A DNA stretch of 64,000 bases, from the NCBI RefSeq assembly GCF_003555545.1, contig NZ_CP032157.1, positions 2,794,546 to 2,858,545 on the forward strand, written 5' to 3'. A model generated the notes under the pieces. That model made no database searches, had not been told where the DNA came from, and was given only the letters and a program-made list of their open reading frames with translations. The stretch comes from Paraflavitalea soli (GTDB lineage Bacteria; Bacteroidota; Bacteroidia; Chitinophagales; Chitinophagaceae). Made by a program: the position numbers and the translations under genes. This document shows positions 1 through 64,000 of the stretch, piece by piece. Position 1 is the stretch's first letter; each line of letters starts with the position of its first letter.

Positions 1-220
1 CATCGGAAAGAATGACAGGACCGCTATGCATAGGTATGTATTTACTATTATTATCGATAAGCATTTTCCCTCCCACTTTATTACCATAAGATACCGCCTC
101 TTCTTTCAATTCATATTGGGGAGGAGCCTCTGTAGAATAAGGCTTCGCCTTGATCTTTCTGGAGCTTTTTTGGGGAGAAGCCTTCGGGCCCTGCCTGGTA
201 GATTTAGTACCTTTAGCCAT
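1..220 (-). CDS. hypothetical protein, cut off by window edge
   Basis: Seventy-three codons from an ATG at 218-220 run off the left edge without a stop, so only the N-terminus is seen. The first 30 residues are rich in Lys, Ser, Arg and Pro, like a disordered or nucleic-acid-binding tail. A more ordered stretch follows (around residues 35-73) with Gly, Ile and Pro. There is no signal peptide. I recognise no family. The ATG sits about 25 bases after a good Bacteroidota promoter at 247-277, which supports both the start and the reality of the gene. Confidence 0.6.
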   Translation of the reverse strand, partial: MAKGTKSTRQGPKASPQKSSRKIKAKPYSTEAPPQYELKEEAVSYGNKVGGKMLIDNNSKYIPMHSGPVILSD

Positions 221-246
221 AGTTCAATAATTTACTAGTTTCAATA

Positions 247-277
247 TAAATTTACACCACTCCTGCGTATCTACAAA
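247..277 (-). promoter_or_regulatory. Bacteroidota-type promoter for the edge gene
   Basis: On the minus strand TTTG (277-274) is followed after 19 bases by TAAATTTA (254-247), close to the TTTG/TAnnTTTG consensus of the Bacteroidota primary sigma factor. The start codon of the leftmost gene lies about 27 bases downstream. Confidence 0.55.
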
Positions 278-316
278 ATATTTTTATAATATGTTATTCA
301 CATACCCAATATACTT

Positions 317-351
317 AAAAGGGCCACCTCAAGTACACTTGAGGCGACCCC
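317..351 (-). terminator. intrinsic terminator after the choice-of-anchor-I gene
   Basis: Read on the minus strand, a 13-bp stem (two G-U pairs) encloses the loop TGTA and is followed by TTTT. On the plus strand the same stem has A-C mismatches, so it acts for minus-strand transcripts. It begins about 30 bases after the stop of the gene ending at 382. Confidence 0.75.
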
Positions 352-381
352 TTCTTTATGCAGATGAATTTTAGTCCTTCC

Positions 382-3300
382 TTAGAGCCTGATGAGCTTG
401 ACCTGCTGCTTGTTCTTTCCCTGCACGGCTTCCAGTATATAGTATCCTTTCGCATAGTTGCCACCGAGGTGGATCCTGCTGCCGATAGTAAGATTGTTCC
501 TCACTTCTACCAGTCTTCCTACCTGGTCATATACACGGATAATCACTTTTTCCAACGGTGCCCCATCCTTCAGGTACACGGTGAATTCGTAATCACTTGG
601 CATGGGTGTTATCACTACATTCAGTACTCCTGTTGTATTGGCACTTTCATCGGTCAGTTTGCTTGCGCGTCCATCGGCACCTTGCGTAATAGTAATGAGT
701 TGCTCATCTACCCGGCCATCGCAATTGTCATCGCGACCATTCTTCACTTCTGCAGCACCCGGATATACAGTTGCATCAAAATCATTGCAATCTCCACCCA
801 ATATTACATAACCTGCTAATGGTATCGCAGACAACCTTGAACCAGCTTCCCGTCCATAACCATCTTTGTCTACATCCTGGTAATACCTTACCATGGGCAA
901 GCCCTCATCTGCCTGGCCATTACAGTTGTCATCACGACCATTGGCCAGTTCAGGAGCACCGGGATAAATAGTAGCATCAAAGTCGGCACAATCGCCATTC
1001 AACAGCACATAACCTGCCAACGGAATGGCAGAGAGCTTAGCATTCTCATTGCGTCCAAAACCATCTTTATCCACGTCGAGGTAGTACCACTTCATGGGCA
1101 AGCCTTCATCAACCTGTCCGTTACAATTGTCATCACGACCATTGGCCAGTTCAGGAGCACCAGGATAAATAGTAGCATCAAAGTCAGCACAATCACCATT
1201 CACCAGTACATAACCCGCCAATGGAATAGCTGACAATTTAGAATCCTCATTCCGTCCAAAGCCATCCTTATCTACATCGAGGTAATACCGTTGCGTTGGT
1301 AAACCTTCGTCTACCTGACCATTACAGTTGTCATCACGACCATTGGCCAGTTCAGGAGCACCCGGATAAATAGTAGCATCGAAGTCGGCACAATCACCGC
1401 CCAGCAATACCCAGCCAGAAATTGGTTTATCAGACAACCTGGAGCCTTCGGGACGGCCATAACCGTCCTTGTCAACATCCTGGTAATACCGGCTTATCAC
1501 CGCAGTATTGTTCAAACGGTATATGCTGATGGTACCGCTGATCTCATTGGCCACGAGGATATAATGTTTACCATCGGGGCTGGCGGTATTGGAGATATGA
1601 ATGATTCCTTCAGGACCATTGTCACCTCCGTAAGTAGCGACGCTGCGTGGGTTTTTATAATCTACGAATTTCACATCAGCGGGATTGGTGATATCGTATA
1701 CCATTACCCCGCCCTGCCTTTCGAGGCTTACAAAAGCATATTGTTTGCCTTCGATCGCTGCAAGCACCAACCCTTCAGGTTCAGGTCCTTTGGAAGTACT
1801 GCGGCTCTTGCGGGAATTGCTCTCATGATCGGTATTGAAAATGGGTTCACTCGCCGGCGTTTTAGCCAGGTATTGTTCAAAGTCGTCCTTGCTATCGAAA
1901 GCCACTGATTTGGTGGTAGTATTCCAGATGGCGAAGGAACGGCCACCGATGAGGTGTATTTCATCGAAGTCACCGTCTCCATCAGTATCACCCGAAGAAG
2001 TGTTGACCCTTAAACGCCCCAGGTTGTTGTCATCTTTGAGTTCTTTGGCATTGGGGAAGGCCACAGGGTCCAGCTTATAAGTGGCTGCATTCACCCTTAT
2101 CCTTTCGTTGAAGGCGCTGTATTCACGATCATCCCCTTCATTGGCGCCTACAATATAGGTAGTACCATTGACAGTATAGTTGGCAATACCATCGGGCATA
2201 TACAACCCTTTCACGGGCCAGTTGGCAATGTGAATGTCGGTACCCCTGTCAGAAGCATCGAAACCATTGCCGGGCAGGCTATGGTCTTTTTTGCCGAGCG
2301 GCCATATATCAGTGATCTTTTTAGCTGCGATGTCCACCACAGCAAAAGCATTGGCTTCCTGCAGGATAACCCAGGCTTTTTTGGAGTCGGGTGTGATGGT
2401 GATATACTCCGGTTCAAAATTCTGGGACAGTGTAGTGGCAGGATTTCCCCTGCGTACACCAGCAGCCAGGAGGGCGGCTGTCTGCGCATTGAAAGCGGTA
2501 AAGTCCAGCGTGGTCACCTGGTTTTGTGTAAGTGCTCCTATGCCACCGGAGATATCGATGATGCTGATGGAACCTTCGGGATCCATTGTATAGGTATCAT
2601 TGGGTTCTCCTTCATTGGCCACCATCACAGTTTTACCATCGGGTGTAAAGGTCACCATATCAGGCAGGGCGCCTACGGTCACCTGTTTTTGGAATAAACC
2701 ATCAGTATTGAAGAAGACAACAGAACCGTTCTGTTGTTTAACAACGTTGGGTGCTGCGGCCACTACGAGGCCATTGCGCACTGCCACGCTGGTGATACCA
2801 CCATAGGGCGTCATGTCCACAGAAGTAATGGGCTTGATCGCAGCAGGATCGGAGAAGTCAGCAATGTCGAGCCTGTTCTGCAGGGCGCTGATAACAAAGA
2901 GCCTTTTGGAAGCTGAATCATAGGCTACGATCTCAGTGCTGGCATTGCTGCTTCCGGAAGGATCATAGCTGCCCAGGTAGGACAACTCTATTTGCTTCGT
3001 AGGAACAGGCGCTTTACGGTCATTGTCCCTGATATATACGGTCATGAACTGATTGCCGGTGATGGAAAGACCTGTAGGATTTTCCAGGCTCAGGATGAAA
3101 TACTCGTCCTGCTCATTGGCGGCATCGTCATTGATCGGTATGGTGATGGTTTGCGCAGCATTGCTGTCGGCAGTGAAGTGCAGGGTCTGTGTACTCAGCG
3201 TAAAGTCGCTTGCGCCTGCCGTGCTGAAAGGAGCACCTTTTACTACCAGGTCTACTGAAGCGGTAGCAGGATTGGCCAGTTTTATTTGTACAGTAGCAGT

Positions 3301-4932
3301 ACCTGCTGCTTCAGATACAGAGAGCACGGCGCTGTTGAATGTGATAGTGGTGTTGCTGCCACCAGGATTGCCGGGCGTGTTCCAGTTGGGCCATGCCTGT
3401 GCAGGCGTGCCGGAGGCCGTGCCTGACCAGTTGGCCGGGTTGGCGATCAAGGCCTTCACCGCAGCGGCCGTACCGGTAAGCGTACCTGTGTAATAAGCGT
3501 TCACCGTATTACCGGCGGTATTTCCGGGCGCTGTGCTTAAGTTAATAGCATTGGCGCCATCTGTAAGACCAGCAGGCAGCATGGAGAAACTTCCGCTGCA
3601 ACTGGTATTGCTGGCTAACCAGGCATTAGAGCTCAGGGCTGTAATAAATTGGGGTGCTGCAGGCGTGCCAGTATATACGATCACCTGATCGCCATTGGCG
3701 CTGAGGCCAAATGTGCTGCCGGTAACGGTACCGATATTAGCCGTACCGGCATCGTTATTAATGGTAACCACCGTGCGGGCTGCTACCCCACCGGCTGGTG
3801 CTGTCCACACAATACCGCCTGCGCATTGGGCAGGCATATTGGTGGTGTATTTGGCATCAGTAAAGTTGATCCTGGTACCAGGCAGGATGTTTACCAGGGT
3901 TACAAAAGCAATACGGTCATCATTAGGTACTGCGTTCATCTGGTAACCTACAAAGAGCAGGTCACCGGGGCTGAAGATGGTTTGTGTGACAATGGTGGTG
4001 AAGCTGACTGATTGAACAGCGGATACGGCATTGTTGCTCAGGTCTTCTACTACACCTGCTTTGAGCGCCACATAATATTGCTGGTTATTGGCCAAGGCTG
4101 CCGCCGGTGTAAGGGTGATGGTGTTGGCAGCGAAGCTGGCAGTAAACGGCACATCGGCGCCGGATTCATTATTGAGTTTGAATACCACCAGTTGGGCCGC
4201 ATTGGCGCTGGTGATGGAACTGTTATCAATGTTGCGCACGTCTTCATTGAAGGTGATGGCAGGCGCAGCAGTCACCGGCAGGTCGATAGCGCCATTGGCC
4301 GGGGTAAAGTTAACGGAAGGTGGCAATACATCGGCTCCGGCGGGTGAACCTTCAAGGGTCACATTGTCGAAGCGGTTATTACCTACTTCGCCTCCACTGC
4401 CCAACAGGAAGGTAACCCGCACTTTGAAGTGGGGGTTATTATCAGCTGCGGGGATGGCGCTAAAGTCAAAAGTTTGTAAGGTTGGATCACCATTGTTGGG
4501 CGCAACAGTGGTGAATAAGGTATAGTTGGTGCCGTCTACAGTATAGGCTATTTCCTGTGTGCCTGCGCCGGAACCCGAGCGGCGGGTGGCGTATTTGAGC
4601 ACTACATCCTGGAAACCAGTAGTAGGCAATGAAAAAATAAGGGTGGCGCCAATGGGATTGTTGATGCGCAGGTGGTTGCCAGACGCATCGCCATTGCGGG
4701 CATTGAGGTTCTGTACGTTGAAGTTCTGCCCGGTACCGTTCTGGTAATCATTGGCACTGGAGCCGCCAGCGATGTAGGCCAGACTGGCCCCGCCTGCTGT
4801 ATAAGCAGGTGCCACGTGATTGGCCTCGGTATCAAAGGCATTGAAGTTCCAGTAGTGAACGAGTGACTGGGCGCTTACGCGACCAATGACACCCAGGAGA
4901 AAGCAAGTAATAATAAGTAATGATCTTCTCAT
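382..4932 (-). CDS. choice-of-anchor I domain protein with MopE repeats, T9SS cargo
   Basis: A 1516-aa secreted multidomain protein. Signal peptide at 1-21 ending ...VSAQ. Then a jelly-roll-like region (about 25-195), an Ig-like Big_5-type domain (about 202-310), a second beta-rich domain starting IFSPGDLLF (about 318-525), a Calx-beta-like domain (about 530-635), and the choice-of-anchor-I beta-propeller region (about 645-1140; motifs VANEGEPND and GANEGDDREY). Four MopE-type repeats follow (about 1147-1414), each with an acidic D-x-D-x-D-G calcium-type loop and the paired Cys of GDCADFD and DDNCNGQ. The last ~85 residues are a T9SS type A sorting domain, so the protein should cross the outer membrane and be anchored or released. 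The choice-of-anchor-I family is related to secreted phosphatase or esterase-like proteins, but no catalytic residues are evident here. It lies alone, with a terminator at 317-351. Confidence 0.85.
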   Translation of the reverse strand: MRRSLLIITCFLLGVIGRVSAQSLVHYWNFNAFDTEANHVAPAYTAGGASLAYIAGGSSANDYQNGTGQNFNVQNLNARNGDASGNHLRINNPIGATLIFSLPTTGFQDVVLKYATRRSGSGAGTQEIAYTVDGTNYTLFTTVAPNNGDPTLQTFDFSAIPAADNNPHFKVRVTFLLGSGGEVGNNRFDNVTLEGSPAGADVLPPSVNFTPANGAIDLPVTAAPAITFNEDVRNIDNSSITSANAAQLVVFKLNNESGADVPFTASFAANTITLTPAAALANNQQYYVALKAGVVEDLSNNAVSAVQSVSFTTIVTQTIFSPGDLLFVGYQMNAVPNDDRIAFVTLVNILPGTRINFTDAKYTTNMPAQCAGGIVWTAPAGGVAARTVVTINNDAGTANIGTVTGSTFGLSANGDQVIVYTGTPAAPQFITALSSNAWLASNTSCSGSFSMLPAGLTDGANAINLSTAPGNTAGNTVNAYYTGTLTGTAAAVKALIANPANWSGTASGTPAQAWPNWNTPGNPGGSNTTITFNSAVLSVSEAAGTATVQIKLANPATASVDLVVKGAPFSTAGASDFTLSTQTLHFTADSNAAQTITIPINDDAANEQDEYFILSLENPTGLSITGNQFMTVYIRDNDRKAPVPTKQIELSYLGSYDPSGSSNASTEIVAYDSASKRLFVISALQNRLDIADFSDPAAIKPITSVDMTPYGGITSVAVRNGLVVAAAPNVVKQQNGSVVFFNTDGLFQKQVTVGALPDMVTFTPDGKTVMVANEGEPNDTYTMDPEGSISIIDISGGIGALTQNQVTTLDFTAFNAQTAALLAAGVRRGNPATTLSQNFEPEYITITPDSKKAWVILQEANAFAVVDIAAKKITDIWPLGKKDHSLPGNGFDASDRGTDIHIANWPVKGLYMPDGIANYTVNGTTYIVGANEGDDREYSAFNERIRVNAATYKLDPVAFPNAKELKDDNNLGRLRVNTSSGDTDGDGDFDEIHLIGGRSFAIWNTTTKSVAFDSKDDFEQYLAKTPASEPIFNTDHESNSRKSRSTSKGPEPEGLVLAAIEGKQYAFVSLERQGGVMVYDITNPADVKFVDYKNPRSVATYGGDNGPEGIIHISNTASPDGKHYILVANEISGTISIYRLNNTAVISRYYQDVDKDGYGRPEGSRLSDKPISGWVLLGGDCADFDATIYPGAPELANGRDDNCNGQVDEGLPTQRYYLDVDKDGFGRNEDSKLSAIPLAGYVLVNGDCADFDATIYPGAPELANGRDDNCNGQVDEGLPMKWYYLDVDKDGFGRNENAKLSAIPLAGYVLLNGDCADFDATIYPGAPELANGRDDNCNGQADEGLPMVRYYQDVDKDGYGREAGSRLSAIPLAGYVILGGDCNDFDATVYPGAAEVKNGRDDNCDGRVDEQLITITQGADGRASKLTDESANTTGVLNVVITPMPSDYEFTVYLKDGAPLEKVIIRVYDQVGRLVEVRNNLTIGSRIHLGGNYAKGYYILEAVQGKNKQQVKLIRL
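690..1493 (-). repeat. four tandem 201-bp coding repeats (MopE units)
   Basis: Four in-frame units of 67 codons. The phrase for the peptide PELANGRDDNCNGQ recurs near 930, 1130 and 1335 almost without change, and a diverged fourth unit lies near 730. The middle units are more alike at DNA level than the outer ones, suggesting recent copying. This is protein-domain duplication and not a CRISPR array. Confidence 0.85.
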
Positions 4933-5113
4933 ACTTTGCCGGGTTTTGTTAGCGTGATTGTTTGAGTTTTAAAAAGTGGGATGCTCTTTGTGGGTAAGAG
5001 GAAGCGGGGGCAAACATAGGTCAGTTTTATAACCGGGGACCAGCGGGGGGAATAATTAAACTAAAGTTAATATACGGTTAATATGACCAGCAAACGGACC
5101 AGGCACAAAAGCG

Positions 5114-5148
5114 AAGAGGCTCTCTTCTGAACAGAGGACAGCCTCTTT
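5114..5148. terminator. weak terminator-like hairpin
   Basis: AAGAGGCT and AGCCTCTT flank an 18-base loop, with a T run on the plus strand only. It lies after the permease gene (ends at 5210, minus strand), where a terminator would be expected, but the T run is on the wrong side for that gene. The rest of 4933-5209 shows nothing I can name. Confidence 0.35.
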
Positions 5149-5209
5149 TTCGCAGCTATTAATATAAGAACTGATACGCTACTATTTCCGGAAATTAACC
5201 TTGTCCCCT

Positions 5210-7585
5210 TTATTCTGACCGTAGGCTCTTTACGGGATTCATCAGGGCGGCTCTGATCGCCTGAAAGCTCACGGTGAGCACAGTGAGCACGATGGCGCCT
5301 GCACCGGTAACCCCAAAGATCCACCAGGAAAGGGGGGCACGGTATTCATAATTAAGCAGCCAATTGCTCATACAGTAATAAGCAACAGGCATGGCGATCA
5401 ACAGGGAAATGCCTACCAATACCACAAACTCTTTAGAGAGCAATTTCCATACATTGAAGATGGAGGCGCCCAATACCTTGCGTACGCCAATCTCCTTGGT
5501 ACGTTTTTCAGCAACAAAAGAAGCCAGACCAAACAGACCAAGGCAGGAGATAAATATAGCCAGCACAGCAAAAAAGGTGGAGAGCTTACCAATACGTTCT
5601 TCGTTGCCGAACTTTTTGGCATATTGGTCATCCACAAAGGTATAATTGAAAGGACTGCCCGGATTGTAGGTTTTGAATATGGGAGTAATTTTTGCCAATG
5701 CATCACGGGTGCTCATCCCGGGCGACAGTTTTATATTGAGGACACTCACGCCTTTTCCGAGGCGAAAGAACGTAGGCTGTACCGGTGAAAAAGGCGATTC
5801 ACGGAGAATGTCTTTCACGATGCCGATGATCCTGTAATCGTTACCATTGTTCCTGACAAAGGCACCCACCGGATCTTTATAGCCAATGAGTTTTACGGCT
5901 GCTTCATTTAGGATGATACCTGCCGAGTCGGTGGCAAAAGCCCTGGAGAAATCCCTTCCCTGCACAATATCCCACCCCAGTGTTTTACCGTACTCATAGG
6001 TAACGAAATTGGACATAACCAAGGGAGAGGATCCAACCTTCTTACCTTGCCATGAAAAATTGGTAGTACCGCCATCCTGCGTGGTAATAGAACAGGAAGC
6101 AGCGGCCACGTCATACACAGCGCCTGATTGGAGCAGGTCGTCCCGCAAGGGCGCCAGGTTTCTCCGCAGATCGGCTGTATTGATGCTTACTTCAATCAGT
6201 CCGTTGCGGCTATAGCCTACTGGTCTGTTCCTGGCATGTTGTATCTGGCGAAATACGATAATGGTACCAATGATGAGGATAACGGAAACTGAAAACTGGA
6301 AAACAACCAATACTTTCCGTGGCACCGTGGCAAAACGCCCTGCTTTGAATACCCCTTTCAACACCTTTACGGGTTTAAAAGAAGACAAATAAAATGCCGG
6401 GTAGCTGCCGGCTATCAGGCCCGTAAGTACACTGAACCCAAGGAGGGTCAACCAGAATAAAGGCTGTGTCCATAATACCTGCATTTGTTTGCCGGCTACG
6501 TCATTGAAGAAAGGCAGGATCAACTGCACCAGCAATATCGACAATAGAAATGACACCAGTACTACCAGCATAGACTCGCTCAGGAATTGCAGCACAAGTT
6601 GCTTCCGTTCTGATCCGATAGCCTTACGGATGCCCACTTCACGAGCCCTTTTCTCCGACCGTGCTGTGCTGAGGTTCATAAAATTGATGCAGGCCAGCAG
6701 GAGCACAAATACACCGATGATGCCGAAGAGCCACACAAACCGGATGGCGCCACCTACATTCACACCATTCTGGAAATCGGAATACAAATGCCATTTGCTC
6801 ATGGGGTGCAGGAAAAACTCAGGATGGTAGGCAGGTGGATCTTCTCTTTTCATCCTCGCCTCTTTGATCTTAGCTGATACAGCAGCAAAACCGGCGCCTG
6901 GCTTCAGTTGTGCAAAAATCTGGAAAGAATTATTGTCCCAATCTTCCGCTCCTCTTTTGGCATTGTTGTCGGTGGTTACATACAAGTGCCAGGAAGCCAG
7001 GAAAAGAATATCCTTGAAGTCACTGTTGCCCGGAAAATCTTCATACACTCCGGTCACCTTCACGGTTTGCTTATTGTTGATAGTAAGGATCTTATTGAGC
7101 GGATCTTCCTTGCCAAATATGCTTGCAGCCAGTGACCGGGAAAGCAAAATAGCATTGATATCCTTCAAACCTCCACGGGTACCAGCCACCATGTGCAGGG
7201 ACATCATTTCCGTAAAATCGGGTTCCACATAATTGCCCAGTTTGGAGAACTGTTCATTACCCGCAGCCAGCACCACCTGTTGGCCCTGGGAGGATAAGCT
7301 CACGCGGGCAAAGTCGGGGTATTTGGTGCGCAGTTCTTCTGCCAGCGGAATGGGCATTACATCGTAGGAGGATTTATCACCATCACCAAACTTTACAAAC
7401 TGCCATACCTTGGCAATACGATTGTAATGATCAAAAGACTTATTATAGGAAAGCTCATCAGCTATCCAGAGGCCAATGAGTATGGCCACACTCATACCGG
7501 CAGCCAGGCCGGCAATATTGATAAAGGAAGAAATTTTATTGCGGGACAGGTTGCGCAAGGCGATTTTGAAATAGCTTTTAAGCAT
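5210..7585 (-). CDS. FtsX/MacB-family ABC transporter permease
   Basis: An inner-membrane permease of 791 aa with the MacB layout duplicated: an N-terminal membrane helix (about 22-44), a periplasmic domain to about 280, three helices of FtsX domain 1 (about 285-430, with the cytoplasmic motif REVGIRKAIGS), another helix and periplasmic domain, and FtsX domain 2 at the C-terminus with the matching motif KEIGVRKVLGA. Such long permeases are common in Bacteroidota, usually without a neighbouring ATPase gene, and none is seen here. The ATG at 7585 is chosen because the typical N-terminus MLKSYFKIALRNL starts there; an in-frame start at 7639 would add 18 unlikely residues. Likely function is ATP-driven export or lipoprotein/peptide handling; the substrate is unknown. 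Confidence 0.9.
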   Translation of the reverse strand: MLKSYFKIALRNLSRNKISSFINIAGLAAGMSVAILIGLWIADELSYNKSFDHYNRIAKVWQFVKFGDGDKSSYDVMPIPLAEELRTKYPDFARVSLSSQGQQVVLAAGNEQFSKLGNYVEPDFTEMMSLHMVAGTRGGLKDINAILLSRSLAASIFGKEDPLNKILTINNKQTVKVTGVYEDFPGNSDFKDILFLASWHLYVTTDNNAKRGAEDWDNNSFQIFAQLKPGAGFAAVSAKIKEARMKREDPPAYHPEFFLHPMSKWHLYSDFQNGVNVGGAIRFVWLFGIIGVFVLLLACINFMNLSTARSEKRAREVGIRKAIGSERKQLVLQFLSESMLVVLVSFLLSILLVQLILPFFNDVAGKQMQVLWTQPLFWLTLLGFSVLTGLIAGSYPAFYLSSFKPVKVLKGVFKAGRFATVPRKVLVVFQFSVSVILIIGTIIVFRQIQHARNRPVGYSRNGLIEVSINTADLRRNLAPLRDDLLQSGAVYDVAAASCSITTQDGGTTNFSWQGKKVGSSPLVMSNFVTYEYGKTLGWDIVQGRDFSRAFATDSAGIILNEAAVKLIGYKDPVGAFVRNNGNDYRIIGIVKDILRESPFSPVQPTFFRLGKGVSVLNIKLSPGMSTRDALAKITPIFKTYNPGSPFNYTFVDDQYAKKFGNEERIGKLSTFFAVLAIFISCLGLFGLASFVAEKRTKEIGVRKVLGASIFNVWKLLSKEFVVLVGISLLIAMPVAYYCMSNWLLNYEYRAPLSWWIFGVTGAGAIVLTVLTVSFQAIRAALMNPVKSLRSE

Positions 7586-7740
7586 TGTATAGTTGGTTTG
7601 GGCAAGCAAAAACCTACCATAAAAATGCCAAACTGCCACGCTCTTCTTAATCAGCTACTTATATCAAGATAAATACCTCAACTGTCCGCTTTTGATACGA
7701 CGGCTGTACGCTTGCACAAGGATTTGTAAACTCCATACCC

Positions 7741-8547
7741 TTACTCCCGGAAAATCTTAAGTGTAACTATGACAGGTAAATGGTCAGAAGCATATTGCTC
7801 GTCAATAACAGTATGGGATAATACTGTAAAGTTGGTGGAAGGTTTATAAGCGATGAAGTCAATGGTTTTGGTGGGATTGACCTGTGGTATGGTGAACCCG
7901 CAATTTTGTGTACAGGTACGGGTGAAATGCTGGTCTAGTGTATTGATCACAGCGCCGCCCGGGGTGGCATTGAGGTCGCCGGCGAGGACAACCGGGTTGG
8001 TTTCCTGCTGCAGGATGCCGGTGATCGCATTGATCTGTAATACGCGGTTGGTATCATTGCGCTGGGCATCGAGATGGGTACAGGCAAGCACCAGTTTCTT
8101 TCCATTCACCTCAATGATGGCAGTCGCCAATACCCTGGGCTCACCCTTTGTGCCTTCTGCCGTTGGCAATTTGTGGGTAGTGCCTCCCGATAAAGAATAA
8201 CGGGAGAGAATGGCTACACCATAATCACCGCCTTCATGGTCGATGGCTTTGGCAAAATAGAAGTTCATCTTTGTCTTCTCAGCCAGCACCACCGCCTCAT
8301 TCATACCGGAGCGTTTGGTATTGACATCCACTTCCTGCAGGGCAACCACATCGGGCTTGTATTTATTGATCACAGCAGCAATAGCATCCACATCAATCAA
8401 TCCCGCTTTGGAAGGCGGATTGGCATGATGGATATTGTAGCTCATGATCGTAAGCTCCTGTTTGTTGCGGGGCTGACCGGTATATTGTTTCACGCCACAG
8501 GAGGCCAGTATAAATAAGGACAGGTAAAGCAGGTTGCGAATTGACAT
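7741..8547 (-). CDS. endonuclease/exonuclease/phosphatase family lipoprotein
   Basis: A 268-aa member of the DNase I-like EEP superfamily. Residues 1-19 form a lipoprotein signal with lipobox ILASC. The catalytic landmarks are in order: Asn in MSYNIHHA, the metal-binding Glu in VALQEVD, the Asp/Asn of LAGDLNATP, and the C-terminal Asp-His of SDHLPV. An Arg/Tyr-rich central part (AILSRYSLS) also fits. Exported members usually hydrolyse phosphodiesters (nucleic acids, sphingolipids or inositol phosphates); which one cannot be told. The ATG at 8547 gives a clean signal peptide, while the upstream in-frame start at 8571 would bury it. Confidence 0.88.
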   Translation of the reverse strand: MSIRNLLYLSLFILASCGVKQYTGQPRNKQELTIMSYNIHHANPPSKAGLIDVDAIAAVINKYKPDVVALQEVDVNTKRSGMNEAVVLAEKTKMNFYFAKAIDHEGGDYGVAILSRYSLSGGTTHKLPTAEGTKGEPRVLATAIIEVNGKKLVLACTHLDAQRNDTNRVLQINAITGILQQETNPVVLAGDLNATPGGAVINTLDQHFTRTCTQNCGFTIPQVNPTKTIDFIAYKPSTNFTVLSHTVIDEQYASDHLPVIVTLKIFRE

Positions 8548-8568
8548 GGGGAATAGTTTATCAGGGTA

Positions 8569-8583
8569 CAATATTAAATATTG
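8569..8583. promoter_or_regulatory. 15-bp palindrome upstream of EEP lipoprotein gene
   Basis: CAATATTAAATATTG is a perfect 7-1-7 inverted repeat lying 22 bases before the start of the EEP gene, in the 223-base divergent region shared with the peptidase at 8771. Position and symmetry suit an operator, but AT-rich palindromes also occur by chance. Confidence 0.3.
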
Positions 8584-8770
8584 CTTTCAATGCTTCATCA
8601 GGAACTTTGCAGTTGCGATTAACCAGGGTAAACTAAATGTGCAGTCTCCTATAGCCGGTTGCGGGTAAATTTAACACTATGGTACCCAGAAAAAAATATC
8701 TTGGCGCCATTTGTTTTACTGATACCTCCCTTGCCTTTTACTACTATTTTCAGTATGTTGTATTCTAATT

Positions 8771-10135
8771 ATGAAGCGACTATCGGCTGTCTGTATCTTT
8801 TTCGTTATACTTTGCTTTGCCCGGCCAGTAGGGGCGCAAGAGGCGGGCTATGACCCCAATAGACTATTTCCGGCAGATACACTGAAAGCGGATCTGCATT
8901 TTCTGCAGAGAAAGCTGGAGCATATCCATCCAGTGCTGTATCGCTATACGACAAGGCAGGTTTTTAATACCTTCCTGGATAGCATTTCCGGGGCCATTGT
9001 ACGGCCGATGAGGGAACAGGAATTCCTGAGCCTGGTCAGTTTGCTGAATGCGAAGGTATGCGATGGCCATACTATGATGCTGCCGAGTGAAGGAGCCATG
9101 GAATACAACAATACACAAGCCTTGCTCCTGCCCTTCTCGGTATGCTTCCTTAACGAGAAGTTGTATATCACTGAAAATTGTTCTGCCGATAGCAGCATAC
9201 AAGCAGGCAATGAAGTACTGCGTATCAATGGCCTGGAAACGCAGGCTGTGATGAAGCAATTGCTGCAACGACAGATCAGGGACGGGCATAACCAAACCTA
9301 CCCGCTGTGGATATTGAATCATTACTTTCCCTCCTACTACCTTTTTGCCTTTGGAGAATCGGCGTTGTTGGATCTGGAACTAAAAAACAGCCGTGGCGAA
9401 ACCTTCCGCAGGCAGGTAGCAGGACTACGGAAAGACAGTATCCGGCAATATCGCCGGGCACGTTATCAATCCACTGCTCCAAATGCGGGCATGCAGCACG
9501 GCATTACCCTTGAAACCATTACGGAAGGGAAAACAGCTGTACTTACTATTAAAAGCTTTGATAGCAGCCTGATCAGGGACCAGTACGGGCAGGACTTTAA
9601 CCGGACCATTGACAGTATATTCAATGAGCTGCAAGCACATCCGGTAAAAGAACTATTACTGGACCTGCGGGATAACCAGGGTGGTGATTTTGAAACCGGC
9701 CGTTACCTGCTTAGCTACCTGCTCACCAGGCCCACGCGTTACCTGATTGGCGGCGCTGAAGCGAAACTGATAAAACCCCACACGAAGCGATTTACCGGCT
9801 CGCTGTATGTATTGATCAACGGCGGCAGTTTTTCCAATACGGCCATTGTGAGCGCCAGCCTGGCGCAGGCGAAAAGAGCACTTTTCATAGGCGAAGAAAG
9901 CGGCGGCAACCAATACATGATCTGCGGCAACCCAACACTCATTACGCTACCGCACACCCGGCTGCAGACTTATATTTCCACTACTAATTTCCGCATCAGC
10001 ACAGCGCCGAATGAAGGCCGTGGTATTATACCCGACGAACCGGTAGTCATTTCCCTGCAAGAGTTGATGACGGGCAGGGATATCACCCGGGAAAAGGCGC
10101 TGCAACTGATAGCTACACCGAAAATCCACCAATAG
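8771..10135 (+). CDS. S41-family peptidase-like secreted protein
   Basis: 454 aa with signal peptide 1-22 (ending VGAQE). An N-terminal helical region (about 30-130) is followed by a PDZ-like part (about 130-190) and a C-terminal S41 peptidase fold with LLLDLRDNQGG (about 294-304). The nucleophile is probably Ser355 in GGSFSNTA. In C-terminal processing proteases the general-base Lys follows about 25 residues later in a GKG context; here the matching segment reads GEESGGNQ and has no Lys. It therefore resembles the tricorn/IRBP-like branch or an inactive protein. It is transcribed alone and faces the PaiB-like gene. Confidence 0.8.
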   Translation: MKRLSAVCIFFVILCFARPVGAQEAGYDPNRLFPADTLKADLHFLQRKLEHIHPVLYRYTTRQVFNTFLDSISGAIVRPMREQEFLSLVSLLNAKVCDGHTMMLPSEGAMEYNNTQALLLPFSVCFLNEKLYITENCSADSSIQAGNEVLRINGLETQAVMKQLLQRQIRDGHNQTYPLWILNHYFPSYYLFAFGESALLDLELKNSRGETFRRQVAGLRKDSIRQYRRARYQSTAPNAGMQHGITLETITEGKTAVLTIKSFDSSLIRDQYGQDFNRTIDSIFNELQAHPVKELLLDLRDNQGGDFETGRYLLSYLLTRPTRYLIGGAEAKLIKPHTKRFTGSLYVLINGGSFSNTAIVSASLAQAKRALFIGEESGGNQYMICGNPTLITLPHTRLQTYISTTNFRISTAPNEGRGIIPDEPVVISLQELMTGRDITREKALQLIATPKIHQ

Positions 10136-10184
10136 CAAGGCTACCAGCAGCTTTAATTAGCCGTTAGGAGTTAGCTGTGCTGAA

Positions 10185-10823
10185 TTAGCTGTTAGTACCT
10201 TCAATTCGTTCCCGCATTTGCTTCATGAGGGTGGCCAATAACCTGGCGATGGCATCTTCCTTCTTATTGAGTTGTTCAAGAATTGCCTGAAAGTTTTTAT
10301 CGTCGCGGTTCTGACTGAGCTTGAAAGCAGCCTCTATCTTGTCTATCTGTACCTCAAATACTACCACGCCTTTTACCTGTCGCTGCACATCGGGCGGCAT
10401 GGTATCCAACGAAACGGGATTTTCTGAATCCTGTTCGTATTTATCTGTCAATCTTCTTAACGACTCCCATGTCTTTGCTCCATCAGCCAGGGATATCCTG
10501 CCAGTCACCTGCACACTTACATAGTTCCAGGTGGGTGCATTGGCATGATCATACCAGGAGGAGGAAATATAATGATGCAGGGGTGACATATAGATCACAA
10601 GTACTTCCGGGTATTGCTCAAACAGTTTCCATTGGGGGTTGGCCCTGGACAAATGCCCCCACAACACCTGCTCGCCTTTCTCATTGACTTCCAGCTCAAC
10701 TGGAATATGAGAAGCTACAGGATATGTACTTCCCTGGGAAACGATGGTAGCAAAGCTATTTTCCCGGATGAACTGCTCTACTACCGTCTGATCTTCTACC
10801 TTGAAAAAACCGGGGATATGCAT
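10185..10823 (-). CDS. PaiB-like FMN-binding protein
   Basis: A 212-aa protein of the PaiB family (described as FMN-binding negative transcriptional regulators; split-barrel flavin fold). Typical features are the N-terminal MHIPGFFKVED, the GHLSRANPQW segment (around 76-85), the family signature HYISSSWYDH followed by APTWNY (around 103-118), and a helical C-terminal tail. There is no signal peptide or DNA-binding helix-turn-helix, so the name regulator may mislead; a flavin-dependent enzyme is equally possible. It converges with the peptidase gene (49 bases between stops). Confidence 0.88.
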   Translation of the reverse strand: MHIPGFFKVEDQTVVEQFIRENSFATIVSQGSTYPVASHIPVELEVNEKGEQVLWGHLSRANPQWKLFEQYPEVLVIYMSPLHHYISSSWYDHANAPTWNYVSVQVTGRISLADGAKTWESLRRLTDKYEQDSENPVSLDTMPPDVQRQVKGVVVFEVQIDKIEAAFKLSQNRDDKNFQAILEQLNKKEDAIARLLATLMKQMRERIEGTNS

Positions 10824-10868
10824 GGCTTAGGATTTGTGACGCATGAAGGTAAGAATTTAGAAATATCC

Positions 10869-10964
10869 AGAATATAGAATCCAGAATCCAGAAGTTTTCG
10901 GGCAGCAAATCATTGACTGCTACCTGTATTTATTCTGTATTCTGTATTCTGTATTCTGTATTCT
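10869..10964. repeat. heptanucleotide repeat arrays in inverted orientation
   Basis: 10931-10964 is TATTCTG repeated four times plus a partial unit. 10869-10893 holds the same heptamer, slightly diverged, on the other strand. The two arms can pair over about 25 bp with three mismatches around a roughly 40-base loop. The element sits between the chitinase stop and the PaiB-like start, so it would form a hairpin in transcripts from the chitinase gene. Confidence 0.7.
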
Positions 10965-10975
10965 TGTTTTCCTCC

Positions 10976-12562
10976 CTACTTCACAAACTGCTTCGTCACT
11001 ACATTACCCTTCTTCGTAAATATCAGCGTATACACGCCCGGAGCCAGGGAAGATACATCCACCTTATAGGTAGCCGCCCTTGGTGATAGCACCTGCCGGC
11101 CAGCGACATCCACAATACGGATGGTGCCACCGGTCAGGTCTTCGCCCGCCATGATATTCAATTGGTGCTGTACAGGATTGGGATAGATCACCCATTTGCC
11201 CGCTGCACTTTCTTCCACGGCCACTTTGCTTTCCGGGGTACTACCCTGCGTAACCAGGCGGGCTGTCGAAGGTCGCGTTATTTTGATCCAGTTGAGGTTC
11301 CAGCCGCCCGCCTGCGCAAATACACCCACATTATAGGTGCCGGCATTCACGTACACATTGTGGGTGATGGTGGTCCAGGTTTGCCAGCCGCCTGTGGAAG
11401 GAACTGCCAGGGCGCCCAATTGGATAGAACCTGCATTGAGATCGAGCGACAAAGTGCCGCCGCCGCTGAGGCTGGCCACTCTATACTCCACTTTGTAGGT
11501 ACCGCTTACCGGGAAATTGATATTGTAAAAGGCCATCCAATCGTTGGCATCTATCCAACCTACATTTTGTCCGCCCCCCGCATCGGTACAGGCTTCGGTC
11601 TGCACACCCAGCATGGAATTATAGCTCTCTGCCTGGATGGTAATGGTATTGCCACCGCCGCCCGTTCTTTGCACCACTACTTCATTGATGGCCGACAAGA
11701 GAGAGTTGGCGCCAGTAGCATCCTGCGAAAGCTCCCAGATCATAATACCATTGCCCTGGTCAAATGCCAGGTTGGTCTTACTCTTAATAGTGGCAATACC
11801 ATTGTATCCCACGCCGCTGAATACATCGGCATTGGGATTGGCGCCCCGGGCCACCAGGGCAGCAAAAGACTCCCAACTGGGCCGGCCATAGAACGGTACC
11901 CCCAACACCACTTTAGAGGCAGGCAGTCCCCTACCCTTCCAGTAGTTGATGGATTGGGTAGCATAACTGTAGGTGGAGTGATCAAAGTTATTGGCATCAT
12001 ACGCCATCAGGTTGAGGAAATCAACATAACCGAATACGCTGTTCAAAATGCTGGCGCCATTAATGGCCACTACAGCAGCCGTGAGCAACTTGCCCCGGTT
12101 GTGCATTTCGGTGGAGAGCTGCTGCATGAGCGCTGCATAGTTATTGGCGGAAGCCCCATTGTCCGGATACTCCCAATCAATATCAATGCCATCGAGGTTG
12201 TACTGGTTAACAAAGTTGATCAGATTGCTGACGAACGCATTGCGCCAGCCTGTATTGCCGGCCAGGCTTTCAAAAGCGCCATCATCGCCATTGTTCCAGC
12301 CGCCTACGGCAATGAGAACCTTCTTCCCATTGGAATGCGCCAGGGACACCAGGCTCTGCAATTTGGAGGGATTCTCGATGGCCTGCAAGCCACCGGTGGA
12401 GGTAGGCAACAGAAAAGCATAGTTGATATGCGTGAGCTTGCTGTACTGAATGGAATTCACGCTGCCTGCCCAGGAAGGCATATAGCCTACCACCCTGAAT
12501 TGGGCCATGGAAAACTGAACGCTCAGGAATAAAAGAGTAAAAATGATCGTCGACTTTTTCAT
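10976..12562 (-). CDS. GH18 chitinase with carbohydrate-binding module and T9SS sorting domain
   Basis: A 528-aa secreted glycosidase. Signal peptide 1-20, then a GH18 barrel (about 22-300) with the AVGGWN strand (85-90) and catalytic motif DGIDIDWE at 124-131, Glu131 being the proton donor for substrate-assisted cleavage of beta-1,4-linked GlcNAc. A CBM6/35-like module follows (about 305-430, starting TITIQAESYNSMLG), then a linker and a T9SS type A domain (about 448-528, starting with VIYPNPV). The protein is thus expected at the cell surface or outside. The second half is nearly the same as that of the glucanase upstream. Some GH18 proteins are endo-beta-N-acetylglucosaminidases, so chitinase is probable and not proven. 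Confidence 0.92.
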   Translation of the reverse strand: MKKSTIIFTLLFLSVQFSMAQFRVVGYMPSWAGSVNSIQYSKLTHINYAFLLPTSTGGLQAIENPSKLQSLVSLAHSNGKKVLIAVGGWNNGDDGAFESLAGNTGWRNAFVSNLINFVNQYNLDGIDIDWEYPDNGASANNYAALMQQLSTEMHNRGKLLTAAVVAINGASILNSVFGYVDFLNLMAYDANNFDHSTYSYATQSINYWKGRGLPASKVVLGVPFYGRPSWESFAALVARGANPNADVFSGVGYNGIATIKSKTNLAFDQGNGIMIWELSQDATGANSLLSAINEVVVQRTGGGGNTITIQAESYNSMLGVQTEACTDAGGGQNVGWIDANDWMAFYNINFPVSGTYKVEYRVASLSGGGTLSLDLNAGSIQLGALAVPSTGGWQTWTTITHNVYVNAGTYNVGVFAQAGGWNLNWIKITRPSTARLVTQGSTPESKVAVEESAAGKWVIYPNPVQHQLNIMAGEDLTGGTIRIVDVAGRQVLSPRAATYKVDVSSLAPGVYTLIFTKKGNVVTKQFVK

Positions 12563-12673
12563 GTTATGGTTTTTAAATGAGAGAATACAGCATCCTGAAT
12601 TTTAGTGTAGACAAAGACATATCCTGTTCGATCATCGAACCCTCGTCGGATGAAGGATGACAATCAAAGGGAT

Positions 12674-12732
12674 GCCAGTCTGAGTTTGCCGAAGCCTCCC
12701 GGGGGAAACACTTCGACAAGCTCAGTGTGACA
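12674..12732. repeat. degenerate copy of dispersed 22-bp arm palindrome
   Basis: Left arm 12674-12694 (gccagtctgagtttgccgaa...) and right arm 12711-12732 (cttcgacaagctcagtgtga...) match the arms of the well-preserved element at 37012-37057. It lies between the glucanase and chitinase genes. Confidence 0.65.
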
Positions 12733-12793
12733 GCCTGCTTCAACAGCGTGACAGTCTACATTAACTACTTTGATACAGGACTCAGCAATTCAC

Positions 12794-14239
12794 TTACTTA
12801 ACAAACCGGCGTGTGATCGTTTTACCTTCTTTCGTAAACAATAAGGTATACATGCCCGGAGCCAACTTCGCCACATTGACACGGTTGGTGGGCTGGGTAA
12901 CTATGAGGACCTGACGGCCCATGATATCATAAATGCGAAGCAGTCCACCGGAAAGCTGCCCGCTGGTAGTGATCCTTAGTTCATCGGTTACAGGATTGGG
13001 AAACAGTTCGAAACCTGTTTTTTCTTCCGTCGCTTTTCTTTCTTCCGTACTGATCGTATTGGAAGCGATGCGCGCAGTCCCCTGTTTGGTGATGCGTATC
13101 CAGTTGAGGTTCCACCCGGCCGCTTGAGCAAAGACACCTACATTATAGGTACCTGCATTGACATTGACGGTGTGGGAAATGGTAGTCCAGTTTTGCCATC
13201 CACCTGTAGAAGGTACATTGAGTGCGCCCAATTGGATGGATCCGGCATTGAGGTCCAATGATAAACGGCCGCCACCACTCTGGCTGGCCACCCGGTATTC
13301 TACGAGGTAACTGCCCGAGATGGGGAAATTGATATTGTTATAGGCCATCCAGTCGTTGGCATCAATATACCCTACATTCTGTCCGCCGCCGGCATCCGTA
13401 CAGGCTTCCGTTTGCACGCCCAGCATGGCGCTATAACTTTCTGCCTGTATGGTCACACTACCCGGCGGTGTGCTGCCTTGCTGATATACCCTTACATAAT
13501 CTATATACATATTGGCTGGCAAGGCGCCATTGTTGACGGTGAAGCCGGGCCAGTTGCCACCGATCGCCATGTTGAGGATCAGGAAGAAATTGTTGTGAAA
13601 CTCGTTGGTACCGTTCACACTATTGAGAATATTGGCCTCATGGAATTGTACGCCATCTACAAACCATTTAATAGAAGAAGCAGTCCATTCAATGGCATAA
13701 ATATGAAAGCCGGTTACACCCACTGCCGTATTGCCGCCATAAGAGGCATATTGCCCGTTGTTGTCCTGCCAATGAATGGTGCCATAGGTCCTGTTCTCTG
13801 CATTCACATGTTCCATCACATCTATTTCTCCGCAGGCGGGCCAGCCTGCCGTATCTATATTATCGCCCAGCATCCAGAAAGCAGGCCATACGCCCTGGAA
13901 GGCGGGCATGGCAATCCGGGCTTCTACCCTACCATACCTCCAGGATTTACGGCCCTGCGTTTTCAGGCGTGCTGATGTGTAATTCATTCCACCAAAACTT
14001 TCGTTGCGTGCTGTGATCACCAGCTGACCGTTCTGTACGGTCGCATTCTGACTGCGGTAATATTGTAATTCATTGTTTCCCCAGCCACCGGAGCCTGTGC
14101 CGGTTTCAAATACCCAATCAGGACCGATGCCATTGGTAAATTCATCCTGCCAAACCAACTGCCAGCTTTGTGCAGTAGCCCGATAATGGATGCAAAACAG
14201 GGGGATGAGTAAGAATACAAGCTGTGTAATTCTTTTCAT
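12794..14239 (-). CDS. GH16 beta-glucanase (laminarinase-like) with CBM and T9SS sorting domain
   Basis: A 481-aa secreted enzyme. Signal peptide about 1-24 (ending ATAQS), GH16 beta-sandwich (about 26-255) with the catalytic motif E-I-D-x-x-E at 138-143: Glu138 nucleophile, Asp140, Glu143 acid/base. The surrounding WPACGEIDVMEH is typical of laminarinases acting on beta-1,3- or mixed-linked glucans. A CBM6/35-like domain (about 260-390) and a T9SS type A domain (about 405-481, FELFPNPV) follow. The ATG at 14239 is used; the codon at 14245 is TTG. Together with the chitinase 231 bases downstream it suggests attack on fungal or algal wall polymers containing both chitin and beta-glucan. Confidence 0.93.
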   Translation of the reverse strand: MKRITQLVFLLIPLFCIHYRATAQSWQLVWQDEFTNGIGPDWVFETGTGSGGWGNNELQYYRSQNATVQNGQLVITARNESFGGMNYTSARLKTQGRKSWRYGRVEARIAMPAFQGVWPAFWMLGDNIDTAGWPACGEIDVMEHVNAENRTYGTIHWQDNNGQYASYGGNTAVGVTGFHIYAIEWTASSIKWFVDGVQFHEANILNSVNGTNEFHNNFFLILNMAIGGNWPGFTVNNGALPANMYIDYVRVYQQGSTPPGSVTIQAESYSAMLGVQTEACTDAGGGQNVGYIDANDWMAYNNINFPISGSYLVEYRVASQSGGGRLSLDLNAGSIQLGALNVPSTGGWQNWTTISHTVNVNAGTYNVGVFAQAAGWNLNWIRITKQGTARIASNTISTEERKATEEKTGFELFPNPVTDELRITTSGQLSGGLLRIYDIMGRQVLIVTQPTNRVNVAKLAPGMYTLLFTKEGKTITRRFVK

Positions 14240-14424
14240 AAGCAAGGTTTTAAAGTTAACAGAATAAAATAGCAGACAACTAAGATACGAATTAATGACT
14301 ATTAGTTCCCGTTAGTAGGTCGTTTGTCACTACTACATTACTACTTCATGAACTCCTGTTCTACTTCACCGGGCGCCTGATTACTACGTCACTTATTCGA
14401 CAACCCCTTGTTGTCCAATGCCCA

Positions 14425-14456
14425 TTGGTTCCATTCCAGTTATTCATGTATCTTTG
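14425..14456 (+). promoter_or_regulatory. strong Bacteroidota promoter for rhodanese gene
   Basis: TTGG (14425-14428), a 20-base spacer and a perfect TATCTTTG (14449-14456). Transcription would begin near 14462, after the in-frame ATG at 14459, which supports the later start at 14504. Confidence 0.75.
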
Positions 14457-14503
14457 TAATGAAAACAGTGACAATTACAGAACACATCATAAACTTCGTT
14501 TTC

Positions 14504-14890
14504 ATGAAGCATTTATTGAAGGCCTTTATCCTCCTGTTTGTGTCCGGTACGGCCGCCGCACAAACCAAAACCACCGTTGCTCCCGCCGAATTTGAAAAAG
14601 GGCTGCAGACCAAAGGGGTTCAACTGCTCGATGTCAGAAGACCCGAGGAATTTAAAGAGGGCCATATCAAGGGCGCCATACTGGCCAACTGGCAGGATGA
14701 AAAGCAGTTCCAGGAGCAGGCAGCCAAATTAGACAAAAGCAAACCGGTGTATGTGTATTGCCTGGCCGGCGTCCGCGGCGATAAAGCAGCCAGCTGGCTC
14801 GTTAAGAACGGTTTTACCAGCGTAATAAACCTGGAAGACGGTATCAAGGCATGGAAAGAGGCAGGTAAACCAACCGTAGCGGAGCATTGA
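14504..14890 (+). CDS. periplasmic rhodanese-like sulfurtransferase
   Basis: A single-domain rhodanese of 128 aa with signal peptide 1-20 (ending GTAAAQ), so periplasmic. The motif LLDVRRPEEFKEGHIKGA marks the N-terminal half. The active-site loop is CLAGVRG with Cys86 carrying the persulfide, and the Cys-x-x-Gly-x-Arg pattern is intact. The start is chosen from the promoter at 14425-14456 and the signal peptide. It is followed after only 7 bases by the LysE-type exporter and then the oxidoreductase, so the three may be co-transcribed. Sulfur donor and acceptor are unknown. Confidence 0.9.
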   Translation: MKHLLKAFILLFVSGTAAAQTKTTVAPAEFEKGLQTKGVQLLDVRRPEEFKEGHIKGAILANWQDEKQFQEQAAKLDKSKPVYVYCLAGVRGDKAASWLVKNGFTSVINLEDGIKAWKEAGKPTVAEH

Positions 14891-14897
14891 TCGATCT

Positions 14898-15530
14898 ATG
14901 ACTGCTTTCATTAATTTCCTGCTGTCATTTACTTTCAGCTTTACAGGATCACTGGCTCCCGGAACGGTCAACCTCAGTTCCCTCCAACTCGGCCTTGACA
15001 ACAAGGCTTACCTGGCCTGGCGTTTTGCGCTGGCGGCAGCCATTATGGAATACATCTATGCCTTCCTGGCTGTTACTTTCGAAAAACTCATCACTTCTTC
15101 CCCGGTCATTGTACAAAACTTTCACCTCATAGCCGCCGTGGTGATGCTCACCCTGGGCATATTGAATATCCGGTCGGCCTCCAAACCCACCAATCTCTCT
15201 GTACGCCTTCAAAACAGCGGCTTCCGGCGCGGGCTGGTGCTCGGCATCCTCAACCCGCTGGCCATGCCTTATTGGATCGGGATGGTAGCCTATCTCAAGA
15301 GCCAGCACTGGATCGATCTGTCAACGACTGTACAGCTTCACAGTTTTTTAATAGGCGTTTCTGCCGGCGTATTTACTTTATTGGTACTTGTAGCCTACCT
15401 TGCAAGTAGGGTGATAAGGTTATTGCGGGAAAACCAGCTGATCCGGAAAATTCCGGGCTACCTGATGCTGATACTGGGTATTTATGCACTGATCCGCTAT
15501 ATCGTAATGCTTTTGTTCCCTGCTACATAA
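14898..15530 (+). CDS. LysE-family exporter
   Basis: A 210-aa inner-membrane protein with about six hydrophobic helices and the LysE/RhtB N-terminal signature, a Pro-Gly pair in the first helix (GSLAPGTVNL, about 17-26). A second conserved region is LGILNPLAMPYWIG (about 114-127). The family exports amino acids or similar small metabolites by proton exchange. It starts 7 bases after the rhodanese stop, so translational coupling is likely. The substrate cannot be read from sequence. Confidence 0.85.
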   Translation: MTAFINFLLSFTFSFTGSLAPGTVNLSSLQLGLDNKAYLAWRFALAAAIMEYIYAFLAVTFEKLITSSPVIVQNFHLIAAVVMLTLGILNIRSASKPTNLSVRLQNSGFRRGLVLGILNPLAMPYWIGMVAYLKSQHWIDLSTTVQLHSFLIGVSAGVFTLLVLVAYLASRVIRLLRENQLIRKIPGYLMLILGIYALIRYIVMLLFPAT

Positions 15531-15538
15531 TATCTTTG
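15531..15538 (+). promoter_or_regulatory. TATCTTTG box directly before a start codon
   Basis: A perfect TAnnTTTG element ends 4 bases before the ATG at 15543. A possible -33 element (TTTG at 15512-15515) is only 15 bases upstream, shorter than usual. If used, the mRNA for the oxidoreductase would be leaderless or nearly so. Confidence 0.4.
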
Positions 15539-15542
15539 GTAC

Positions 15543-16973
15543 ATGGAAAAGCGGGATTTCGACGCCATTGTTGTTGGATCTGGACCTAATGGCTTATCAG
15601 CTGCCATCACCCTGCAACAGCAAGGACTATCAGTATTGATACTGGAAGCCAAAGATACCATTGGCGGCGGGATGCGTACCGCGCAACTTACCCTGCCCGG
15701 TTTTCATCATGATGTGTGTTCCGCGATTCTCCCCATGGCTGCCACTTCGCCCTTCTTTGCCACCCTTCCTTTGGAACAATATGGATTGGAATATATTTAT
15801 CCCGAAGTAGCAGCTGCCCATCCGTTTGATGATGGCAGCGCTGCGGTATTAAAGCGGTCGGTACAGGAAACAGCTCAATTGCTGGGCGCCGATGCAGGCG
15901 CTTACCTTTCATTGATGGAGCCGGTATTGGAAGACTGGCCATATATAGCAAGCGATATATTAGGCCCTTTTCATTTCCCCAAACATCCGGTGCGCATGGC
16001 CCGCTTTGGATTGAAAGCCCTGCCTGCCGCCACTACCATCGCCAAAAGATTTACCACCCAAAAAGCCAAGGGTCTTTGGGGAGGCATGGCTGCCCATTCT
16101 ATCCAGCCCCTCACCAATTATGCTACTTCGGCCATCGGCCTGGTATTATCTGCTGCCGGGCATTTATACGGGTGGCCCGTACCCAAAGGAGGCTCCCAAT
16201 CATTGGCCAATGCACTGGCCCGGTATTTTGAATCCCTGGGCGGACAAATACAAACAAGCTTTACCGTCAGCAACCTGCAGCAATTGCCATCTGCGCATGC
16301 CGTGCTGTTTGATGTAACGCCCAAACAGTTGATGCAGATAGCAGGTGACCAGTTCTCTTCGCTGTACCAATGGCAGCTGAACCGCTACCGGTATGGCATG
16401 GGTGTCTTTAAAGTAGACTGGGCGCTGGATGCTCCTATACCATTTATTGCTGCCGAATGCAGGCAGGCAGGCACGGTGCACCTGGGTAATACCTTTAAAG
16501 AGATCGTTGCCGGGGAGCAACTAACATCCAGCGGAGGACATCCACAACGGCCTTTTGTTCTGCTGGCACAACAAAGCCTGTTTGATGACAGCAGGGCGCC
16601 AGCCGGAAAACATACCGCCTGGGCCTATTGCCACGTGCCCAATGGATCGACTGTTGATATGACTTCCATTATTGAAGAACAGGTGGAGCGGTTTGCACCG
16701 GGTTTTAAACGAACCATCATGGCAAAACACACCTTCAATACTGTAACCTTAGAGCGCTACAACCCTAACTATATCGGCGGTGATATCAATGGCGGTATTA
16801 TCGACCTGGGACAGCTATACACCCGGCCGGCCCTGCGCCTGTCGCCCTATAAAACATCGGCCAGGGGCCTGTATATCTGCTCTTCTGCCACCCCTCCCGG
16901 CGGTGGCGTGCATGGCATGTGCGGTCACCATGCCGCCCGCCAGGCGCTCAAAGACGTATTTAAAATAAGCTAA
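15543..16973 (+). CDS. phytoene desaturase-like FAD-dependent oxidoreductase
   Basis: 476 aa with an N-terminal Rossmann FAD-binding motif G-S-G-P-N-G at 12-17, followed by LILEAKDTIGGGMRT, the conserved second contact of the amine oxidase/phytoene desaturase superfamily. The C-terminal segment CSSATPPGGGVHGMCGHHAA (about 443-462) is the family's substrate-lid/FAD contact. It belongs to the NAD(P)/FAD-dependent oxidoreductases annotated as CrtI-like, related to RetSat and PYROXD2, and not to a carotenoid cluster: no crtB, crtY or crtZ is nearby. Soluble or peripheral on the membrane. Substrate unknown. Confidence 0.87.
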   Translation: MEKRDFDAIVVGSGPNGLSAAITLQQQGLSVLILEAKDTIGGGMRTAQLTLPGFHHDVCSAILPMAATSPFFATLPLEQYGLEYIYPEVAAAHPFDDGSAAVLKRSVQETAQLLGADAGAYLSLMEPVLEDWPYIASDILGPFHFPKHPVRMARFGLKALPAATTIAKRFTTQKAKGLWGGMAAHSIQPLTNYATSAIGLVLSAAGHLYGWPVPKGGSQSLANALARYFESLGGQIQTSFTVSNLQQLPSAHAVLFDVTPKQLMQIAGDQFSSLYQWQLNRYRYGMGVFKVDWALDAPIPFIAAECRQAGTVHLGNTFKEIVAGEQLTSSGGHPQRPFVLLAQQSLFDDSRAPAGKHTAWAYCHVPNGSTVDMTSIIEEQVERFAPGFKRTIMAKHTFNTVTLERYNPNYIGGDINGGIIDLGQLYTRPALRLSPYKTSARGLYICSSATPPGGGVHGMCGHHAARQALKDVFKIS

Positions 16974-17060
16974 TACCCCTCCCACAATTCATTGACAGTC
17001 ATAAGTTAACTATTCTCTCCGCTTTAGCAGTTCCTACTCCATTCCCAGCAAAACTTAACA

Positions 17061-17089
17061 TTGGGGAATGAACCCATCTATTATCTTTA
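17061..17089 (+). promoter_or_regulatory. promoter for small basic protein
   Basis: TTGG at 17061-17064, a 17-base spacer, and TATCTTTA at 17082-17089, one base off the TAnnTTTG consensus. The ATG is at 17138, leaving a leader of about 42 bases. Confidence 0.6.
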
Positions 17090-17137
17090 TGTTATCCTTA
17101 TATTATCATTTCGTAAATTGTATTAAATCATCTTACA

Positions 17138-17413
17138 ATGTCCACAAGCAAGACAACAGAAGTAAAGAGCGCCCCTTCAAAGAAGTCAACCCGTAAAGAG
17201 ATCGGTGAGAAACTGGCCACTGCCCTCAATGGCCTGAAGGAATCTCTGGGAGAAAAGAAGTTTGAGCGTCGTATTAAAAAAGCAGCCAGGCTGTTGACTG
17301 CCGGCATCAAAACAAAGCCCGTAAAGAAGGAGAAAAAAGGAAAAGGAAAAACCAAGACCAATAAGGGTAATAAAACACCCAAAGCGGTAGCATCCAAAGC
17401 AGTAGCTGAATAA
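17138..17413 (+). CDS. small lysine-rich basic protein
   Basis: A 91-aa highly basic protein. A Ser/Thr/Lys-rich N-terminus leads into a predicted helix (about 20-58, with RKEIGEKLATALNGLK) and a disordered tail dominated by Lys, Gly and Thr (about 59-91). The composition resembles histone H1-like or nucleoid-associated proteins of Bacteroidota, but the name would rest on composition alone. It has its own promoter and ends in a palindrome shared with the convergent gene. Confidence 0.7.
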   Translation: MSTSKTTEVKSAPSKKSTRKEIGEKLATALNGLKESLGEKKFERRIKKAARLLTAGIKTKPVKKEKKGKGKTKTNKGNKTPKAVASKAVAE

Positions 17414-17426
17414 GCGGCTTATTTTT
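17409..17426. terminator. palindrome overlapping both stop codons
   Basis: AATAAGCGGCTTATTTTT contains the TAA of the basic-protein gene (17411-17413) and, on the other strand, the TAA of the stress-protein gene (17421-17419). The 6-7 bp stem with a T run on the plus side could terminate the plus transcript. Confidence 0.5.
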
Positions 17427-17868
17427 CCGTTACCAATTCCACGGGGCAGGCCGCTTTTTCAATCAATTCATTCATGTCAAAAGGCAGTCCTGCCGCTCCC
17501 TCCCTAACTATACCACCCGCATCAACGAAGATCAGATCTGTTTTTCCGGCAATGGCCAATAAGCCATCGACGGAAGTTTCGCCACTTACCTGTATAACAT
17601 GATCTATACCGGCAGCTATTGCCTTGTCTTTAACCAGTTTGATCTTTCCCTGTAATAATTGCTCGTCATCCTGTTGTGCGTCGGCAATATCCGTTAACGA
17701 CTCAGCAGCAGCGATATCGCTGGGAAAAACATAGTCTTCCTCTACGGGTTGATCTTTTAAGAGAAGGACCCGTAGGGTTGCCTTATGTTCTTTTGCCCAG
17801 GCTATGGCCCGGTCGAGTGTTGTATAGGAAAAAGTAAGACCATTGAATATAACAAGTGTAGAAGGCAT
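17419..17868 (-). CDS. universal stress protein-like protein
   Basis: A 149-aa soluble protein whose order of elements resembles the UspA fold: an N-terminal beta strand (STLVIFNGL), a helix with AIAWAKEHKATLRVLLL, a variable acidic middle, a helix before HVIQVSGE, a strand DLIFVDAGG, and a C-terminal ACPVELVTE strand. The ATP-binding G-x2-G-x9-G(S/T) motif is not clear, so it may belong to the non-nucleotide-binding type. The start at 17868 gives a typical N-terminus (MPSTLVIFN); an in-frame Met at 17898 is possible. Identification is by pattern and moderate only. Confidence 0.6.
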   Translation of the reverse strand: MPSTLVIFNGLTFSYTTLDRAIAWAKEHKATLRVLLLKDQPVEEDYVFPSDIAAAESLTDIADAQQDDEQLLQGKIKLVKDKAIAAGIDHVIQVSGETSVDGLLAIAGKTDLIFVDAGGIVREGAAGLPFDMNELIEKAACPVELVTEK

Positions 17869-17988
17869 AAAAACGATTTTGAATTTCTTAACCTGCATTA
17901 CACTGCAAAGCAACGGCCACTCCCCTGCTTTGCAGCAGTAAAACGGCTTTAAAACAGCCCTGTTAACCCAAAGGTAATATTGCACCCC

Positions 17989-17996
17989 TAGCTTTG
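17989..17996 (+). promoter_or_regulatory. TAGCTTTG box directly before the AraC regulator
   Basis: A perfect TAnnTTTG ends 6 bases before the ATG at 18003. The upstream TTG at 17994 overlaps the box and is unlikely as a start. As at 15531, use of this box would give a leaderless message. No clear -33 element. Confidence 0.4.
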
Positions 17997-18002
17997 TTGG
18001 GT

Positions 18003-19247
18003 ATGGAGTACATCATTATCATAGGTGCTTTCCAGGCATTACTGGCACTTTGTCTCTTTGTGGCCAACAGGCAGAAAAAGCCTGCCGACAACCTGCTTAC
18101 CTGGATACTGATCTGCCTCTTCACGCACCTTTCCATCAAGTTCATCATTTATGCAGCATCCGGAAACACCCTGCTGAAAATGGGCTTCAATACTTTTATC
18201 GACCTGGGTTATGGCCCTTTGTTGTGGATGTATGCCCGGAAAGTACAGTATGATCGCTACCGTCCTGTACAACACTGGTTTTTACTATTGCCTACTTTTG
18301 CAGCCGGTGCTATGTATACAGCCATTTCACTGAAAATAGTGATTGATCCCACAGGCGTAGAGCAATGGCTATCGCTGTACAATGAGATCACCCAATACCT
18401 GATCATTGCCAGCATGACGATCTTTCCTGTTTTAAGCTTACGGATAAGCCCGCAATTACCGGCCTTCTGGAAAAGTGAACGCCAGCTGATCAAAAAGATA
18501 GCCCTCCTCTTCCTGGTAATACCTGCATTGTGGATGGTGACCAAAACGACCAATGTCAGCGAACTACTGGGCGATGCAACCCTCAACCTGACTATCCGCC
18601 TGATCGCTTATTCCAATAGCCTGATCATTTGCCTGCTCATTATTCAATACCGGCTGGAAGCCCGCATGTTAATGAAAAGCCCGGCCGCTCCTGAACCACT
18701 GCCATCAGCCTTGAATGGTTACCCTACGCCAGCTGTACTACAGGAAGAAAAAGAATCGCTGGTATTGACAGTAGCAGCTGCTATCCAGCCCACAGAGGAA
18801 CAGCCTGCTCCCCGCAAATCAACATTAACCACTTTACAACAGGAAGCTATTGCCGTGAAGCTTTCTGTATTGATGCAGGAGAAAAAGGTGTATACCGATC
18901 CCGAACTGACACTGGAGAAACTCTCCACGCTCGTCAAAACGCCCAGGCATCATCTCTCTGAAGTACTGAACCAACACCTGCACCAGACATTTTACCAATA
19001 TATCAATGATCACCGGATGAAGGAAGTACTTCACCTGCTGGACCATTGCCGCCAACACCAGGTAACACCCAATATATTATCGCTGGCCTATGATGCCGGC
19101 TTCAACTCCAAATCTTCTTTCAACCAATATTTTAAAAAGACCACGGGTTACACCCCTACGGAGTACCTGAAGCAACCCCGCAAAGCAGAGCTCAACAGGA
19201 TAACAGCCACGTTTATAAGCCTGCAACAAACCATTCAGCCACATTGA
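18003..19247 (+). CDS. membrane-anchored AraC-family transcriptional regulator
   Basis: A 414-aa regulator with about seven hydrophobic helices in the first ~225 residues (starting EYIIIIGAFQALLALCLF) and a C-terminal AraC-type double helix-turn-helix (about 290-395). The second recognition unit is clear: SLAYDAGFNSKSSFNQYFKKTTGYTPTEYL in family terms, with the classical Gly-Phe and Tyr-Thr-Pro positions. The architecture is common in Bacteroidota and lets a membrane signal act directly on DNA. The TonB receptor starts 145 bases downstream on the same strand and is the likely target, by position only. Confidence 0.88.
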   Translation: MEYIIIIGAFQALLALCLFVANRQKKPADNLLTWILICLFTHLSIKFIIYAASGNTLLKMGFNTFIDLGYGPLLWMYARKVQYDRYRPVQHWFLLLPTFAAGAMYTAISLKIVIDPTGVEQWLSLYNEITQYLIIASMTIFPVLSLRISPQLPAFWKSERQLIKKIALLFLVIPALWMVTKTTNVSELLGDATLNLTIRLIAYSNSLIICLLIIQYRLEARMLMKSPAAPEPLPSALNGYPTPAVLQEEKESLVLTVAAAIQPTEEQPAPRKSTLTTLQQEAIAVKLSVLMQEKKVYTDPELTLEKLSTLVKTPRHHLSEVLNQHLHQTFYQYINDHRMKEVLHLLDHCRQHQVTPNILSLAYDAGFNSKSSFNQYFKKTTGYTPTEYLKQPRKAELNRITATFISLQQTIQPH

Positions 19248-19392
19248 TAACATTAGCATAACACCCACAACACACTGACAATCAAATACAGCAAGTACAA
19301 ACGGACCTATTGATACTGCTGCAGGTGCAGTTCCGCCGGGATGGACGTTTACCAGCGCAGCCTACAGCAGTTTTGCCGGAAATTCTTTTGTC

Positions 19393-22269
19393 ATGAGCAT
19401 GCAACTACGAACTGACTGCAGGTTATTTTTCCTGCTTTTGCTGTGCTGCACGGGTTTCTCATTGCCCGCTGCTGCACAGATTATTAAAGGCATTGTAGCC
19501 GGCAAGGACGGACAATTGCCCGGTGCTACGATCAACGTTCCCGCTTTAAAGAGATCAGCTTCCACTGACCTGAATGGCGCCTTTACACTCCCTGTTCACA
19601 CCAGCGGCAAAACAACCATTACCATATCCTATGTGGGCTATGAAACCAGGACCATTGACATCGACGTAAGCGAGGGAATTAACAATGCCGGCATTATACA
19701 GCTAAGCCCTGCACAAAGTGATTTGGGCCAGGTGGTCATCAAAGGCACCATGGCCCCATCACAGGCAAAAGCCTATAGCATCAAGAAAAATGCCCTCGCC
19801 ATGATGGATGTATTGGCGGCTGACGCCATCGGCAAATTGCCCGACCGTAATGCTGCTGAAGCTGTACAGCGTATGCAGGGTGTGGCCGTGGCGCGGTACC
19901 ATGGAGAGGCCGATGCAGCTACGGTAAGGGGAACACCTTTTGCGTGGACCTCCACCATGTTCAACGGGAGCCGCCTGCCCAGTTCCAATGTATTGGGCAA
20001 CCGCTCTTCGGTGCTGGATGCAGTACCTTCTGAGATCATCCAATATGTGCAGGTAGCCAAAGCATTGACACCCGACTGGGAAGGAGATGCCATCGGCGGC
20101 TCTGTCAACTTTATCACCCGCACGGCGCCGGTGAAAAGACAATTGAATGCCAGCATCGCAGGCGGCTACAACACCTTTTCGAAGAATGGCACCTACAATG
20201 CATCCCTGGTATATGGGGATCGCTTCTTCAACAACAAGCTGGGAGTCATACTGGCCGGCGCCATCTGGGACCGCCAATGGGGCACAGATAGCTACGATGT
20301 AAGTTACAATACCGGGCTGGTCAATCCTGTACAGCAAAAGTCCATCAACAGCATCATGTTTAAACGCTATATGGGTAAAAGACAGACTTATGGCGGGAAC
20401 CTTGGACTGGAGTATGCTTTCAATCCTTCACACAAATTATTCTTCCGGGGATTGATGGACAAATTCAATGATATACGCCCGGTATATGAATCTTATATTG
20501 ATTACACCAATAGCCGCTACCAATACAATTACCGCTATTCGCACTACCAAACAAAACTCAATGGCGCAGAACTGGGCGGCGAACACCAGCTTACCGGACG
20601 TTTAAAACTGGATTGGTCGGTAAGTGACTATATGTCGGGATACTTCCTGGAAACACCGCCTACCAATGGCAATAAAGGGCTGCCCATCGCTACCTTCCGG
20701 CAAAAGATCACCGGCGGTTTCAACAATCTATCCGGTGATGGGAAACGTTATTGGGGTTTTGATTCACCCGATGGCATCGGTGGTGATCCCCTGCATTTTG
20801 ATGCCGGCATAAAGAACAGCGGAGAGGTAATGGACGACTCCAAACTTACCCTGCAGCAACTGGTGATCGCACAACTGGATACCAAAGAGGAGGACAAAAC
20901 AGCACAACTCAATCTGAAAGTGAATGCAGGTCCCAAAGTAAACCTGAAGTTTGGCGGCAAGTACCGTCACAAATACCGCGAAAGCACTTTCGGTTCCAAT
21001 ATTGTATACCTGCCAGGCGCAGCATTGGGTGTTCCCAACTCACCGGCCTTACTGGCGCTCAACAAACTGAACCGGGCCGACTTCCCCATGGGACATGGCT
21101 TCTTTAAAGAGATGGGCGGTAACTATAATCAATACGTTGTTGATCCGCTCTCCAAACAGCAATTGTTTGATCTGTATGATACCGCTACTTTGCGCAGGAA
21201 TGGTTTTATGAACCTTACCGCTGCCGGTAATGCTACCAATTTCTATACCGGTACGGAAGATGTAATAGCTGGTTATGCGATGGGGGAAATAGACCTTACG
21301 GAAAAGCTGAAGATGGTAGCTGGTGTACGCAATGAATACACCAGTCTTGAACTGCAAGGATCGAAAGCCACTACCGCCGGCACACCTGCTACCACCAGCA
21401 TCACACCGGTTACCGTTAAGAGCGATTACAACGCCCTGCTGCCCATGGTCCACTTCAAATATGCCATTAACAAGCAGGCCAATATCCGCGCAGCTTTTAC
21501 CCGCACTTTTGTAAGGGCTAATTTTAATGATATGACGCCAGGCGAATCGGTAGACAATACCAAAACGCCCATCGTTGTTACCAAAGGCAATCCTGATCTG
21601 AAGCCCACTTTTGCCAACAACTTCGACCTGATGGGCGAATACTATTTCAGCAATATCGGGTTGCTATCGGGCGGTGTATTTTATAAGCAGATACAAGATG
21701 TCATCTTCAGCGATAAGGTCTTCTATAACGAAAGGGGCAACAACTATGCACTAACCCAGGCACGCAACCTGGATGATGCCAAACTGTATGGATTTGAAGC
21801 TGGCATTAACAAGCGCTTCAATTTCCTGAAAGGCTTCTGGAGTGGGTTTGGTGTAGAATTCAACTATACCTGGATCAACAGTGAGGTAAAAGTGCCAAGA
21901 ATGGTGGGTACTGACAAAATCATGGACAAGACCAGTTTACCCAATCAGTCAAAATCCTTGTTCAACGCCATCCTGTTTTATGAACGCAGCGGCATAATGG
22001 TGCGCCTGGCCGGCAATTACCGTGGCAGATCGGTAGAAACGATCAACCAGCAGCTGGGCCCCGACTTCTATATCTGGACGGACAAGAATTTTACCCTGGA
22101 TGCATCTGCCACCATCGGCATTACCAAAAATCTCAAAGCCTTTGTGGAATTGAACAACCTCACCAATGAACCCCTAAGAACCTATATGGGCGACCGTCGC
22201 CGCGTGACCATGACAGAGTGGTATGGACTCCGCGGTCAGGCCGGTATACGCTGGGATATTATTAAGTAA
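19393..22269 (+). CDS. TonB-dependent outer-membrane receptor
   Basis: 958 aa. Signal peptide about 1-28 (ending AAAQ), a carboxypeptidase-D regulatory-like beta domain (about 30-105) typical of Bacteroidota receptors, a plug (about 125-240, including AVQRMQGVAVARY and GDAIGGSVNF), and a long 22-strand-type barrel to the C-terminus. There is no STN domain, so sigma-factor signalling is not expected; control probably comes from the AraC protein upstream. A secreted phosphatase-like enzyme follows 77 bases after the stop, suggesting uptake of a phosphorylated or dephosphorylated compound. Substrate unknown. Confidence 0.9.
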   Translation: MSMQLRTDCRLFFLLLLCCTGFSLPAAAQIIKGIVAGKDGQLPGATINVPALKRSASTDLNGAFTLPVHTSGKTTITISYVGYETRTIDIDVSEGINNAGIIQLSPAQSDLGQVVIKGTMAPSQAKAYSIKKNALAMMDVLAADAIGKLPDRNAAEAVQRMQGVAVARYHGEADAATVRGTPFAWTSTMFNGSRLPSSNVLGNRSSVLDAVPSEIIQYVQVAKALTPDWEGDAIGGSVNFITRTAPVKRQLNASIAGGYNTFSKNGTYNASLVYGDRFFNNKLGVILAGAIWDRQWGTDSYDVSYNTGLVNPVQQKSINSIMFKRYMGKRQTYGGNLGLEYAFNPSHKLFFRGLMDKFNDIRPVYESYIDYTNSRYQYNYRYSHYQTKLNGAELGGEHQLTGRLKLDWSVSDYMSGYFLETPPTNGNKGLPIATFRQKITGGFNNLSGDGKRYWGFDSPDGIGGDPLHFDAGIKNSGEVMDDSKLTLQQLVIAQLDTKEEDKTAQLNLKVNAGPKVNLKFGGKYRHKYRESTFGSNIVYLPGAALGVPNSPALLALNKLNRADFPMGHGFFKEMGGNYNQYVVDPLSKQQLFDLYDTATLRRNGFMNLTAAGNATNFYTGTEDVIAGYAMGEIDLTEKLKMVAGVRNEYTSLELQGSKATTAGTPATTSITPVTVKSDYNALLPMVHFKYAINKQANIRAAFTRTFVRANFNDMTPGESVDNTKTPIVVTKGNPDLKPTFANNFDLMGEYYFSNIGLLSGGVFYKQIQDVIFSDKVFYNERGNNYALTQARNLDDAKLYGFEAGINKRFNFLKGFWSGFGVEFNYTWINSEVKVPRMVGTDKIMDKTSLPNQSKSLFNAILFYERSGIMVRLAGNYRGRSVETINQQLGPDFYIWTDKNFTLDASATIGITKNLKAFVELNNLTNEPLRTYMGDRRRVTMTEWYGLRGQAGIRWDIIK

Positions 22270-22278
22270 ACATCTTCG

Positions 22279-22300
22279 TGTCAGGCTGAGCTTGTCGAAG
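22279..22300 (+). repeat. single arm of the dispersed 22-bp palindromic element
   Basis: Twenty-two bases identical to the left arm of the element at 37012-37033; the second arm is missing. Lies between the TonB receptor and the phosphatase gene. Confidence 0.75.
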
Positions 22301-22346
22301 CCGCCGTCGTAGCAAAAGATTCACTATTCACTTTCAAAATCACATC

Positions 22347-23162
22347 ATGAAACAACTCATTATCATCATAGCGATCATTTTTCCTTTTCTTTCCCAGGCC
22401 CAATTGGCCGATAGCACAAAACGCCTCGTACCAATGCAGGGTGCCTTGAACTTCCGGGATGCCGGTGGCTATACTACCCAGGACGGCAAACGGGTAGTAT
22501 GGGGCAAAGTATTCCGCAGTGCTGATATCAGCAAGCTCACCGATGCCGACCTGCAACTGATGGCTGGCAAACATATTTATACAGTATTCGATTTCCGGGG
22601 TGTAAAGGAATCTGCTGCTGCGCCTGACAGGTTATTACCTGGTACCCAGTATACCTTGTGTTCAGCTGGTAGTGATAGCATGCCCGACATGAAACAGATA
22701 GCCATGCTCGTAAAACAAGGTGGTTTCCTGGAAGCATTTTATGGTACTAAAAGTCTGCCCTACTATGGCGACCGCTATAAACCTTTGTTCCAAAAACTGC
22801 TGACCTTACCGGATACGGCTGCTATCTTATACCATTGCACAGGTGGCCGCGACAGAACAGGTATGGCCTCTGCCCTCTTCCTCTATGCACTGGGTGTGCC
22901 GGAAGCGACCATTGAAGCTGATTTTACCGCTTCCAATATTTACTTGCAACCCATGCACGCCCGTATGTACCAGGGTATGTCCCAAGGCATGGGTCTGGAT
23001 ATGGCAACTGTTAAAAAAGAGATGGACCTGCGGCCCGAACTGCTGCATATTTTCTTTGGCGCTATCAGGAACAAATATGGCTCCATAGAAAAGTTTATGG
23101 AACAGGAACTGGGCGTGGGTAAAAAAGAACTGGCCTTATTGAAGAAAAAGTATACCATGTAA
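22347..23162 (+). CDS. secreted tyrosine-phosphatase-like enzyme
   Basis: 271 aa with signal peptide 1-18 (ending LSQAQ), hence periplasmic or exported. It has the Y_phosphatase3 (LipA/MptpB-like) layout: the early NFRDAGGY motif (about 34-41), the strand YTVFDFRG, and the P-loop HCTGGRDRTG with nucleophile Cys164 and Arg170 (C-x5-R). The family includes protein tyrosine, phosphoinositide and lipid phosphatases. The neighbouring TonB receptor hints at nutrient phosphate release. It ends in a strong terminator. Confidence 0.88.
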   Translation: MKQLIIIIAIIFPFLSQAQLADSTKRLVPMQGALNFRDAGGYTTQDGKRVVWGKVFRSADISKLTDADLQLMAGKHIYTVFDFRGVKESAAAPDRLLPGTQYTLCSAGSDSMPDMKQIAMLVKQGGFLEAFYGTKSLPYYGDRYKPLFQKLLTLPDTAAILYHCTGGRDRTGMASALFLYALGVPEATIEADFTASNIYLQPMHARMYQGMSQGMGLDMATVKKEMDLRPELLHIFFGAIRNKYGSIEKFMEQELGVGKKELALLKKKYTM

Positions 23163-23181
23163 AGTTTCTAACCCACACAGG

Positions 23182-23220
23182 AAAAGCCGAATGGAATAGG
23201 ATTTCATTCGGCTTTTCTTT
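23182..23220 (+). terminator. intrinsic terminator after phosphatase gene
   Basis: Perfect 12-bp stem (AAAAGCCGAATG / CATTCGGCTTTT) around an 11-base loop, followed by CTTT, 19 bases after the stop. Confidence 0.85.
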
Positions 23221-23295
23221 CTCCCGTTCGCATCAGCACACTGCAACGATATTGCAGTGATGACTTCTACCTTCAGTCGCTAAAACTACTATCAA

Positions 23296-23553
23296 ATGAG
23301 AAAAATCAGGATCATCATGCTGTCCATGGCCGTTGTAGTGGCTATGGGTGGCGCAATGGCTACCAGTTCAAAAGCTCCTTGCAGCAGTCTGCCACAATTC
23401 TTTAAAAACGGCAACAACTTCTATCCGGCCGGCATAGAAGGATTTGATTATGTATGTGAGTTTGGGCATTTTAGTACCTGTACGTACTATTATGATTCCG
23501 TTAGTGCGACGTACAAACCTTGCAAATCCGGAAAGATCTTGTGGCTGAGGTAA
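23296..23553 (+). CDS. small secreted protein, DUF6520-like
   Basis: An 85-aa protein with an N-terminal hydrophobic signal (about 1-24, MAVVVAMGGAMATSS) and a short mature part with four Cys residues (29, 54, 62 and 76), which could form two disulfides in the periplasm. The layout matches the small DUF6520-type proteins of Bacteroidota, of unknown role. It stands alone between two terminators, so it has its own promoter, though none could be assigned with confidence. Confidence 0.65.
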   Translation: MRKIRIIMLSMAVVVAMGGAMATSSKAPCSSLPQFFKNGNNFYPAGIEGFDYVCEFGHFSTCTYYYDSVSATYKPCKSGKILWLR

Positions 23554-23585
23554 AGCTCAATGTAAGGCAACCGCCAACAAATTAA

Positions 23586-23627
23586 AGAAGCCGCATGAAT
23601 GTTGTCTGCATTCATACGGCTTCTTTT
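23586..23627. terminator. bidirectional terminator hairpin
   Basis: Sixteen-base arms (AGAAGCCGCATGAATG / CATTCATACGGCTTCT) with one mismatch and a 7-base loop, TTTT on the plus side and a TTCTTTAATTT run on the minus side. It separates the convergent genes ending at 23553 and 23647. Confidence 0.85.
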
Positions 23628-23646
23628 GTTATCGCTAAATGCCTGC

Positions 23647-24375
23647 TTAATTACGGTAGAAAACAATCTGGCTGAGTTTACTGCCCAGGTCTCCATCGGG
23701 TGGCACCAGGTATCCTTTAAGGAGTATGGTGTAAGCTGTGCCTGCCAGCAGGCTGGGAACAAAGTAGCGGCCTACCCGTTGGTTGGAACCATCTGTCCTG
23801 CGCAGGATGAAGGAGAAGTTGCCGCCGGGCGGCAAGGGCTTGTACGGTGTTACCTCTTTATAGCGCATATTGCCGAAGGTTTCCTGTCGGACGGTATCAC
23901 GGAAGAGTGATATTTCTCCTGCATCTGGACTAAAGTGCATGATCCTTACCAATGCTTTATCAGGTACAGGTTGATAGTCGTCCTGCACAATTACGGCCGA
24001 ATAGCTGTCCATGCTATCAGCAAGGATAGCGCTGTAGTAAGCACCGGCCTGGGTGGTAAGGCTGCCTGTAACGAGGGACTTGCTGCTGGAATCCTTAAAC
24101 GACACTTTGCTGACGCCTTCCTTGAACGGCAGGTATTTATTGGGTTCCGGATAGATGTATTGATAACTGAGCAACAGGTCTTTATTTGCCTGGCCATTGG
24201 TTTCCACGGCAGCGCGTACGGTGGCCGGACCAGTATTTCCAAAGAAAGGTGATGTATTAATGAAACTGATGTAGGCATTGCTATTGGCCGGCGGCAAAAG
24301 GCTGTCCTCATCACAGGACGACGTAAGCAGGTATATTGCCGCTATTATGAATAAGCTGATCTTTTTATAATGCAT
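23647..24375 (-). CDS. DUF4397-like lipoprotein
   Basis: A 242-aa surface or periplasmic lipoprotein: signal 1-20 with lipobox LTSSC and Asp-Glu right after the Cys. Two beta-sandwich-like repeats follow, the second with the DUF4397 pattern ALVRIMHFSPDAG...ISLFRD. The Met at 24375 is preferred over the far upstream start since it gives the lipoprotein signal. It begins 10 bases after the NHL lipoprotein and is the last gene of module A (sigma, FecR, receptor, NHL lipoprotein, this one). Probably an accessory surface component for the receptor's substrate; function unproven. Confidence 0.78.
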   Translation of the reverse strand: MHYKKISLFIIAAIYLLTSSCDEDSLLPPANSNAYISFINTSPFFGNTGPATVRAAVETNGQANKDLLLSYQYIYPEPNKYLPFKEGVSKVSFKDSSSKSLVTGSLTTQAGAYYSAILADSMDSYSAVIVQDDYQPVPDKALVRIMHFSPDAGEISLFRDTVRQETFGNMRYKEVTPYKPLPPGGNFSFILRRTDGSNQRVGRYFVPSLLAGTAYTILLKGYLVPPDGDLGSKLSQIVFYRN

Positions 24376-24385
24376 GGGTGGGTTG

Positions 24386-25855
24386 TTATTTTTGAACAGT
24401 GATCTTACGGATAAGACGATTGACGCGGTCTGCCACGTAGAAATTACCTTTGGCATCAAAGCCGACCTCTGCAGGCTGGTTGAATGTGGCATCTTCACCT
24501 TTTCCATCTGTGTATCCCTGGGGGCCTCCACCGGCCAGGACGTATACATAACGTTCTGTGAGGTCGATCTTGAGCACAGAGCTGCCATCCACTACGAGCA
24601 GATTGCCTTCGGCATCAGGCGCTACTGAACGCAGCTGGTAGAAGGAAGCAGTACTCAGGGGCCCTTGTTTCGACCAGTTTTGATTGGGAAAACCAGCAAT
24701 GGTGTTCACTTCCAATGAAGGAGGGTTCAATTCCCGCAACACATAAAACTCGGTGAAGTAAACCCTGCCATTGGGAGCCACCGCCAACTGTTCCGGCTGC
24801 GAGAGCCTTGCTTCCTGACCAAAACCATCCTCATAGCCGCTGAGTACACTACAAAAGCCACCATCACATACCTTCACAGCCAATGGACTGGACACGATGC
24901 CGTCTTTTGATATTACACGAATAGTATAATTGCTATAATCTGCCACATAAAGTTTGCCCGTAGCATCAAAAGAAATATCGCCAATGTCAAAAAAAGTTGC
25001 TGACAGGCGGGGACCATCGTTGATCATGGAGGTATCGGTCATTTCAGAAACGCGACCGGCAAAAAGACTTACCTCATGGGTAATATGGTCCAACTTCGTT
25101 ATTCTTGAATAAGACCAATAATTAGCGTCCCAGGTGCGCTCTGCAATATAAATATCTCCTTTTGCATCTACCGCCATGCCTTTGATCTCTCCAAAACCAA
25201 CGTCAAGCCCGGGGCCTTCCATTTCAGTGCCACCACCGGCTATGGTGGTTACTTTTCCATCGGCCACTTTACGTACAAAACATTTATAGGTATCGGGGTC
25301 AAAATCTGCCGTATAAATAGTACCATCCGGCTGAACGACCATTGTTTGTATTAACCCAAACTCAGCTTTGTGCAACGAATCGTCCTTAATAGTAGTAGCT
25401 CCATAACGACCAGCATAAGTACTTACCCATACATTGCCTGCTACCAGTGGCGGTGGCTGGCGTACACCAAAACTACCCACCGGGAAAGTAAGACCACCAA
25501 AAACGGCCGTTACCGGCACGGAACCGCTGATACTGTCTGGCACAACAACGAAATAGTATTCGAGTGGGATCGGAATATCATCATAGACCTGAGAACCCGT
25601 AGGGTATGCCGTTTCTGTGCCTTTGCCTACAATACGTGCAGGACGGCCGTTGAAAAAGAAGCGCAGATCAGGATCATTATGAAATTTACCCCTGATCTTA
25701 ACGGTATCACCGGGGAAAGCATTTCCCGGAGACAGATCGTATACGCCCGGCTGACTCTCGATAGATCGCAGTTGATCATCCACTTTCTTACAGGAAAAAA
25801 GAAGCATGACCAAACATACCGGTACCAAAAAGAAGTATCTGTAATGTCGTTTCAT
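24386..25855 (-). CDS. IPT/TIG and NHL-repeat lipoprotein
   Basis: 489 aa. Lipoprotein signal 1-22 (lipobox LLFSC, then Lys-Lys). An IPT/TIG Ig-like domain covers about 38-130, with GNAFPGDTVKIRG. The rest (about 140-489) is a beta-propeller of NHL-type repeats such as GMAVDAKGDIYIAE, DISFDATGKLYVAD and EVGFDAKGNFYVAD. This pairing is frequent in Bacteroidota loci next to TonB receptors, where such lipoproteins are thought to bind glycans at the surface. It starts 10 bases after the receptor stop, so it is co-transcribed with the interrupted receptor and may suffer polarity from its amber codon. Confidence 0.88.
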   Translation of the reverse strand: MKRHYRYFFLVPVCLVMLLFSCKKVDDQLRSIESQPGVYDLSPGNAFPGDTVKIRGKFHNDPDLRFFFNGRPARIVGKGTETAYPTGSQVYDDIPIPLEYYFVVVPDSISGSVPVTAVFGGLTFPVGSFGVRQPPPLVAGNVWVSTYAGRYGATTIKDDSLHKAEFGLIQTMVVQPDGTIYTADFDPDTYKCFVRKVADGKVTTIAGGGTEMEGPGLDVGFGEIKGMAVDAKGDIYIAERTWDANYWSYSRITKLDHITHEVSLFAGRVSEMTDTSMINDGPRLSATFFDIGDISFDATGKLYVADYSNYTIRVISKDGIVSSPLAVKVCDGGFCSVLSGYEDGFGQEARLSQPEQLAVAPNGRVYFTEFYVLRELNPPSLEVNTIAGFPNQNWSKQGPLSTASFYQLRSVAPDAEGNLLVVDGSSVLKIDLTERYVYVLAGGGPQGYTDGKGEDATFNQPAEVGFDAKGNFYVADRVNRLIRKITVQK

Positions 25856-25865
25856 ATAGGTCCTA

Positions 25866-28800
25866 TTAATAAAATGAAAAGTTGAAGCTGATGGTATAAT
25901 AACTATTGGGTTTAAAACGAAGGAATATATTATCCCCTTTTAACCGTCCGTTGACATCTTTCTCTCTTGTTTCAGCATCGTATTGATAGTTCCGGTTCCT
26001 GTCTTCGTAAAACAATACAGGATTGTTCAGCAGATCCTGCACACTGGCTTTGATCTGCAGCCATCTGTTGATACGCTGTAAGATGGAGAAATCAAGTACG
26101 CCCCTGCCCTTTTCCATAATATCCGGGAAACCATTTTCATTATCACCGCCACCGGGAATATCTATACCATCACCTGCTATGTCGTTATTACCCACTGAAC
26201 TGATGCGGTCTGCTGAGTAATTATAGCTGAGTGAAACACGGGAGCCCCATCGTACATTGTCGTAATTAAGGATGGCATTCACCAGCCAGGGAGATTGTCC
26301 CTGTAATGGACGCCGCCTGTCTTTTCTGTTGCTGTTGCCCATACTTAGATCAGTAGCGTCACCCGGTGTAAACACATCTGTTTTGATATAAGAGCCATTC
26401 AGGACAACAGAGAACCTGCGCAGAAAACGGGATTGAAAGAGATCCAGGTTTTTCCGTATCTCCAGTTCCACCCCATAAAAATCAGCTTCCTTGGAATTAT
26501 TGAACATTAATATGTTTCCAGACTGGCTATTTTGATCATTGAGGGTAAATGATTCAATCAGGTTTTTACCTTTTTTGTAAAAGAATCCGGCGCTGAGCAT
26601 TTCATTCTGCTTATTGCTTTGAGGGTACCATTCCCAGCGGAGGTCATAATTAGTGAAAGTAGCCGTTTTCAGTTTAGGATTACCAAGTTCCAGTATCTGC
26701 GTAATGTTATTGAAATAGTAAAAGGGAGCTATCTCCCGGAATTCCGGCCGGTTAATAGAACGGGCAAAGGCTGCCCTTAGCACCATGCCGGATGAGACAT
26801 TCCAGGCAACATTAATGGAAGGCAGTATATAGTTATCGCGATTATCCACTTCAATAGGAAACACTATACTGGTACCTTCACGACCAGTAGCCGCCATGCG
26901 AAAACGGTAGTAGTCATAGCGTGTGCCGCCATATATATTCAGCTTTTCTTTGAACAGGGGAGCTACCAGGCCAATATAGCCAGAGTTCCATTGGTTGCTG
27001 GCCGTATACCTCGTGCCGGAAAACTCCTGCAGTTCAAAACCGCTGCCATCTACTTTGTAATTATCCTGGTGATAGAGGTCGTTAATATTGCCGCTGCCAA
27101 TACTGGTGATACGTTGATCAAAATAGCCGGCGCCTTTCACTACCTCAAACTCCCGTGAGGAAAAGTCACGGTTTTTAAACTCATTATAAGAACCCAGTTT
27201 AAGTACAAAATTGTTGGGCAGTTTATGCTCGTAATCTACGGATCCTGTATAACCGCTCTCTATTGTATTGGTAAACAAGCGGCGGTTATAGGGAAAGTAT
27301 TGCCCTCCTTCAAAAAGCGTGAGGTTCCAGGGAGAAGCCGGGTTGTCCTGAAATGGCCCTATGGTCTTATCCCATGTACGCCTGTAGTTCAGTGTACGCA
27401 TATCGGGTTCCTGCTGGTTGGTATTGGCATAGCCCAGCGACCATTTCAACGGATCTTTCCGTTTGCCAAAAAGGTAATGTGTACCGCTCAACTGTCCTGT
27501 ATACAAGCGACGTTGCCTGTAGTATAAACGCACCTCCTTTTGGTCAGTGTCCAGTATTTCAGCATCTGTAAGAATACCCACATTCGTAATATCATTGCCC
27601 AACTGGTTGAAGAAGTTCCTGAAGTCTATCCGCGAGCTGTCTTTCAGCGTTAATGAAAAGTTCTGGAGGATACCCACCCGGGTGCTGTTCTGAGACTGAA
27701 TGTCGATTGAACTTGTACGCAGGCCATACTTGCGTTCTTGCATTTTTCCATTCACTTCATAGGCTATCACCGTGGATGGACCAAATTGTCTTTCAATTTC
27801 GTTCGTAGTAACAGTATGTGTATACGTAACTGAAGTAAGGTTGCTGATCCGGCTATACTTTCCCAGTTTCCAGGAGTCATAATAATTTACAACAAGTCGC
27901 TTGTCCAGATCGTGATGGGCTGAAACATACTGCCAGACATTGGACAGCATTTTGCCATACTGCGTTCTTTCTTTTATTCCGGCCAGCGACAGTTTTAAAA
28001 TATCCGGAAAACCGGATGGCAACTTGCGGGTACCGTCATCATACCCAAGCCAGTCTGTTTTACCCCCTTTGTACGTGTAAAAATCACTGAAGGAAGAGTT
28101 CGGCCGGTAAGAGCCTGATACCTGTATGTCCAACTGCCTTACCAGCATGGAGTTCTTGGTGCTGATCTTCATGGCGCCTCCCACGAAGTCGCCCGGCAGT
28201 TCGGGCACCGGCGATTTATACACCACCATTTTATCGATGAGACTGCTGTTGATCAGGTCCAGCGAAAATGCCCGGCTGTCCTGTTCAGTAGCTGGCGCAA
28301 TAAGGTCGTTGAGGAAGGTAATATTGTAGCGGCGGTTGAGTCCACGGATGATAGCAAAGTTATCCGCCACACTTACACCCGTAATGCGCCTCGCAATCTC
28401 GCCCGCATCCCGGTCGGTGCTTTTCTGGATCTGTTCATTGGATATACCGGATACGATATTGCGGCTGGTTCGGATCTCATTGACGAGCTGCGCATCCGTG
28501 GTGTTGGAAACACGGCCAAACCTGCGGGAGCCGGTAACCGTTACATGCTGCAACTGGTTTTCGGCCTGCAAGGTTCCGTCGTATTGATTGGGAGCATCCT
28601 GTTTGATCTCAATACCCGATGCCATCGTCTTTTTATACCCGGCAAAGCTCAGCTCCAGTGTATATTTTCCCGGTGGCAGGGAATCAAAATAATAAAACCC
28701 GTTTTCATCAGACATTGTACCCTTACCAAGCTCCTTAACGATTACAGAAGCATTGCCCAGCGGGTCGGTGGTCTCAATATCCGTGATCCGTCCGTTAAGG

Positions 28801-29189
28801 CCACCAGGTACCCCATTGCGCGATGAGATGAAATAATAATTTTGTCTTTTTTTCAACACCAGTGAACTGCCCCTTAACAGGGCTTTTAACACATCTTCCA
28901 CCATAGTGTTGGCAAAAGAAGTGTCTACCAGTTGATCCAGTTCCGCCAGGCGGCTGTTAAAAGCTATCCTGGTGCCGGTTTTGTTTTCAATATCGGCCAG
29001 CGCCTGCCGCAGCGGTGTGCGCTGCTATTGGATGGTAAGCCGGTCAGATCTTTCCTGCGCATGCAGGTTGCCAGCGAAGCAACAACAACATACAATAAGG
29101 GCAATGAGGCGGATAAAAAACGTGCGAGTACATCCAGGCAGGACAAAACGACCTCCTGCTGCTGTGTAACGCTGGTACAGACAGTTCAT
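25866..29189 (-). pseudogene. STN-domain TonB-dependent receptor interrupted by in-frame amber codon
   Basis: The frame begins at ATG 29189 with a signal peptide (hydrophobic stretch about 24-40, ending NLHAQ) and reads into an STN domain, but codon 55 is TAG (29027-29025). Past it the same frame continues without any shift: QRTPLRQALADIENKTG and the rest of a typical STN domain, carboxypeptidase-regulatory-like domain, plug (with PVPELPGDFVGGAMKIS) and barrel to the stop at 25866, 1107 codons in all. The next Met (28904) lies inside the STN domain and would give a 1012-aa product without signal peptide, useless in the outer membrane. The residue replaced is probably Leu (TTG to TAG is one base). 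Either a fresh nonsense mutation, read-through, or a sequence error. The intact FecR and sigma genes upstream show that module A is otherwise preserved. Confidence 0.85.
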
Positions 29190-29216
29190 AATTGGTTATT
29201 TCTTTTTTGCTTAAGA

Positions 29217-30308
29217 TCAGTTACATGCCTGGCCTATGATCTTGTAATGGCCTTCGGCCTGTTTTTCGATGCGGGTATTGGTAAGTGTGCTCAGTATTTG
29301 CAGGCAATCTGTTAAAGGTATATCGTCGATACTGATACGGTAATGGCAGTTTTTCAACTGCTCATGATCAAACTGGATCGATATATGGTATTTATGGTTG
29401 ATATCGTATACGATCTCTTCCAGCGATGCATCTTCATATACCAGCCTGCCCTGTATAAAAGCAGCAATAACACCGGCAGGGATCTTTTTCAACCCGTAAG
29501 TATTGGCGGTTGTATCAAATGATAGTTGATCGCCAGGCAGCAGATTACGCCCTACCAGCGCAGAAGCGCCGGTTTGGTTAGTCTTTTCCACCTTTACAAT
29601 ACCGGTTTTAACGCTTACCTCCACCGTGTTCTGTTGAAAACCTTGCTTCACCAGGAAGGAGGTACCTAACACAGTAGTAATGACCGAGCCCGTATGCACC
29701 CGGAAGGGATGAAGCGTATCTCTCAAAACTTTAAAAAACACTTCCCCCCTTTCTACCCTGACCATCCTTTCCAGGGCTGTAAAATGATCGGGATAGCTTA
29801 TCGCTGAGCCTGCATTGAGCCAGGCTGTGCTGCCATCGGGCAACTGACATTTTTTGTAACCCGTTTCCCCACTGCGTACAGTGAGCATCTTTGCAGGTAA
29901 AACAGACGTTCTTCCTCTAATACCAGGGCGATCCTTTTCGTCCGTGGGTCTTGAAACTGTTTCTCCTGGCTGTTTTGTATACAACGACCATCCAAACCAG
30001 CCAAGCCCTGCTACCGCTATTAATAGGGCCGCCACCCGCGAAAGCCGGAACAGTCGCACATACAGGCCACGCTTTTTCCCAGGTAAAAAAGTTACTGCAT
30101 CCTTGTTTCCTGCCGCTTTCAGCTGCTGCAAAATGACCATATACAATTCTTCTTTCACAGCCGGCTCCTGCCCGGGTGACGACCATAGCTGTTCACTGCC
30201 CGCATCCAGTTGTTCATACCACTGCTCCACCAACAGGCGTTCCTCCGGAGAAGCTTTTCCTTCCTGGTATTGATCCAATAATGTTTGTAAGTCCTTTTCA
30301 GGCAGCAT
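29217..30308 (-). CDS. FecR-family anti-sigma factor (module A)
   Basis: A 363-aa inner-membrane anti-sigma factor. A cytoplasmic N-terminal part (about 1-90; LLDQYQEGKASPEER) binds the sigma factor, one membrane helix follows (about 92-108, VAALLIAVAGLGWFGW), then the periplasmic FecR domain (about 155-260; KKCQLPDGSTAWLNAGSAI) and a C-terminal STN-like DUF4974 domain (about 290-363) that contacts the receptor. Met at 30308 gives the usual family start; another in-frame Met lies 9 codons upstream. It is divergent from its sigma gene and lies 27 bases upstream of the interrupted receptor. Confidence 0.9.
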   Translation of the reverse strand: MLPEKDLQTLLDQYQEGKASPEERLLVEQWYEQLDAGSEQLWSSPGQEPAVKEELYMVILQQLKAAGNKDAVTFLPGKKRGLYVRLFRLSRVAALLIAVAGLGWFGWSLYTKQPGETVSRPTDEKDRPGIRGRTSVLPAKMLTVRSGETGYKKCQLPDGSTAWLNAGSAISYPDHFTALERMVRVERGEVFFKVLRDTLHPFRVHTGSVITTVLGTSFLVKQGFQQNTVEVSVKTGIVKVEKTNQTGASALVGRNLLPGDQLSFDTTANTYGLKKIPAGVIAAFIQGRLVYEDASLEEIVYDINHKYHISIQFDHEQLKNCHYRISIDDIPLTDCLQILSTLTNTRIEKQAEGHYKIIGQACN

Positions 30309-30441
30309 GCAGGTGATTTTACGATTATAAGACACCGGCCTGTTTCCTTAGTACTACGCCTTTTATGTTAAGAAATTATTACCCCGGCAGGGGGAGCCAT
30401 GTGTTGTGAGATGCTGTGTATCTTCGTTCGGGGATAGCAAT

Positions 30442-31059
30442 ATGATGAATTTCGACATACCTGCACAAGGAGCCAGCCATGACCTGCTCCTGAATGGCTT
30501 TGATGATTTCTATAACCGTTTCTGGAAGCTGTTATACAGCACTGCCTTTGCCAAAACAGGCGATCACGCGGATAGTGTGGATATAGTGCAGGATCTTTTT
30601 ATTCATCTGTGGGAAAAACGGCAAACCCTGCAGATTAATGGGTCATTGGAAAGTTACCTGCTCACCAGTCTGCGCAACCGCATTCTCAACCACTTCAGGA
30701 ACAAAGGCGTACGTGAAAAAGTAAGGGCCGACTACGCCCGTTTTGTAGATGCCCTCGTAAGTAACAGAACAATATTTGCAGAACAGGAATCGCTGCGCAA
30801 TACAGCCGAAGAGGCTGTACAAAAAGCATTGGAGCAATTGCCCGAAAAAATGAAATACATTATCGTTCAGAACAAATACCATCAGCGCACTATTCAGCAA
30901 CTGGCAGAGGAACTGAACATCGCTCCGCAAACTGTAAAAAACCAGCTTACCAAGGGGCTGCACCGCATTGAACATTTTCTGCGGCAGCATCATGCACGGG
31001 AGATTACTTTTCTCTTGCTACTGTATACAGCACAGCAACCCGGGCCTAATCTGTTTTAA
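30442..31059 (+). CDS. ECF RNA polymerase sigma-70 factor (module A)
   Basis: A 205-aa ECF sigma factor of the Bacteroidota FecI-like type. Region 2 includes YSTAFAKTGDHADSVDIVQDLFIHLWEKR (in family terms, about 30-60), and region 4 has the helix-turn-helix in TIQQLAEELNIAPQTVKNQL (about 150-170). Two adjacent ATGs (30442, 30445) are possible. The gene is transcribed away from its anti-sigma gene across 133 bases, so both promoters share this region. Its 3' end overlaps the convergent DUF418 gene by 14 bases. Predicted to switch on the receptor and lipoproteins when the receptor binds substrate. Confidence 0.9.
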   Translation: MMNFDIPAQGASHDLLLNGFDDFYNRFWKLLYSTAFAKTGDHADSVDIVQDLFIHLWEKRQTLQINGSLESYLLTSLRNRILNHFRNKGVREKVRADYARFVDALVSNRTIFAEQESLRNTAEEAVQKALEQLPEKMKYIIVQNKYHQRTIQQLAEELNIAPQTVKNQLTKGLHRIEHFLRQHHAREITFLLLLYTAQQPGPNLF

Positions 31060-32383
31060 TACGCTTTTTCATCGGCTGCTTTTTCCAATAAGTAAGGCTA
31101 CGCCATAACCACTCAAAAGGGCCGAAGTGGAAGAACCGCAACCACAGGTGGCTCCAGATGATCTGCACCACCCACACGGCCAGGACAAAATAATATACCT
31201 CCACACGTTGTAGCTTTCCATACATGCCAAAGCCAACACCATAGAAAAACACACCACATACAATAGACTGCATAAGGTAATTGGTAAAAGCCATCTGCCC
31301 TACCGGGCGCATCAGGGCAAACAACCATTTCACCCAACCGGATTTATACAGCAGCATGATCAATCCTAAAAGACCAATGGACCGGCCCAGCCGCGACAAA
31401 GTATACAACTCAATAACTTCATGTTTGGTCATATCGAATCCATTAAAATGATTCGTGATAGCAGTATCCAGCCGCAGATAAGACAGGGTTAATCCAACCG
31501 CCAGTCCTGCAATGGTCATGATCCAATACACTTTGGCAGTAGCCTGCCCGGTAAGCACCCCCATCTTAAACAAAGCCATCCCCAGGAACATAAAGGACAA
31601 TACATCCCATACATGGTAGTATAGAAATCTTACGAGGAAGCTCATGTACAGATCGCCCCGGTACTCATAAGCATCGGCAAAACTGCCCGTCGTTTTACGG
31701 ATAGATTTCTCCGCTCTTTTAAGCTTTTTCTCTGTAGCACTTCTTTCTTTGAAATCCTTCATAGCAGTGAGGTCTTCCTTTTGCTGCTCTGTTAATTTGG
31801 TATGGGTGGTATCCAGCGCAGCGATCTTTTCTCCTTTGGTGATAATCGCTTTGTCCTTATAGAGGTCGCGGGTCTCCCGGCCCAGCATCAGCAAAAAGCA
31901 AATACCGGCGCCGATCAATAAATGTCGGCCAGGCAATTTGCGGAAGGCAAACATGATCATGCCCAGGCAGGCATAATCAAATAAGATATCGCCAAACCAC
32001 AACAGTATCCAGACATCTATCAAGCCAAAGACCAGGAGCCACAACTGGCGCCGGAAGAAGTAATCGACCGGCAGGGTGCCCGGCAGTTTCTTTTCGGCCC
32101 TGGTGGTAAATAAAATGATACCGGCGCCAAAGAGCATGGAGAAAATAGCCCGCTGGGTACCCTCGGGGATCCAGTTCACCAGCCACCATACTTTATAATT
32201 GATGGTACCATATTCATTCCAGACAGTGGGATCAAACCCTACAGCAGAGGGAAGGCCGAAGCCCGGAATATTCATGAGTAAGATGCCGAGAATGGCAAAA
32301 CCGCGAAGGGCGTCCATGATGCCAATACGTTCAGATTGGCTCACGGGTGCAGCCAGTGGAGCAGCAGCAACAGCAGTAGACAT
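31046..32383 (-). CDS. DUF418-domain membrane protein (YeiB-like)
   Basis: A 445-aa inner-membrane protein with about ten helices. The N-terminal signature RIGIMDALRGFAILGILLMN (about 18-37) and the C-terminal DUF418 part with VGQMAFTNYLMQS (about 360-372) are typical. A charged insert at about 180-245 (many Lys and Glu, coiled-coil-like) is longer than in the Escherichia coli YeiB type. The family is distantly related to membrane acyltransferases, though activity is not established. It overlaps the sigma gene's end tail to tail by 14 bases. Confidence 0.85.
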   Translation of the reverse strand: MSTAVAAAPLAAPVSQSERIGIMDALRGFAILGILLMNIPGFGLPSAVGFDPTVWNEYGTINYKVWWLVNWIPEGTQRAIFSMLFGAGIILFTTRAEKKLPGTLPVDYFFRRQLWLLVFGLIDVWILLWFGDILFDYACLGMIMFAFRKLPGRHLLIGAGICFLLMLGRETRDLYKDKAIITKGEKIAALDTTHTKLTEQQKEDLTAMKDFKERSATEKKLKRAEKSIRKTTGSFADAYEYRGDLYMSFLVRFLYYHVWDVLSFMFLGMALFKMGVLTGQATAKVYWIMTIAGLAVGLTLSYLRLDTAITNHFNGFDMTKHEVIELYTLSRLGRSIGLLGLIMLLYKSGWVKWLFALMRPVGQMAFTNYLMQSIVCGVFFYGVGFGMYGKLQRVEVYYFVLAVWVVQIIWSHLWLRFFHFGPFEWLWRSLTYWKKQPMKKRIKTD

Positions 32384-32497
32384 AGATAAGGTTAGTTTTG
32401 GTTTAATGGCAATAAGGGAAAACCATTATGCGCATACGCACATAATGATCAATTAAGATAATGCTTTCTTTTGGGAAAAGAAACAAATTAACATCCC

Positions 32498-33052
32498 TTA
32501 TAACGAACGTATCACTTTACAGGGATTCCCCGCGGCAAAAACATCAGGCGGTATATTTTTTGTTACCACACTGCCTGCGCCGATCACAGCGCGGTTCCCA
32601 ATGATAACACCCGGACAAACCACCACACTGCCACCGATCCACACATCTTCGCCGATCACAATCAGTTTGGCATATTCCAACCCGGATGCCCTTTCGCGAT
32701 GGTCCATGGGATGCATGGCCGTATAGAGCTGCACATTGGGTCCCAGGAGGGTTCTGCTGCCAATGGTCACGGACATTACATCCAGCACTACGCAATTGAA
32801 ATTGAAGAATACCTTCTCCCCCATTTTTATATTGTAGCCATAGTCACAATAGAAGGGAGGCTGTAACCATAAACCAGCGCCTGCATGAGGCAGCAGGTCT
32901 TTCAGGATGGCCGCCCGCTTTTCCGGTTCATCTTCCCGGCTATCGTTCAGTGCCTTGATCAGCAACCGGGCTGTTGTTCTTTCCTCCGTGAGCTGCTGGT
33001 CCATGGCATCATACAATTCTCCCGCCAGCATCTTTTCTTTTTCCGTTTTCAT
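32498..33052 (-). CDS. sugar O-acetyltransferase (maltose acetyltransferase family)
   Basis: A 184-aa cytoplasmic enzyme of the left-handed beta-helix acyltransferase group. The N-terminal Mac domain starts TEKEKMLAGELYDAMD, then come LLG hexapeptide turns with PPFYCDYGYNIKMGEKVFFN (in family terms) and IGEDVWIGGSVVVCPGV. The catalytic His is in AMHPMD (about 114-119). It transfers acetyl from acetyl-CoA to a sugar hydroxyl. The C-terminal PPDVFAAGNPCKVIR matches full-length members, so the gene is complete. Acceptor not determinable. It diverges from the radical SAM gene across 62 bases. Confidence 0.92.
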   Translation of the reverse strand: MKTEKEKMLAGELYDAMDQQLTEERTTARLLIKALNDSREDEPEKRAAILKDLLPHAGAGLWLQPPFYCDYGYNIKMGEKVFFNFNCVVLDVMSVTIGSRTLLGPNVQLYTAMHPMDHRERASGLEYAKLIVIGEDVWIGGSVVVCPGVIIGNRAVIGAGSVVTKNIPPDVFAAGNPCKVIRSL

Positions 33053-33090
33053 GGCGTGAAGGTAGCAGATCGCAGCCCGCCATTTTCACT

Positions 33091-33098
33091 TAATTTTG
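33091..33098 (+). promoter_or_regulatory. promoter -7 box for radical SAM gene
   Basis: TAATTTTG is a perfect TAnnTTTG, 16 bases before the TTG start at 33115; no clear -33 element. The TAA within the box also closes the upstream frame, so no earlier start exists. Confidence 0.5.
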
Positions 33099-33114
33099 CA
33101 CCAAATTACCCGAT

Positions 33115-35316
33115 TTGAGTGCTACTGTGTTTTTGCTGACGCCGCCTTTTACGCAACTGAATACGCCGTACCCGGCCACCGCCTACCTGAAGGGATTCCT
33201 CAACACCCGGAATATCACTTCCTTCCAGGCCGACCTGGGTATTGAGGTCACCCTGGCGCTGTTCAGCCGGGCCGGACTCCAGGAACTGTTCACCCGTATC
33301 AGCAACACGCCCCCTATCACCTCCACCGACAATATAGCCCGCATTATAGCCCTCCAGGACGATTATATCACCACCATCGACGATGTGATCAACTTCCTGC
33401 AAGGCCACAACCCTACCCTCGCCCACCGCATCTGCAAACGTGATTTCCTGCCCGAAGCCGGCCGTTTTGCCCAACTGGAAGACCTCGACTGGGCCTTCGG
33501 CTCCATGGGCAACCAGGACAAGGCCAAACACCTGGCCACCATGTACCTGGAAGACCTCTCCGACCTGATCCGCGAATGTGTGGATGAACATTTTGGCTTC
33601 AGCCGCTACGCGGAACGCCTCGGCCGCTCTGCCAATAGCTTTGATGAACTGTACGCCGCCCTGCAAAAGGAATACACCTATATCGACCAGCTATTGATCA
33701 GCCTGCTGCAAACGCATATGCAGGCTGTACAACCCAAACTGGTAGCCATCTCCGTCCCCTTCCCCGGCAACCTGTATACCTCCCTGCGCTGCGGCCAGTG
33801 GATCAAACAAAAGCATCCCGGCATAAAAGTGGTGATGGGCGGCGGATTTGCCAATACCGAATTGCGTTCCCTCTCCGATCCACGGGTATTTGAATTCTAT
33901 GATTTCATTACCCTCGATGATGGTGAAGCGCCCATCGAAAACCTGATACAACATGTAGAGGGCCACAAAACAATAGAAGAACTAAAACGTACTTTCACGC
34001 TGGTAGACGGACAGGTCACTTACTTCAACAACAAAGCCTGCACGGATTACAAACAGGGACAGGTGGGCACGCCCGATTACAGCGATTTTCTGCTGAATAA
34101 ATACATCTCCGCCATTGAAGTGGTGAACCCCATGCACCGCATGTGGAGTGATGGCCGCTGGAATAAGCTCACCATGGCGCATGGCTGCTATTGGGGCAAA
34201 TGCACTTTCTGTGATATCTCACTCGATTATATCCGCCTATATGAGCCAATTGCCGCCTCCCTGCTCTGCGACCGCATGGAAGAGATCATTGCCCAAACCG
34301 GGCAGAATGGTTTTCACTTTGTGGATGAAGCCGCACCACCGGCACTGATGCGTGCCCTGGCGCTGGAAATATTAAAACGCAAACTGGTCGTAAGCTGGTG
34401 GACGAATATCCGTTTTGAGAAAAGCTTTACGCGCGATCTCTGTCTGCTGCTGAAACGCTCAGGTTGTATTGCCGTATCCGGTGGATTGGAAGTAGCCAGC
34501 GACCGCCTGCTGGAGCTGATCCAAAAAGGCATTACGGTGGCGCAGGTGGCGCAGGTGAACCGCAACTTTACGGAATCGGGCATCATGGTACACGCCTACC
34601 TCATGTATGGCTTTCCCACGCAAACAGCACAGGAGACCATTGATGCGCTGGAAATGATACGGCAAATGTTTGCCGCCGGCATCCTGCAATCGGCTTTCTG
34701 GCATTTGTTTACCATGACGGCGCATAGCCCGGTGGGACTGCAGCCGGAAAAGTTCAATGTAAAGCGGGAGAATAATAGTACCGGCAGTTTTGCCAACAAC
34801 GACCTGGTGCATATTGATGAGACCGGCGCCGACCATGAGACCTTCAGTTATGGATTGAAGAAATCATTGCTGAACTATATGCATGGTATTGGCATCAACG
34901 ATCCCCTGCAAAAGTGGTTTGAATTTAAAGTGCCCAAAACCAAAGTGGCGCCCGATTACATTGCTACCGTTTTAACGCAGGACCTGTATACCTCTACCAA
35001 ACCTACGAGCAAAATTGTGTGGCTGGGCAGGCATCCTGCCGTAGAACATTTTACCAAATCGAAAAAGGGCAATAGCTGGGAAATGACCTCCCTTACTTTT
35101 CAGGACAAAAAAGAGAAATACAGCATCAGTGTGAATAAGGAACAGGGTGATTGGCTGGCCGAGATGCTGGAAAAGCTATCCATCACCAATGCCAAAACTT
35201 ACACCCTACAGGAAGTGATGGACAGCTACCGCGCCGCGGGCCTTGAAGACTTCGAACTTTTCTGGGATAATAAGCCGGTGAATACCTTACACAAAGTTGG
35301 GCTCCTAAAACTCTAA
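33115..35316 (+). CDS. B12-binding domain radical SAM protein
   Basis: 733 aa. The N-terminal cobalamin-binding-type Rossmann part (about 1-290) includes LLTPPFTQLNTPYPATAYLKG and KVVMGGGFANTELRS. The radical SAM barrel follows with Cys358, Cys363 and Cys366 in GCYWGKCTFC, a C-x4-C-x2-C spacing instead of the classical C-x3-C-x2-C, as in some B12-dependent members. A C-terminal region of about 170 residues (after 560) is unassigned. TTG is the start: no ATG or GTG lies between the upstream stop and this point, and the next residues are the conserved beginning. Such enzymes do methylations or rearrangements on unreactive carbon; no RiPP precursor or biosynthetic partner is nearby, so the substrate is open. 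Confidence 0.88.
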   Translation: MSATVFLLTPPFTQLNTPYPATAYLKGFLNTRNITSFQADLGIEVTLALFSRAGLQELFTRISNTPPITSTDNIARIIALQDDYITTIDDVINFLQGHNPTLAHRICKRDFLPEAGRFAQLEDLDWAFGSMGNQDKAKHLATMYLEDLSDLIRECVDEHFGFSRYAERLGRSANSFDELYAALQKEYTYIDQLLISLLQTHMQAVQPKLVAISVPFPGNLYTSLRCGQWIKQKHPGIKVVMGGGFANTELRSLSDPRVFEFYDFITLDDGEAPIENLIQHVEGHKTIEELKRTFTLVDGQVTYFNNKACTDYKQGQVGTPDYSDFLLNKYISAIEVVNPMHRMWSDGRWNKLTMAHGCYWGKCTFCDISLDYIRLYEPIAASLLCDRMEEIIAQTGQNGFHFVDEAAPPALMRALALEILKRKLVVSWWTNIRFEKSFTRDLCLLLKRSGCIAVSGGLEVASDRLLELIQKGITVAQVAQVNRNFTESGIMVHAYLMYGFPTQTAQETIDALEMIRQMFAAGILQSAFWHLFTMTAHSPVGLQPEKFNVKRENNSTGSFANNDLVHIDETGADHETFSYGLKKSLLNYMHGIGINDPLQKWFEFKVPKTKVAPDYIATVLTQDLYTSTKPTSKIVWLGRHPAVEHFTKSKKGNSWEMTSLTFQDKKEKYSISVNKEQGDWLAEMLEKLSITNAKTYTLQEVMDSYRAAGLEDFELFWDNKPVNTLHKVGLLKL

Positions 35317-35385
35317 TAGGATAAACAGATCAGCCAAGCCAATTATAATGGCCCGAGGGGAAACGAAAGAAATTACAAAAACGGC

Positions 35386-35417
35386 AATGGGCATCCTGCT
35401 TTCGCAGAATGCCCATT
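35386..35417. terminator. bidirectional hairpin between radical SAM and susD genes
   Basis: AATGGGCAT pairs with ATGCCCATT, and an inner CTGC/GCAG pair closes a TTTC loop; one C/A mismatch. It lies between converging stops at 35316 and 35441. T runs are short on both sides. Confidence 0.65.
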
Positions 35418-35440
35418 GGTTAGAGGGTCATGTTGATTGA

Positions 35441-36985
35441 TTAATCGTAGCCCGGGTTTTGGGGCATCTTTTCCGGGTTCAGCTTGTATTCGTTCAAAGG
35501 GATAGGGAAATAATAGTCTTTCGTGGTAATGTTCGACAACGGTGAATTGTTGTAATCCGCCTGGCTCTTGGCCCTTATATAAGCCACCAGTTCGGCAGGC
35601 GTAAAAAAACGTATCAGGTCATGCCAGCGATGGTGCTCAAAAGCCAGCTCTATCCGGCGCTCATGTAAGATGGCCAGTTTCAGCGTAGGATATTTTGCAG
35701 GATAAAAAGCATAGGCCGGATCAGCCATCATCACAGCATACAAAGGACGGGCAGCCCTGGCCCTTACCATATCCAGGTAAGTGATAGCCGTGGCATTGTC
35801 ATTCAGCTGCATAAATACTTCCGCCAGGTTCAGGATCACATCTGCATAACGGATCAGGATCCAGTCATTACCACCATAACCAAGATTGGTAGCAGCGGCG
35901 CTGTTATCCCTGAACTTGGTAATGAAATAAGCTTTTACAGCCGGGTCATTGGCATATTTAACAGAGTAATCCGTACGCAGATCACCCGTCTCAAATTCTT
36001 TCAGCAGATCATTGGTGAATGTACCACCAGCACCCTGTGATGGAGCCAATGAGTTGATCGTTTCGCCTTTGGCCTGGTTGCTGGCAGCCAGCGAGGACCG
36101 GTACGTAGGATCGCCTTGCTTGTACACGATCTGCCAGATGATCTCCTGGTTGGTATTTTTCTTATTCACATCAAATACATCTGCAAAAGGAATGTCCGAC
36201 AACTTGCTAAAGCCACGCATATTGTAACAAGCCATCAGGTAGGTTTTGGCATTGTTGAGGTTGGCTGTTTTACTGGCAGCATCCAGCGTAGTAGCCATCG
36301 TTAAGTATACCTGGCCCAGCAAGGCATTGGCCGCTTGCAGCGATACACGGCCTTTACCAGCCGCAGGTTGTACATTGGGCAGGTTACTGCCCACCACATC
36401 CACCAGGTCCTTGATGATCTGCGCATATACATTCTCCCTTGTTTCGCGGAAAGTAGCCTTGTTCACATCATCAAGCGAGCTTAACCTTTCCGTCACCAGC
36501 GGTACACCGCCAAATTCGCGCACCAGGTTGAAATACATGAAGGCCCGGATGAACTTCAGCTCAGCAATGTATTGCGTCTTTACTGCATTGTCAGCAAACG
36601 TTATTTTATCAATAACAGAGAGCACCAGGTTGGCCCTTGATATGGGTACATACAGGGCTGTCCAATGGCTTTGCAGGTAGGTATTACTGGCCAGCAGCGC
36701 AAAAGCAGTAAACTGAAATGGCTCACCATTATTCGATTGATTATCGGTGGTATTCACATCATCGGCACGGTCGTCCGTCCACAAGGAAGCGCCTTCACCC
36801 ACACAGTTGGAACTTCTGAGCGCCTGGTAGGCGCCGTTCACAGCCAGGGAAACATCATTTTCTGTTTTTAAGGCCTTATCTACAGATACGGAATTGGGAT
36901 TGCTTTGCTCCAGGAATTCCTTATTGCAGGAACCTAATCCCACCATAAGGCCCAATCCGATCGATATTACATATATGTTACGCAT
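35441..36985 (-). CDS. SusD/RagB-family outer-membrane lipoprotein
   Basis: A 514-aa surface lipoprotein with signal 1-19 and lipobox LGSC followed by NKEFLE, the usual SusD beginning. TPR-like helices (about 40-330) carry the conserved YLQSHWTALYVPISRANLVLS-type region in family terms, and the C-terminal SusD domain has ELAFEHHRWHDLIRF (about 444-458) and PLNEYKLNP near the end. It forms the lid of the SusC channel encoded just upstream in the same transcript and captures a glycan or peptide. No glycosidase, sigma or hybrid regulator gene is adjacent, so substrate is unknown. Confidence 0.94.
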   Translation of the reverse strand: MRNIYVISIGLGLMVGLGSCNKEFLEQSNPNSVSVDKALKTENDVSLAVNGAYQALRSSNCVGEGASLWTDDRADDVNTTDNQSNNGEPFQFTAFALLASNTYLQSHWTALYVPISRANLVLSVIDKITFADNAVKTQYIAELKFIRAFMYFNLVREFGGVPLVTERLSSLDDVNKATFRETRENVYAQIIKDLVDVVGSNLPNVQPAAGKGRVSLQAANALLGQVYLTMATTLDAASKTANLNNAKTYLMACYNMRGFSKLSDIPFADVFDVNKKNTNQEIIWQIVYKQGDPTYRSSLAASNQAKGETINSLAPSQGAGGTFTNDLLKEFETGDLRTDYSVKYANDPAVKAYFITKFRDNSAAATNLGYGGNDWILIRYADVILNLAEVFMQLNDNATAITYLDMVRARAARPLYAVMMADPAYAFYPAKYPTLKLAILHERRIELAFEHHRWHDLIRFFTPAELVAYIRAKSQADYNNSPLSNITTKDYYFPIPLNEYKLNPEKMPQNPGYD

Positions 36986-37011
36986 AAAATAGTGTTTAGA
37001 TTGTTCAACAG

Positions 37012-37057
37012 TGTCAGGCTGAGCTTGTCGAAGCCCTTCGACAGGCTCAGCCTGACA
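37012..37057. repeat. 46-bp palindromic repeat between susC and susD
   Basis: Two 22-base arms (tgtcaggctgagcttgtcga... and its complement) with one mismatch around a CC centre. Related copies are at 22279-22300 (one arm) and 12674-12732 (degenerate). It lies inside the 83-base gap of the susC-susD transcript and would form a very stable RNA hairpin. Confidence 0.9.
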
Positions 37058-37068
37058 ATCGAATAATA

Positions 37069-40000
37069 TTAGAATTGCATTTTAACACCAAAACTGAAAG
37101 CACGTACCAGGGGGTATTTGCCATAGTCTACACCCGGTGTAAGGTTCACACCGTTGTTATAATCCACTTCAGGATTATAGCCCAGGTATTTGGTAACTGT
37201 GAAAGCATTGTCTACACTTCCATACACCCGCAGGGCGTTAAAGCCCAGCTTCTTTACAAAAGACAGACTGCCCAGGTTATAGCCCAGCGTGATATTGGTG
37301 CAACGGAAAAAGGAACCATCCTGCAAATAGAAATCAGATAGGCGGGTACTATTACTTTGTGTACCGCCACGCGAAGCACGATAAATTTTTCCATCACCAG
37401 GTTCTGCTTCAGAGCGATACCTGTTCTTCACTACTGAATAATTATTGCCAGAGCCTTCCATGTTCTTGATATAATAATCCTGTCCGTCGATCACATCATT
37501 CCCTTGTGATCCATTAAAGGAAGCACTCAGATCTAACTGCTTATAACTGATAGAGAGGTTAAAACCATACGTAAAATCAGGATAAGGCGTGCCGATCACT
37601 GTTTTATCAGCATCCGTTACAATACCATCACCATTCGTGTCCTGGAAATACAGATCACCGGGACTCAACGGTGTTTTTTGTGCGCTGGAACGGGGCGGTC
37701 CCTGTATCTTATAGCCGGAAGGAAATGCATTGTTGACCAGGTGCGCATCGTCGGCTGCAATATTGGCCATATCAGACTGTTTTACCATACCTGCTACTTT
37801 AAAGCCATAGAACATGCCGATGGGCTGTCCTTCCTGGGTAACGTGGGTGATGTAAGTACGCTCAGCCCCAATACTATAAATGGTGCTGGCGCCGCCAAGA
37901 CTTTTTACCTCGTTTTTATTGAAAGTGATATTACCGCTCAGGTTCAGGTTAAAGTCTTTCGTAGCAATGATCTTTGCGTCGATCTGTGCGTCCAGGCCAT
38001 TATTGCGTATATCAGCATCTTTCAGGTTGGTCAGGATATTGCTGTACCCTGAAGCAGAAGTAATATTTTGCCTTACCAGCAGGTTGTATGATTTACTGAT
38101 ATAATAGTTAAGGATCACCGACAAACGGTTATTCAGCAAATTGAGATCAGCTCCAAAATTGTATTGTGAAGTAGATTCCCAACCCAGCTTCTTATCCGCA
38201 ATATTACCAGCTGCATTGGCTGTCACCACACTATTGCCTATGACTGTACCAGTAGGTGTAGCCAGTGCCTGCTCATAATTGTAATTACCGATATTGTTAT
38301 TACCGCTCAATCCCCAGCTGGCGCGCAGCCGCACCGTAGATCCTTCGCCCAGCCAGCTATCATAAAACTTTTCATTGGAAAGATTCCAACCGGCAGATAT
38401 CGAAGGGAAATTACCCCAACGGTTCTGCGGGCCAAAGCGCGAAGAACCATCCGTACGGAAAGAGCCGGTTAAGTAATACTTGTTATCATAACTATAGATA
38501 GCCCTTGCCAGGTAAGAGACCAGCGTAGTGGTAGTTTTACCCGTCACACCTTTATTCAGGCCAAAATCGGCCGCATTGGCGCCACCTGCCGTCAGCTCCG
38601 GCACCAGGTCGTTGGAGAAACCCTTGGCAGTTACACTCAGCACATCAGTGTTCGTTTCCTGCGCCGTGTAGCCAGCCAGTACATTCAGGTCGCCCTTACC
38701 CAGTTTCTTTTTATAGGTCAGCGTAAACTCAGCCAGCTTATCCAGCGTGGTGAGGGTCTGCGCGGAAGCGTTGGCAGCGGCAATAGCCTGTGGCGATCCG
38801 GGCGGATTAGCGCCACTGCTGAGGTTGGTAGGATAATAGTATTCGTACTTCTCATTATAGGTTTGTGCACCAATATTCACCTTGCCCGAAAGACCCGGTA
38901 TAAATTCATAAGTAGCACTCGTATTGAAAGTACCACGCGTTCCCTTACGGGTAATATTTACCCTTTGTGCCAGCGCTACCGGGTTCTCAATTCCCTGGAA
39001 GGCGTAGGTATACCCATCGATGGGTGTAGAAGCCGCACCCAGCGCCAATGATCCATCCGGATTATACAAAGGGAAGAAAGGCATATATACCAACGCACCC
39101 AATATAGGTCCGTTGTTAAAACGACCTTCCTGCACTTCCCGGTTATTCGTATTGGTCACAAACATGCTGGAGCTTACCTTCAGCTTCTTTGTTACATCCG
39201 CATCGATATTGGCCCGCAGGTTGATCCTTTTCTGGAAAGTACTAACAATGATCCCCGGCTGATCCTGATAGCCACCACTGATCATATAACGGGTGCCATT
39301 GTTACCGCCTGAGAAAGAAAAATTGTGGCGTTGCACCAAAGCATTGCGGTACAGCGCATCTTGCCAGTCCGTATTGTACTGGGGTTGCAGTACTTTCTGG
39401 TTCTGAAAATCATATAATGATTTGATGATCGTGATATTCCCGGGATTGCTGCCCAGCCTGGCGATACGGGCCGCATTGTCATCGGAGTAGTAAGCATCAT
39501 TCCAGGGAATACCCTGTGCGATAATTTGGTCCTTATAAGCGCCATTACGGCCATCAACAAATAACTGGGCAAACTCATAAGCATCCAACATGTCCACTTT
39601 TTTAGCAAGCTGGTTAACCCCTACCTGGTAGTCATAAGCCAGTGTTCCCTTCCCCTGACGGCCACGTTTGGTAGTGATCAGTACTACACCGCCGGCGGCA
39701 CGGGAACCATAGATAGCAGCAGAAGCCGCATCCTTCAATATTTCAATAGATTCAATATCATCAGGATTGATGAAAATATCGTTACCAGAAGTAGCAGGGT
39801 TATAACCATTGGTACCATTACCACCATTGCCCGGGCCCGAGCTGATGGTACCACCCACCGGATAACCATCCACTACGTACAAAGGTTCAGAGCTGGCATT
39901 GATAGAACCAATGCCCCGCACACGGATCTTGGTACCGGAATAAGGCGCCCCACTTACCTGCGACACCTGCACACCCGCTACCTTGCCCACCAGGGCCTGG

Positions 40001-40458
40001 CTCAGCGTTGGTGAACTAAGGTTAAGCTCTTTGGATTTCACGCTGGATACAGCGCCTGTAAGATCACTCTTCCGCAAACGCTGATACCCGATAGACACTT
40101 CCTCCAGCATTTTAGCCTCTTCTTTCAACCTGATGGTCATTACTGTTTTATCGCCTACCGCTATTTTACCGGTAGTATAACCTGCATAGCTTACCACCAA
40201 CGTATCACCGGCGGCAATATCCAGTGAGAACTTTCCTTTGGCATCGGCTACAACTGTTTTACCAGAGCGCGTGGCTGATATACTGGCGCCTGCCAAAGGC
40301 TCATTGGTTTCAGAACTTACCGTACCGGACACAGCGCCTGTTTGCGCCTGTAGCGGTAACGAAGCCATGCCGAATAAGGTCATGAGCAGCAGCAGTAGTT
40401 TTGGAAACACTCCCTTATCCCTGGACAAAGGAATGGCATGTGCAATTTTCATTTGCAT
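37069..40458 (-). CDS. SusC/RagA-family TonB-linked outer-membrane protein
   Basis: 1129 aa. Signal peptide region to about residue 39 (LPLQAQ), carboxypeptidase-D regulatory-like domain (about 43-112), plug (about 120-275, with GVQVSQVSGAPYSG, VRGIGSINASSEPLYVVDGYPV and the SusC signature GSRAAGGVVLITTKRG), then a 22-strand barrel ending in the aromatic FGVKMQF. There is no STN domain, so it is not of the FecR-signalling kind. It forms a pedal-bin transporter with the SusD protein encoded downstream. A promoter is placed at 40480-40513. Confidence 0.95.
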   Translation of the reverse strand: MQMKIAHAIPLSRDKGVFPKLLLLLMTLFGMASLPLQAQTGAVSGTVSSETNEPLAGASISATRSGKTVVADAKGKFSLDIAAGDTLVVSYAGYTTGKIAVGDKTVMTIRLKEEAKMLEEVSIGYQRLRKSDLTGAVSSVKSKELNLSSPTLSQALVGKVAGVQVSQVSGAPYSGTKIRVRGIGSINASSEPLYVVDGYPVGGTISSGPGNGGNGTNGYNPATSGNDIFINPDDIESIEILKDAASAAIYGSRAAGGVVLITTKRGRQGKGTLAYDYQVGVNQLAKKVDMLDAYEFAQLFVDGRNGAYKDQIIAQGIPWNDAYYSDDNAARIARLGSNPGNITIIKSLYDFQNQKVLQPQYNTDWQDALYRNALVQRHNFSFSGGNNGTRYMISGGYQDQPGIIVSTFQKRINLRANIDADVTKKLKVSSSMFVTNTNNREVQEGRFNNGPILGALVYMPFFPLYNPDGSLALGAASTPIDGYTYAFQGIENPVALAQRVNITRKGTRGTFNTSATYEFIPGLSGKVNIGAQTYNEKYEYYYPTNLSSGANPPGSPQAIAAANASAQTLTTLDKLAEFTLTYKKKLGKGDLNVLAGYTAQETNTDVLSVTAKGFSNDLVPELTAGGANAADFGLNKGVTGKTTTTLVSYLARAIYSYDNKYYLTGSFRTDGSSRFGPQNRWGNFPSISAGWNLSNEKFYDSWLGEGSTVRLRASWGLSGNNNIGNYNYEQALATPTGTVIGNSVVTANAAGNIADKKLGWESTSQYNFGADLNLLNNRLSVILNYYISKSYNLLVRQNITSASGYSNILTNLKDADIRNNGLDAQIDAKIIATKDFNLNLSGNITFNKNEVKSLGGASTIYSIGAERTYITHVTQEGQPIGMFYGFKVAGMVKQSDMANIAADDAHLVNNAFPSGYKIQGPPRSSAQKTPLSPGDLYFQDTNGDGIVTDADKTVIGTPYPDFTYGFNLSISYKQLDLSASFNGSQGNDVIDGQDYYIKNMEGSGNNYSVVKNRYRSEAEPGDGKIYRASRGGTQSNSTRLSDFYLQDGSFFRCTNITLGYNLGSLSFVKKLGFNALRVYGSVDNAFTVTKYLGYNPEVDYNNGVNLTPGVDYGKYPLVRAFSFGVKMQF

Positions 40459-40479
40459 TAGTTATATTTTGTAATAAGA

Positions 40480-40513
40480 AAAATGTACCGACAGAAAGCA
40501 ATCGTGAGGCAAA
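40480..40513 (-). promoter_or_regulatory. candidate promoter for susC
   Basis: Minus-strand TTTG (40513-40510), a 22-base spacer and TACATTTT (40487-40480), one base from TAnnTTTG. The leader to the ATG at 40458 is about 15 bases. The remaining 86 bases up to 40599 are GC-rich without evident features. Confidence 0.5.
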
Positions 40514-40599
40514 GGACTTGTAGCGTGTGCCGCCCTCTGCCCGGCCCCAGGCAGCGCCGAAGAGCTTGCCCCGTTTTACGGGCGCGACTCACCCTGTTG

Positions 40600-41478
40600 C
40601 TAGTTTCCCCAACGTACGTCCATCCTATTGACGTTGTTTTTCCGGGAGGAGCTTACAGCAATACCTTGCAGTGTATTATTAAGGAACGTAAACCCTTCCA
40701 GTTCATCGGACCGTTCGTTGATGTCAACTACTTTGATCACTTGTTCTGTTCCTGCAGCCAATGACTTTTCAAGATCGAGGAAGGTAAAACGCCATTTCCT
40801 GCCTTCTATCTGGTTTTGGATCAATACCAGCATATTCTTGCCGGGTATCCAGTGCAGGTTTTGCACCCAGGGTGAGCAAGTAAACTTTTTGACCAGGATG
40901 CCTTTTTCAGAAGTCTTTTTGGCGTGCTGTAATAAGGCCGGATCATAAAGCCTCACTTCATTGGCTTTACCGCCATAATCGGCGGTGGCCACATACCATT
41001 TGCCATTGTACGGTACATACTCAGGCCGGGTGCCCTGTATGCAGGCATCATCTTCGATCGTATTGAGCAGGTTGCCATCCAGTGTACCTGTTTTGAGCAG
41101 CCCTTCCCAATTCACGCAATAGATCATCGCCTTCCATAAAGTGCCTTCCTTATTAAGCCGTATACTGTTACCAATGAAAATGGGCAGTTTGGCATGAGCA
41201 GCAATGCCTGTAGGGTGGTTAATTACATCCGTATCGTTCAGTGTAAGCTTGTATTCCTTGTTTACGTACAAAATAGAATCATGGTCCATCTTATATTCCC
41301 GGATCATCCCTATTTCCCGGTCCCCATATAAGAACAGGCGGCCATTTTGCCAGAATGCTCCCTGGCAGGCGCCCAATGAATCCACTGACCAGCTTTGGCT
41401 GATCTGCATGTCTACACTACTGCGATGACCAGTCATGGACATCATCAGCAAGGCGATTATAGCAAGGAACAATTTCAT
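40600..41478 (-). CDS. secreted hypothetical protein, possible beta-propeller
   Basis: 292 aa with an N-terminal signal (about 1-16). The mature part is strand-rich, with repeating short blocks of the kind GRLFLYGDREIG, KWYVATADYGG and NLHWIPGKNMLVL that suggest a propeller, but I cannot assign a family. It is upstream of susC on the same strand with 141 bases between, including a promoter, so it may be separate from the susCD unit. Alternative: a calcium-dependent phosphotriesterase or SMP-30-like fold; no metal-site residues can be pinned down. Confidence 0.65.
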   Translation of the reverse strand: MKLFLAIIALLMMSMTGHRSSVDMQISQSWSVDSLGACQGAFWQNGRLFLYGDREIGMIREYKMDHDSILYVNKEYKLTLNDTDVINHPTGIAAHAKLPIFIGNSIRLNKEGTLWKAMIYCVNWEGLLKTGTLDGNLLNTIEDDACIQGTRPEYVPYNGKWYVATADYGGKANEVRLYDPALLQHAKKTSEKGILVKKFTCSPWVQNLHWIPGKNMLVLIQNQIEGRKWRFTFLDLEKSLAAGTEQVIKVVDINERSDELEGFTFLNNTLQGIAVSSSRKNNVNRMDVRWGN

Positions 41479-41528
41479 TATACATTGTTTTAAAACGACT
41501 TCTTGCGTTATAGCATCACTTTCTGCTT

Positions 41529-41606
41529 TGTCATTTCGACCGCAGGGAGAAATCCGCTATCGAAGCAACAGATTTCTCACTCCGCTTCGCTACGTTCGAA
41601 ATAACA
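41529..41606. repeat. second dispersed inverted-repeat type (TGTCATTTCGA)
   Basis: Arms beginning TGTCATTTCGAC and ending TTCGAAATAACA, with an inner GAAATC/GATTTC pair, form an imperfect 78-base palindrome in the gap between the genes ending at 41626 and starting at 41478. Its sequence differs from the 37012 family. Such palindromes are familiar in Bacteroidota intergenic DNA. Confidence 0.7.
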
Positions 41607-41625
41607 ACTAAGATTGCCTTTCACC

Positions 41626-42882
41626 TCAAGGATCCATCGGCTCCGTAGGATCGATATGCAGCGCATCCAGCAACGGATAGAACTCTGCTTCCGTTTCAGA
41701 CAACCTTAATCCAGGTTTATAAGGCACTTCATCCAGTTCCTTCTTACACCTTTCCACCAGCGTACCAGTGATCCAGGTACTTTGCCCCCTTTCCGTGGAG
41801 GTAAGGCCGGGCTTATCCATCGGCATTCCATAGCGGAACATCAGCCGCACACCATTGCGCATATTTGTAGTGGTATGCCGTGCGTGTGGTTCCATGATCA
41901 CCGCATTTTCCGGTATATGCAATTGCTGTATGAGGAAGCGCTTCATTTCTTCCGCTTCATTATATTTCGTTTTGTAAGGATGTACTTTACCGCCCGATAC
42001 CATGATGAAAGGCGCCAGACCCTTACGGTATTGTATGGCAGCCAGCCTGCAACGCAGCATACCGCCGGCACTCAGCGGCACAGCAGGATCATCCGGGCCA
42101 GCGCCAGGCACCAGGATCACCGAGTATTTATAGGTATTCCACTTCAGCGTCCTGATCCGGTCATAAGCAGCTTTGTTGACCGTTGTCTCCATCGGCTCAT
42201 AGTCGGCTGCCTGGTCGCGCTCATTCAATTCTATGAATTGCAGAGAAGCCGTGAGAGCAACCTGAAAGAAAAGACGGGAGTCCATACATTCCTGCAATAC
42301 TACATAGGCTGGTGAATAGAGGAAACTGCCATAGCGGGGATTGTTTACATTAACACTGATCGAGTCGATCAGCGGGTAATTGGCCTTTTTGCCTTCCGCA
42401 TATACCCCAATGGCAAAATTGATCCCCATAGCATCCTGTTCCCAGGCTTTGCGCAGGAGTTCAGCGGAACTTTCTTTATGAAATAATACATAAGTACCGG
42501 AAGGCACCAGGTGTTGCTTCACTAGTTTGCCCAATCCATTGTTGTTACTGTACAAAGCGGTAAGGCGGGCGCTTACGGTCTGTATCTCCTGGTCGGAGAA
42601 CTTCATATTTTCTGTGTAGCAGGCAGCATTGTTGCCACAGGTCTTTAAAGCATTGGTAAGGCCAGCCAGTTTGCGTTGGGCCAGGTTGCTGAGTGCCGTA
42701 TCACTTTCTATCAGCTTCCGGGCTTCCTTATCCTCCTGTAACAAAGTAAGCAGGTAGTAATTCTTGGATTGTACAACGTGGTTGCCTGTTAGTAGTTTAT
42801 ACCGTGCATCGGGAACTGCCTGTTGGGCAAAAAGATAAGTGGCCATGATGAGCATGGCGATTGTGAGGAATGCCTTAACCAT
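41626..42882 (-). CDS. YdcF/DUF218-like exported protein
   Basis: 418 aa with signal peptide 1-19 (ending LFAQQ). The N-terminal ~230 residues are helical and unassigned. The C-terminal part (about 245-400) is a DUF218 (YdcF-type) Rossmann-like domain: SVILVPGAGPDD, RCRLAAIQYRKG, PFIMVSGGKVHP, and MEPHARHTTTNMRNGVRL with the conserved basic and Thr/Asn cluster. YdcF-type proteins bind S-adenosylmethionine in Escherichia coli, and others act in envelope metabolism; export here argues for the latter. Larger than the usual ~220-aa stand-alone form. Confidence 0.82.
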   Translation of the reverse strand: MVKAFLTIAMLIMATYLFAQQAVPDARYKLLTGNHVVQSKNYYLLTLLQEDKEARKLIESDTALSNLAQRKLAGLTNALKTCGNNAACYTENMKFSDQEIQTVSARLTALYSNNNGLGKLVKQHLVPSGTYVLFHKESSAELLRKAWEQDAMGINFAIGVYAEGKKANYPLIDSISVNVNNPRYGSFLYSPAYVVLQECMDSRLFFQVALTASLQFIELNERDQAADYEPMETTVNKAAYDRIRTLKWNTYKYSVILVPGAGPDDPAVPLSAGGMLRCRLAAIQYRKGLAPFIMVSGGKVHPYKTKYNEAEEMKRFLIQQLHIPENAVIMEPHARHTTTNMRNGVRLMFRYGMPMDKPGLTSTERGQSTWITGTLVERCKKELDEVPYKPGLRLSETEAEFYPLLDALHIDPTEPMDP

Positions 42883-42995
42883 TAATCAGAGTTTGCTGTT
42901 TGGTTGGCAAAACTCCTCTCCTTGCGTTAATTCAATATCATCCCTGTATTACCGGATTGTTACGATTATCATAAAATTGTTTGTCTGATGCACGA

Positions 42996-44393
42996 TCAAC
43001 GCGGCCTCATCATTTCTACGCCCGGTATAACTTCAGCACCTGAACTGTACCAGGATTTAATGTCGGAAAACTGAAAGGTCCTTTGACGAAGCGGTGTGAC
43101 ACCAACTTGTGTGCTGCCATAAATTAAGGTAAGTGCTTTGTCGAGTGAAGTATCTCCGGGAAACCCCAGGTCCTGCGATAAAGGCAATTGGGCAAAATCA
43201 TTGACCACATGATCAGGCTGCAGCCCATTGCTATACCCGCCTCTGTCATTGGCATCAAATACTTTATAGATCGTGGGCATCATCATCCATTGCACCTGCC
43301 GGGGATTTCGCGTATCTTCTAGTAGAAAGGAGGCTTCATCCTTCCCATGAGTGGTAGCCCCAATACGTATTACCTGCAAATACGGTTTAAGGCTATTACA
43401 CAACAGCTCGGCTGCAGAAACCGTAGCACCGGAAGTAAGGATAAAAACCCTTTGCAAACCCAGATTGTGAGACTTCAGTTCATTCATATCCTTACCGCTG
43501 TTACTGCCGGAAAAGGCAATCGTCTGGCGAAATGACTGCTTAATAGTACCACCATTACGGTTGCCTTTAAAAGTAACATATACCTGATCGGGATTAAAGG
43601 AAGGGACCAACGTGACCGCCAACTTGGCAGAAGAAGCTACGCTGCCGCCGGGATTATAACGCAGGTCAAGGATCAGTTCGGTAACATTGGAATTTTTGAG
43701 CTTCTGTATCGCTTCCAGCATCAGTACATCTTCTGATTCTGAACATAAAAAATAAGCGAGATAACCCGTTTTAAGACCCTGCTTTTCAAAAAGCTTCGTA
43801 GCATACACACATTTATCATCTACATACCCGCTTTGAAAAGCTACTCTTGCAGAATCAATCAGGGCCGTTCCGTCACTGTTCAATGCAGCCAGCCGCAGTA
43901 CCGCCGAACTGTTGGATTGTAGTTCCGTTACCAGCGATTGCATGTTTTGAGGAGTAATGGTCTTATCATTTATTTTGGAAAAGAACATCCCCCTTTTTAA
44001 CTGCTGCCTGCCGGCATAACTATCCGGCACTACCAGGGTAATAACACCCACCAGTTGCTGTGCATCAAATGGATGAGTGATCAGGCTATATTGAAAACCG
44101 AATAGTCCAGCGGTGGTTTTCGATGGCCCTACCGTACTACGGTCACTGATCCAGGAAAAGCGGTCATTGGCAGAGAGCAGCTTTCTGAAAAACTGGTCTG
44201 TAGGCAGCGTATAATCCGGCTTACCCGTTATTTCATCTGCCCAGTAATAATACCGTTTCAAGGTATCGTACACCCATTTATTGTCAATCCCCAATTGATC
44301 TGTAGGCACAAAAGGCGTGTTTTTCTTGCTGCAAAACAGGCTTTGTCTGGAAACCACTGACAATAAAATGATAACCAGCCATTTACTTCCCAT
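42996..44393 (-). CDS. S41 carboxy-terminal processing-type peptidase
   Basis: A 465-aa exported protease. N-terminal signal 1-20 with a Cys in SLFCSKKN, which looks like a lipobox (Leu-Phe-Cys is slightly unusual). A helical N-domain leads to a PDZ domain (about 115-205) and the S41 core with LILDLRYNPGGSV (about 240-252). The Ser/Lys dyad is complete: Ser326 in SGATVSAAEL and Lys351 in THGKDEAS, 25 residues apart as in Ctp proteases. The ATG at 44393 fits the signal; an in-frame upstream Met at 44438 adds 15 polar residues. Acts in the periplasm or at the outer membrane on unknown proteins. Confidence 0.88.
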   Translation of the reverse strand: MGSKWLVIILLSVVSRQSLFCSKKNTPFVPTDQLGIDNKWVYDTLKRYYYWADEITGKPDYTLPTDQFFRKLLSANDRFSWISDRSTVGPSKTTAGLFGFQYSLITHPFDAQQLVGVITLVVPDSYAGRQQLKRGMFFSKINDKTITPQNMQSLVTELQSNSSAVLRLAALNSDGTALIDSARVAFQSGYVDDKCVYATKLFEKQGLKTGYLAYFLCSESEDVLMLEAIQKLKNSNVTELILDLRYNPGGSVASSAKLAVTLVPSFNPDQVYVTFKGNRNGGTIKQSFRQTIAFSGSNSGKDMNELKSHNLGLQRVFILTSGATVSAAELLCNSLKPYLQVIRIGATTHGKDEASFLLEDTRNPRQVQWMMMPTIYKVFDANDRGGYSNGLQPDHVVNDFAQLPLSQDLGFPGDTSLDKALTLIYGSTQVGVTPLRQRTFQFSDIKSWYSSGAEVIPGVEMMRPR

Positions 44394-44522
44394 ACGGATG
44401 CCCGGCTTATAGGAGTTACCCTCAATCAGGTATGTCATAGTCTGCCAATTTTAAGAAATTTTTATTTTTATGTTAAGCTTCAAGATTTATTTTTGTGATG
44501 GAATTAAACAATTACAACATCA

Positions 44523-44550
44523 GGGTGTCCGTTACAGCGGATGCCCTTTT
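44523..44550 (+). terminator. plus-strand terminator-like hairpin without a gene
   Basis: GGGTGTCCG and CGGATGCCC pair (two G-U pairs on the plus strand) around TTACAG and are followed by TTTT. On the minus strand the wobbles become A-C mismatches. No plus-strand gene ends upstream, so it could close a small RNA or be accidental. Confidence 0.4.
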
Positions 44551-44598
44551 GCATTATAGACACTACTCACCCATGCGCTGCACTCCTGCTATAAGAAA

Positions 44599-44632
44599 CA
44601 ATTACCTGTGAAGTAAATTCCACAGGTAATTG
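44599..44632 (-). terminator. terminator of the module B operon
   Basis: Perfect 12-bp inverted repeat CAATTACCTGTG / CACAGGTAATTG with a 10-base loop, followed on the minus strand by TTTCTT. It starts 27 bases after the last gene of the operon. Confidence 0.7.
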
Positions 44633-44658
44633 AGTAAATTCACAGGACACAATAACTC

Positions 44659-46116
44659 TTATTTTTTCAGGAACAATTTGCTTTGACGTTGTCCATTAAT
44701 GGTATAGATCACCATGTAATTACCAGCTATCAGGGACTTAACATCTACCTTCGTTTGCACAGTACCTTCCTGTACATTGCGTGTCAGCAGTTTTCTTCCA
44801 TCCATACTAACTACCTGGATAGAAGCGCCTGCTTCCGCCTGCGGGTGTTGTATCATCAACTGATCAACCACCGGATTGGGGTAAATATTGATCTTGATAA
44901 CGCCCTGTACTTTCAGTGCTTCACTAACAGTCTTAGCACCATCTTTGCCCGTCATTACCACACGATAGAAAGAAGTAGCTTCTGTACGCTTGTCTTTCAG
45001 CTCATAGATCTGTTTGTTAACGCCTTTCCTGATCGTTCTTACAGGAGCAAAAGTGTTACCACCGTCAACAGACTTTTCCACTGAATATTCTACCGCATCT
45101 TCTTCAGCAGGAGTAGCCCATTGCAGGGTAATAAGGTCTTCTTCTGCGTAGGACTCGCCAGACAACCAAAGGTTGATACCCAATACTTTTGCACCATCTA
45201 TTACCAATACATTGCCGAGACCACCCGTTGGGTTCTTGGTGTTAATGAAAGTGTTGTTCAAAGAAGGCCAGCGAAAACCTATAGTAAAAGGGCTCCAGGA
45301 TTCAACAACCGGATAAGGATAATAAGACCTCTTGAAAGCACCGGCCAGTTCAAACTGATCAATGCGCAAAATGCCATCAGGCAAGGCATTGGGAACAATA
45401 GTACCAAAAGCTTTGTCAACACCATCTACACTATTGGCGTAGAAAGGGGCATATCCATTGGCAATGGTATTGGCAGTGCCATCACTTTCAATAAAAGAAC
45501 CGGATACGGGTCTTCCCTGAGCCAGCAGGTTGCCATAAACGAATACAAATTGCTTAGCTACCCCTTTATTGAGTGGCGTAGCACGTAACCCCGTACCGCT
45601 TTCAGCATCCGAACCGAAGTTGATGGTGCGGATAGCACTGTTGGAAGCAGTAAGAATATGAACGGTAGTAGAGCCTCCTGCGCCATCGTTTAAGATCAGG
45701 CGGAAATAAACATCCTGACCAGGAAAAAAGGTAAATGCTTCATTGGCCTCGGCAGCAAACCAACCTGTATAAGAGCCGGCTGCATCAGTAGTAAATTCTC
45801 CATAGGTACCAGGGAAAGCGAGAGAGGGGCCTGTAGTGCGCACAAAATCACCGGTAGTCTTTACAAAAATGGGAAATCCGTCTCCGATATTAGAGCTGGT
45901 AGTATCCCCTGTAAAACCGTTGTAATAGCGATACATGCTAAGGGGTGTTAAACCCTGCACCTTCATGCGGCTTACGTAAGGCACTTTACGATCGTCTGAA
46001 GGGTTAAAATTCCCGGATCCCTGGATATATTGAGGGGCAATAACTGCCGAAACGGACTGAGCCTTGGCAATAACTACTCCTGTCAGCAACAGAAAAGTAA
46101 AATATATGCGTTTCAT
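44659..46116 (-). CDS. T9SS type A sorting protein, short cargo of module B
   Basis: A 485-aa exported protein. Signal 1-19 (ending AKAQS), then a domain of about 270 residues (22-290) starting VIAPQYIQGSGNFNPSDDRK and continuing with SRMKVQGLTPLSMYRYYNGF, GEFTTDAAGSYTGWF and IESDGTANTIANGYAPFY, closely matching the N-terminal domain of the large protein at 48905. A fibronectin-like segment follows (about 325-395, LQWATPAEEDAVEYSVEKS). The last ~75 residues are a T9SS type A sorting domain (INIYPNPVVDQLMI). It should be exported and attached to the surface, perhaps with PorV encoded two genes upstream. No enzymatic motif is seen. Confidence 0.83.
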   Translation of the reverse strand: MKRIYFTFLLLTGVVIAKAQSVSAVIAPQYIQGSGNFNPSDDRKVPYVSRMKVQGLTPLSMYRYYNGFTGDTTSSNIGDGFPIFVKTTGDFVRTTGPSLAFPGTYGEFTTDAAGSYTGWFAAEANEAFTFFPGQDVYFRLILNDGAGGSTTVHILTASNSAIRTINFGSDAESGTGLRATPLNKGVAKQFVFVYGNLLAQGRPVSGSFIESDGTANTIANGYAPFYANSVDGVDKAFGTIVPNALPDGILRIDQFELAGAFKRSYYPYPVVESWSPFTIGFRWPSLNNTFINTKNPTGGLGNVLVIDGAKVLGINLWLSGESYAEEDLITLQWATPAEEDAVEYSVEKSVDGGNTFAPVRTIRKGVNKQIYELKDKRTEATSFYRVVMTGKDGAKTVSEALKVQGVIKINIYPNPVVDQLMIQHPQAEAGASIQVVSMDGRKLLTRNVQEGTVQTKVDVKSLIAGNYMVIYTINGQRQSKLFLKK

Positions 46117-46151
46117 GATTCGTTTAATTATTTAATTTGAAAACGATCGCA

Positions 46152-46180
46152 ATAAGAATTACCTGTTCTGTATTGCCTGT
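46152..46180 (+). repeat. left copy of inverted repeat flanking the beta-helix gene
   Basis: Twenty-nine bases starting ATAAGAATTACCTGTTCT. Aligned with the reverse complement of 47670-47698 it matches at 27 of 30 columns (one mismatch, two single-base gaps). Confidence 0.7.
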
Positions 46181-46207
46181 CTCCTATTAAATATAAACGG
46201 CTACAGC

Positions 46208-47617
46208 CTAGTACCTTGCCCAGCCAAATAACCAGTTGTTGATACCAGGGCTGGCAGCGTTATAAGCGCCGAACGCACCTATATAGCTAACAGTACCGAA
46301 AGACCAGGCTGGAGCACTGCAGGCGCCACCAGCTGGAGTAGAAGCCAGACCAGAGAAATCACGGGGCTCTATAAGAGCTGGTGAACCTGCAACAGGTCTG
46401 AAGTCAGGCGTTGCAGCAAATGGATCCTTCAATTGAATGTTCGTATTGGCTAAAGGAGTCTTGTAAAGCTTGTTGGTTCCATTGATAGTAACACCAGTAA
46501 CCGTGGTATTAAAGGCCTGGATCAAACTATTTCTGTAGATAGTGTCAAGAGCAAGAACAGGAGGATCTACTTTAAGACCAACCGGGAATCCCATAAAGAT
46601 TGAGTTGGTAATGCGCCAGGCGCTCTTTCTGCGGAAATAATTACCATTCAATAAGCCCTTTGCTGCTGCGGTAGTGCTATCAGACAATCCTATTACAGTC
46701 ATGTTTGAAATAGTCGCCCGTGTATAAGGCTGAAGATCAGCACCAGTTGCATTGTTATCGCTCTCGATACCATTTGGATTGGCTGAATAGTTTGAAGCAC
46801 TCGAAGTCAATACAGAAACAGCAAACTGTATCTTACCCCTGTAACCGAAATCAAAATCAAAAGCATCATCATCGGGTTCAAAGGCAAACAGGTGTTTGGC
46901 ATTTACGGTACCACCAAAGAATTCAAACGCATCATCATTTCCTCTGTACACTTCAATAAAATCCAGTACAGTACCGGCACCTACACCACCACAGGTCAGG
47001 CCATTCAGCTCATTATCAGGAGAGATAATAGCGCCGGCATACTCAATGATGCAGTATTGCAGTTTTCCGGAACAATCCAAAGAATCACCCAGACCTTGAC
47101 CACCACCGCCATAGTTCACATCGATACCTGCAGGTACAGTAGGCAATTGGATGCCTTCAATGGTAGTATCAGCCCTGTTAAGAGGAGCTTTTCCCAGCAA
47201 CACAATACCACCCCAGTCGCCAGGTTGAGGACTTGCCTCATGAGAAGTGAAATGGATGGGATTGGTTGAAGTTCCTTCAGCATACAGTTTGGCGCCACGT
47301 GTAATAATAAGCGCGGAAGCAGTATCATTGTTATTACCAACTTTACGATTCACGCCTTCAATACGGCCGCCAGCCTGAATGGTCAACACAGCACCGCTGT
47401 CTACATAGGTTTTACCATTCAGGATATACAGGGTATCCTTGCTCAAGGTTCTGTTGGCTGCAATAACCTGTGGCAATGTAACGGTACCAAGGAAAGGACC
47501 GTTGCCGGCTTGAGTTCCGCGGGCATCAAATCCGTCGTTTAAGTTTCTTTTACAAGCGATGGCTACAACCAGCAATACACATACTGCTGAAAGGCCGATT
47601 AAAATTTTCCTTTTCAT
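46208..47617 (-). CDS. beta-helix surface lipoprotein of module B
   Basis: 469 aa with a lipoprotein signal (1-22, lipobox VAIAC, then KRNLNDG). The rest is a right-handed parallel beta-helix-like protein: TYVDSGAVLTIQAGGRIEG, SALIITRGAKLYAEG, PIHFTSHEA and GDWGGIVLLG are typical coil turns. Cys-rich GLTCGGVGAGT and acidic FEPDDDAFDFDF stretches (about 210-255) could bind metal. Homologues occur widely in Bacteroidota as predicted surface lipoproteins near TonB receptors; no enzymatic role is established. It sits between the PorV gene and the short T9SS cargo gene, flanked by an inverted repeat. Confidence 0.8.
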   Translation of the reverse strand: MKRKILIGLSAVCVLLVVAIACKRNLNDGFDARGTQAGNGPFLGTVTLPQVIAANRTLSKDTLYILNGKTYVDSGAVLTIQAGGRIEGVNRKVGNNNDTASALIITRGAKLYAEGTSTNPIHFTSHEASPQPGDWGGIVLLGKAPLNRADTTIEGIQLPTVPAGIDVNYGGGGQGLGDSLDCSGKLQYCIIEYAGAIISPDNELNGLTCGGVGAGTVLDFIEVYRGNDDAFEFFGGTVNAKHLFAFEPDDDAFDFDFGYRGKIQFAVSVLTSSASNYSANPNGIESDNNATGADLQPYTRATISNMTVIGLSDSTTAAAKGLLNGNYFRRKSAWRITNSIFMGFPVGLKVDPPVLALDTIYRNSLIQAFNTTVTGVTINGTNKLYKTPLANTNIQLKDPFAATPDFRPVAGSPALIEPRDFSGLASTPAGGACSAPAWSFGTVSYIGAFGAYNAASPGINNWLFGWARY

Positions 47618-47669
47618 AGTTGATAAGAAATTTGGAATTAAACAATTAAAACAATTACAAAAAACAATT

Positions 47670-47698
47670 ACAGGAATATAGAACAGGTAATTTCTTAT
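47670..47698 (-). repeat. right copy of inverted repeat flanking the beta-helix gene
   Basis: Reverse complement of the element at 46152-46180 with one mismatch and two single-base gaps. It also overlaps a 10-bp hairpin arm (47689-47698 pairs with 47623-47632). Confidence 0.7.
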
Positions 47699-47729
47699 GG
47701 TTTAATGGTCAATACGGCTATGGGTCTCA

Positions 47730-48842
47730 CTATCTCCAGCCGAAGAGAATTCCAAAACGCACTGTATTGGTCAGGGGATTTCTGTTGATCTTTTCGCCGG
47801 TAGGCACCAGGTAAGAGAAATTAATGGTAGCAAAGCTAAAATGAATACCAGCCCCGGCCGTAATATTCTGCCAGTTACCCGATTCATAGGTCTTACTGTT
47901 ATATCCCAGCCTCAGGTGCAACTGATCGTTATAGGTGTACTCCATACCAAATCCAAACTGCCATGCCTGGTTGCCAAAGGAATCGAACCAGCTGCCAAAT
48001 ACGCCTTTATCACGATAAGCCTTCATATCTTCTGCTCTATTCGGCAATTCTGGTACCAACAATTTATTGATGTCTGCTGCAAACGTCATCTTATTGTTAT
48101 CATCCCAGACCTCTGTATAGCCAGCACCGATACCCAGGTTGGCAGGCAGAAAATCTTTTTCAGCCGAATTATCGGTATAATTTATTTTACCACCCAGGTT
48201 AGATAAAGAGAGGCCGGCTGCCCATCCTGCACTTTTTTCATTCAGTCCATTGTAAAAAATGGAAAGATCGCCTGCCACAGTATTGCCGGCCTTGTAACTA
48301 ACGCCATTTATCGAACCTGTAGATAAATTAGAATGTATATACCTCAATGCGACTGCAATACCCAGTCGATCGGAAAGCTTGCGGGAATAGCCGAGATCAA
48401 TAGCCATCTCCCGTGGGTTGGTAGTTTGCAATTTATTCCCGTTAAAATCCACCAGCGTAAGGTCGCCCATGCTGAAGTACCGCAAAGAAGCAGACAGCGC
48501 TTCGTTGTCACTCAGTTTATGGTACCCTGCCAGCGTAGCAAGGTACATATCATCGGCAATCTCCTTTAGCCAGGGTGTATAAGTAGCGCCAATACCTGAC
48601 CTATCTGTTGCAAAAGGTGTTTTGGCCAGGTTATAAAAACCGCTGTTGGCATCAGGACTTAATGCGATCCCTGCATCTCCCATCCCTCCGCTACGTGCAT
48701 CGGGTGAAATACGCAGAAAAGGCACTGCTGTAGTAGTAATATTGACTGTATTGTTGTTGCTCTCCTGGGCTTGCACCTGAGTGGCTACTATGCTTATCAG
48801 GAAAACAAAGATAGCAGACCCGAACTTATATAACTGTTGCAT
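47730..48842 (-). CDS. porV: PorV-family T9SS outer-membrane protein
   Basis: A 370-aa outer-membrane barrel of the PorV (LptO) type. Signal peptide 1-25 (ending VQAQES), then the family signature TTAVPFLRISPDARSGGMGD (about 36-55), repeated amphipathic strands such as SASLRYFSMGDLTLVD, and a C-terminal strand TVRFGILFGWR. PorV shuttles T9SS cargo from the SprA translocon to the PorU sortase. Elsewhere it usually sits next to porU; here it lies between cargo genes of the sigma-controlled operon, so it may be an additional, dedicated copy. Met at 48842 is chosen because it gives the signal peptide; one upstream Met (48884) would add 14 polar residues. Confidence 0.88.
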   Translation of the reverse strand: MQQLYKFGSAIFVFLISIVATQVQAQESNNNTVNITTTAVPFLRISPDARSGGMGDAGIALSPDANSGFYNLAKTPFATDRSGIGATYTPWLKEIADDMYLATLAGYHKLSDNEALSASLRYFSMGDLTLVDFNGNKLQTTNPREMAIDLGYSRKLSDRLGIAVALRYIHSNLSTGSINGVSYKAGNTVAGDLSIFYNGLNEKSAGWAAGLSLSNLGGKINYTDNSAEKDFLPANLGIGAGYTEVWDDNNKMTFAADINKLLVPELPNRAEDMKAYRDKGVFGSWFDSFGNQAWQFGFGMEYTYNDQLHLRLGYNSKTYESGNWQNITAGAGIHFSFATINFSYLVPTGEKINRNPLTNTVRFGILFGWR

Positions 48843-48904
48843 GTATGAGAATTTAAAATGAAATCTTTTCTGTTCCTTATTCATGTTGCTGATTACTGAT
48901 CACA

Positions 48905-51568
48905 CTACCTGATCACTACTTTTGTTTTGAGTAAGAACGCCGGTCCGCTTACCCGCACATGGTAGATGCCCGGAACTACATTACCTACCGGCAATTGATA
49001 ACTACTGTGTCCTTTCACCAATGTAACATTTACCTGCAACAGCCTTGTACCATGCTGATCAAACAGTTGTATGCCTGCTTTACCAGCCTCTACGGAATAG
49101 ATATTTACCTTCAACTGGCCAGGGCTACTCAGGTATGCATTTATATTATCCTCCGAACTGCCCTGCGGCGGCAATATCCTCAGTGTAGCACTCAATTGAG
49201 CGATCGCATAATTATTAGAAGTGGCGCCTGTCACAAGAATGGGATATTTTCCTGCTACAGAATTGGTAGTAGCTGTAGTACTCACTACCGCAGGTGTAAT
49301 GAGGTTACTAACGTTTTCGCCGTTTACAAATCCATTATACTTAATCTCCAGGTCCGGATTGCGCTGTCCTTCCATTTTCACAGTATCAGCTACCCGTATC
49401 TCCAGGTTGGCCTTCTGCACAGTCAGCGTTCTTATTACATCCGGGGCAGGCGCATTAAACGCGTTACCTGGTTGTGAAGCAGTAATATTGGTCGTACCTG
49501 CACCTGTAATGTGTATCATACCATTTACAACAGTAGCCACACTGGTATTGCTGCTGCTATAACTAACCGCCAATCCTGAACTGGCTGTAGCGGCTGTTAC
49601 AAAATCGCCATCGCCATATCTTTTTACCGGCAATGCGTCAAATGTGATGGTCTGAGCTGGTAAAGGATTTACCGTTAGCGTGCCATTCTCATAAGTGATA
49701 TCATAATTAGCGGCTGCTGCACCTTCCACCTTTATGGGATAATTGCCGGGTTGTGAGGAAGCGATAGCTGTAGTACTGATCGTTGGCTGAGTAGTAAGAG
49801 TAGTCTTGCTTTCATTGTTGACAAAACCAGTATAAGCAATTGTCAGCTCCGGATTGGGTTGTCCAAACAGCCTTGATTTGTTTTCTGCCTTAATGATAAG
49901 GGATGCTTTTTTTACGGTAAGCAACTCGCTCACATCAACTGCCGCTTCATAATTGATATCACCAGGCTGGGAAGCCTTTATCATGGCAGTTCCTGCGCCA
50001 ACAATATGTATTTTATTATTGACTACTGTTGCCACTGCGGGATTATCGCTGGTATAAAAAACCTGCAATCCTGAGCTGGCAGTAGCAGGGGCAAAATCAG
50101 CATCCCCATACGTTTTAGGCACCAATGGTCCCAAAGCAATAGTTTGCTGTTGCCTGGAGGCGGTAACCTTTAAATTGCCCGGAACATGTGTAATAGTATA
50201 ATTGGTTGCCGTAGCGCCACTGATCGTAATAGGATAATCGCCGGCGCCCGAAGAAGCCGTAGCAGTAGTGCTGGCTATGGGTGGGGTGGTTAGATCACCC
50301 GCATCATCCCCGTTTACAAATCCGTCATAAATGATCGTGAATGCCGGAAGAGGATCACCCTGCACCTTTTCTTTATTTTCAGCAGTGATGGTAAGCGGAG
50401 CAGGATTAACGGTCAAGGAGCGTACCACCGGTGCAGCAGCACTATAGTCTGTACTGCCAGCCTGCTCTGCTGTAATATCCGTTGTTCCTGCACCAACAAT
50501 ATGAATGGTGTTTCCATTAACGATGGTAGCAACGGCCAGGTTGCTGCTGGTATAAGTAACCGGCAAAGTAGAACTGGCTGTAGCACCCGGATCAAGATCG
50601 GCGTTACCATACGTTTTTGCCGTTAAGGGGACAAACGTAATCGTTTGAGGCTGCTGAACGGCCGCTCCCAGGGTGATGATAGATCCGTCCAGTACGATCA
50701 CGGAAGCCAATCCGCCATCAGCATTGGCCGTACTGGCAGATCCGCCCCCTGCTTTGGCCCAGGAACCATCTGCCGAGGTCTTGACGCCCGTTTCTGCGCC
50801 ATCCGTAAGATTGTACTGTGCAATCTTCTTAATGCCGGATGCCAGGTTATTCGGAATGATAACGCCCCAGGTCTTGTTCTGGCCGTTTACAAAATCAGTA
50901 TAAAAGTCTGCATATCCATTGGCGATCGTGTTGTCTACTCCATCGCTCTCTATTACCGAGCCGCATACCGGTCGGTCTGTAGCATCATCCCATAGCATTA
51001 CAAAATTTTTGGCTATGCCGGAAGTTGCTGCCGTACTGCGCAAAGCCGTGCCATCATCAGGTGTAGGCCCAAAATTGATAGTAGTGATCTGGTTGGTGGT
51101 GGTAAGGTAATGCACTGTGCTTGTTCCTCCATCGCCATCATTTAACCTGACCCTGAAATAGACAAATGAACCCGGGTATGGGAAAAACAGGAATGCGTGA
51201 TTGACCTCTGCCATAAACCAACCCGTATAAGAACCGGAAGCATCTGTTGTAAACTCACCATAACCACTGATGAAATCCGGGTTTTCCGTTCTTACAAAAT
51301 TGCCGGCAGCATCAATGTGAATGGTATGCCCTTCACTGGAAGGATTGCCCGGGTCATCTACAAAACCTGTTGTATACCTGTACGTTTTATTGGCTGTAAG
51401 GCCTTCAATTTTTAAGCGGCACGCAAAAGGGGTCTTTCTGTCGTCTGCCGGGTTAAAGTTGCCCGTCCCTTGTATATACCGGGGCAGGATCAGTTCTGTA
51501 ATAGACTGACTAAATGTATTGGTGGTGAATAATAGAAAAGCAATAATACAGGTGGAAAAAAGTTTCAT
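48905..51568 (-). CDS. large MBG-domain T9SS cargo of module B
   Basis: 887 aa. Signal 1-20 (ending TFSQS). The N-terminal domain (about 22-280) starts LILPRYIQGTGNFNPADDRK and matches the short cargo at 44659 through most landmarks. Then come three pairs of Ig-like units (about 300-795): a Big_2-like domain (TYGNADLDPGATASS, TYGDADFAPATASSG, RYGDGDFVTAATASS) each followed by an MBG domain (AENKEKVQGDPLPAFTIIYDG-type in family terms). A T9SS type A domain closes the protein (about 810-887, PGQLKVNIYSVEAGK). Architecture is that of an extended surface adhesin or scaffold. It follows the 240-aa lipoprotein by 20 bases. Confidence 0.88.
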   Translation of the reverse strand: MKLFSTCIIAFLLFTTNTFSQSITELILPRYIQGTGNFNPADDRKTPFACRLKIEGLTANKTYRYTTGFVDDPGNPSSEGHTIHIDAAGNFVRTENPDFISGYGEFTTDASGSYTGWFMAEVNHAFLFFPYPGSFVYFRVRLNDGDGGTSTVHYLTTTNQITTINFGPTPDDGTALRSTAATSGIAKNFVMLWDDATDRPVCGSVIESDGVDNTIANGYADFYTDFVNGQNKTWGVIIPNNLASGIKKIAQYNLTDGAETGVKTSADGSWAKAGGGSASTANADGGLASVIVLDGSIITLGAAVQQPQTITFVPLTAKTYGNADLDPGATASSTLPVTYTSSNLAVATIVNGNTIHIVGAGTTDITAEQAGSTDYSAAAPVVRSLTVNPAPLTITAENKEKVQGDPLPAFTIIYDGFVNGDDAGDLTTPPIASTTATASSGAGDYPITISGATATNYTITHVPGNLKVTASRQQQTIALGPLVPKTYGDADFAPATASSGLQVFYTSDNPAVATVVNNKIHIVGAGTAMIKASQPGDINYEAAVDVSELLTVKKASLIIKAENKSRLFGQPNPELTIAYTGFVNNESKTTLTTQPTISTTAIASSQPGNYPIKVEGAAAANYDITYENGTLTVNPLPAQTITFDALPVKRYGDGDFVTAATASSGLAVSYSSSNTSVATVVNGMIHITGAGTTNITASQPGNAFNAPAPDVIRTLTVQKANLEIRVADTVKMEGQRNPDLEIKYNGFVNGENVSNLITPAVVSTTATTNSVAGKYPILVTGATSNNYAIAQLSATLRILPPQGSSEDNINAYLSSPGQLKVNIYSVEAGKAGIQLFDQHGTRLLQVNVTLVKGHSSYQLPVGNVVPGIYHVRVSGPAFLLKTKVVIR

Positions 51569-51588
51569 CGTTATTTCTTTAAACAGAA

Positions 51589-52311
51589 TTAATATATTTT
51601 AACGGGGATAAAGGAATAAGGAATACTGGCATTACTGGCCGTGCCAAGCAGGTATACGCTGAAATCAGGATTGGCTGAATAATGCAGGCTGATCGCTTCA
51701 GCCAATACCCTGCGGGGAGAAGTCGTAGAATAGAATCTGACATTGGCTTTTCTATCGCCGCTCCTGCCTTCAAAGTACCGGGAGAACTCCCCTTTCTTAA
51801 GCGTAAAGCTATCTGTTGGCGCATAAGTTTGTCCGCCACTGGTAATGCTGTTTTCCACCACCACCCGTACAGAATCCGGCAACGCGTTAAGATTATACAC
51901 AATGGACAATTTGAAATAACCTTCTTTAGCCAATGGTTCGTTTTGGGGTGGACCAACCCACACCAGCTTTGCTCCTGCAGCAGCCTGAAAAAAGGTAATA
52001 CCGTTCACGAAACCAGGCTTGTAACGAACAATAGTATCCAGCAATAATTCGTTGCCGAATAGGTTGTAGACCTGGAACCGGTGCTCAAGGTCATAATATT
52101 CAACCGTGACGTTACTGGTTCCTCCGGGCGCCTCCAGTGCTTCAGTCAATACGGTATTTTCATCTGCCACAATCTTCAGGGTGAACGGATCGTTTGTAAT
52201 AGCCCGCAGTGAAAGGTTGGTAAATTTGGCTTGTACAACCGGCTCCCCTTTCTTAGAACAGGCGCCTGATAAGAACAGGATCAACAAAACAGCAAAAGAT
52301 CTATTGGTCAT
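51589..52311 (-). CDS. lipoprotein of unknown family (module B)
   Basis: 240 aa with lipoprotein signal 1-18 (lipobox LSGAC, then SKKGEP). The mature part is strand-rich and falls into two similar-sized halves (about 25-125 and 130-240), the second ending FSVYLLGTASNASIPYSF. The size, position after a TonB receptor and beta content recall the DUF4397-like lipoprotein of module A, but I could not match the motifs. It begins 12 bases after the receptor stop and precedes the MBG cargo by 20 bases, so it is surely co-transcribed. Probably a receptor-associated surface protein. Confidence 0.72.
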   Translation of the reverse strand: MTNRSFAVLLILFLSGACSKKGEPVVQAKFTNLSLRAITNDPFTLKIVADENTVLTEALEAPGGTSNVTVEYYDLEHRFQVYNLFGNELLLDTIVRYKPGFVNGITFFQAAAGAKLVWVGPPQNEPLAKEGYFKLSIVYNLNALPDSVRVVVENSITSGGQTYAPTDSFTLKKGEFSRYFEGRSGDRKANVRFYSTTSPRRVLAEAISLHYSANPDFSVYLLGTASNASIPYSFIPVKIY

Positions 52312-52323
52312 TATCGCAATGGT

Positions 52324-55300
52324 TTATAATTTATAACTCAGTGTGATCAGGAAATTAGCGCCTCTTTTCACTTTGTAATTTTCAAAGTCGAGCGCTTCGT
52401 TATAAGCATCTCCTTTGGGATCATTGTTATCCCCTTCAGTCGGATAGGGATAACCTTCCTTCCGGCCATTGGTATTATTAGAATAAATAATGGTGTATTG
52501 ATTCAGCAGATCGCCAATATTAAATTTGAGTTCGGCCTTTTGCTTGAATAGTTTGGTACTTAATTGGATATCTACTATATCCCTTGAATTTTCATATTGA
52601 ATGATGGTAGCATTGGTCCCTCCGTTTACGATCCGTCTGCCAAAGCGGTTATAGGCGATATTGAAGCCCCACACTTTTCCCTGGTAGTTCAGGCCGGCAT
52701 TAATAATATAGGGTGAAAGCCCCTGTATCGGGCGTTTGCCATCTGCTACAAAATTGGTATCCTTTTGCGTATAGGGGCTCTTGGTTACGAGGTAACTGAT
52801 CTCCCCTTTCAGGTAAGTATAATTGGCGCTGATAAACAGGTTAGATAGCCATGGAAGTGTGGGATTTATGAAGTCAAAGGACTTCCGGAGGTCAACCTCA
52901 AATCCCTTTGCCGTTGCACTATGAAGGTTTTGGTACATCACTGCATTGGTCGGATTGCCCAACAGGTAAAAACGCTCTACCGGTTTATCAAAGTCTTTGT
53001 AAAAAAGAGAAGCGGAAAATATTTCATTGCCTGAGGGATAATATTCAAAACGGATGTCGTAGTTCTTGATCCTTGAGGTTACCAGTGCATATTGACCTAT
53101 TACCTGCACCTGCTCAACAAAATCATAATAGATATAAGGTGAGCGCTCTACAAATTCCGGCCTTGCCAGTGTTTTACTGAAAGCTCCCCGGATATTGAAT
53201 TTATCAGTTACACTGTAAATAATGTTCACCGAAGGTAGCCAGTCTTTTTCCCTGTAGGCAGAATCATGAAAAGCGGAGCTGCCATTGGCGTCATAGAATA
53301 CCGTGGAGAGTGTCATTTCATTATCTTCAAAACGAAGTCCACCCGTAAGGCGCAGCTTTTTCAGCACCTTCAGGTCAAGCATGGCATAACCAGCCTGCAG
53401 TATCTGCTTACCCGTATACCGGTCGCCCGTTGTCCCGTTCCTTATATAAGAAGGTGTATATTCCACCTTTCCTGCTGCAACAGCTGCAGGTGATACAATT
53501 TCCGCATAAGGCAATCCTTGCATCCCCTCCGTATAGGAAGCGCCAGCCGCTTCCACTATCCGCAAGCCCGTAGCATCAAAATCAGCATCACGCTTTGAAT
53601 AGGCATATCCGGTTTTAAATAACTGCCGTTCTTTGGCTATCTGAAAAGGTACGCTTACATTGACGCCGGTATTGTAACGCTTTTCTTTTAATTGAGAGGC
53701 ATATAATCCTCCCCAGAAAAGACTTCTTTCATTGAAATTATAACGATACATATGTTTGCCCGAATCAACATCCGTACCCACCAGGAAACGACCATCCGGC
53801 TGCTCACGCGTATATTTAATGTAGTCGCCGTACCAGTTGATCCTGATATCGGCACGCGAAACAGTATGCTCGCCCTCCAGCCTGGTTTGCATCATACGGC
53901 TGCTGAGCGTAACCTCTCCGCTCCGGTTTTCAAATCTTGAATTACTGATCTGGTACCCATAGCGATCATCAAACTGATTAGAGTACTTGTCGTTATACAG
54001 GTTTTTCCAGGCGATCTTGTGCTTCTTTGATTTATACGCCATATTGAACAACCCGCCAATAGTGGTATTATACCGGTAACGCTGGATATTGAAATCATAA
54101 TTCTGCAGGCTCCGCGCGTTGCCTTCCTCATAGAATTGTTCGTTCAGATAAGTAACTGCTGCTACAAAACCCAACGATTGATTATTGGCAAAACGCTTAT
54201 TGACGCCACCCGACAACTGGTAATTTTGCTGGGGCATATAAGGGGCGCTATACCGTTGCCAGCGATCCGGTATCTGTTTATTAATGCGGCGAATGGTGGC
54301 AGTATCTTTTGCATAGAGCGATTTGATATACTGCAACTGGTCAAAGGCCCTGCCATCACCAAACCATTTCCTGTCAGCATCGATCCTCCCAATGGAAGCC
54401 TGCTTATCGCGTCTAAAACTTAAAAAATCCTTATTGGCGCTGGCCGTATTGAATCCCGTTCCTACCAATACCTGCAGGAAATTTTCAGCTGGCACATCTT
54501 TGCTGTTCACCTGCACCAGGCCACCCGTAAACTCCCCCGGCAGATCAGGCGTAGCCGTTTTATTGACCACTACATTATCCACCAAAGAACTCGGAATGAT
54601 ATCAAAACTGAAGTTTCTCCGGTTAGGCTCTGTACTGGGTAGCGAAGCGCCATTGATCAACACGTTATTGTAGCGGTCACTCACCCCCCGGATAGTGACA
54701 AACTTGTCGTTCTGCACCGTAATACCACTCACCCGCTTCAATACCTGACCGGTATTATTGTCCGGCGTTACCCGTATCTGTTCTGCACTGATCCCATCCG
54801 TCATGCTGGCGTTGTTTTTTTGCGTCATTAACAGCGCCTTTACCGATTCACGCCGGGCACTGCTGGTAACTACTACTGCTTCCAGTTGCCTGGAATCTTT
54901 TCGCTCCAGGGCAACACTCAGGTCTGTTAATTCCCCTTCTTTTACAACGACATCCGAGATCCGTTTCGTTTGGTAACCAATAAAAGACACCAGTAAGGTA
55001 TACGTGCCGGCAGGCAGCGTCACCACATAGTCTCCCGAAACAGAAGTAGTAATACCTTTTTCCATCCCTTCTACAGAAACGCTTACACCGGGCATTACTT
55101 CATTATTCACACTGCGGACCACGCCACTTATCTTTCCCGGCTTTCCCTGCAGGGCGGCAGGGTCTGGCGCAACACGTGCAGCTACTTTTACAGCAATCAC
55201 TTTCTCCGATACCTGGTACACCAGTCCAGCCTGTGCACTCAGCAGTTCAAGCGCTTTACCAAGCGTAACTTGCTCCTGGTTGAAAGCAGCAATACTGATC

Positions 55301-55527
55301 TTATCCAGCTGGGTTTGCGTATAGGAAAAAGCATACACACTTTGCCGGTCCAGTTCCTGCAATATTTTTAAAGCCGTGGTATTACTGAGTTTAATGCTTA
55401 CTTTCTCCGTAAGCGTGGTAAGTTGGGCATGGGTAAAAAAGCTACATACTAAACACAATGAGGTACAGAATAGCCAGCGTATAGCTACGCGGCAGCGTAA
55501 ACGGTTAGTTGAGGTCATATCAATCAT
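52324..55527 (-). CDS. STN-domain TonB-dependent receptor (module B)
   Basis: 1067 aa and intact. Signal peptide about 1-35 (ending FTHAQ), STN domain (about 40-115; KVSIKLSNTTALKILQELDR) that signals to FecR, carboxypeptidase-regulatory-like domain (about 130-215), plug (about 225-345; NTGQVLKRVSGITVQ, RGVSDRYNNVLINGASLPS, TPDLPGEFTGGLVQVNS), and barrel to the C-terminal LITLSYKL. It is the same receptor type as the interrupted one of module A. A second in-frame Met at 55518 is an alternative start. FecR is encoded 48 bases upstream. Substrate unknown; no TonB or exbBD genes are nearby. Confidence 0.92.
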   Translation of the reverse strand: MIDMTSTNRLRCRVAIRWLFCTSLCLVCSFFTHAQLTTLTEKVSIKLSNTTALKILQELDRQSVYAFSYTQTQLDKISIAAFNQEQVTLGKALELLSAQAGLVYQVSEKVIAVKVAARVAPDPAALQGKPGKISGVVRSVNNEVMPGVSVSVEGMEKGITTSVSGDYVVTLPAGTYTLLVSFIGYQTKRISDVVVKEGELTDLSVALERKDSRQLEAVVVTSSARRESVKALLMTQKNNASMTDGISAEQIRVTPDNNTGQVLKRVSGITVQNDKFVTIRGVSDRYNNVLINGASLPSTEPNRRNFSFDIIPSSLVDNVVVNKTATPDLPGEFTGGLVQVNSKDVPAENFLQVLVGTGFNTASANKDFLSFRRDKQASIGRIDADRKWFGDGRAFDQLQYIKSLYAKDTATIRRINKQIPDRWQRYSAPYMPQQNYQLSGGVNKRFANNQSLGFVAAVTYLNEQFYEEGNARSLQNYDFNIQRYRYNTTIGGLFNMAYKSKKHKIAWKNLYNDKYSNQFDDRYGYQISNSRFENRSGEVTLSSRMMQTRLEGEHTVSRADIRINWYGDYIKYTREQPDGRFLVGTDVDSGKHMYRYNFNERSLFWGGLYASQLKEKRYNTGVNVSVPFQIAKERQLFKTGYAYSKRDADFDATGLRIVEAAGASYTEGMQGLPYAEIVSPAAVAAGKVEYTPSYIRNGTTGDRYTGKQILQAGYAMLDLKVLKKLRLTGGLRFEDNEMTLSTVFYDANGSSAFHDSAYREKDWLPSVNIIYSVTDKFNIRGAFSKTLARPEFVERSPYIYYDFVEQVQVIGQYALVTSRIKNYDIRFEYYPSGNEIFSASLFYKDFDKPVERFYLLGNPTNAVMYQNLHSATAKGFEVDLRKSFDFINPTLPWLSNLFISANYTYLKGEISYLVTKSPYTQKDTNFVADGKRPIQGLSPYIINAGLNYQGKVWGFNIAYNRFGRRIVNGGTNATIIQYENSRDIVDIQLSTKLFKQKAELKFNIGDLLNQYTIIYSNNTNGRKEGYPYPTEGDNNDPKGDAYNEALDFENYKVKRGANFLITLSYKL

Positions 55528-55575
55528 CCTTATGTTTTAAGTTACGTATCCGGAAACTGCTTTTTTATTACAGCA

Positions 55576-56559
55576 TTATTCAGTGATGAATACTTTCTGT
55601 TGTATGACAGAGAATTTCAGATCATGTACAAACAGTACATTGCGCAGGGCTGGCTGCCAGTCGTTCACGGTAAAAATGGCCGTGATCCGTTTATTTCGTA
55701 AAAGTTCTTTGTTGTAATCAATCGCCAGGTGATACCTGCTGCCTATCCGCTCAACCGCTTCTTCCAACGGTACTTCATTAAATACAAGCGCGCCTGTGGT
55801 CCAGGCATTGATATTATTGACAGCCATGGGTAATAGCTGCCAATCCTTCGTTTCCCGTGAGTAACGCATGGTTTGCGCAGGCGCCAGCACCGCCGTGATC
55901 GATTTGGCTTTATCTTCCAGGGCAATCTTTCCATGCACCAGTGATATCCTGATCTCCGATTCCTGCTGGTAGGCTTCAACATTAAAAGCCGTACCCAGTA
56001 CGCGCGTATGTATATTACCTGTCTCTACTACAAAAGGTCGTGAAGCATCTTTAGCGACCTCAAAGAAGCCCTCTCCCGACAACTTCACATACCGTTGTTT
56101 TTGATTATACTGTTGATGATTAAACTCCAGTCGGGAGTTGCGGTTAAGCCACACGATGGTGCCATCAGGCATCGTTACCTTTCGGACCACATTGCGGTCA
56201 TTTTCAATGACCGACAATGCAGCAGCCGATTGCTCCGTGGCCGTACCCTGCCTGCCTTTGAGGAACCACAACAGCGAACCCGCTCCCACGGTGATAATGA
56301 TGGCAGCTGCCGCCACATATTTGCGCACCAGGGCGCCCCGCTTCATGGGCACTACCGGCGCCGCTTTCAATTCCTGCATCAACTGCTGATGCATACGGGC
56401 TTTCACCGATTCCAGCATGGCAGGCGTCAACTCATCAGCAGTATCATTCCATTCCACCTCCGCCATCCACTTCCTGAACAGGTTGATCTCTTCCGGTGTG
56501 CAGTCGCCGGCTTTAAAGCGCTGCATAAACAGCTCAATAGATTGTCTGGAGGGTTGCAT
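55576..56559 (-). CDS. FecR-family anti-sigma factor (module B)
   Basis: 327 aa. Cytoplasmic sigma-binding part (about 1-75, with FKAGDCTPEEINLFRKWM), one membrane helix (about 80-97, YVAAAAIIITVGAGSLLWFL), FecR domain (about 130-225; KVTMPDGTIVWLNRNSRLEF and GEGFFEVAKDASRPFVV-type segments), and a C-terminal DUF4974 domain (about 255-327; FNEVPLEEAVERIGSRY). It holds the sigma factor at the inner membrane until the receptor's STN domain transmits a signal. Lies 45 bases after the sigma gene and 48 before the receptor. Confidence 0.92.
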   Translation of the reverse strand: MQPSRQSIELFMQRFKAGDCTPEEINLFRKWMAEVEWNDTADELTPAMLESVKARMHQQLMQELKAAPVVPMKRGALVRKYVAAAAIIITVGAGSLLWFLKGRQGTATEQSAAALSVIENDRNVVRKVTMPDGTIVWLNRNSRLEFNHQQYNQKQRYVKLSGEGFFEVAKDASRPFVVETGNIHTRVLGTAFNVEAYQQESEIRISLVHGKIALEDKAKSITAVLAPAQTMRYSRETKDWQLLPMAVNNINAWTTGALVFNEVPLEEAVERIGSRYHLAIDYNKELLRNKRITAIFTVNDWQPALRNVLFVHDLKFSVIQQKVFITE

Positions 56560-56604
56560 GTAAGAGTAGTAACACAGCGGGAAAAAAGTACCAGACGTTT
56601 TGTA

Positions 56605-57168
56605 TTACCAAAATGTTAAGAACATATATACCCGTTTGAAAGCTACGCGTAAACGTTTGGAGGCCAGCTGTAATTGATTTTTAACCGTTTGTTTGGATAA
56701 TAGCAGGTCGCCGGCTATCCGGTCTATAGATTGTTCCTGGTATACATTACGGATAAAAATATCCCGCATCTTACCAGGCATACCCGTAATAGCGGTAGAA
56801 ATAGCCTCATCGATATTGGCCCATTTCTCCTTTTCTTCTTCCGTAGCATGGTATTCGTTGGCGGGAGATTGTTGTACCAGGAAAGCTTCGAAACTCTTAT
56901 AGTGTTTTTCCTGCAATCCCTTGGACCGGAAATAATTAAACACTTTGTGGTACAAGGCGGCTACCAGGTATGGCCGCTCGGATCCGGAAGGAGGCAGGGT
57001 GTGAAAATTCTTCCAGATATCCGCAAACAGGTCGTGTACGATATCATAAGCATCTTCTGTGGAGCCGGTCTTTTTGCAGGCCAGCCTGAAGAGAAACTCC
57101 CAATAGGCATGGTACAGCTTATTAAAAGCTGCTTCCTTTTCATCATGGATAGGTAACTGATGGTTCAT
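56605..57168 (-). CDS. ECF RNA polymerase sigma-70 factor (module B)
   Basis: A 187-aa ECF sigma factor, FecI-like Bacteroidota type: region 2 with LACKKTGSTEDAYDIVHDLF (about 30-49) and region 4 helix-turn-helix in SIDRIAGDLLLSKQTVKNQL (about 145-164). The Met at 57168 is chosen: a -7 box at 57188-57181 lies just upstream and would overlap the alternative start at 57183. First gene of the colinear module B operon, and its likely activator. Confidence 0.92.
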   Translation of the reverse strand: MNHQLPIHDEKEAAFNKLYHAYWEFLFRLACKKTGSTEDAYDIVHDLFADIWKNFHTLPPSGSERPYLVAALYHKVFNYFRSKGLQEKHYKSFEAFLVQQSPANEYHATEEEKEKWANIDEAISTAITGMPGKMRDIFIRNVYQEQSIDRIAGDLLLSKQTVKNQLQLASKRLRVAFKRVYMFLTFW

Positions 57169-57180
57169 AACCGGTACCCG

Positions 57181-57188
57181 CAAATGTA
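57181..57188 (-). promoter_or_regulatory. -7 box for the module B sigma gene
   Basis: Minus-strand TACATTTG matches TAnnTTTG perfectly, 12 bases before the ATG at 57168. No good -33 element is visible. It would make the start of module B dependent on the primary sigma factor. Confidence 0.5.
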
Positions 57189-57290
57189 TACGGTAATTTT
57201 CCGAAATGCCCGTTTTCCGTTGTTATCAAAATATGAATAGGATATGTGCTTATATATCAGGTCAGTGAATATATACCGGCTCCTTTTTGT

Positions 57291-57298
57291 TACATTTG
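57291..57298 (+). promoter_or_regulatory. -7 box for the antiporter gene
   Basis: TACATTTG is a perfect TAnnTTTG, 48 bases before the ATG at 57347. A divergent promoter pair with the sigma gene box at 57181-57188. No clear -33 element. Confidence 0.45.
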
Positions 57299-57346
57299 TT
57301 GATAGCCCCATTTTCCCGGTATTTTCAACATTATAACCACCATAGC

Positions 57347-58459
57347 ATGGCGCATCAGAAGTATTTGCATCCCCGGCTGAAAATCGCATTGCCTTTATGG
57401 ACCCTGATCTGCCCTGTCATTGGGCTGTTACTATTATTCATCATAGACAAAGATCATTCAGGGATCGTCGATGCATTGATGGGCGTGTCGCTGATCACCG
57501 TCGTACTAAGTGCTGTACACCATGCAGAAGTAGTGGCCCACAAGGTGGGAGAACCTTATGGTACCCTCATCCTGGCCCTGGCCATCACCATCATTGAGGT
57601 ATCACTTATCGTAACCATTATGTTGTCTGAAGGATTGCAGGGAGCCACCCTGGCCCGGGATACCGTATTTGCAGCCATAATGATCATCCTTACCGGCATT
57701 ATTGGCTCCTGCCTGCTGCTGGGAGGATATCGTTATAAAGAACAGCTTTATGTGAAACAGGGCGTAAGCGCCTCCCTGGTAACTCTTACCACCATCAGCA
57801 TATTGACCCTAGTATTGCCCAACTTCACCACCAGCAAAGCCGGGCCGGTATACTCCACCAGCCAGCTGATATTTGTAGCCATTGTATCACTTGTATTGTA
57901 TATTGGGTTTGTAATGGTACAGGCCGGGCGCCACCGGGGATATTTCCTGCCTAAGGATGAAAGCTCCGAATCGGATGACACCCCTTCCGACCCGCCACCC
58001 TCCCCTTTAACCACCTTTGCCAGCCTCCTGTTTTTATTAATAGCGTTGGTAGTGGTGGTGATCATGTCCAAAAAACTATCCCCCACCATCGAGGCTATTG
58101 TATTAAAACTGGGTGCGCCCAAAACCCTGGTAGGCATCATTATTGCCTCCGTGATCCTTTTGCCGGAAGGACTGGCCGCTTTACGGGCCGCTCACAAAAA
58201 CCAATTGCAAACCAGCCTGAACCTCGCCCTGGGGTCCGCCCTTGCCAGCATTGGCCTTACCATACCCGCTGTAGCTATTGTAAGTTATTTCACCGGCTTC
58301 AGCATCACCCTGGGAATTGATGGCAAGTCAACCCTCCTGCTCGTATTGTCCCTGTTCACCATCAGTATCTCCTTTGGCGCCGGCCGTACCAATATCCTGC
58401 AGGGTATTGTATTGCTGGTCATCCTGGCCACCTATTTATTTACGACCATCGTGCCTTAA
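57347..58459 (+). CDS. calcium/cation:proton antiporter (ChaA-like)
   Basis: A 370-aa inner-membrane antiporter of the CaCA superfamily with about eleven helices. The first alpha repeat contains HHAEVVAHKVGEPYGTLILALAITIIEVSLI (in family terms, about 58-90), with the conserved acidic residue in the IIEV segment. The second alpha repeat has VIASVILLPEGLAALRAAHKNQLQ. A hydrophilic loop rich in Ser, Asp and Pro (about 205-225) separates the halves. It exports Ca2+ or Na+/K+ for protons. ATG at 57347 is preferred to the TTG at 57287, which lies before the promoter box. Confidence 0.87.
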   Translation: MAHQKYLHPRLKIALPLWTLICPVIGLLLLFIIDKDHSGIVDALMGVSLITVVLSAVHHAEVVAHKVGEPYGTLILALAITIIEVSLIVTIMLSEGLQGATLARDTVFAAIMIILTGIIGSCLLLGGYRYKEQLYVKQGVSASLVTLTTISILTLVLPNFTTSKAGPVYSTSQLIFVAIVSLVLYIGFVMVQAGRHRGYFLPKDESSESDDTPSDPPPSPLTTFASLLFLLIALVVVVIMSKKLSPTIEAIVLKLGAPKTLVGIIIASVILLPEGLAALRAAHKNQLQTSLNLALGSALASIGLTIPAVAIVSYFTGFSITLGIDGKSTLLLVLSLFTISISFGAGRTNILQGIVLLVILATYLFTTIVP

Positions 58460-58467
58460 AACAAGCC

Positions 58468-58481
58468 CCTGTAATTACAGG
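58468..58481. other. 14-bp perfect palindrome
   Basis: CCTGTAATTACAGG lies 8 bases after the antiporter stop and about 30 bases upstream of the kinase -7 box. It lacks a T run, so an operator is as likely as a terminator. Confidence 0.5.
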
Positions 58482-58510
58482 AGCGGGACCGGTAAAAAGG
58501 CCAGATCGGT

Positions 58511-58518
58511 TAATTTTG
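58511..58518 (+). promoter_or_regulatory. -7 box for the histidine kinase gene
   Basis: TAATTTTG matches TAnnTTTG perfectly, 34 bases before the ATG at 58553. No clear -33 element. Confidence 0.45.
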
Positions 58519-58552
58519 CTCCCTTTACCGAACGCTATACAATCAATCCGGC

Positions 58553-59902
58553 ATGGACACTTATGCAGTTACGAGCGAGTCGATCAGGGTGATATTCCTG
58601 TACTATGAAAAACTGGGTTATGCACCTGCACCCCTGCTACTGGAGGGAGGTATCAGCACCAATACCCTCGAGACCGATCGGCATCCTATTTCTATGGCTA
58701 CCTTCAGCGGGTTTCTCGCCACGGCCTGCCGCCTGTCCGGCGATCCCCAGCTTGGTTTGCACATTGGCCAGATCTCCAACCTCGACGCCATGGGCATTAT
58801 CGGCCAGTTGTACCGCTACAGCAGGAATATGATAGAAGGCACCCAACGCATTACCCGCTACCTGCCCCTCATGCATACCGTGTTTGCCTATGACCTGGAA
58901 GAAACCGCAGACCTGGTAAAAGTAATCCTCACCCCCAATTACAGAACAGCCGAAGCCGCTTTTGCCACCCGGCAGTTGATAGAGCTCGCCATGGCTTTTA
59001 CCCGCAATGGCATCCAGGATGGTACCCAAAGCGGCATTAACCCCCAGGCAGCTCACTTTACCTGGCCTTTAACCGCGGCAGAAGCCGACCATTATGCCAC
59101 TGTATTTCACTGCCCCGTATCAGGTAACCAATCCTGTAATGAGCTTGTTTATGACAAGGCAGCAGTAAACATCCCCCATGTTTTTTATGACTCCACCTTG
59201 CTGAAAGCCCTCGAAGCCAGCGCCAATGCCGGCCTGCAATTCTCGCCCTGGAGCAGCAATGACCTGCAAAAGGCTTTATTGATCATGAATGCAGAAGAAA
59301 AGGAAAGAAGCAGGATAGCACGCAACCTGCACGATGGTATATGCGGTACCCTCGCCGCTGTAAAAATGCACCTGACTGCCGTACAGGCCCAACATCCTTT
59401 CCGCGAGTCGGCCAACTTCCAAACCGCCCTCTCTTTACTGGACGAAGTATCCAATGAAGTACGTAAAACAGCCCACAGCCTCATGCCGGAAGTTTTACAG
59501 AACTATGGATTGGATGAAGCACTCAAGCGATACTGCCAAAACCTGGCGCCCTGTTGCCGCTCAGAGATCACCTATTACCGGTTTGGAGAACCCATTCGTT
59601 TTGAGCAAGGCTTTGAACTGGCCACCTATCGCATTGCACAGGAGCTGATGCACAATGCTATCCGGCATGCGCAGGCCAAACATGTACTGGTACAGCTCAA
59701 CCTCGATGATGATATGGTGCTTACCATCGAAGATGACGGTATTGGATTCAAACGGGAACAGTTAAGCCCGGGATCAGGGCTCGATAACCTGCAGCAACAT
59801 GTGAACAGCCTGGGTGGCGCCATTTGCTGGGAAAGCAATACAGGAGATGGTACTGCCGTAACCATTACCTTTCCGGGCACACACCTCCATTATAAGATCT
59901 AG
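58553..59902 (+). CDS. soluble histidine kinase with AraC-type ligand-binding sensor domain
   Basis: 449 aa without signal peptide or membrane helix. The first ~210 residues match the arabinose-binding-type sensor domain of OruR/ArgR-like AraC regulators (Pfam Arabinose_bd pattern): GDPQLGLHIGQ, DAMGIIGQLYRYS, a long variable part and NELVYDKAAVNIP near its end. Instead of the usual AraC DNA-binding domain, a HisKA_3 dimerisation domain follows with phospho-acceptor His260 in RNLHDGICGTLAAVK, then a HATPase_c domain (about 345-445; ELMHNAIRHA N-box and EDDGIGF). So a small-molecule sensor drives a NarX-type kinase core. No response regulator gene is adjacent in the window, making it an orphan kinase. 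Confidence 0.85.
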   Translation: MDTYAVTSESIRVIFLYYEKLGYAPAPLLLEGGISTNTLETDRHPISMATFSGFLATACRLSGDPQLGLHIGQISNLDAMGIIGQLYRYSRNMIEGTQRITRYLPLMHTVFAYDLEETADLVKVILTPNYRTAEAAFATRQLIELAMAFTRNGIQDGTQSGINPQAAHFTWPLTAAEADHYATVFHCPVSGNQSCNELVYDKAAVNIPHVFYDSTLLKALEASANAGLQFSPWSSNDLQKALLIMNAEEKERSRIARNLHDGICGTLAAVKMHLTAVQAQHPFRESANFQTALSLLDEVSNEVRKTAHSLMPEVLQNYGLDEALKRYCQNLAPCCRSEITYYRFGEPIRFEQGFELATYRIAQELMHNAIRHAQAKHVLVQLNLDDDMVLTIEDDGIGFKREQLSPGSGLDNLQQHVNSLGGAICWESNTGDGTAVTITFPGTHLHYKI

Positions 59903-59932
59903 CCGCGCGTTATAATGAGGTAGGTCCTATAC

Positions 59933-62179
59933 CTATTTGAGTTTTTTTTCAACAGGCCCACAATCGATGATCCTGTTGCCTGCAAGCAAAAAATTAACAC
60001 TGTTATACGTATGCTTTACCAATGAAGGATTTCCTTCCCGTATAGCCACCTGTTCACCAGCCGGTATGCCCTTAAATGTTTGTACAACTTGACTGGTGGG
60101 CCATTTTACTTCAATGCTTTCTACTTCAGTAGCCTGGCCAATACCAATATGCTGCAACAATGGATTGGAACCAAAACTACCACCGGAATTAACATCACGG
60201 TATACCGATCTGACCACACCATTGTCCCTGAACGTTACTTTTATTTTTGCACCAATGGCAGCCCTGTTGCTTGTAACCCCTTCCAATGAAATATTGATCC
60301 AGCGGTTATTGTTTTGCCCTGGATTTAAATATAAGGAGTTTTGATACGTATCCCCAATATAGGCGCCGCCCATATCAATATAAATATCCTGGTCGCCATC
60401 ATTGTCCAGGTCGGCAAAAGATACCCCATGTCCTTTTTGCAAATTGCCCACGCGTGCTGACGTGGTGATGTCAATAAACCTCCTGCCTTCCTGGTTCTTA
60501 AACATTTTATTGGGAACCAGCGATTGGAACAAAGGGTTGCCTGTACCAAAGTACATGTCGAGATAACCATCATTGTCAATATCGCCAAAATTGGCGCCCA
60601 TCGCAAAAGCAATCTTATTCAACCCCAGTTTCTCTGATACATCTTCAAAGCTGCCATCATGCTTATTCCTGAACAGGAATATCTTGCCGGAATTGCCAGT
60701 CTGTCTGCCCAGCGCCTCTTCCGCAGCATACCAGGCCAATGACCGTTCAAACTCATAACCCGATACAAGAATGTCCAGCCAGCCATCATTGTCATAATCC
60801 CAAAACCAGGTGGGGAAAGTGCGTGTCCGGTTATTGGCCAGGCCCGCCTGCGCTGTCACATCCGTAAACACAATATTATTCCCCTGTATCCCACCATTCT
60901 TCAACAACACTTTACGGCCATTTAAAGTAGAGATAAAAATATCCGTCAATCCATCGTTGTCATAATCGCCCGAAGTAACCCCTTTCACAAACCCCACAAT
61001 AGCACATCCGGCGCGCGCTGCTACTTCTGTAAAATGCCCCTTTCCGTCATTCATATATAGCTCACAGGGAAGAATATCATCTTCACTGGTTGTTTCATTG
61101 CCTATAAATACATCCAGCCAGCCATCGTTATTAAAATCAGCCCAGGTAGCTGCCTGCGTGGGATTGAACGAAAGCAGGCCGCTTTCTTTGGTGACATCTG
61201 TAAAAGTACCGTCGCCATTGTTCTTCAGCAGCGAGTTGGGTTCTTTGCCAAATTTCTCTTTCCAGGCGCCCCTTAATACAAACACATCCTTGAGACCATC
61301 GTTGTTGTAATCTGTTTGCATGATGTTGAGGCCGCCTGTCAAATGCTTTAGTCCGGAAGGTTCAGATACATCCGTAAAAGTGCCGTTGCCATTATTCCTG
61401 CAATAGCGCATGCCCTGCCCCAACCCCCAGCTGCTCGTAATGATATCCAGGTAGCCATCATTATTAAAGTCATCAATAATACTGCCGCCGGCCATATTGT
61501 TCGTATTAAGGCCTGCAGGTATCGCGGCATCTATAAAAGGTTTGATGCCACTGGCCGTATCGGCATCCAGCCCCTTGATCAAATAGGCGGGCGGTACCCC
61601 GGCAGGATAATCGCCGGTAGTCATATACGCGATGTTCAGCAGCCATCGCGATTCAAGATCATCTGGTTCACTGGCCAGTATCTGTTGAAACAGTTCAATG
61701 GCTTTTAAAGAGCCCGTCTTATCGCCATGGATCCCGCTGCCGGCAATAGGGAAAACACAGGATTCTCCACTGTGCGACCGGATACAATTACTGCGCTCCC
61801 CAAACCGCAAACAGGCTATCGCCATATTTTTCATGACCGCCTGCTTTTGACTGATCTCATAGACCGGTATGTGCTGCAGAAGCCTTCCGCTCATTTGCAT
61901 CGCCTTTTCTTCATCCCCCAGCTCGATCATTGTACGCGCAACGGCATATTGCAGGAAGTTAGAGTCTGCAATATTGGAAGCCTTTGAAAGCAGCGAATCA
62001 TAATAGTGTAGTTTAGCCTCCGGGCAAAAAGTATTGCGCGGGCTGTATTCCGACCTGGAAATGGAAGCCAGCAAACTCACCATTTCTTTATTAGGAACAT
62101 TTTCATGCTCACACGAAGCGAACAGCAGCAGTATAACAATACCGACTGCCGCCCTGGACAAGGAGTAACACATAAACAT
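59933..62179 (-). CDS. VCBS/FG-GAP repeat lipoprotein with ASPIC/UnbV domain
   Basis: 748 aa. Lipoprotein signal 1-23 (lipobox LFASC). A helical TPR-like region (about 45-210) precedes a beta-propeller of FG-GAP/VCBS repeats, seven of which show the calcium-binding pattern such as DFNNDGYLDI, DYNNDGLKDV, DFNNDGWLDV, DYDNDGLTDI, DYDNDGWLDI, DIDNDGYLDM and DLDNDGDQDI (about 235-620). The C-terminal ASPIC/UnbV domain (about 640-710) has SGGSFGSNPLLQHIG. The CRTAC1-like family is often surface-exposed and found beside SusCD, but not here. It converges with the kinase gene (30 bases). An alternative Met is at 62173. Confidence 0.88.
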   Translation of the reverse strand: MFMCYSLSRAAVGIVILLLFASCEHENVPNKEMVSLLASISRSEYSPRNTFCPEAKLHYYDSLLSKASNIADSNFLQYAVARTMIELGDEEKAMQMSGRLLQHIPVYEISQKQAVMKNMAIACLRFGERSNCIRSHSGESCVFPIAGSGIHGDKTGSLKAIELFQQILASEPDDLESRWLLNIAYMTTGDYPAGVPPAYLIKGLDADTASGIKPFIDAAIPAGLNTNNMAGGSIIDDFNNDGYLDIITSSWGLGQGMRYCRNNGNGTFTDVSEPSGLKHLTGGLNIMQTDYNNDGLKDVFVLRGAWKEKFGKEPNSLLKNNGDGTFTDVTKESGLLSFNPTQAATWADFNNDGWLDVFIGNETTSEDDILPCELYMNDGKGHFTEVAARAGCAIVGFVKGVTSGDYDNDGLTDIFISTLNGRKVLLKNGGIQGNNIVFTDVTAQAGLANNRTRTFPTWFWDYDNDGWLDILVSGYEFERSLAWYAAEEALGRQTGNSGKIFLFRNKHDGSFEDVSEKLGLNKIAFAMGANFGDIDNDGYLDMYFGTGNPLFQSLVPNKMFKNQEGRRFIDITTSARVGNLQKGHGVSFADLDNDGDQDIYIDMGGAYIGDTYQNSLYLNPGQNNNRWINISLEGVTSNRAAIGAKIKVTFRDNGVVRSVYRDVNSGGSFGSNPLLQHIGIGQATEVESIEVKWPTSQVVQTFKGIPAGEQVAIREGNPSLVKHTYNSVNFLLAGNRIIDCGPVEKKLK

Positions 62180-62217
62180 AGGTTTATAGCAGGTAATTAA
62201 ATGTAGATGCGGGTATG

Positions 62218-62766
62218 CTATAAAACCTGGGGAGGTCTGTACCGGGCATTAATAAAAGGATGGATGAGCCGGGCAACCAGGTGGTAACGGGGGGAGCTGA
62301 CTGGTTCGGCCAAACAGGAAAAACTAAACTGTAACTGGGGTTGATTGTATTCCGTAGTTATATTGATCTTCTTAACCAGCGGTTTGTCATTATTGTCTCT
62401 TGAAGATCCACCGTTTACCTGTTTGGCATATTCATGCCGGGCATGGTAAAACCGGGTTTTGCTTTGATTGGGAAGGCAGAGCAGAAATAAAGTGTCATTG
62501 CTCACTTTTCGCTTCACGTAATTGTAGTAAATGCCGTTGTACTCCATTTCGCCATTGATCCGTTCATATTCATTCCAGTTGGACAAATACGGCAAATGTA
62601 AAGGCAACTTAACTTCGATCAGTTCGGCATCATTGTATTGCTTGTCGTCTAACTGCCGCACAAGTTGTTGATCAGACCGGGCAATGAAATAGTCAAATAA
62701 GAGAGAATAGCCTGCAAGGTTGAACAGGTGAACGATAAGCAGCGTTATGGCAAGCAGCTTTTTCAG
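62218..62766 (-). CDS. small membrane-anchored protein, non-standard start
   Basis: The frame is open from 62775 down to the stop at 62218. The only standard start is GTG at 62661, giving 147 aa, but upstream it codes for an obvious signal anchor: KKLLAITLLIVHLFNLAGYS, preceded by CTG at 62766. A real N-terminus there gives 182 aa, with either a CTG start or a lost ATG. The mature part is hydrophilic and strand-rich (IKLPLHLPYL-like, EMEYNGIYYNYVKRKV, NDTLFLLCLPN). It resembles small uncharacterised Chitinophagaceae proteins; function unknown. It is 38 bases from the VCBS gene and may be co-transcribed. Confidence 0.6.
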   Translation of the reverse strand: MKKLLAITLLIVHLFNLAGYSLLFDYFIARSDQQLVRQLDDKQYNDAELIEVKLPLHLPYLSNWNEYERINGEMEYNGIYYNYVKRKVSNDTLFLLCLPNQSKTRFYHARHEYAKQVNGGSSRDNNDKPLVKKINITTEYNQPQLQFSFSCLAEPVSSPRYHLVARLIHPFINARYRPPQVL

Positions 62767-62852
62767 AACGAAAGTTTACTGAATATACCAAAATACAATC
62801 AGAATACCCATTTTCGTTTTGAAAAAGCTGCTGCAGCAGTTAGGTGGTTAAC

Positions 62853-63122
62853 CTAAATAGCCGTTTTGCGGAAAGACCGCGCCTGGATGTACAAAAAGAG
62901 TGTCACCACATTCAGCAGGAAAGTGCCTGCACCACAGGCCAACATCACATCTTTGTTGTCCAGATAGCCAAATACAGCCCAGCAAAGCGTAGCTGGCAGC
63001 ATCAACAACAGTAATCCAATGGAAAGAAAGCGGGCTTTTCTTCTCTTCAGTAGTCTGATCGATTGAAATAGCAAGAGGCTGCTAACAAGTGAATTGGCAA
63101 AAATAGCCACCAGGGTGTCCAT
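62853..63122 (-). CDS. small three-helix membrane protein, SemiSWEET-like
   Basis: 89 aa with three hydrophobic helices (about 5-23, 30-50, 56-80) separated by a basic loop RLLKRRKARFLS and by FGYLDNKD. The order of elements, including the Gln of LLLFQSI near the end of helix 1 and the Trp-Ala-Val-Phe-Gly in helix 2, recalls the SemiSWEET/PQ-loop sugar transporters of similar size. The classical Pro-Gln is Phe-Gln here, so the call is tentative. It is 86 bases upstream of the small signal-anchor protein, on the same strand. Confidence 0.6.
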   Translation of the reverse strand: MDTLVAIFANSLVSSLLLFQSIRLLKRRKARFLSIGLLLLMLPATLCWAVFGYLDNKDVMLACGAGTFLLNVVTLFLYIQARSFRKTAI

Positions 63123-63218
63123 GATATTAGATTTTAGGGGTATAGGTAACGCGTTTATAAGCTTTTATCGCTGTTATATTTTTAGTAACTTCATCCCAAC
63201 AGGTAATCTTCACCAGCC

Positions 63219-64000
63219 ATGAAATACCAACAATTACCGCCACCCGGGCACCTGAAAGAATACATCAGTGCCTTTTGGACCCTGGAAGCGCCTGCTGACA
63301 GTACCACTCCACATTCGTTCCAAACCTTTGCTGATGGATGCCCCGGGCTCATTTTCCAAACGGTAGAACAAGGTTCTTTTTACCAGAATGACAAATTGTT
63401 ACCAGGCTTTTTCTTGTATGGCCAGGCTACTACACATGCCAGGATCCATGCTACAGGAAAATTGAGAGCTGTGGGCATTTTCCTTCGACCGAATGCATTA
63501 AAAGCTGTTTTTGGACTCAATGCCGGTATACTTACCGATACTTGCATGGATGCAAATACACTGGTGAGACCAGATGGATCTTCACTATCAGAACAATTGG
63601 TGAATACAACTTCGACTACCGGGCAAATTGAGATCATTTCATCCTGGATCAATACCCAGGCCGAAAGGAACAATTCTCGCAGGAACGACATGATGCATTA
63701 TGCCGTTTCCGAGATCGCTCGGTCAAAGGGAAATGTAGCTTTGAAAGGGTTACAGATTGAGATGCAATTATCCGAAAGAAGCTTTGAACGCAAATTCAAA
63801 GAATATATTGGGATTTCTCCTAAATTATTTTCAAGAATATGTCGCTTTCAGGCCTCATTGAAACAATTAAGGAACAACGACTTCTCCAAATTGTCAGATG
63901 TTGCTTTTGAAAATGAGTATGCCGATCAATCTCACTTTATCCGTGCCTTCAAAGAATTTGCGGGCTTCTCTCCTTTTCAATACCAGAAACAATCGCCGGA
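63219..64000 (+). CDS. AraC-family transcriptional regulator, cut off by window edge
   Basis: 260 codons from ATG at 63219 without a stop before the edge. The N-terminal ~150 residues begin KYQQLPPPGHLKEYISAFW, the DUF6597-type start seen in cytoplasmic Bacteroidota AraC proteins. A C-terminal double helix-turn-helix begins near residue 170, with GLQIEMQLSERSFERKFKEY-type first motif and the second motif ending FAGFSPFQYQKQ, so only a few residues should be missing. It diverges from the SemiSWEET-like gene across 96 bases and could regulate it. Confidence 0.85.
   Translation, partial: MKYQQLPPPGHLKEYISAFWTLEAPADSTTPHSFQTFADGCPGLIFQTVEQGSFYQNDKLLPGFFLYGQATTHARIHATGKLRAVGIFLRPNALKAVFGLNAGILTDTCMDANTLVRPDGSSLSEQLVNTTSTTGQIEIISSWINTQAERNNSRRNDMMHYAVSEIARSKGNVALKGLQIEMQLSERSFERKFKEYIGISPKLFSRICRFQASLKQLRNNDFSKLSDVAFENEYADQSHFIRAFKEFAGFSPFQYQKQSP

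Follow-up and report, generated by a model that had tools for sequence, protein, structure and literature searches.

In the Chitinophagaceae sampled, a PorV beyond the canonical one is usually accompanied by a cargo gene. In the window, a stretch of 64,000 nucleotides from Paraflavitalea soli, one such PorV is encoded among eight genes on the minus strand (57168 to 44659), in the order ECF sigma factor, FecR, TonB receptor, the probable lipoprotein LP1, cargo1, PorV, the probable lipoprotein LP2 and cargo2. We consider it fairly probable that an older sensing cassette of FecR, TonB receptor and LP2, together with a sigma factor, recruited the cargo1-PorV pair, and that cargo1 is carried by its own PorV and then held as an anchor, with cargo2 on the general PorV. 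For the family as a whole, the chances appear even that Chitinophagaceae break the one-general-PorV rule repeatedly, through many duplications in which each copy is tied to one cargo with a co-diverged sorting domain. Such pairs would be a third kind of T9SS lock and key beside the general PorV and type B-SprF; the pair in the window would stand under a TonB-receptor sigma switch, and its PNP-less domain would keep the cargo on the carrier.

The proposed dedicated carrier (47730..48884, minus strand, 384 aa) is a second PorV. It scores 382.3 bits against NF033710 (cut-off 250) and 201 bits against PF19572; the PorQ model gives 75.5 bits, below its cut-off of 220, and no PorP/SprF match was obtained at E 0.01. 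When the host genome was searched for a second porV next to porU, a canonical PorU-PorV locus was found. The PorU-linked PorV lies at G000:C1:5312980-5314110, and the operon PorV is not beside PorU. The operon gene as the sole PorV of the genome is ruled out by this canonical copy.

The sample contains 55 PorVs that are not at the canonical locus; 49 of them have a directly adjacent gene on the same strand that ends in a T9SS sorting domain, upstream in 45 and downstream only in 4; at a stricter 20-bit threshold 38/55 are paired. The count was 49/62 when all PorVs not first called canonical were taken as extra, and became 49/55 once seven with canonical-locus markers (tandem arrays L045 and L046; L048, L237, L244) were moved. 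None of 31 canonical-locus PorVs has a sorting-domain neighbour other than PorU, and the background is 15 sorting domains in 696 genes. Three of the six extra PorVs that have no adjacent sorting-domain gene are one well-supported clade. The operon PorVs fall in a single clade of 17 rows (support 100/99), and at all 17 loci, each a TonB-receptor operon, cargo1 is directly upstream of PorV. The label 'paired' switches at least 5 times on supported branches, and 8-9 times in bootstrap trees; a second tree was made without the long branches L039, L043 and L049. A single old duplication behind the extra PorVs is not supported, given these changes on supported branches. The consulted text of PMC7323717, which compares PorV trees, does not mention PorV duplication and contains neither 'duplicat' nor 'paralog'.

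The sorting domain also changes with its PorV. CTD identity follows PorV identity when canonical-PorV identity is allowed for (partial r 0.77, 0/2000 permutations, 47 of the 49 pairs, L040 and L044 being left out for want of a fetched canonical PorV), and genes moving as a unit will co-vary even without specificity. The raw correlation (r 0.84) was not relied on alone, since shared descent inflates it. A carrier beside its cargo (49/55), joint inheritance (17/17) and a co-varying CTD (partial r 0.77), the marks of a dedicated pair, were thus all found. These results suggest that PorV, although seen as a carrier common to all cargos of this kind, can diversify into specialised pairs of one cargo and one carrier.

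Cargo1 (48905..51568, minus strand) consists of a beta-sandwich N-domain in the predicted structure, MBG repeats (MBG_2, E 6e-59) and a variant T9SS sorting domain. Only weak pilin- or adhesin-like matches were obtained with the N-domain model. By itself the sorting domain is borderline against TIGR04183 (19.2 bits, cut-off 23); rescored in the genome-wide scan it reaches 22.4 bits, and 23.1 when neighbours in frame are included. No type B (TIGR04131) match was found at E 0.01. The sequence-only reading had taken both the 48905 and 44659 products as T9SS-sorted, which is clear for the latter (Por_Secre_tail, 41.7 bits) and weaker than claimed for cargo1. The PNP start is absent from all 17 operon cargo1 orthologues (0/17), and a Lys near the C-end is at least 90% conserved. 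With a profile of the variant domain from other genera, 1, 1, 2, 0 and 0 matches were obtained in G000, G001, G004, G002 and G003, genomes of the host's genus, which equal the numbers of operon PorVs there, and in 59 genomes the best 7 of 12 matches to the variant-domain profile adjoin an extra PorV. A similar domain also occurs in a protein that is not paired with a PorV, encoded at G000:C1:2754063-2757395. In the host genome 13 of the 124 sorting-domain matches begin at profile position 7 or later (manual count), so that loss of PNP is not unique to cargo1. Nor is a PNP-less domain of the MBG type a general mark of pairing: as read from the alignment, the domain start looks ordinary in 19/49 paired cargos, and the PorV-adjacent MBG cargo of G032 was not recovered at E 1e-9 with the profile from other genera.

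PMC12618676 and PMC12635249 state that a single general PorV carries the type A cargos. In F. johnsoniae, the CTD is bound by loops of PorV within SprA, a single PorV takes a wide variety of type A domains, and the conserved residues of the CTD serve mostly to shape its fold and not the contact (PMC10994853). Dedicated carriers are thus not required, and the extra PorV could be functionally the same as the general one and add to the amount of carrier while the operon is active, with cargo adjacency only securing co-expression. The operon and canonical PorVs both exceed the same family cut-off, and 34 residues that are at least 95% conserved are identical in the two groups, in favour of this view. 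However, L322 and W338 are present in 17/17 operon PorVs, whereas 94% of the 31 canonical-locus PorVs carry F and R. These residues do not explain pairing in general, since the other 32 paired PorVs are mostly canonical at the two positions (R in 27, F in 22). Copies that are interchangeable would have no use for the operon residues L322 and W338, for the variant CTD beside the extra PorV or for a CTD that follows its own PorV beyond the distance of the canonical one, even if diverse CTDs are handled by one PorV in F. johnsoniae. An added dose of carrier is therefore an unlikely explanation.

The second cargo, cargo2 (44659..46116, minus strand, 485 aa), has an N-domain of the cargo1 kind (the two are 49% identical) and a type A sorting domain of the ordinary form, including YPNP, which scores 37.6 bits against TIGR04183 (cut-off 23) and is above the Por_Secre_tail cut-off too. 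With this ordinary domain, cargo2 probably uses the general PorV. A shuttle dedicated to both cargos, as the sequence-only reading had it, would make the operon PorV the carrier of a co-induced set of surface proteins. This is improbable: cargo2 does lie two genes downstream with its related N-domain and occurs within five called genes in 11/17 operon-clade PorV loci (manual count), but its CTD is ordinary, it was not found within that distance in the other 6/17, and in several Niastella-type loci gaps of about 300-620 bp set LP2 and cargo2 apart from PorV. A dedicated shuttle is still the best reading of adjacency, co-occurrence and co-variation, and the data tie PorV to the 48905 cargo, directly upstream throughout the clade, rather than to the 44659 cargo. 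Judged from sequence, the shuttle would most likely serve cargo1 and not both cargos.

The operon PorV belongs to the same equivalog family as the general PorV of P. gingivalis and F. johnsoniae, of which a canonical copy is kept in the same genome, and its neighbours bear type A sorting domains, clear in cargo2 and borderline in cargo1. Unlike the general PorV, it lies away from PorU, in a sigma/FecR cluster, beside one variant-domain cargo. In SprB-SprF and Fjoh_3952-Fjoh_3951, which pair type B domains with PorP/SprF, the carrier gene also lies directly downstream of the cargo gene, with cognate pairing and an adhesin-like cargo, and retention of the cargo on the carrier is suggested (PMC12618676 and PMC9143113, in excerpt); here, in contrast, a carrier from the PorV family stands beside a sorting domain that resembles type A. 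PorU on PorV is alike in that a CTD protein is encoded directly upstream of PorV, and its CTD stays uncleaved on the barrel according to an excerpt of a review (PMC10202324), whereas cargo1 is an MBG-repeat protein and not a sortase. This retention, with the suggestion in the same excerpt that cognate PorV-like barrels could protect CTDs from cleavage, would suit an extra PorV that is not a translocon carrier and instead belongs to a complex to which its neighbour is attached, in the way PorQ does for PorZ, or forms a channel for small molecules like FadL, but the PorV equivalog fits far better than PorQ (382 vs 75.5 bits) and a channel would leave the CTD neighbours unexplained, which makes this very improbable.

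For cargo1 carried by its own PorV, the following sequence of events may be proposed. By analogy with the FecA/FecR/FecI family, a ligand on the receptor would signal through the receptor N-terminal domain to FecR, which would free the sigma factor for transcription of the cluster. Cargo1 would cross the inner membrane by Sec and reach SprA, the general T9SS channel, where, as adjacency, co-occurrence and co-variation suggest, its variant sorting domain would be taken by the operon PorV and not by the general one. It would then probably be retained on its own PorV as an outer-membrane anchor and not be handed to the PorU sortase, because its domain is without the usual PNP start and the carrier is made together with it; PorU on PorV and SprB on SprF serve as models for this anchoring. 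Next to the receptor and both lipoproteins, cargo1 would thereby show a stalk of MBG repeats with a beta-sandwich head.

The pairs bear on how one PorV recognises about 100 dissimilar sorting domains (124 matches in this genome). Natural PorV-CTD pairs that share a cell with a general PorV would allow specific and general recognition to be compared directly, with W338 as the first candidate residue. They also suggest that dedicated carriers, which the consulted papers describe for type B adhesins, have more than one evolutionary origin, and in soil Bacteroidota they may offer an inducible system for display.

The three machines that the sequence-only reading saw combined are present, but they are not equally old partners. 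Neither PorV nor cargo is matched at 70 of the 80 related receptor loci kept, and in 65 of these 70 FecR lies just upstream (within 400 bp); the cargo-PorV pair was thus probably added in one lineage. In 53/70 PorV-free loci LP2 is found within 2.5 kb downstream of the receptor. LP2 (46208..47617, minus strand, 469 aa) is modelled as a parallel beta-helix (pLDDT 88.2). Its Foldseek matches are weak and generic beta-helices, with a TM-score to the query of at most 0.31 among the rows listed, so no enzyme or ligand is claimed for it. No sequence relative of LP2 or of the N-domain was found in the PDB, and PHROGs gave nothing for LP1 or LP2. LP1 (51589..52311, minus strand, 240 aa) has an N-terminal ..SGAC, which we take to be a lipobox motif, and no Pfam, NCBIfam or PHROG match at E 0.01; BLAST matches to it were found in 8/10 PorV-bearing receptor loci vs 0/70 other receptor loci.

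All eight genes are open and colinear, with gaps from sigma to cargo2 of 45, 48, 12, 20, 20, 112 and 91 bp, which bears out the one-strand set spaced by 12-112 bp described earlier. Synteny was compared and the gene order is kept in relatives: the eight genes and an S41 peptidase gene recur in this order in two further genomes of the genus (L034, L035; L094, the same contig as L034, was removed as a duplicate), which argues that the arrangement is not due to chance. The peptidase gene (42996..44438, minus strand; Peptidase_S41, 67.4 bits) starts 220 bp past cargo2. It lies 3' of the set in L034, L035 and 8/10 PorV-bearing named loci; among these ten it is upstream of FecR in L098 and was not found at L096. 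It possibly has its own transcript. The end terminator noted earlier is there as a hairpin of 14 pairs with a T-rich tail (44599..44632, minus strand), 3' of cargo2. The scan of both strands of 43500-59000 gave 22 such sites vs 14.4 (sd 4.1) in shuffles, so the hairpin is weak evidence by itself; no other minus-strand site was found in the gaps within the eight-gene set.

The signalling genes stand together as in the FecI/FecR/FecA gene set. The ECF sigma factor (56605..57168, minus strand, 187 aa) matches Sigma70_r4_2 (32.2 bits) and Sigma70_r2 (27.0 bits) above the cut-offs, and TIGR02985 at 112.5 bits, below the cut-off of 126.4. The FecR-type anti-sigma factor (55576..56559, minus strand, 327 aa; FecR 65.6, FecR_C 32.5 bits) is above both cut-offs, as are the plug, barrel and CarboxypepD_reg domains of the TonB-dependent receptor (52324..55527, minus strand, 1067 aa). 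The three genes of the cell-surface signalling set proposed before are present, but the STN match is weaker than claimed (20.9 bits vs a cut-off of 28.4, E 3e-4; residues 65-114, ahead of the carboxypeptidase-like domain). The order sigma, FecR, TonB receptor is shared with FecI/FecR/FecA signalling, from which the cluster differs in also encoding a T9SS carrier with its cargo, a further cargo and both lipoproteins. Control of the cluster by a receptor-sensed ligand, with self-regulation, would be predicted from what is known of this family. A conserved block upstream of the sigma gene, TTCATATTTTGATAACA (57221..57237, minus strand), aligns in three genomes of the genus; five further loci that were fetched, two of which are one contig, contain it without a mismatch, and the host genome has a single exact copy. 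Repeats of AATTACCTGT were also seen.

The eight-gene colinear set on the minus strand of the window (57168 to 44659) was confirmed. The gene positions proposed by the sequence-only reading were right, with gaps of 45, 48, 12, 20, 20, 112 and 91 bp, and family searches matched its identification of sigma, FecR, the receptor, PorV (47730-48884) and the 44659 product (cargo2), which carries an ordinary type A sorting domain. Two calls turned out weaker: the STN domain of the receptor gave a match below cut-off, and the C-terminal T9SS sorting domain (CTD) of the MBG-repeat protein encoded at 48905 (cargo1) scored as borderline. The probable lipoproteins LP1 (51589) and LP2 (46208) had no match at E 0.01 in Pfam, NCBIfam or PHROG. 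The LP2 model (pLDDT 88.2) is mostly strands and we read the predicted fold as a parallel beta-helix; the protein has many invariant acidic residues, and its fold-library matches were generic beta-helix proteins. The N-domain common to cargo1 and cargo2 is a predicted beta-sandwich (pLDDT 84.9), and adhesin-like matches to it were weak. A block of 17 bases that lies ahead of the sigma gene (57221-57237) is conserved in the genus, recurs exactly or nearly so in Niastella-type clusters, and has a single exact occurrence in the whole genome.

The host genome, a single 8.44 Mb contig with the window at C1:2794546-2858545, encodes two proteins that score above the cut-off of the PorV equivalog model, the operon PorV (382 bits) and the product of 5312980-5314110 (471.5 bits). 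The latter lies directly downstream of a 1142-aa protein, which we take to be PorU from its place and its CTD match. The second porV beside porU, for which the sequence-only reading had suggested a search, is thus present. The genomes of all ten named PorV-bearing loci (L090-L099) also hold a further, better-scoring PorV. Since the host genome and these genomes each have another, better-scoring PorV, the operon PorV is an extra copy.

Among 294 Chitinophagaceae genomes, PorV was found at E 1e-60 in 268, at least 33 of which have two or more (hand count of the table). Across 198 genomes sampled from the phylum it was found at 1e-70 in 136, with two copies in at least three: the host genome, another of its family (G127) and one from a different family (G433). 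These multi-copy counts are lower bounds, as each search scored a limited number of candidates per genome, no more than six in the first and nine in the second. A gap of 15 bp separates one of the G433 copies from a downstream gene that ends in a sorting domain; no sorting domain was recognised in the genes adjoining the other copy. A sorting-domain profile, built from the 30 best own-genome matches, was applied to the fetched PorV neighbourhoods. Of 86 distinct PorVs, 31 were at the canonical locus beside PorU and 55 elsewhere. An adjoining same-strand gene with a sorting-domain end (at least 12 bits) was present at 49 of the 55 extra PorVs, upstream in 45; at 20 bits, 38 of the 55 had such a neighbour. 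At the canonical locus, an upstream sorting-domain end was seen in six cases, every one PorU, and a downstream one in none; the background away from PorV was 15 of 696 genes. The 55 extra PorVs include close relatives and therefore do not represent 55 events, so changes were counted on a tree instead. Six of the extra PorVs were unpaired: L039, where a sorting-domain gene stands two positions upstream; L043; L049, which scores below the PorV cut-off; and the three members of the clade L241/L247/L268. This well-supported extra-PorV clade from three genomes goes against the pairing rule; its PorVs have neighbours of 129-151 aa and then 978-1077 aa, in which a sorting domain was not recognised.

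The paired partners are diverse: some are MBG-repeat proteins, others measure 167-198 aa, and others again 1400-2600 aa. At eight loci (L038, L252, L253, L254, L272, L274, L277, L279), a 167-198 aa protein with a strong sorting-domain end is directly upstream of a divergent PorV; four belong to genomes of genus code g7 and four were reached via loci named Chitinophaga. At L045 and L046, in two genomes of the order, the canonical-locus PorV is tandemly triplicated.

The operon PorVs form a single clade of 17, supported at 99 by the quick tree and at 100/99 by the careful tree, and all 17 adjoin cargo1 and sit in a receptor operon. The careful tree has 83 rows; on it, pairing changes state 9 times, with at least five of these changes on supported branches, and bootstrap trees require 8-9. 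The changes may be gains or losses. One clear late case is the paired PorV L233, whose sister (support 100/98) is L229, the canonical PorV of the genome that carries L233. L322 and W338 are present in 17/17 operon PorVs, where 94% of the 31 PorVs at the canonical locus have F and R; the remaining 32 with a paired cargo are mostly canonical at these positions (F in 22, R in 27). W338 is in a short loop that, judged by strand lengths, would lie on the outside.

The cargo1 CTD is a variant. The PNP motif is found in the last 100 residues of 0/17 operon cargo1 proteins, 17/32 other paired cargos and 29/30 best own-genome domains, the last picked by score, so that the whole list of 124 is the fairer comparison. 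In that list 13 of 124 matches begin at profile position 7 or later (hand count). In the variant domain, a lysine near the C-end is at least 90% conserved. A cargo1 CTD profile from nine loci outside the genus, searched in 59 genomes at E 1e-9, gave 12 matches. The genus's four operon cargos came first (98-123 bits), followed by PorV-adjacent cargos of G033, G013 and G006 (48-50 bits) and five others (41-46 bits); the PorV-adjacent MBG cargo of G032 (L044) was absent among the 12. Matches within the genus equal the operon PorV number per genome (G000 1, G001 1, G004 2, G002 0, G003 0). With the genus's own rows included, an unpaired host-genome protein, G000:C1:2754063-2757395, stood out at 55 bits. 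This 1110-aa protein (L282:4064-7396) has a PNP-less sorting domain like the paired ones, and is followed by a 1047-aa gene resembling a TonB receptor and a putative lipoprotein-like gene of 480 aa.

CTD identity follows PorV identity (r 0.84), with a partial r of 0.77 given canonical-PorV identity (47 pairs, 0/2000 permutations) and 0.60 without within-operon comparisons. This co-variation fits specificity, and also fits pairs inherited as units.

Gene order, which the sequence-only reading had suggested comparing, was conserved: with an S41 peptidase included, a nine-gene order is complete in L034 (G001) and L035 (G004). L036 (G004) has a shorter set of FecR, receptor, LP1, cargo1 and PorV, and no second PorV over cut-off was found in G002 or G003, two further members of the genus. 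A receptor-alignment scan of the species-genome collection gave 334 relatives, the best 80 of which were analysed. Cargo1 and PorV were present in the first ten (Pseudobacter, Niastella, Longitalea, Paraflavitalea, Filimonas and one Chitinophaga), and neither in the other 70. Those 70 PorV-free loci had FecR within 400 bp upstream of the receptor in 65, LP2 within 2.5 kb downstream in 53, S41 peptidase in 46 and a sigma match in 38; by these counts the receptor-FecR-LP2 cassette is the commoner unit. This distribution suggests that the cargo1-PorV pair was probably added later, in one lineage.

Published work shows that loops of PorV bind the CTD within SprA, and type B cargos are expected to use another carrier (PMC10994853). 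Type A cargos go to PorV and type B cargos to dedicated carriers, often encoded directly downstream (PMC12618676, PMC12635249); PorP-like barrels hold type B proteins (PMC9143113), and the CTDs of PorU and PorZ stay on PorV and PorQ (PMC10202324). The accessible parts of PMC8564354, PMC7323717, PMC12578637 and PMC13211072 contained no description of PorV pairs. Among open-access journal papers, judged by titles and the beginnings of abstracts, none was found that reports a PorV dedicated to a type A cargo. Comparative evidence from sequences makes a dedicated PorV shuttle for cargo1 well supported; this support does not extend to both cargos. The operon may be regulated as proposed, cargo1 may be anchored and the PorV-cargo1 pair may be strictly specific; these three points we infer.

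The sequence AATTACCTGT has four exact copies in the window, counting both strands (44600-44609, 44622-44631, 46157-46166 and 47683-47692), all within three consecutive gaps of the cluster. With up to one mismatch, 14 matches occur in the window versus 4.4 expected. Two of the exact copies make up the terminator-like hairpin.
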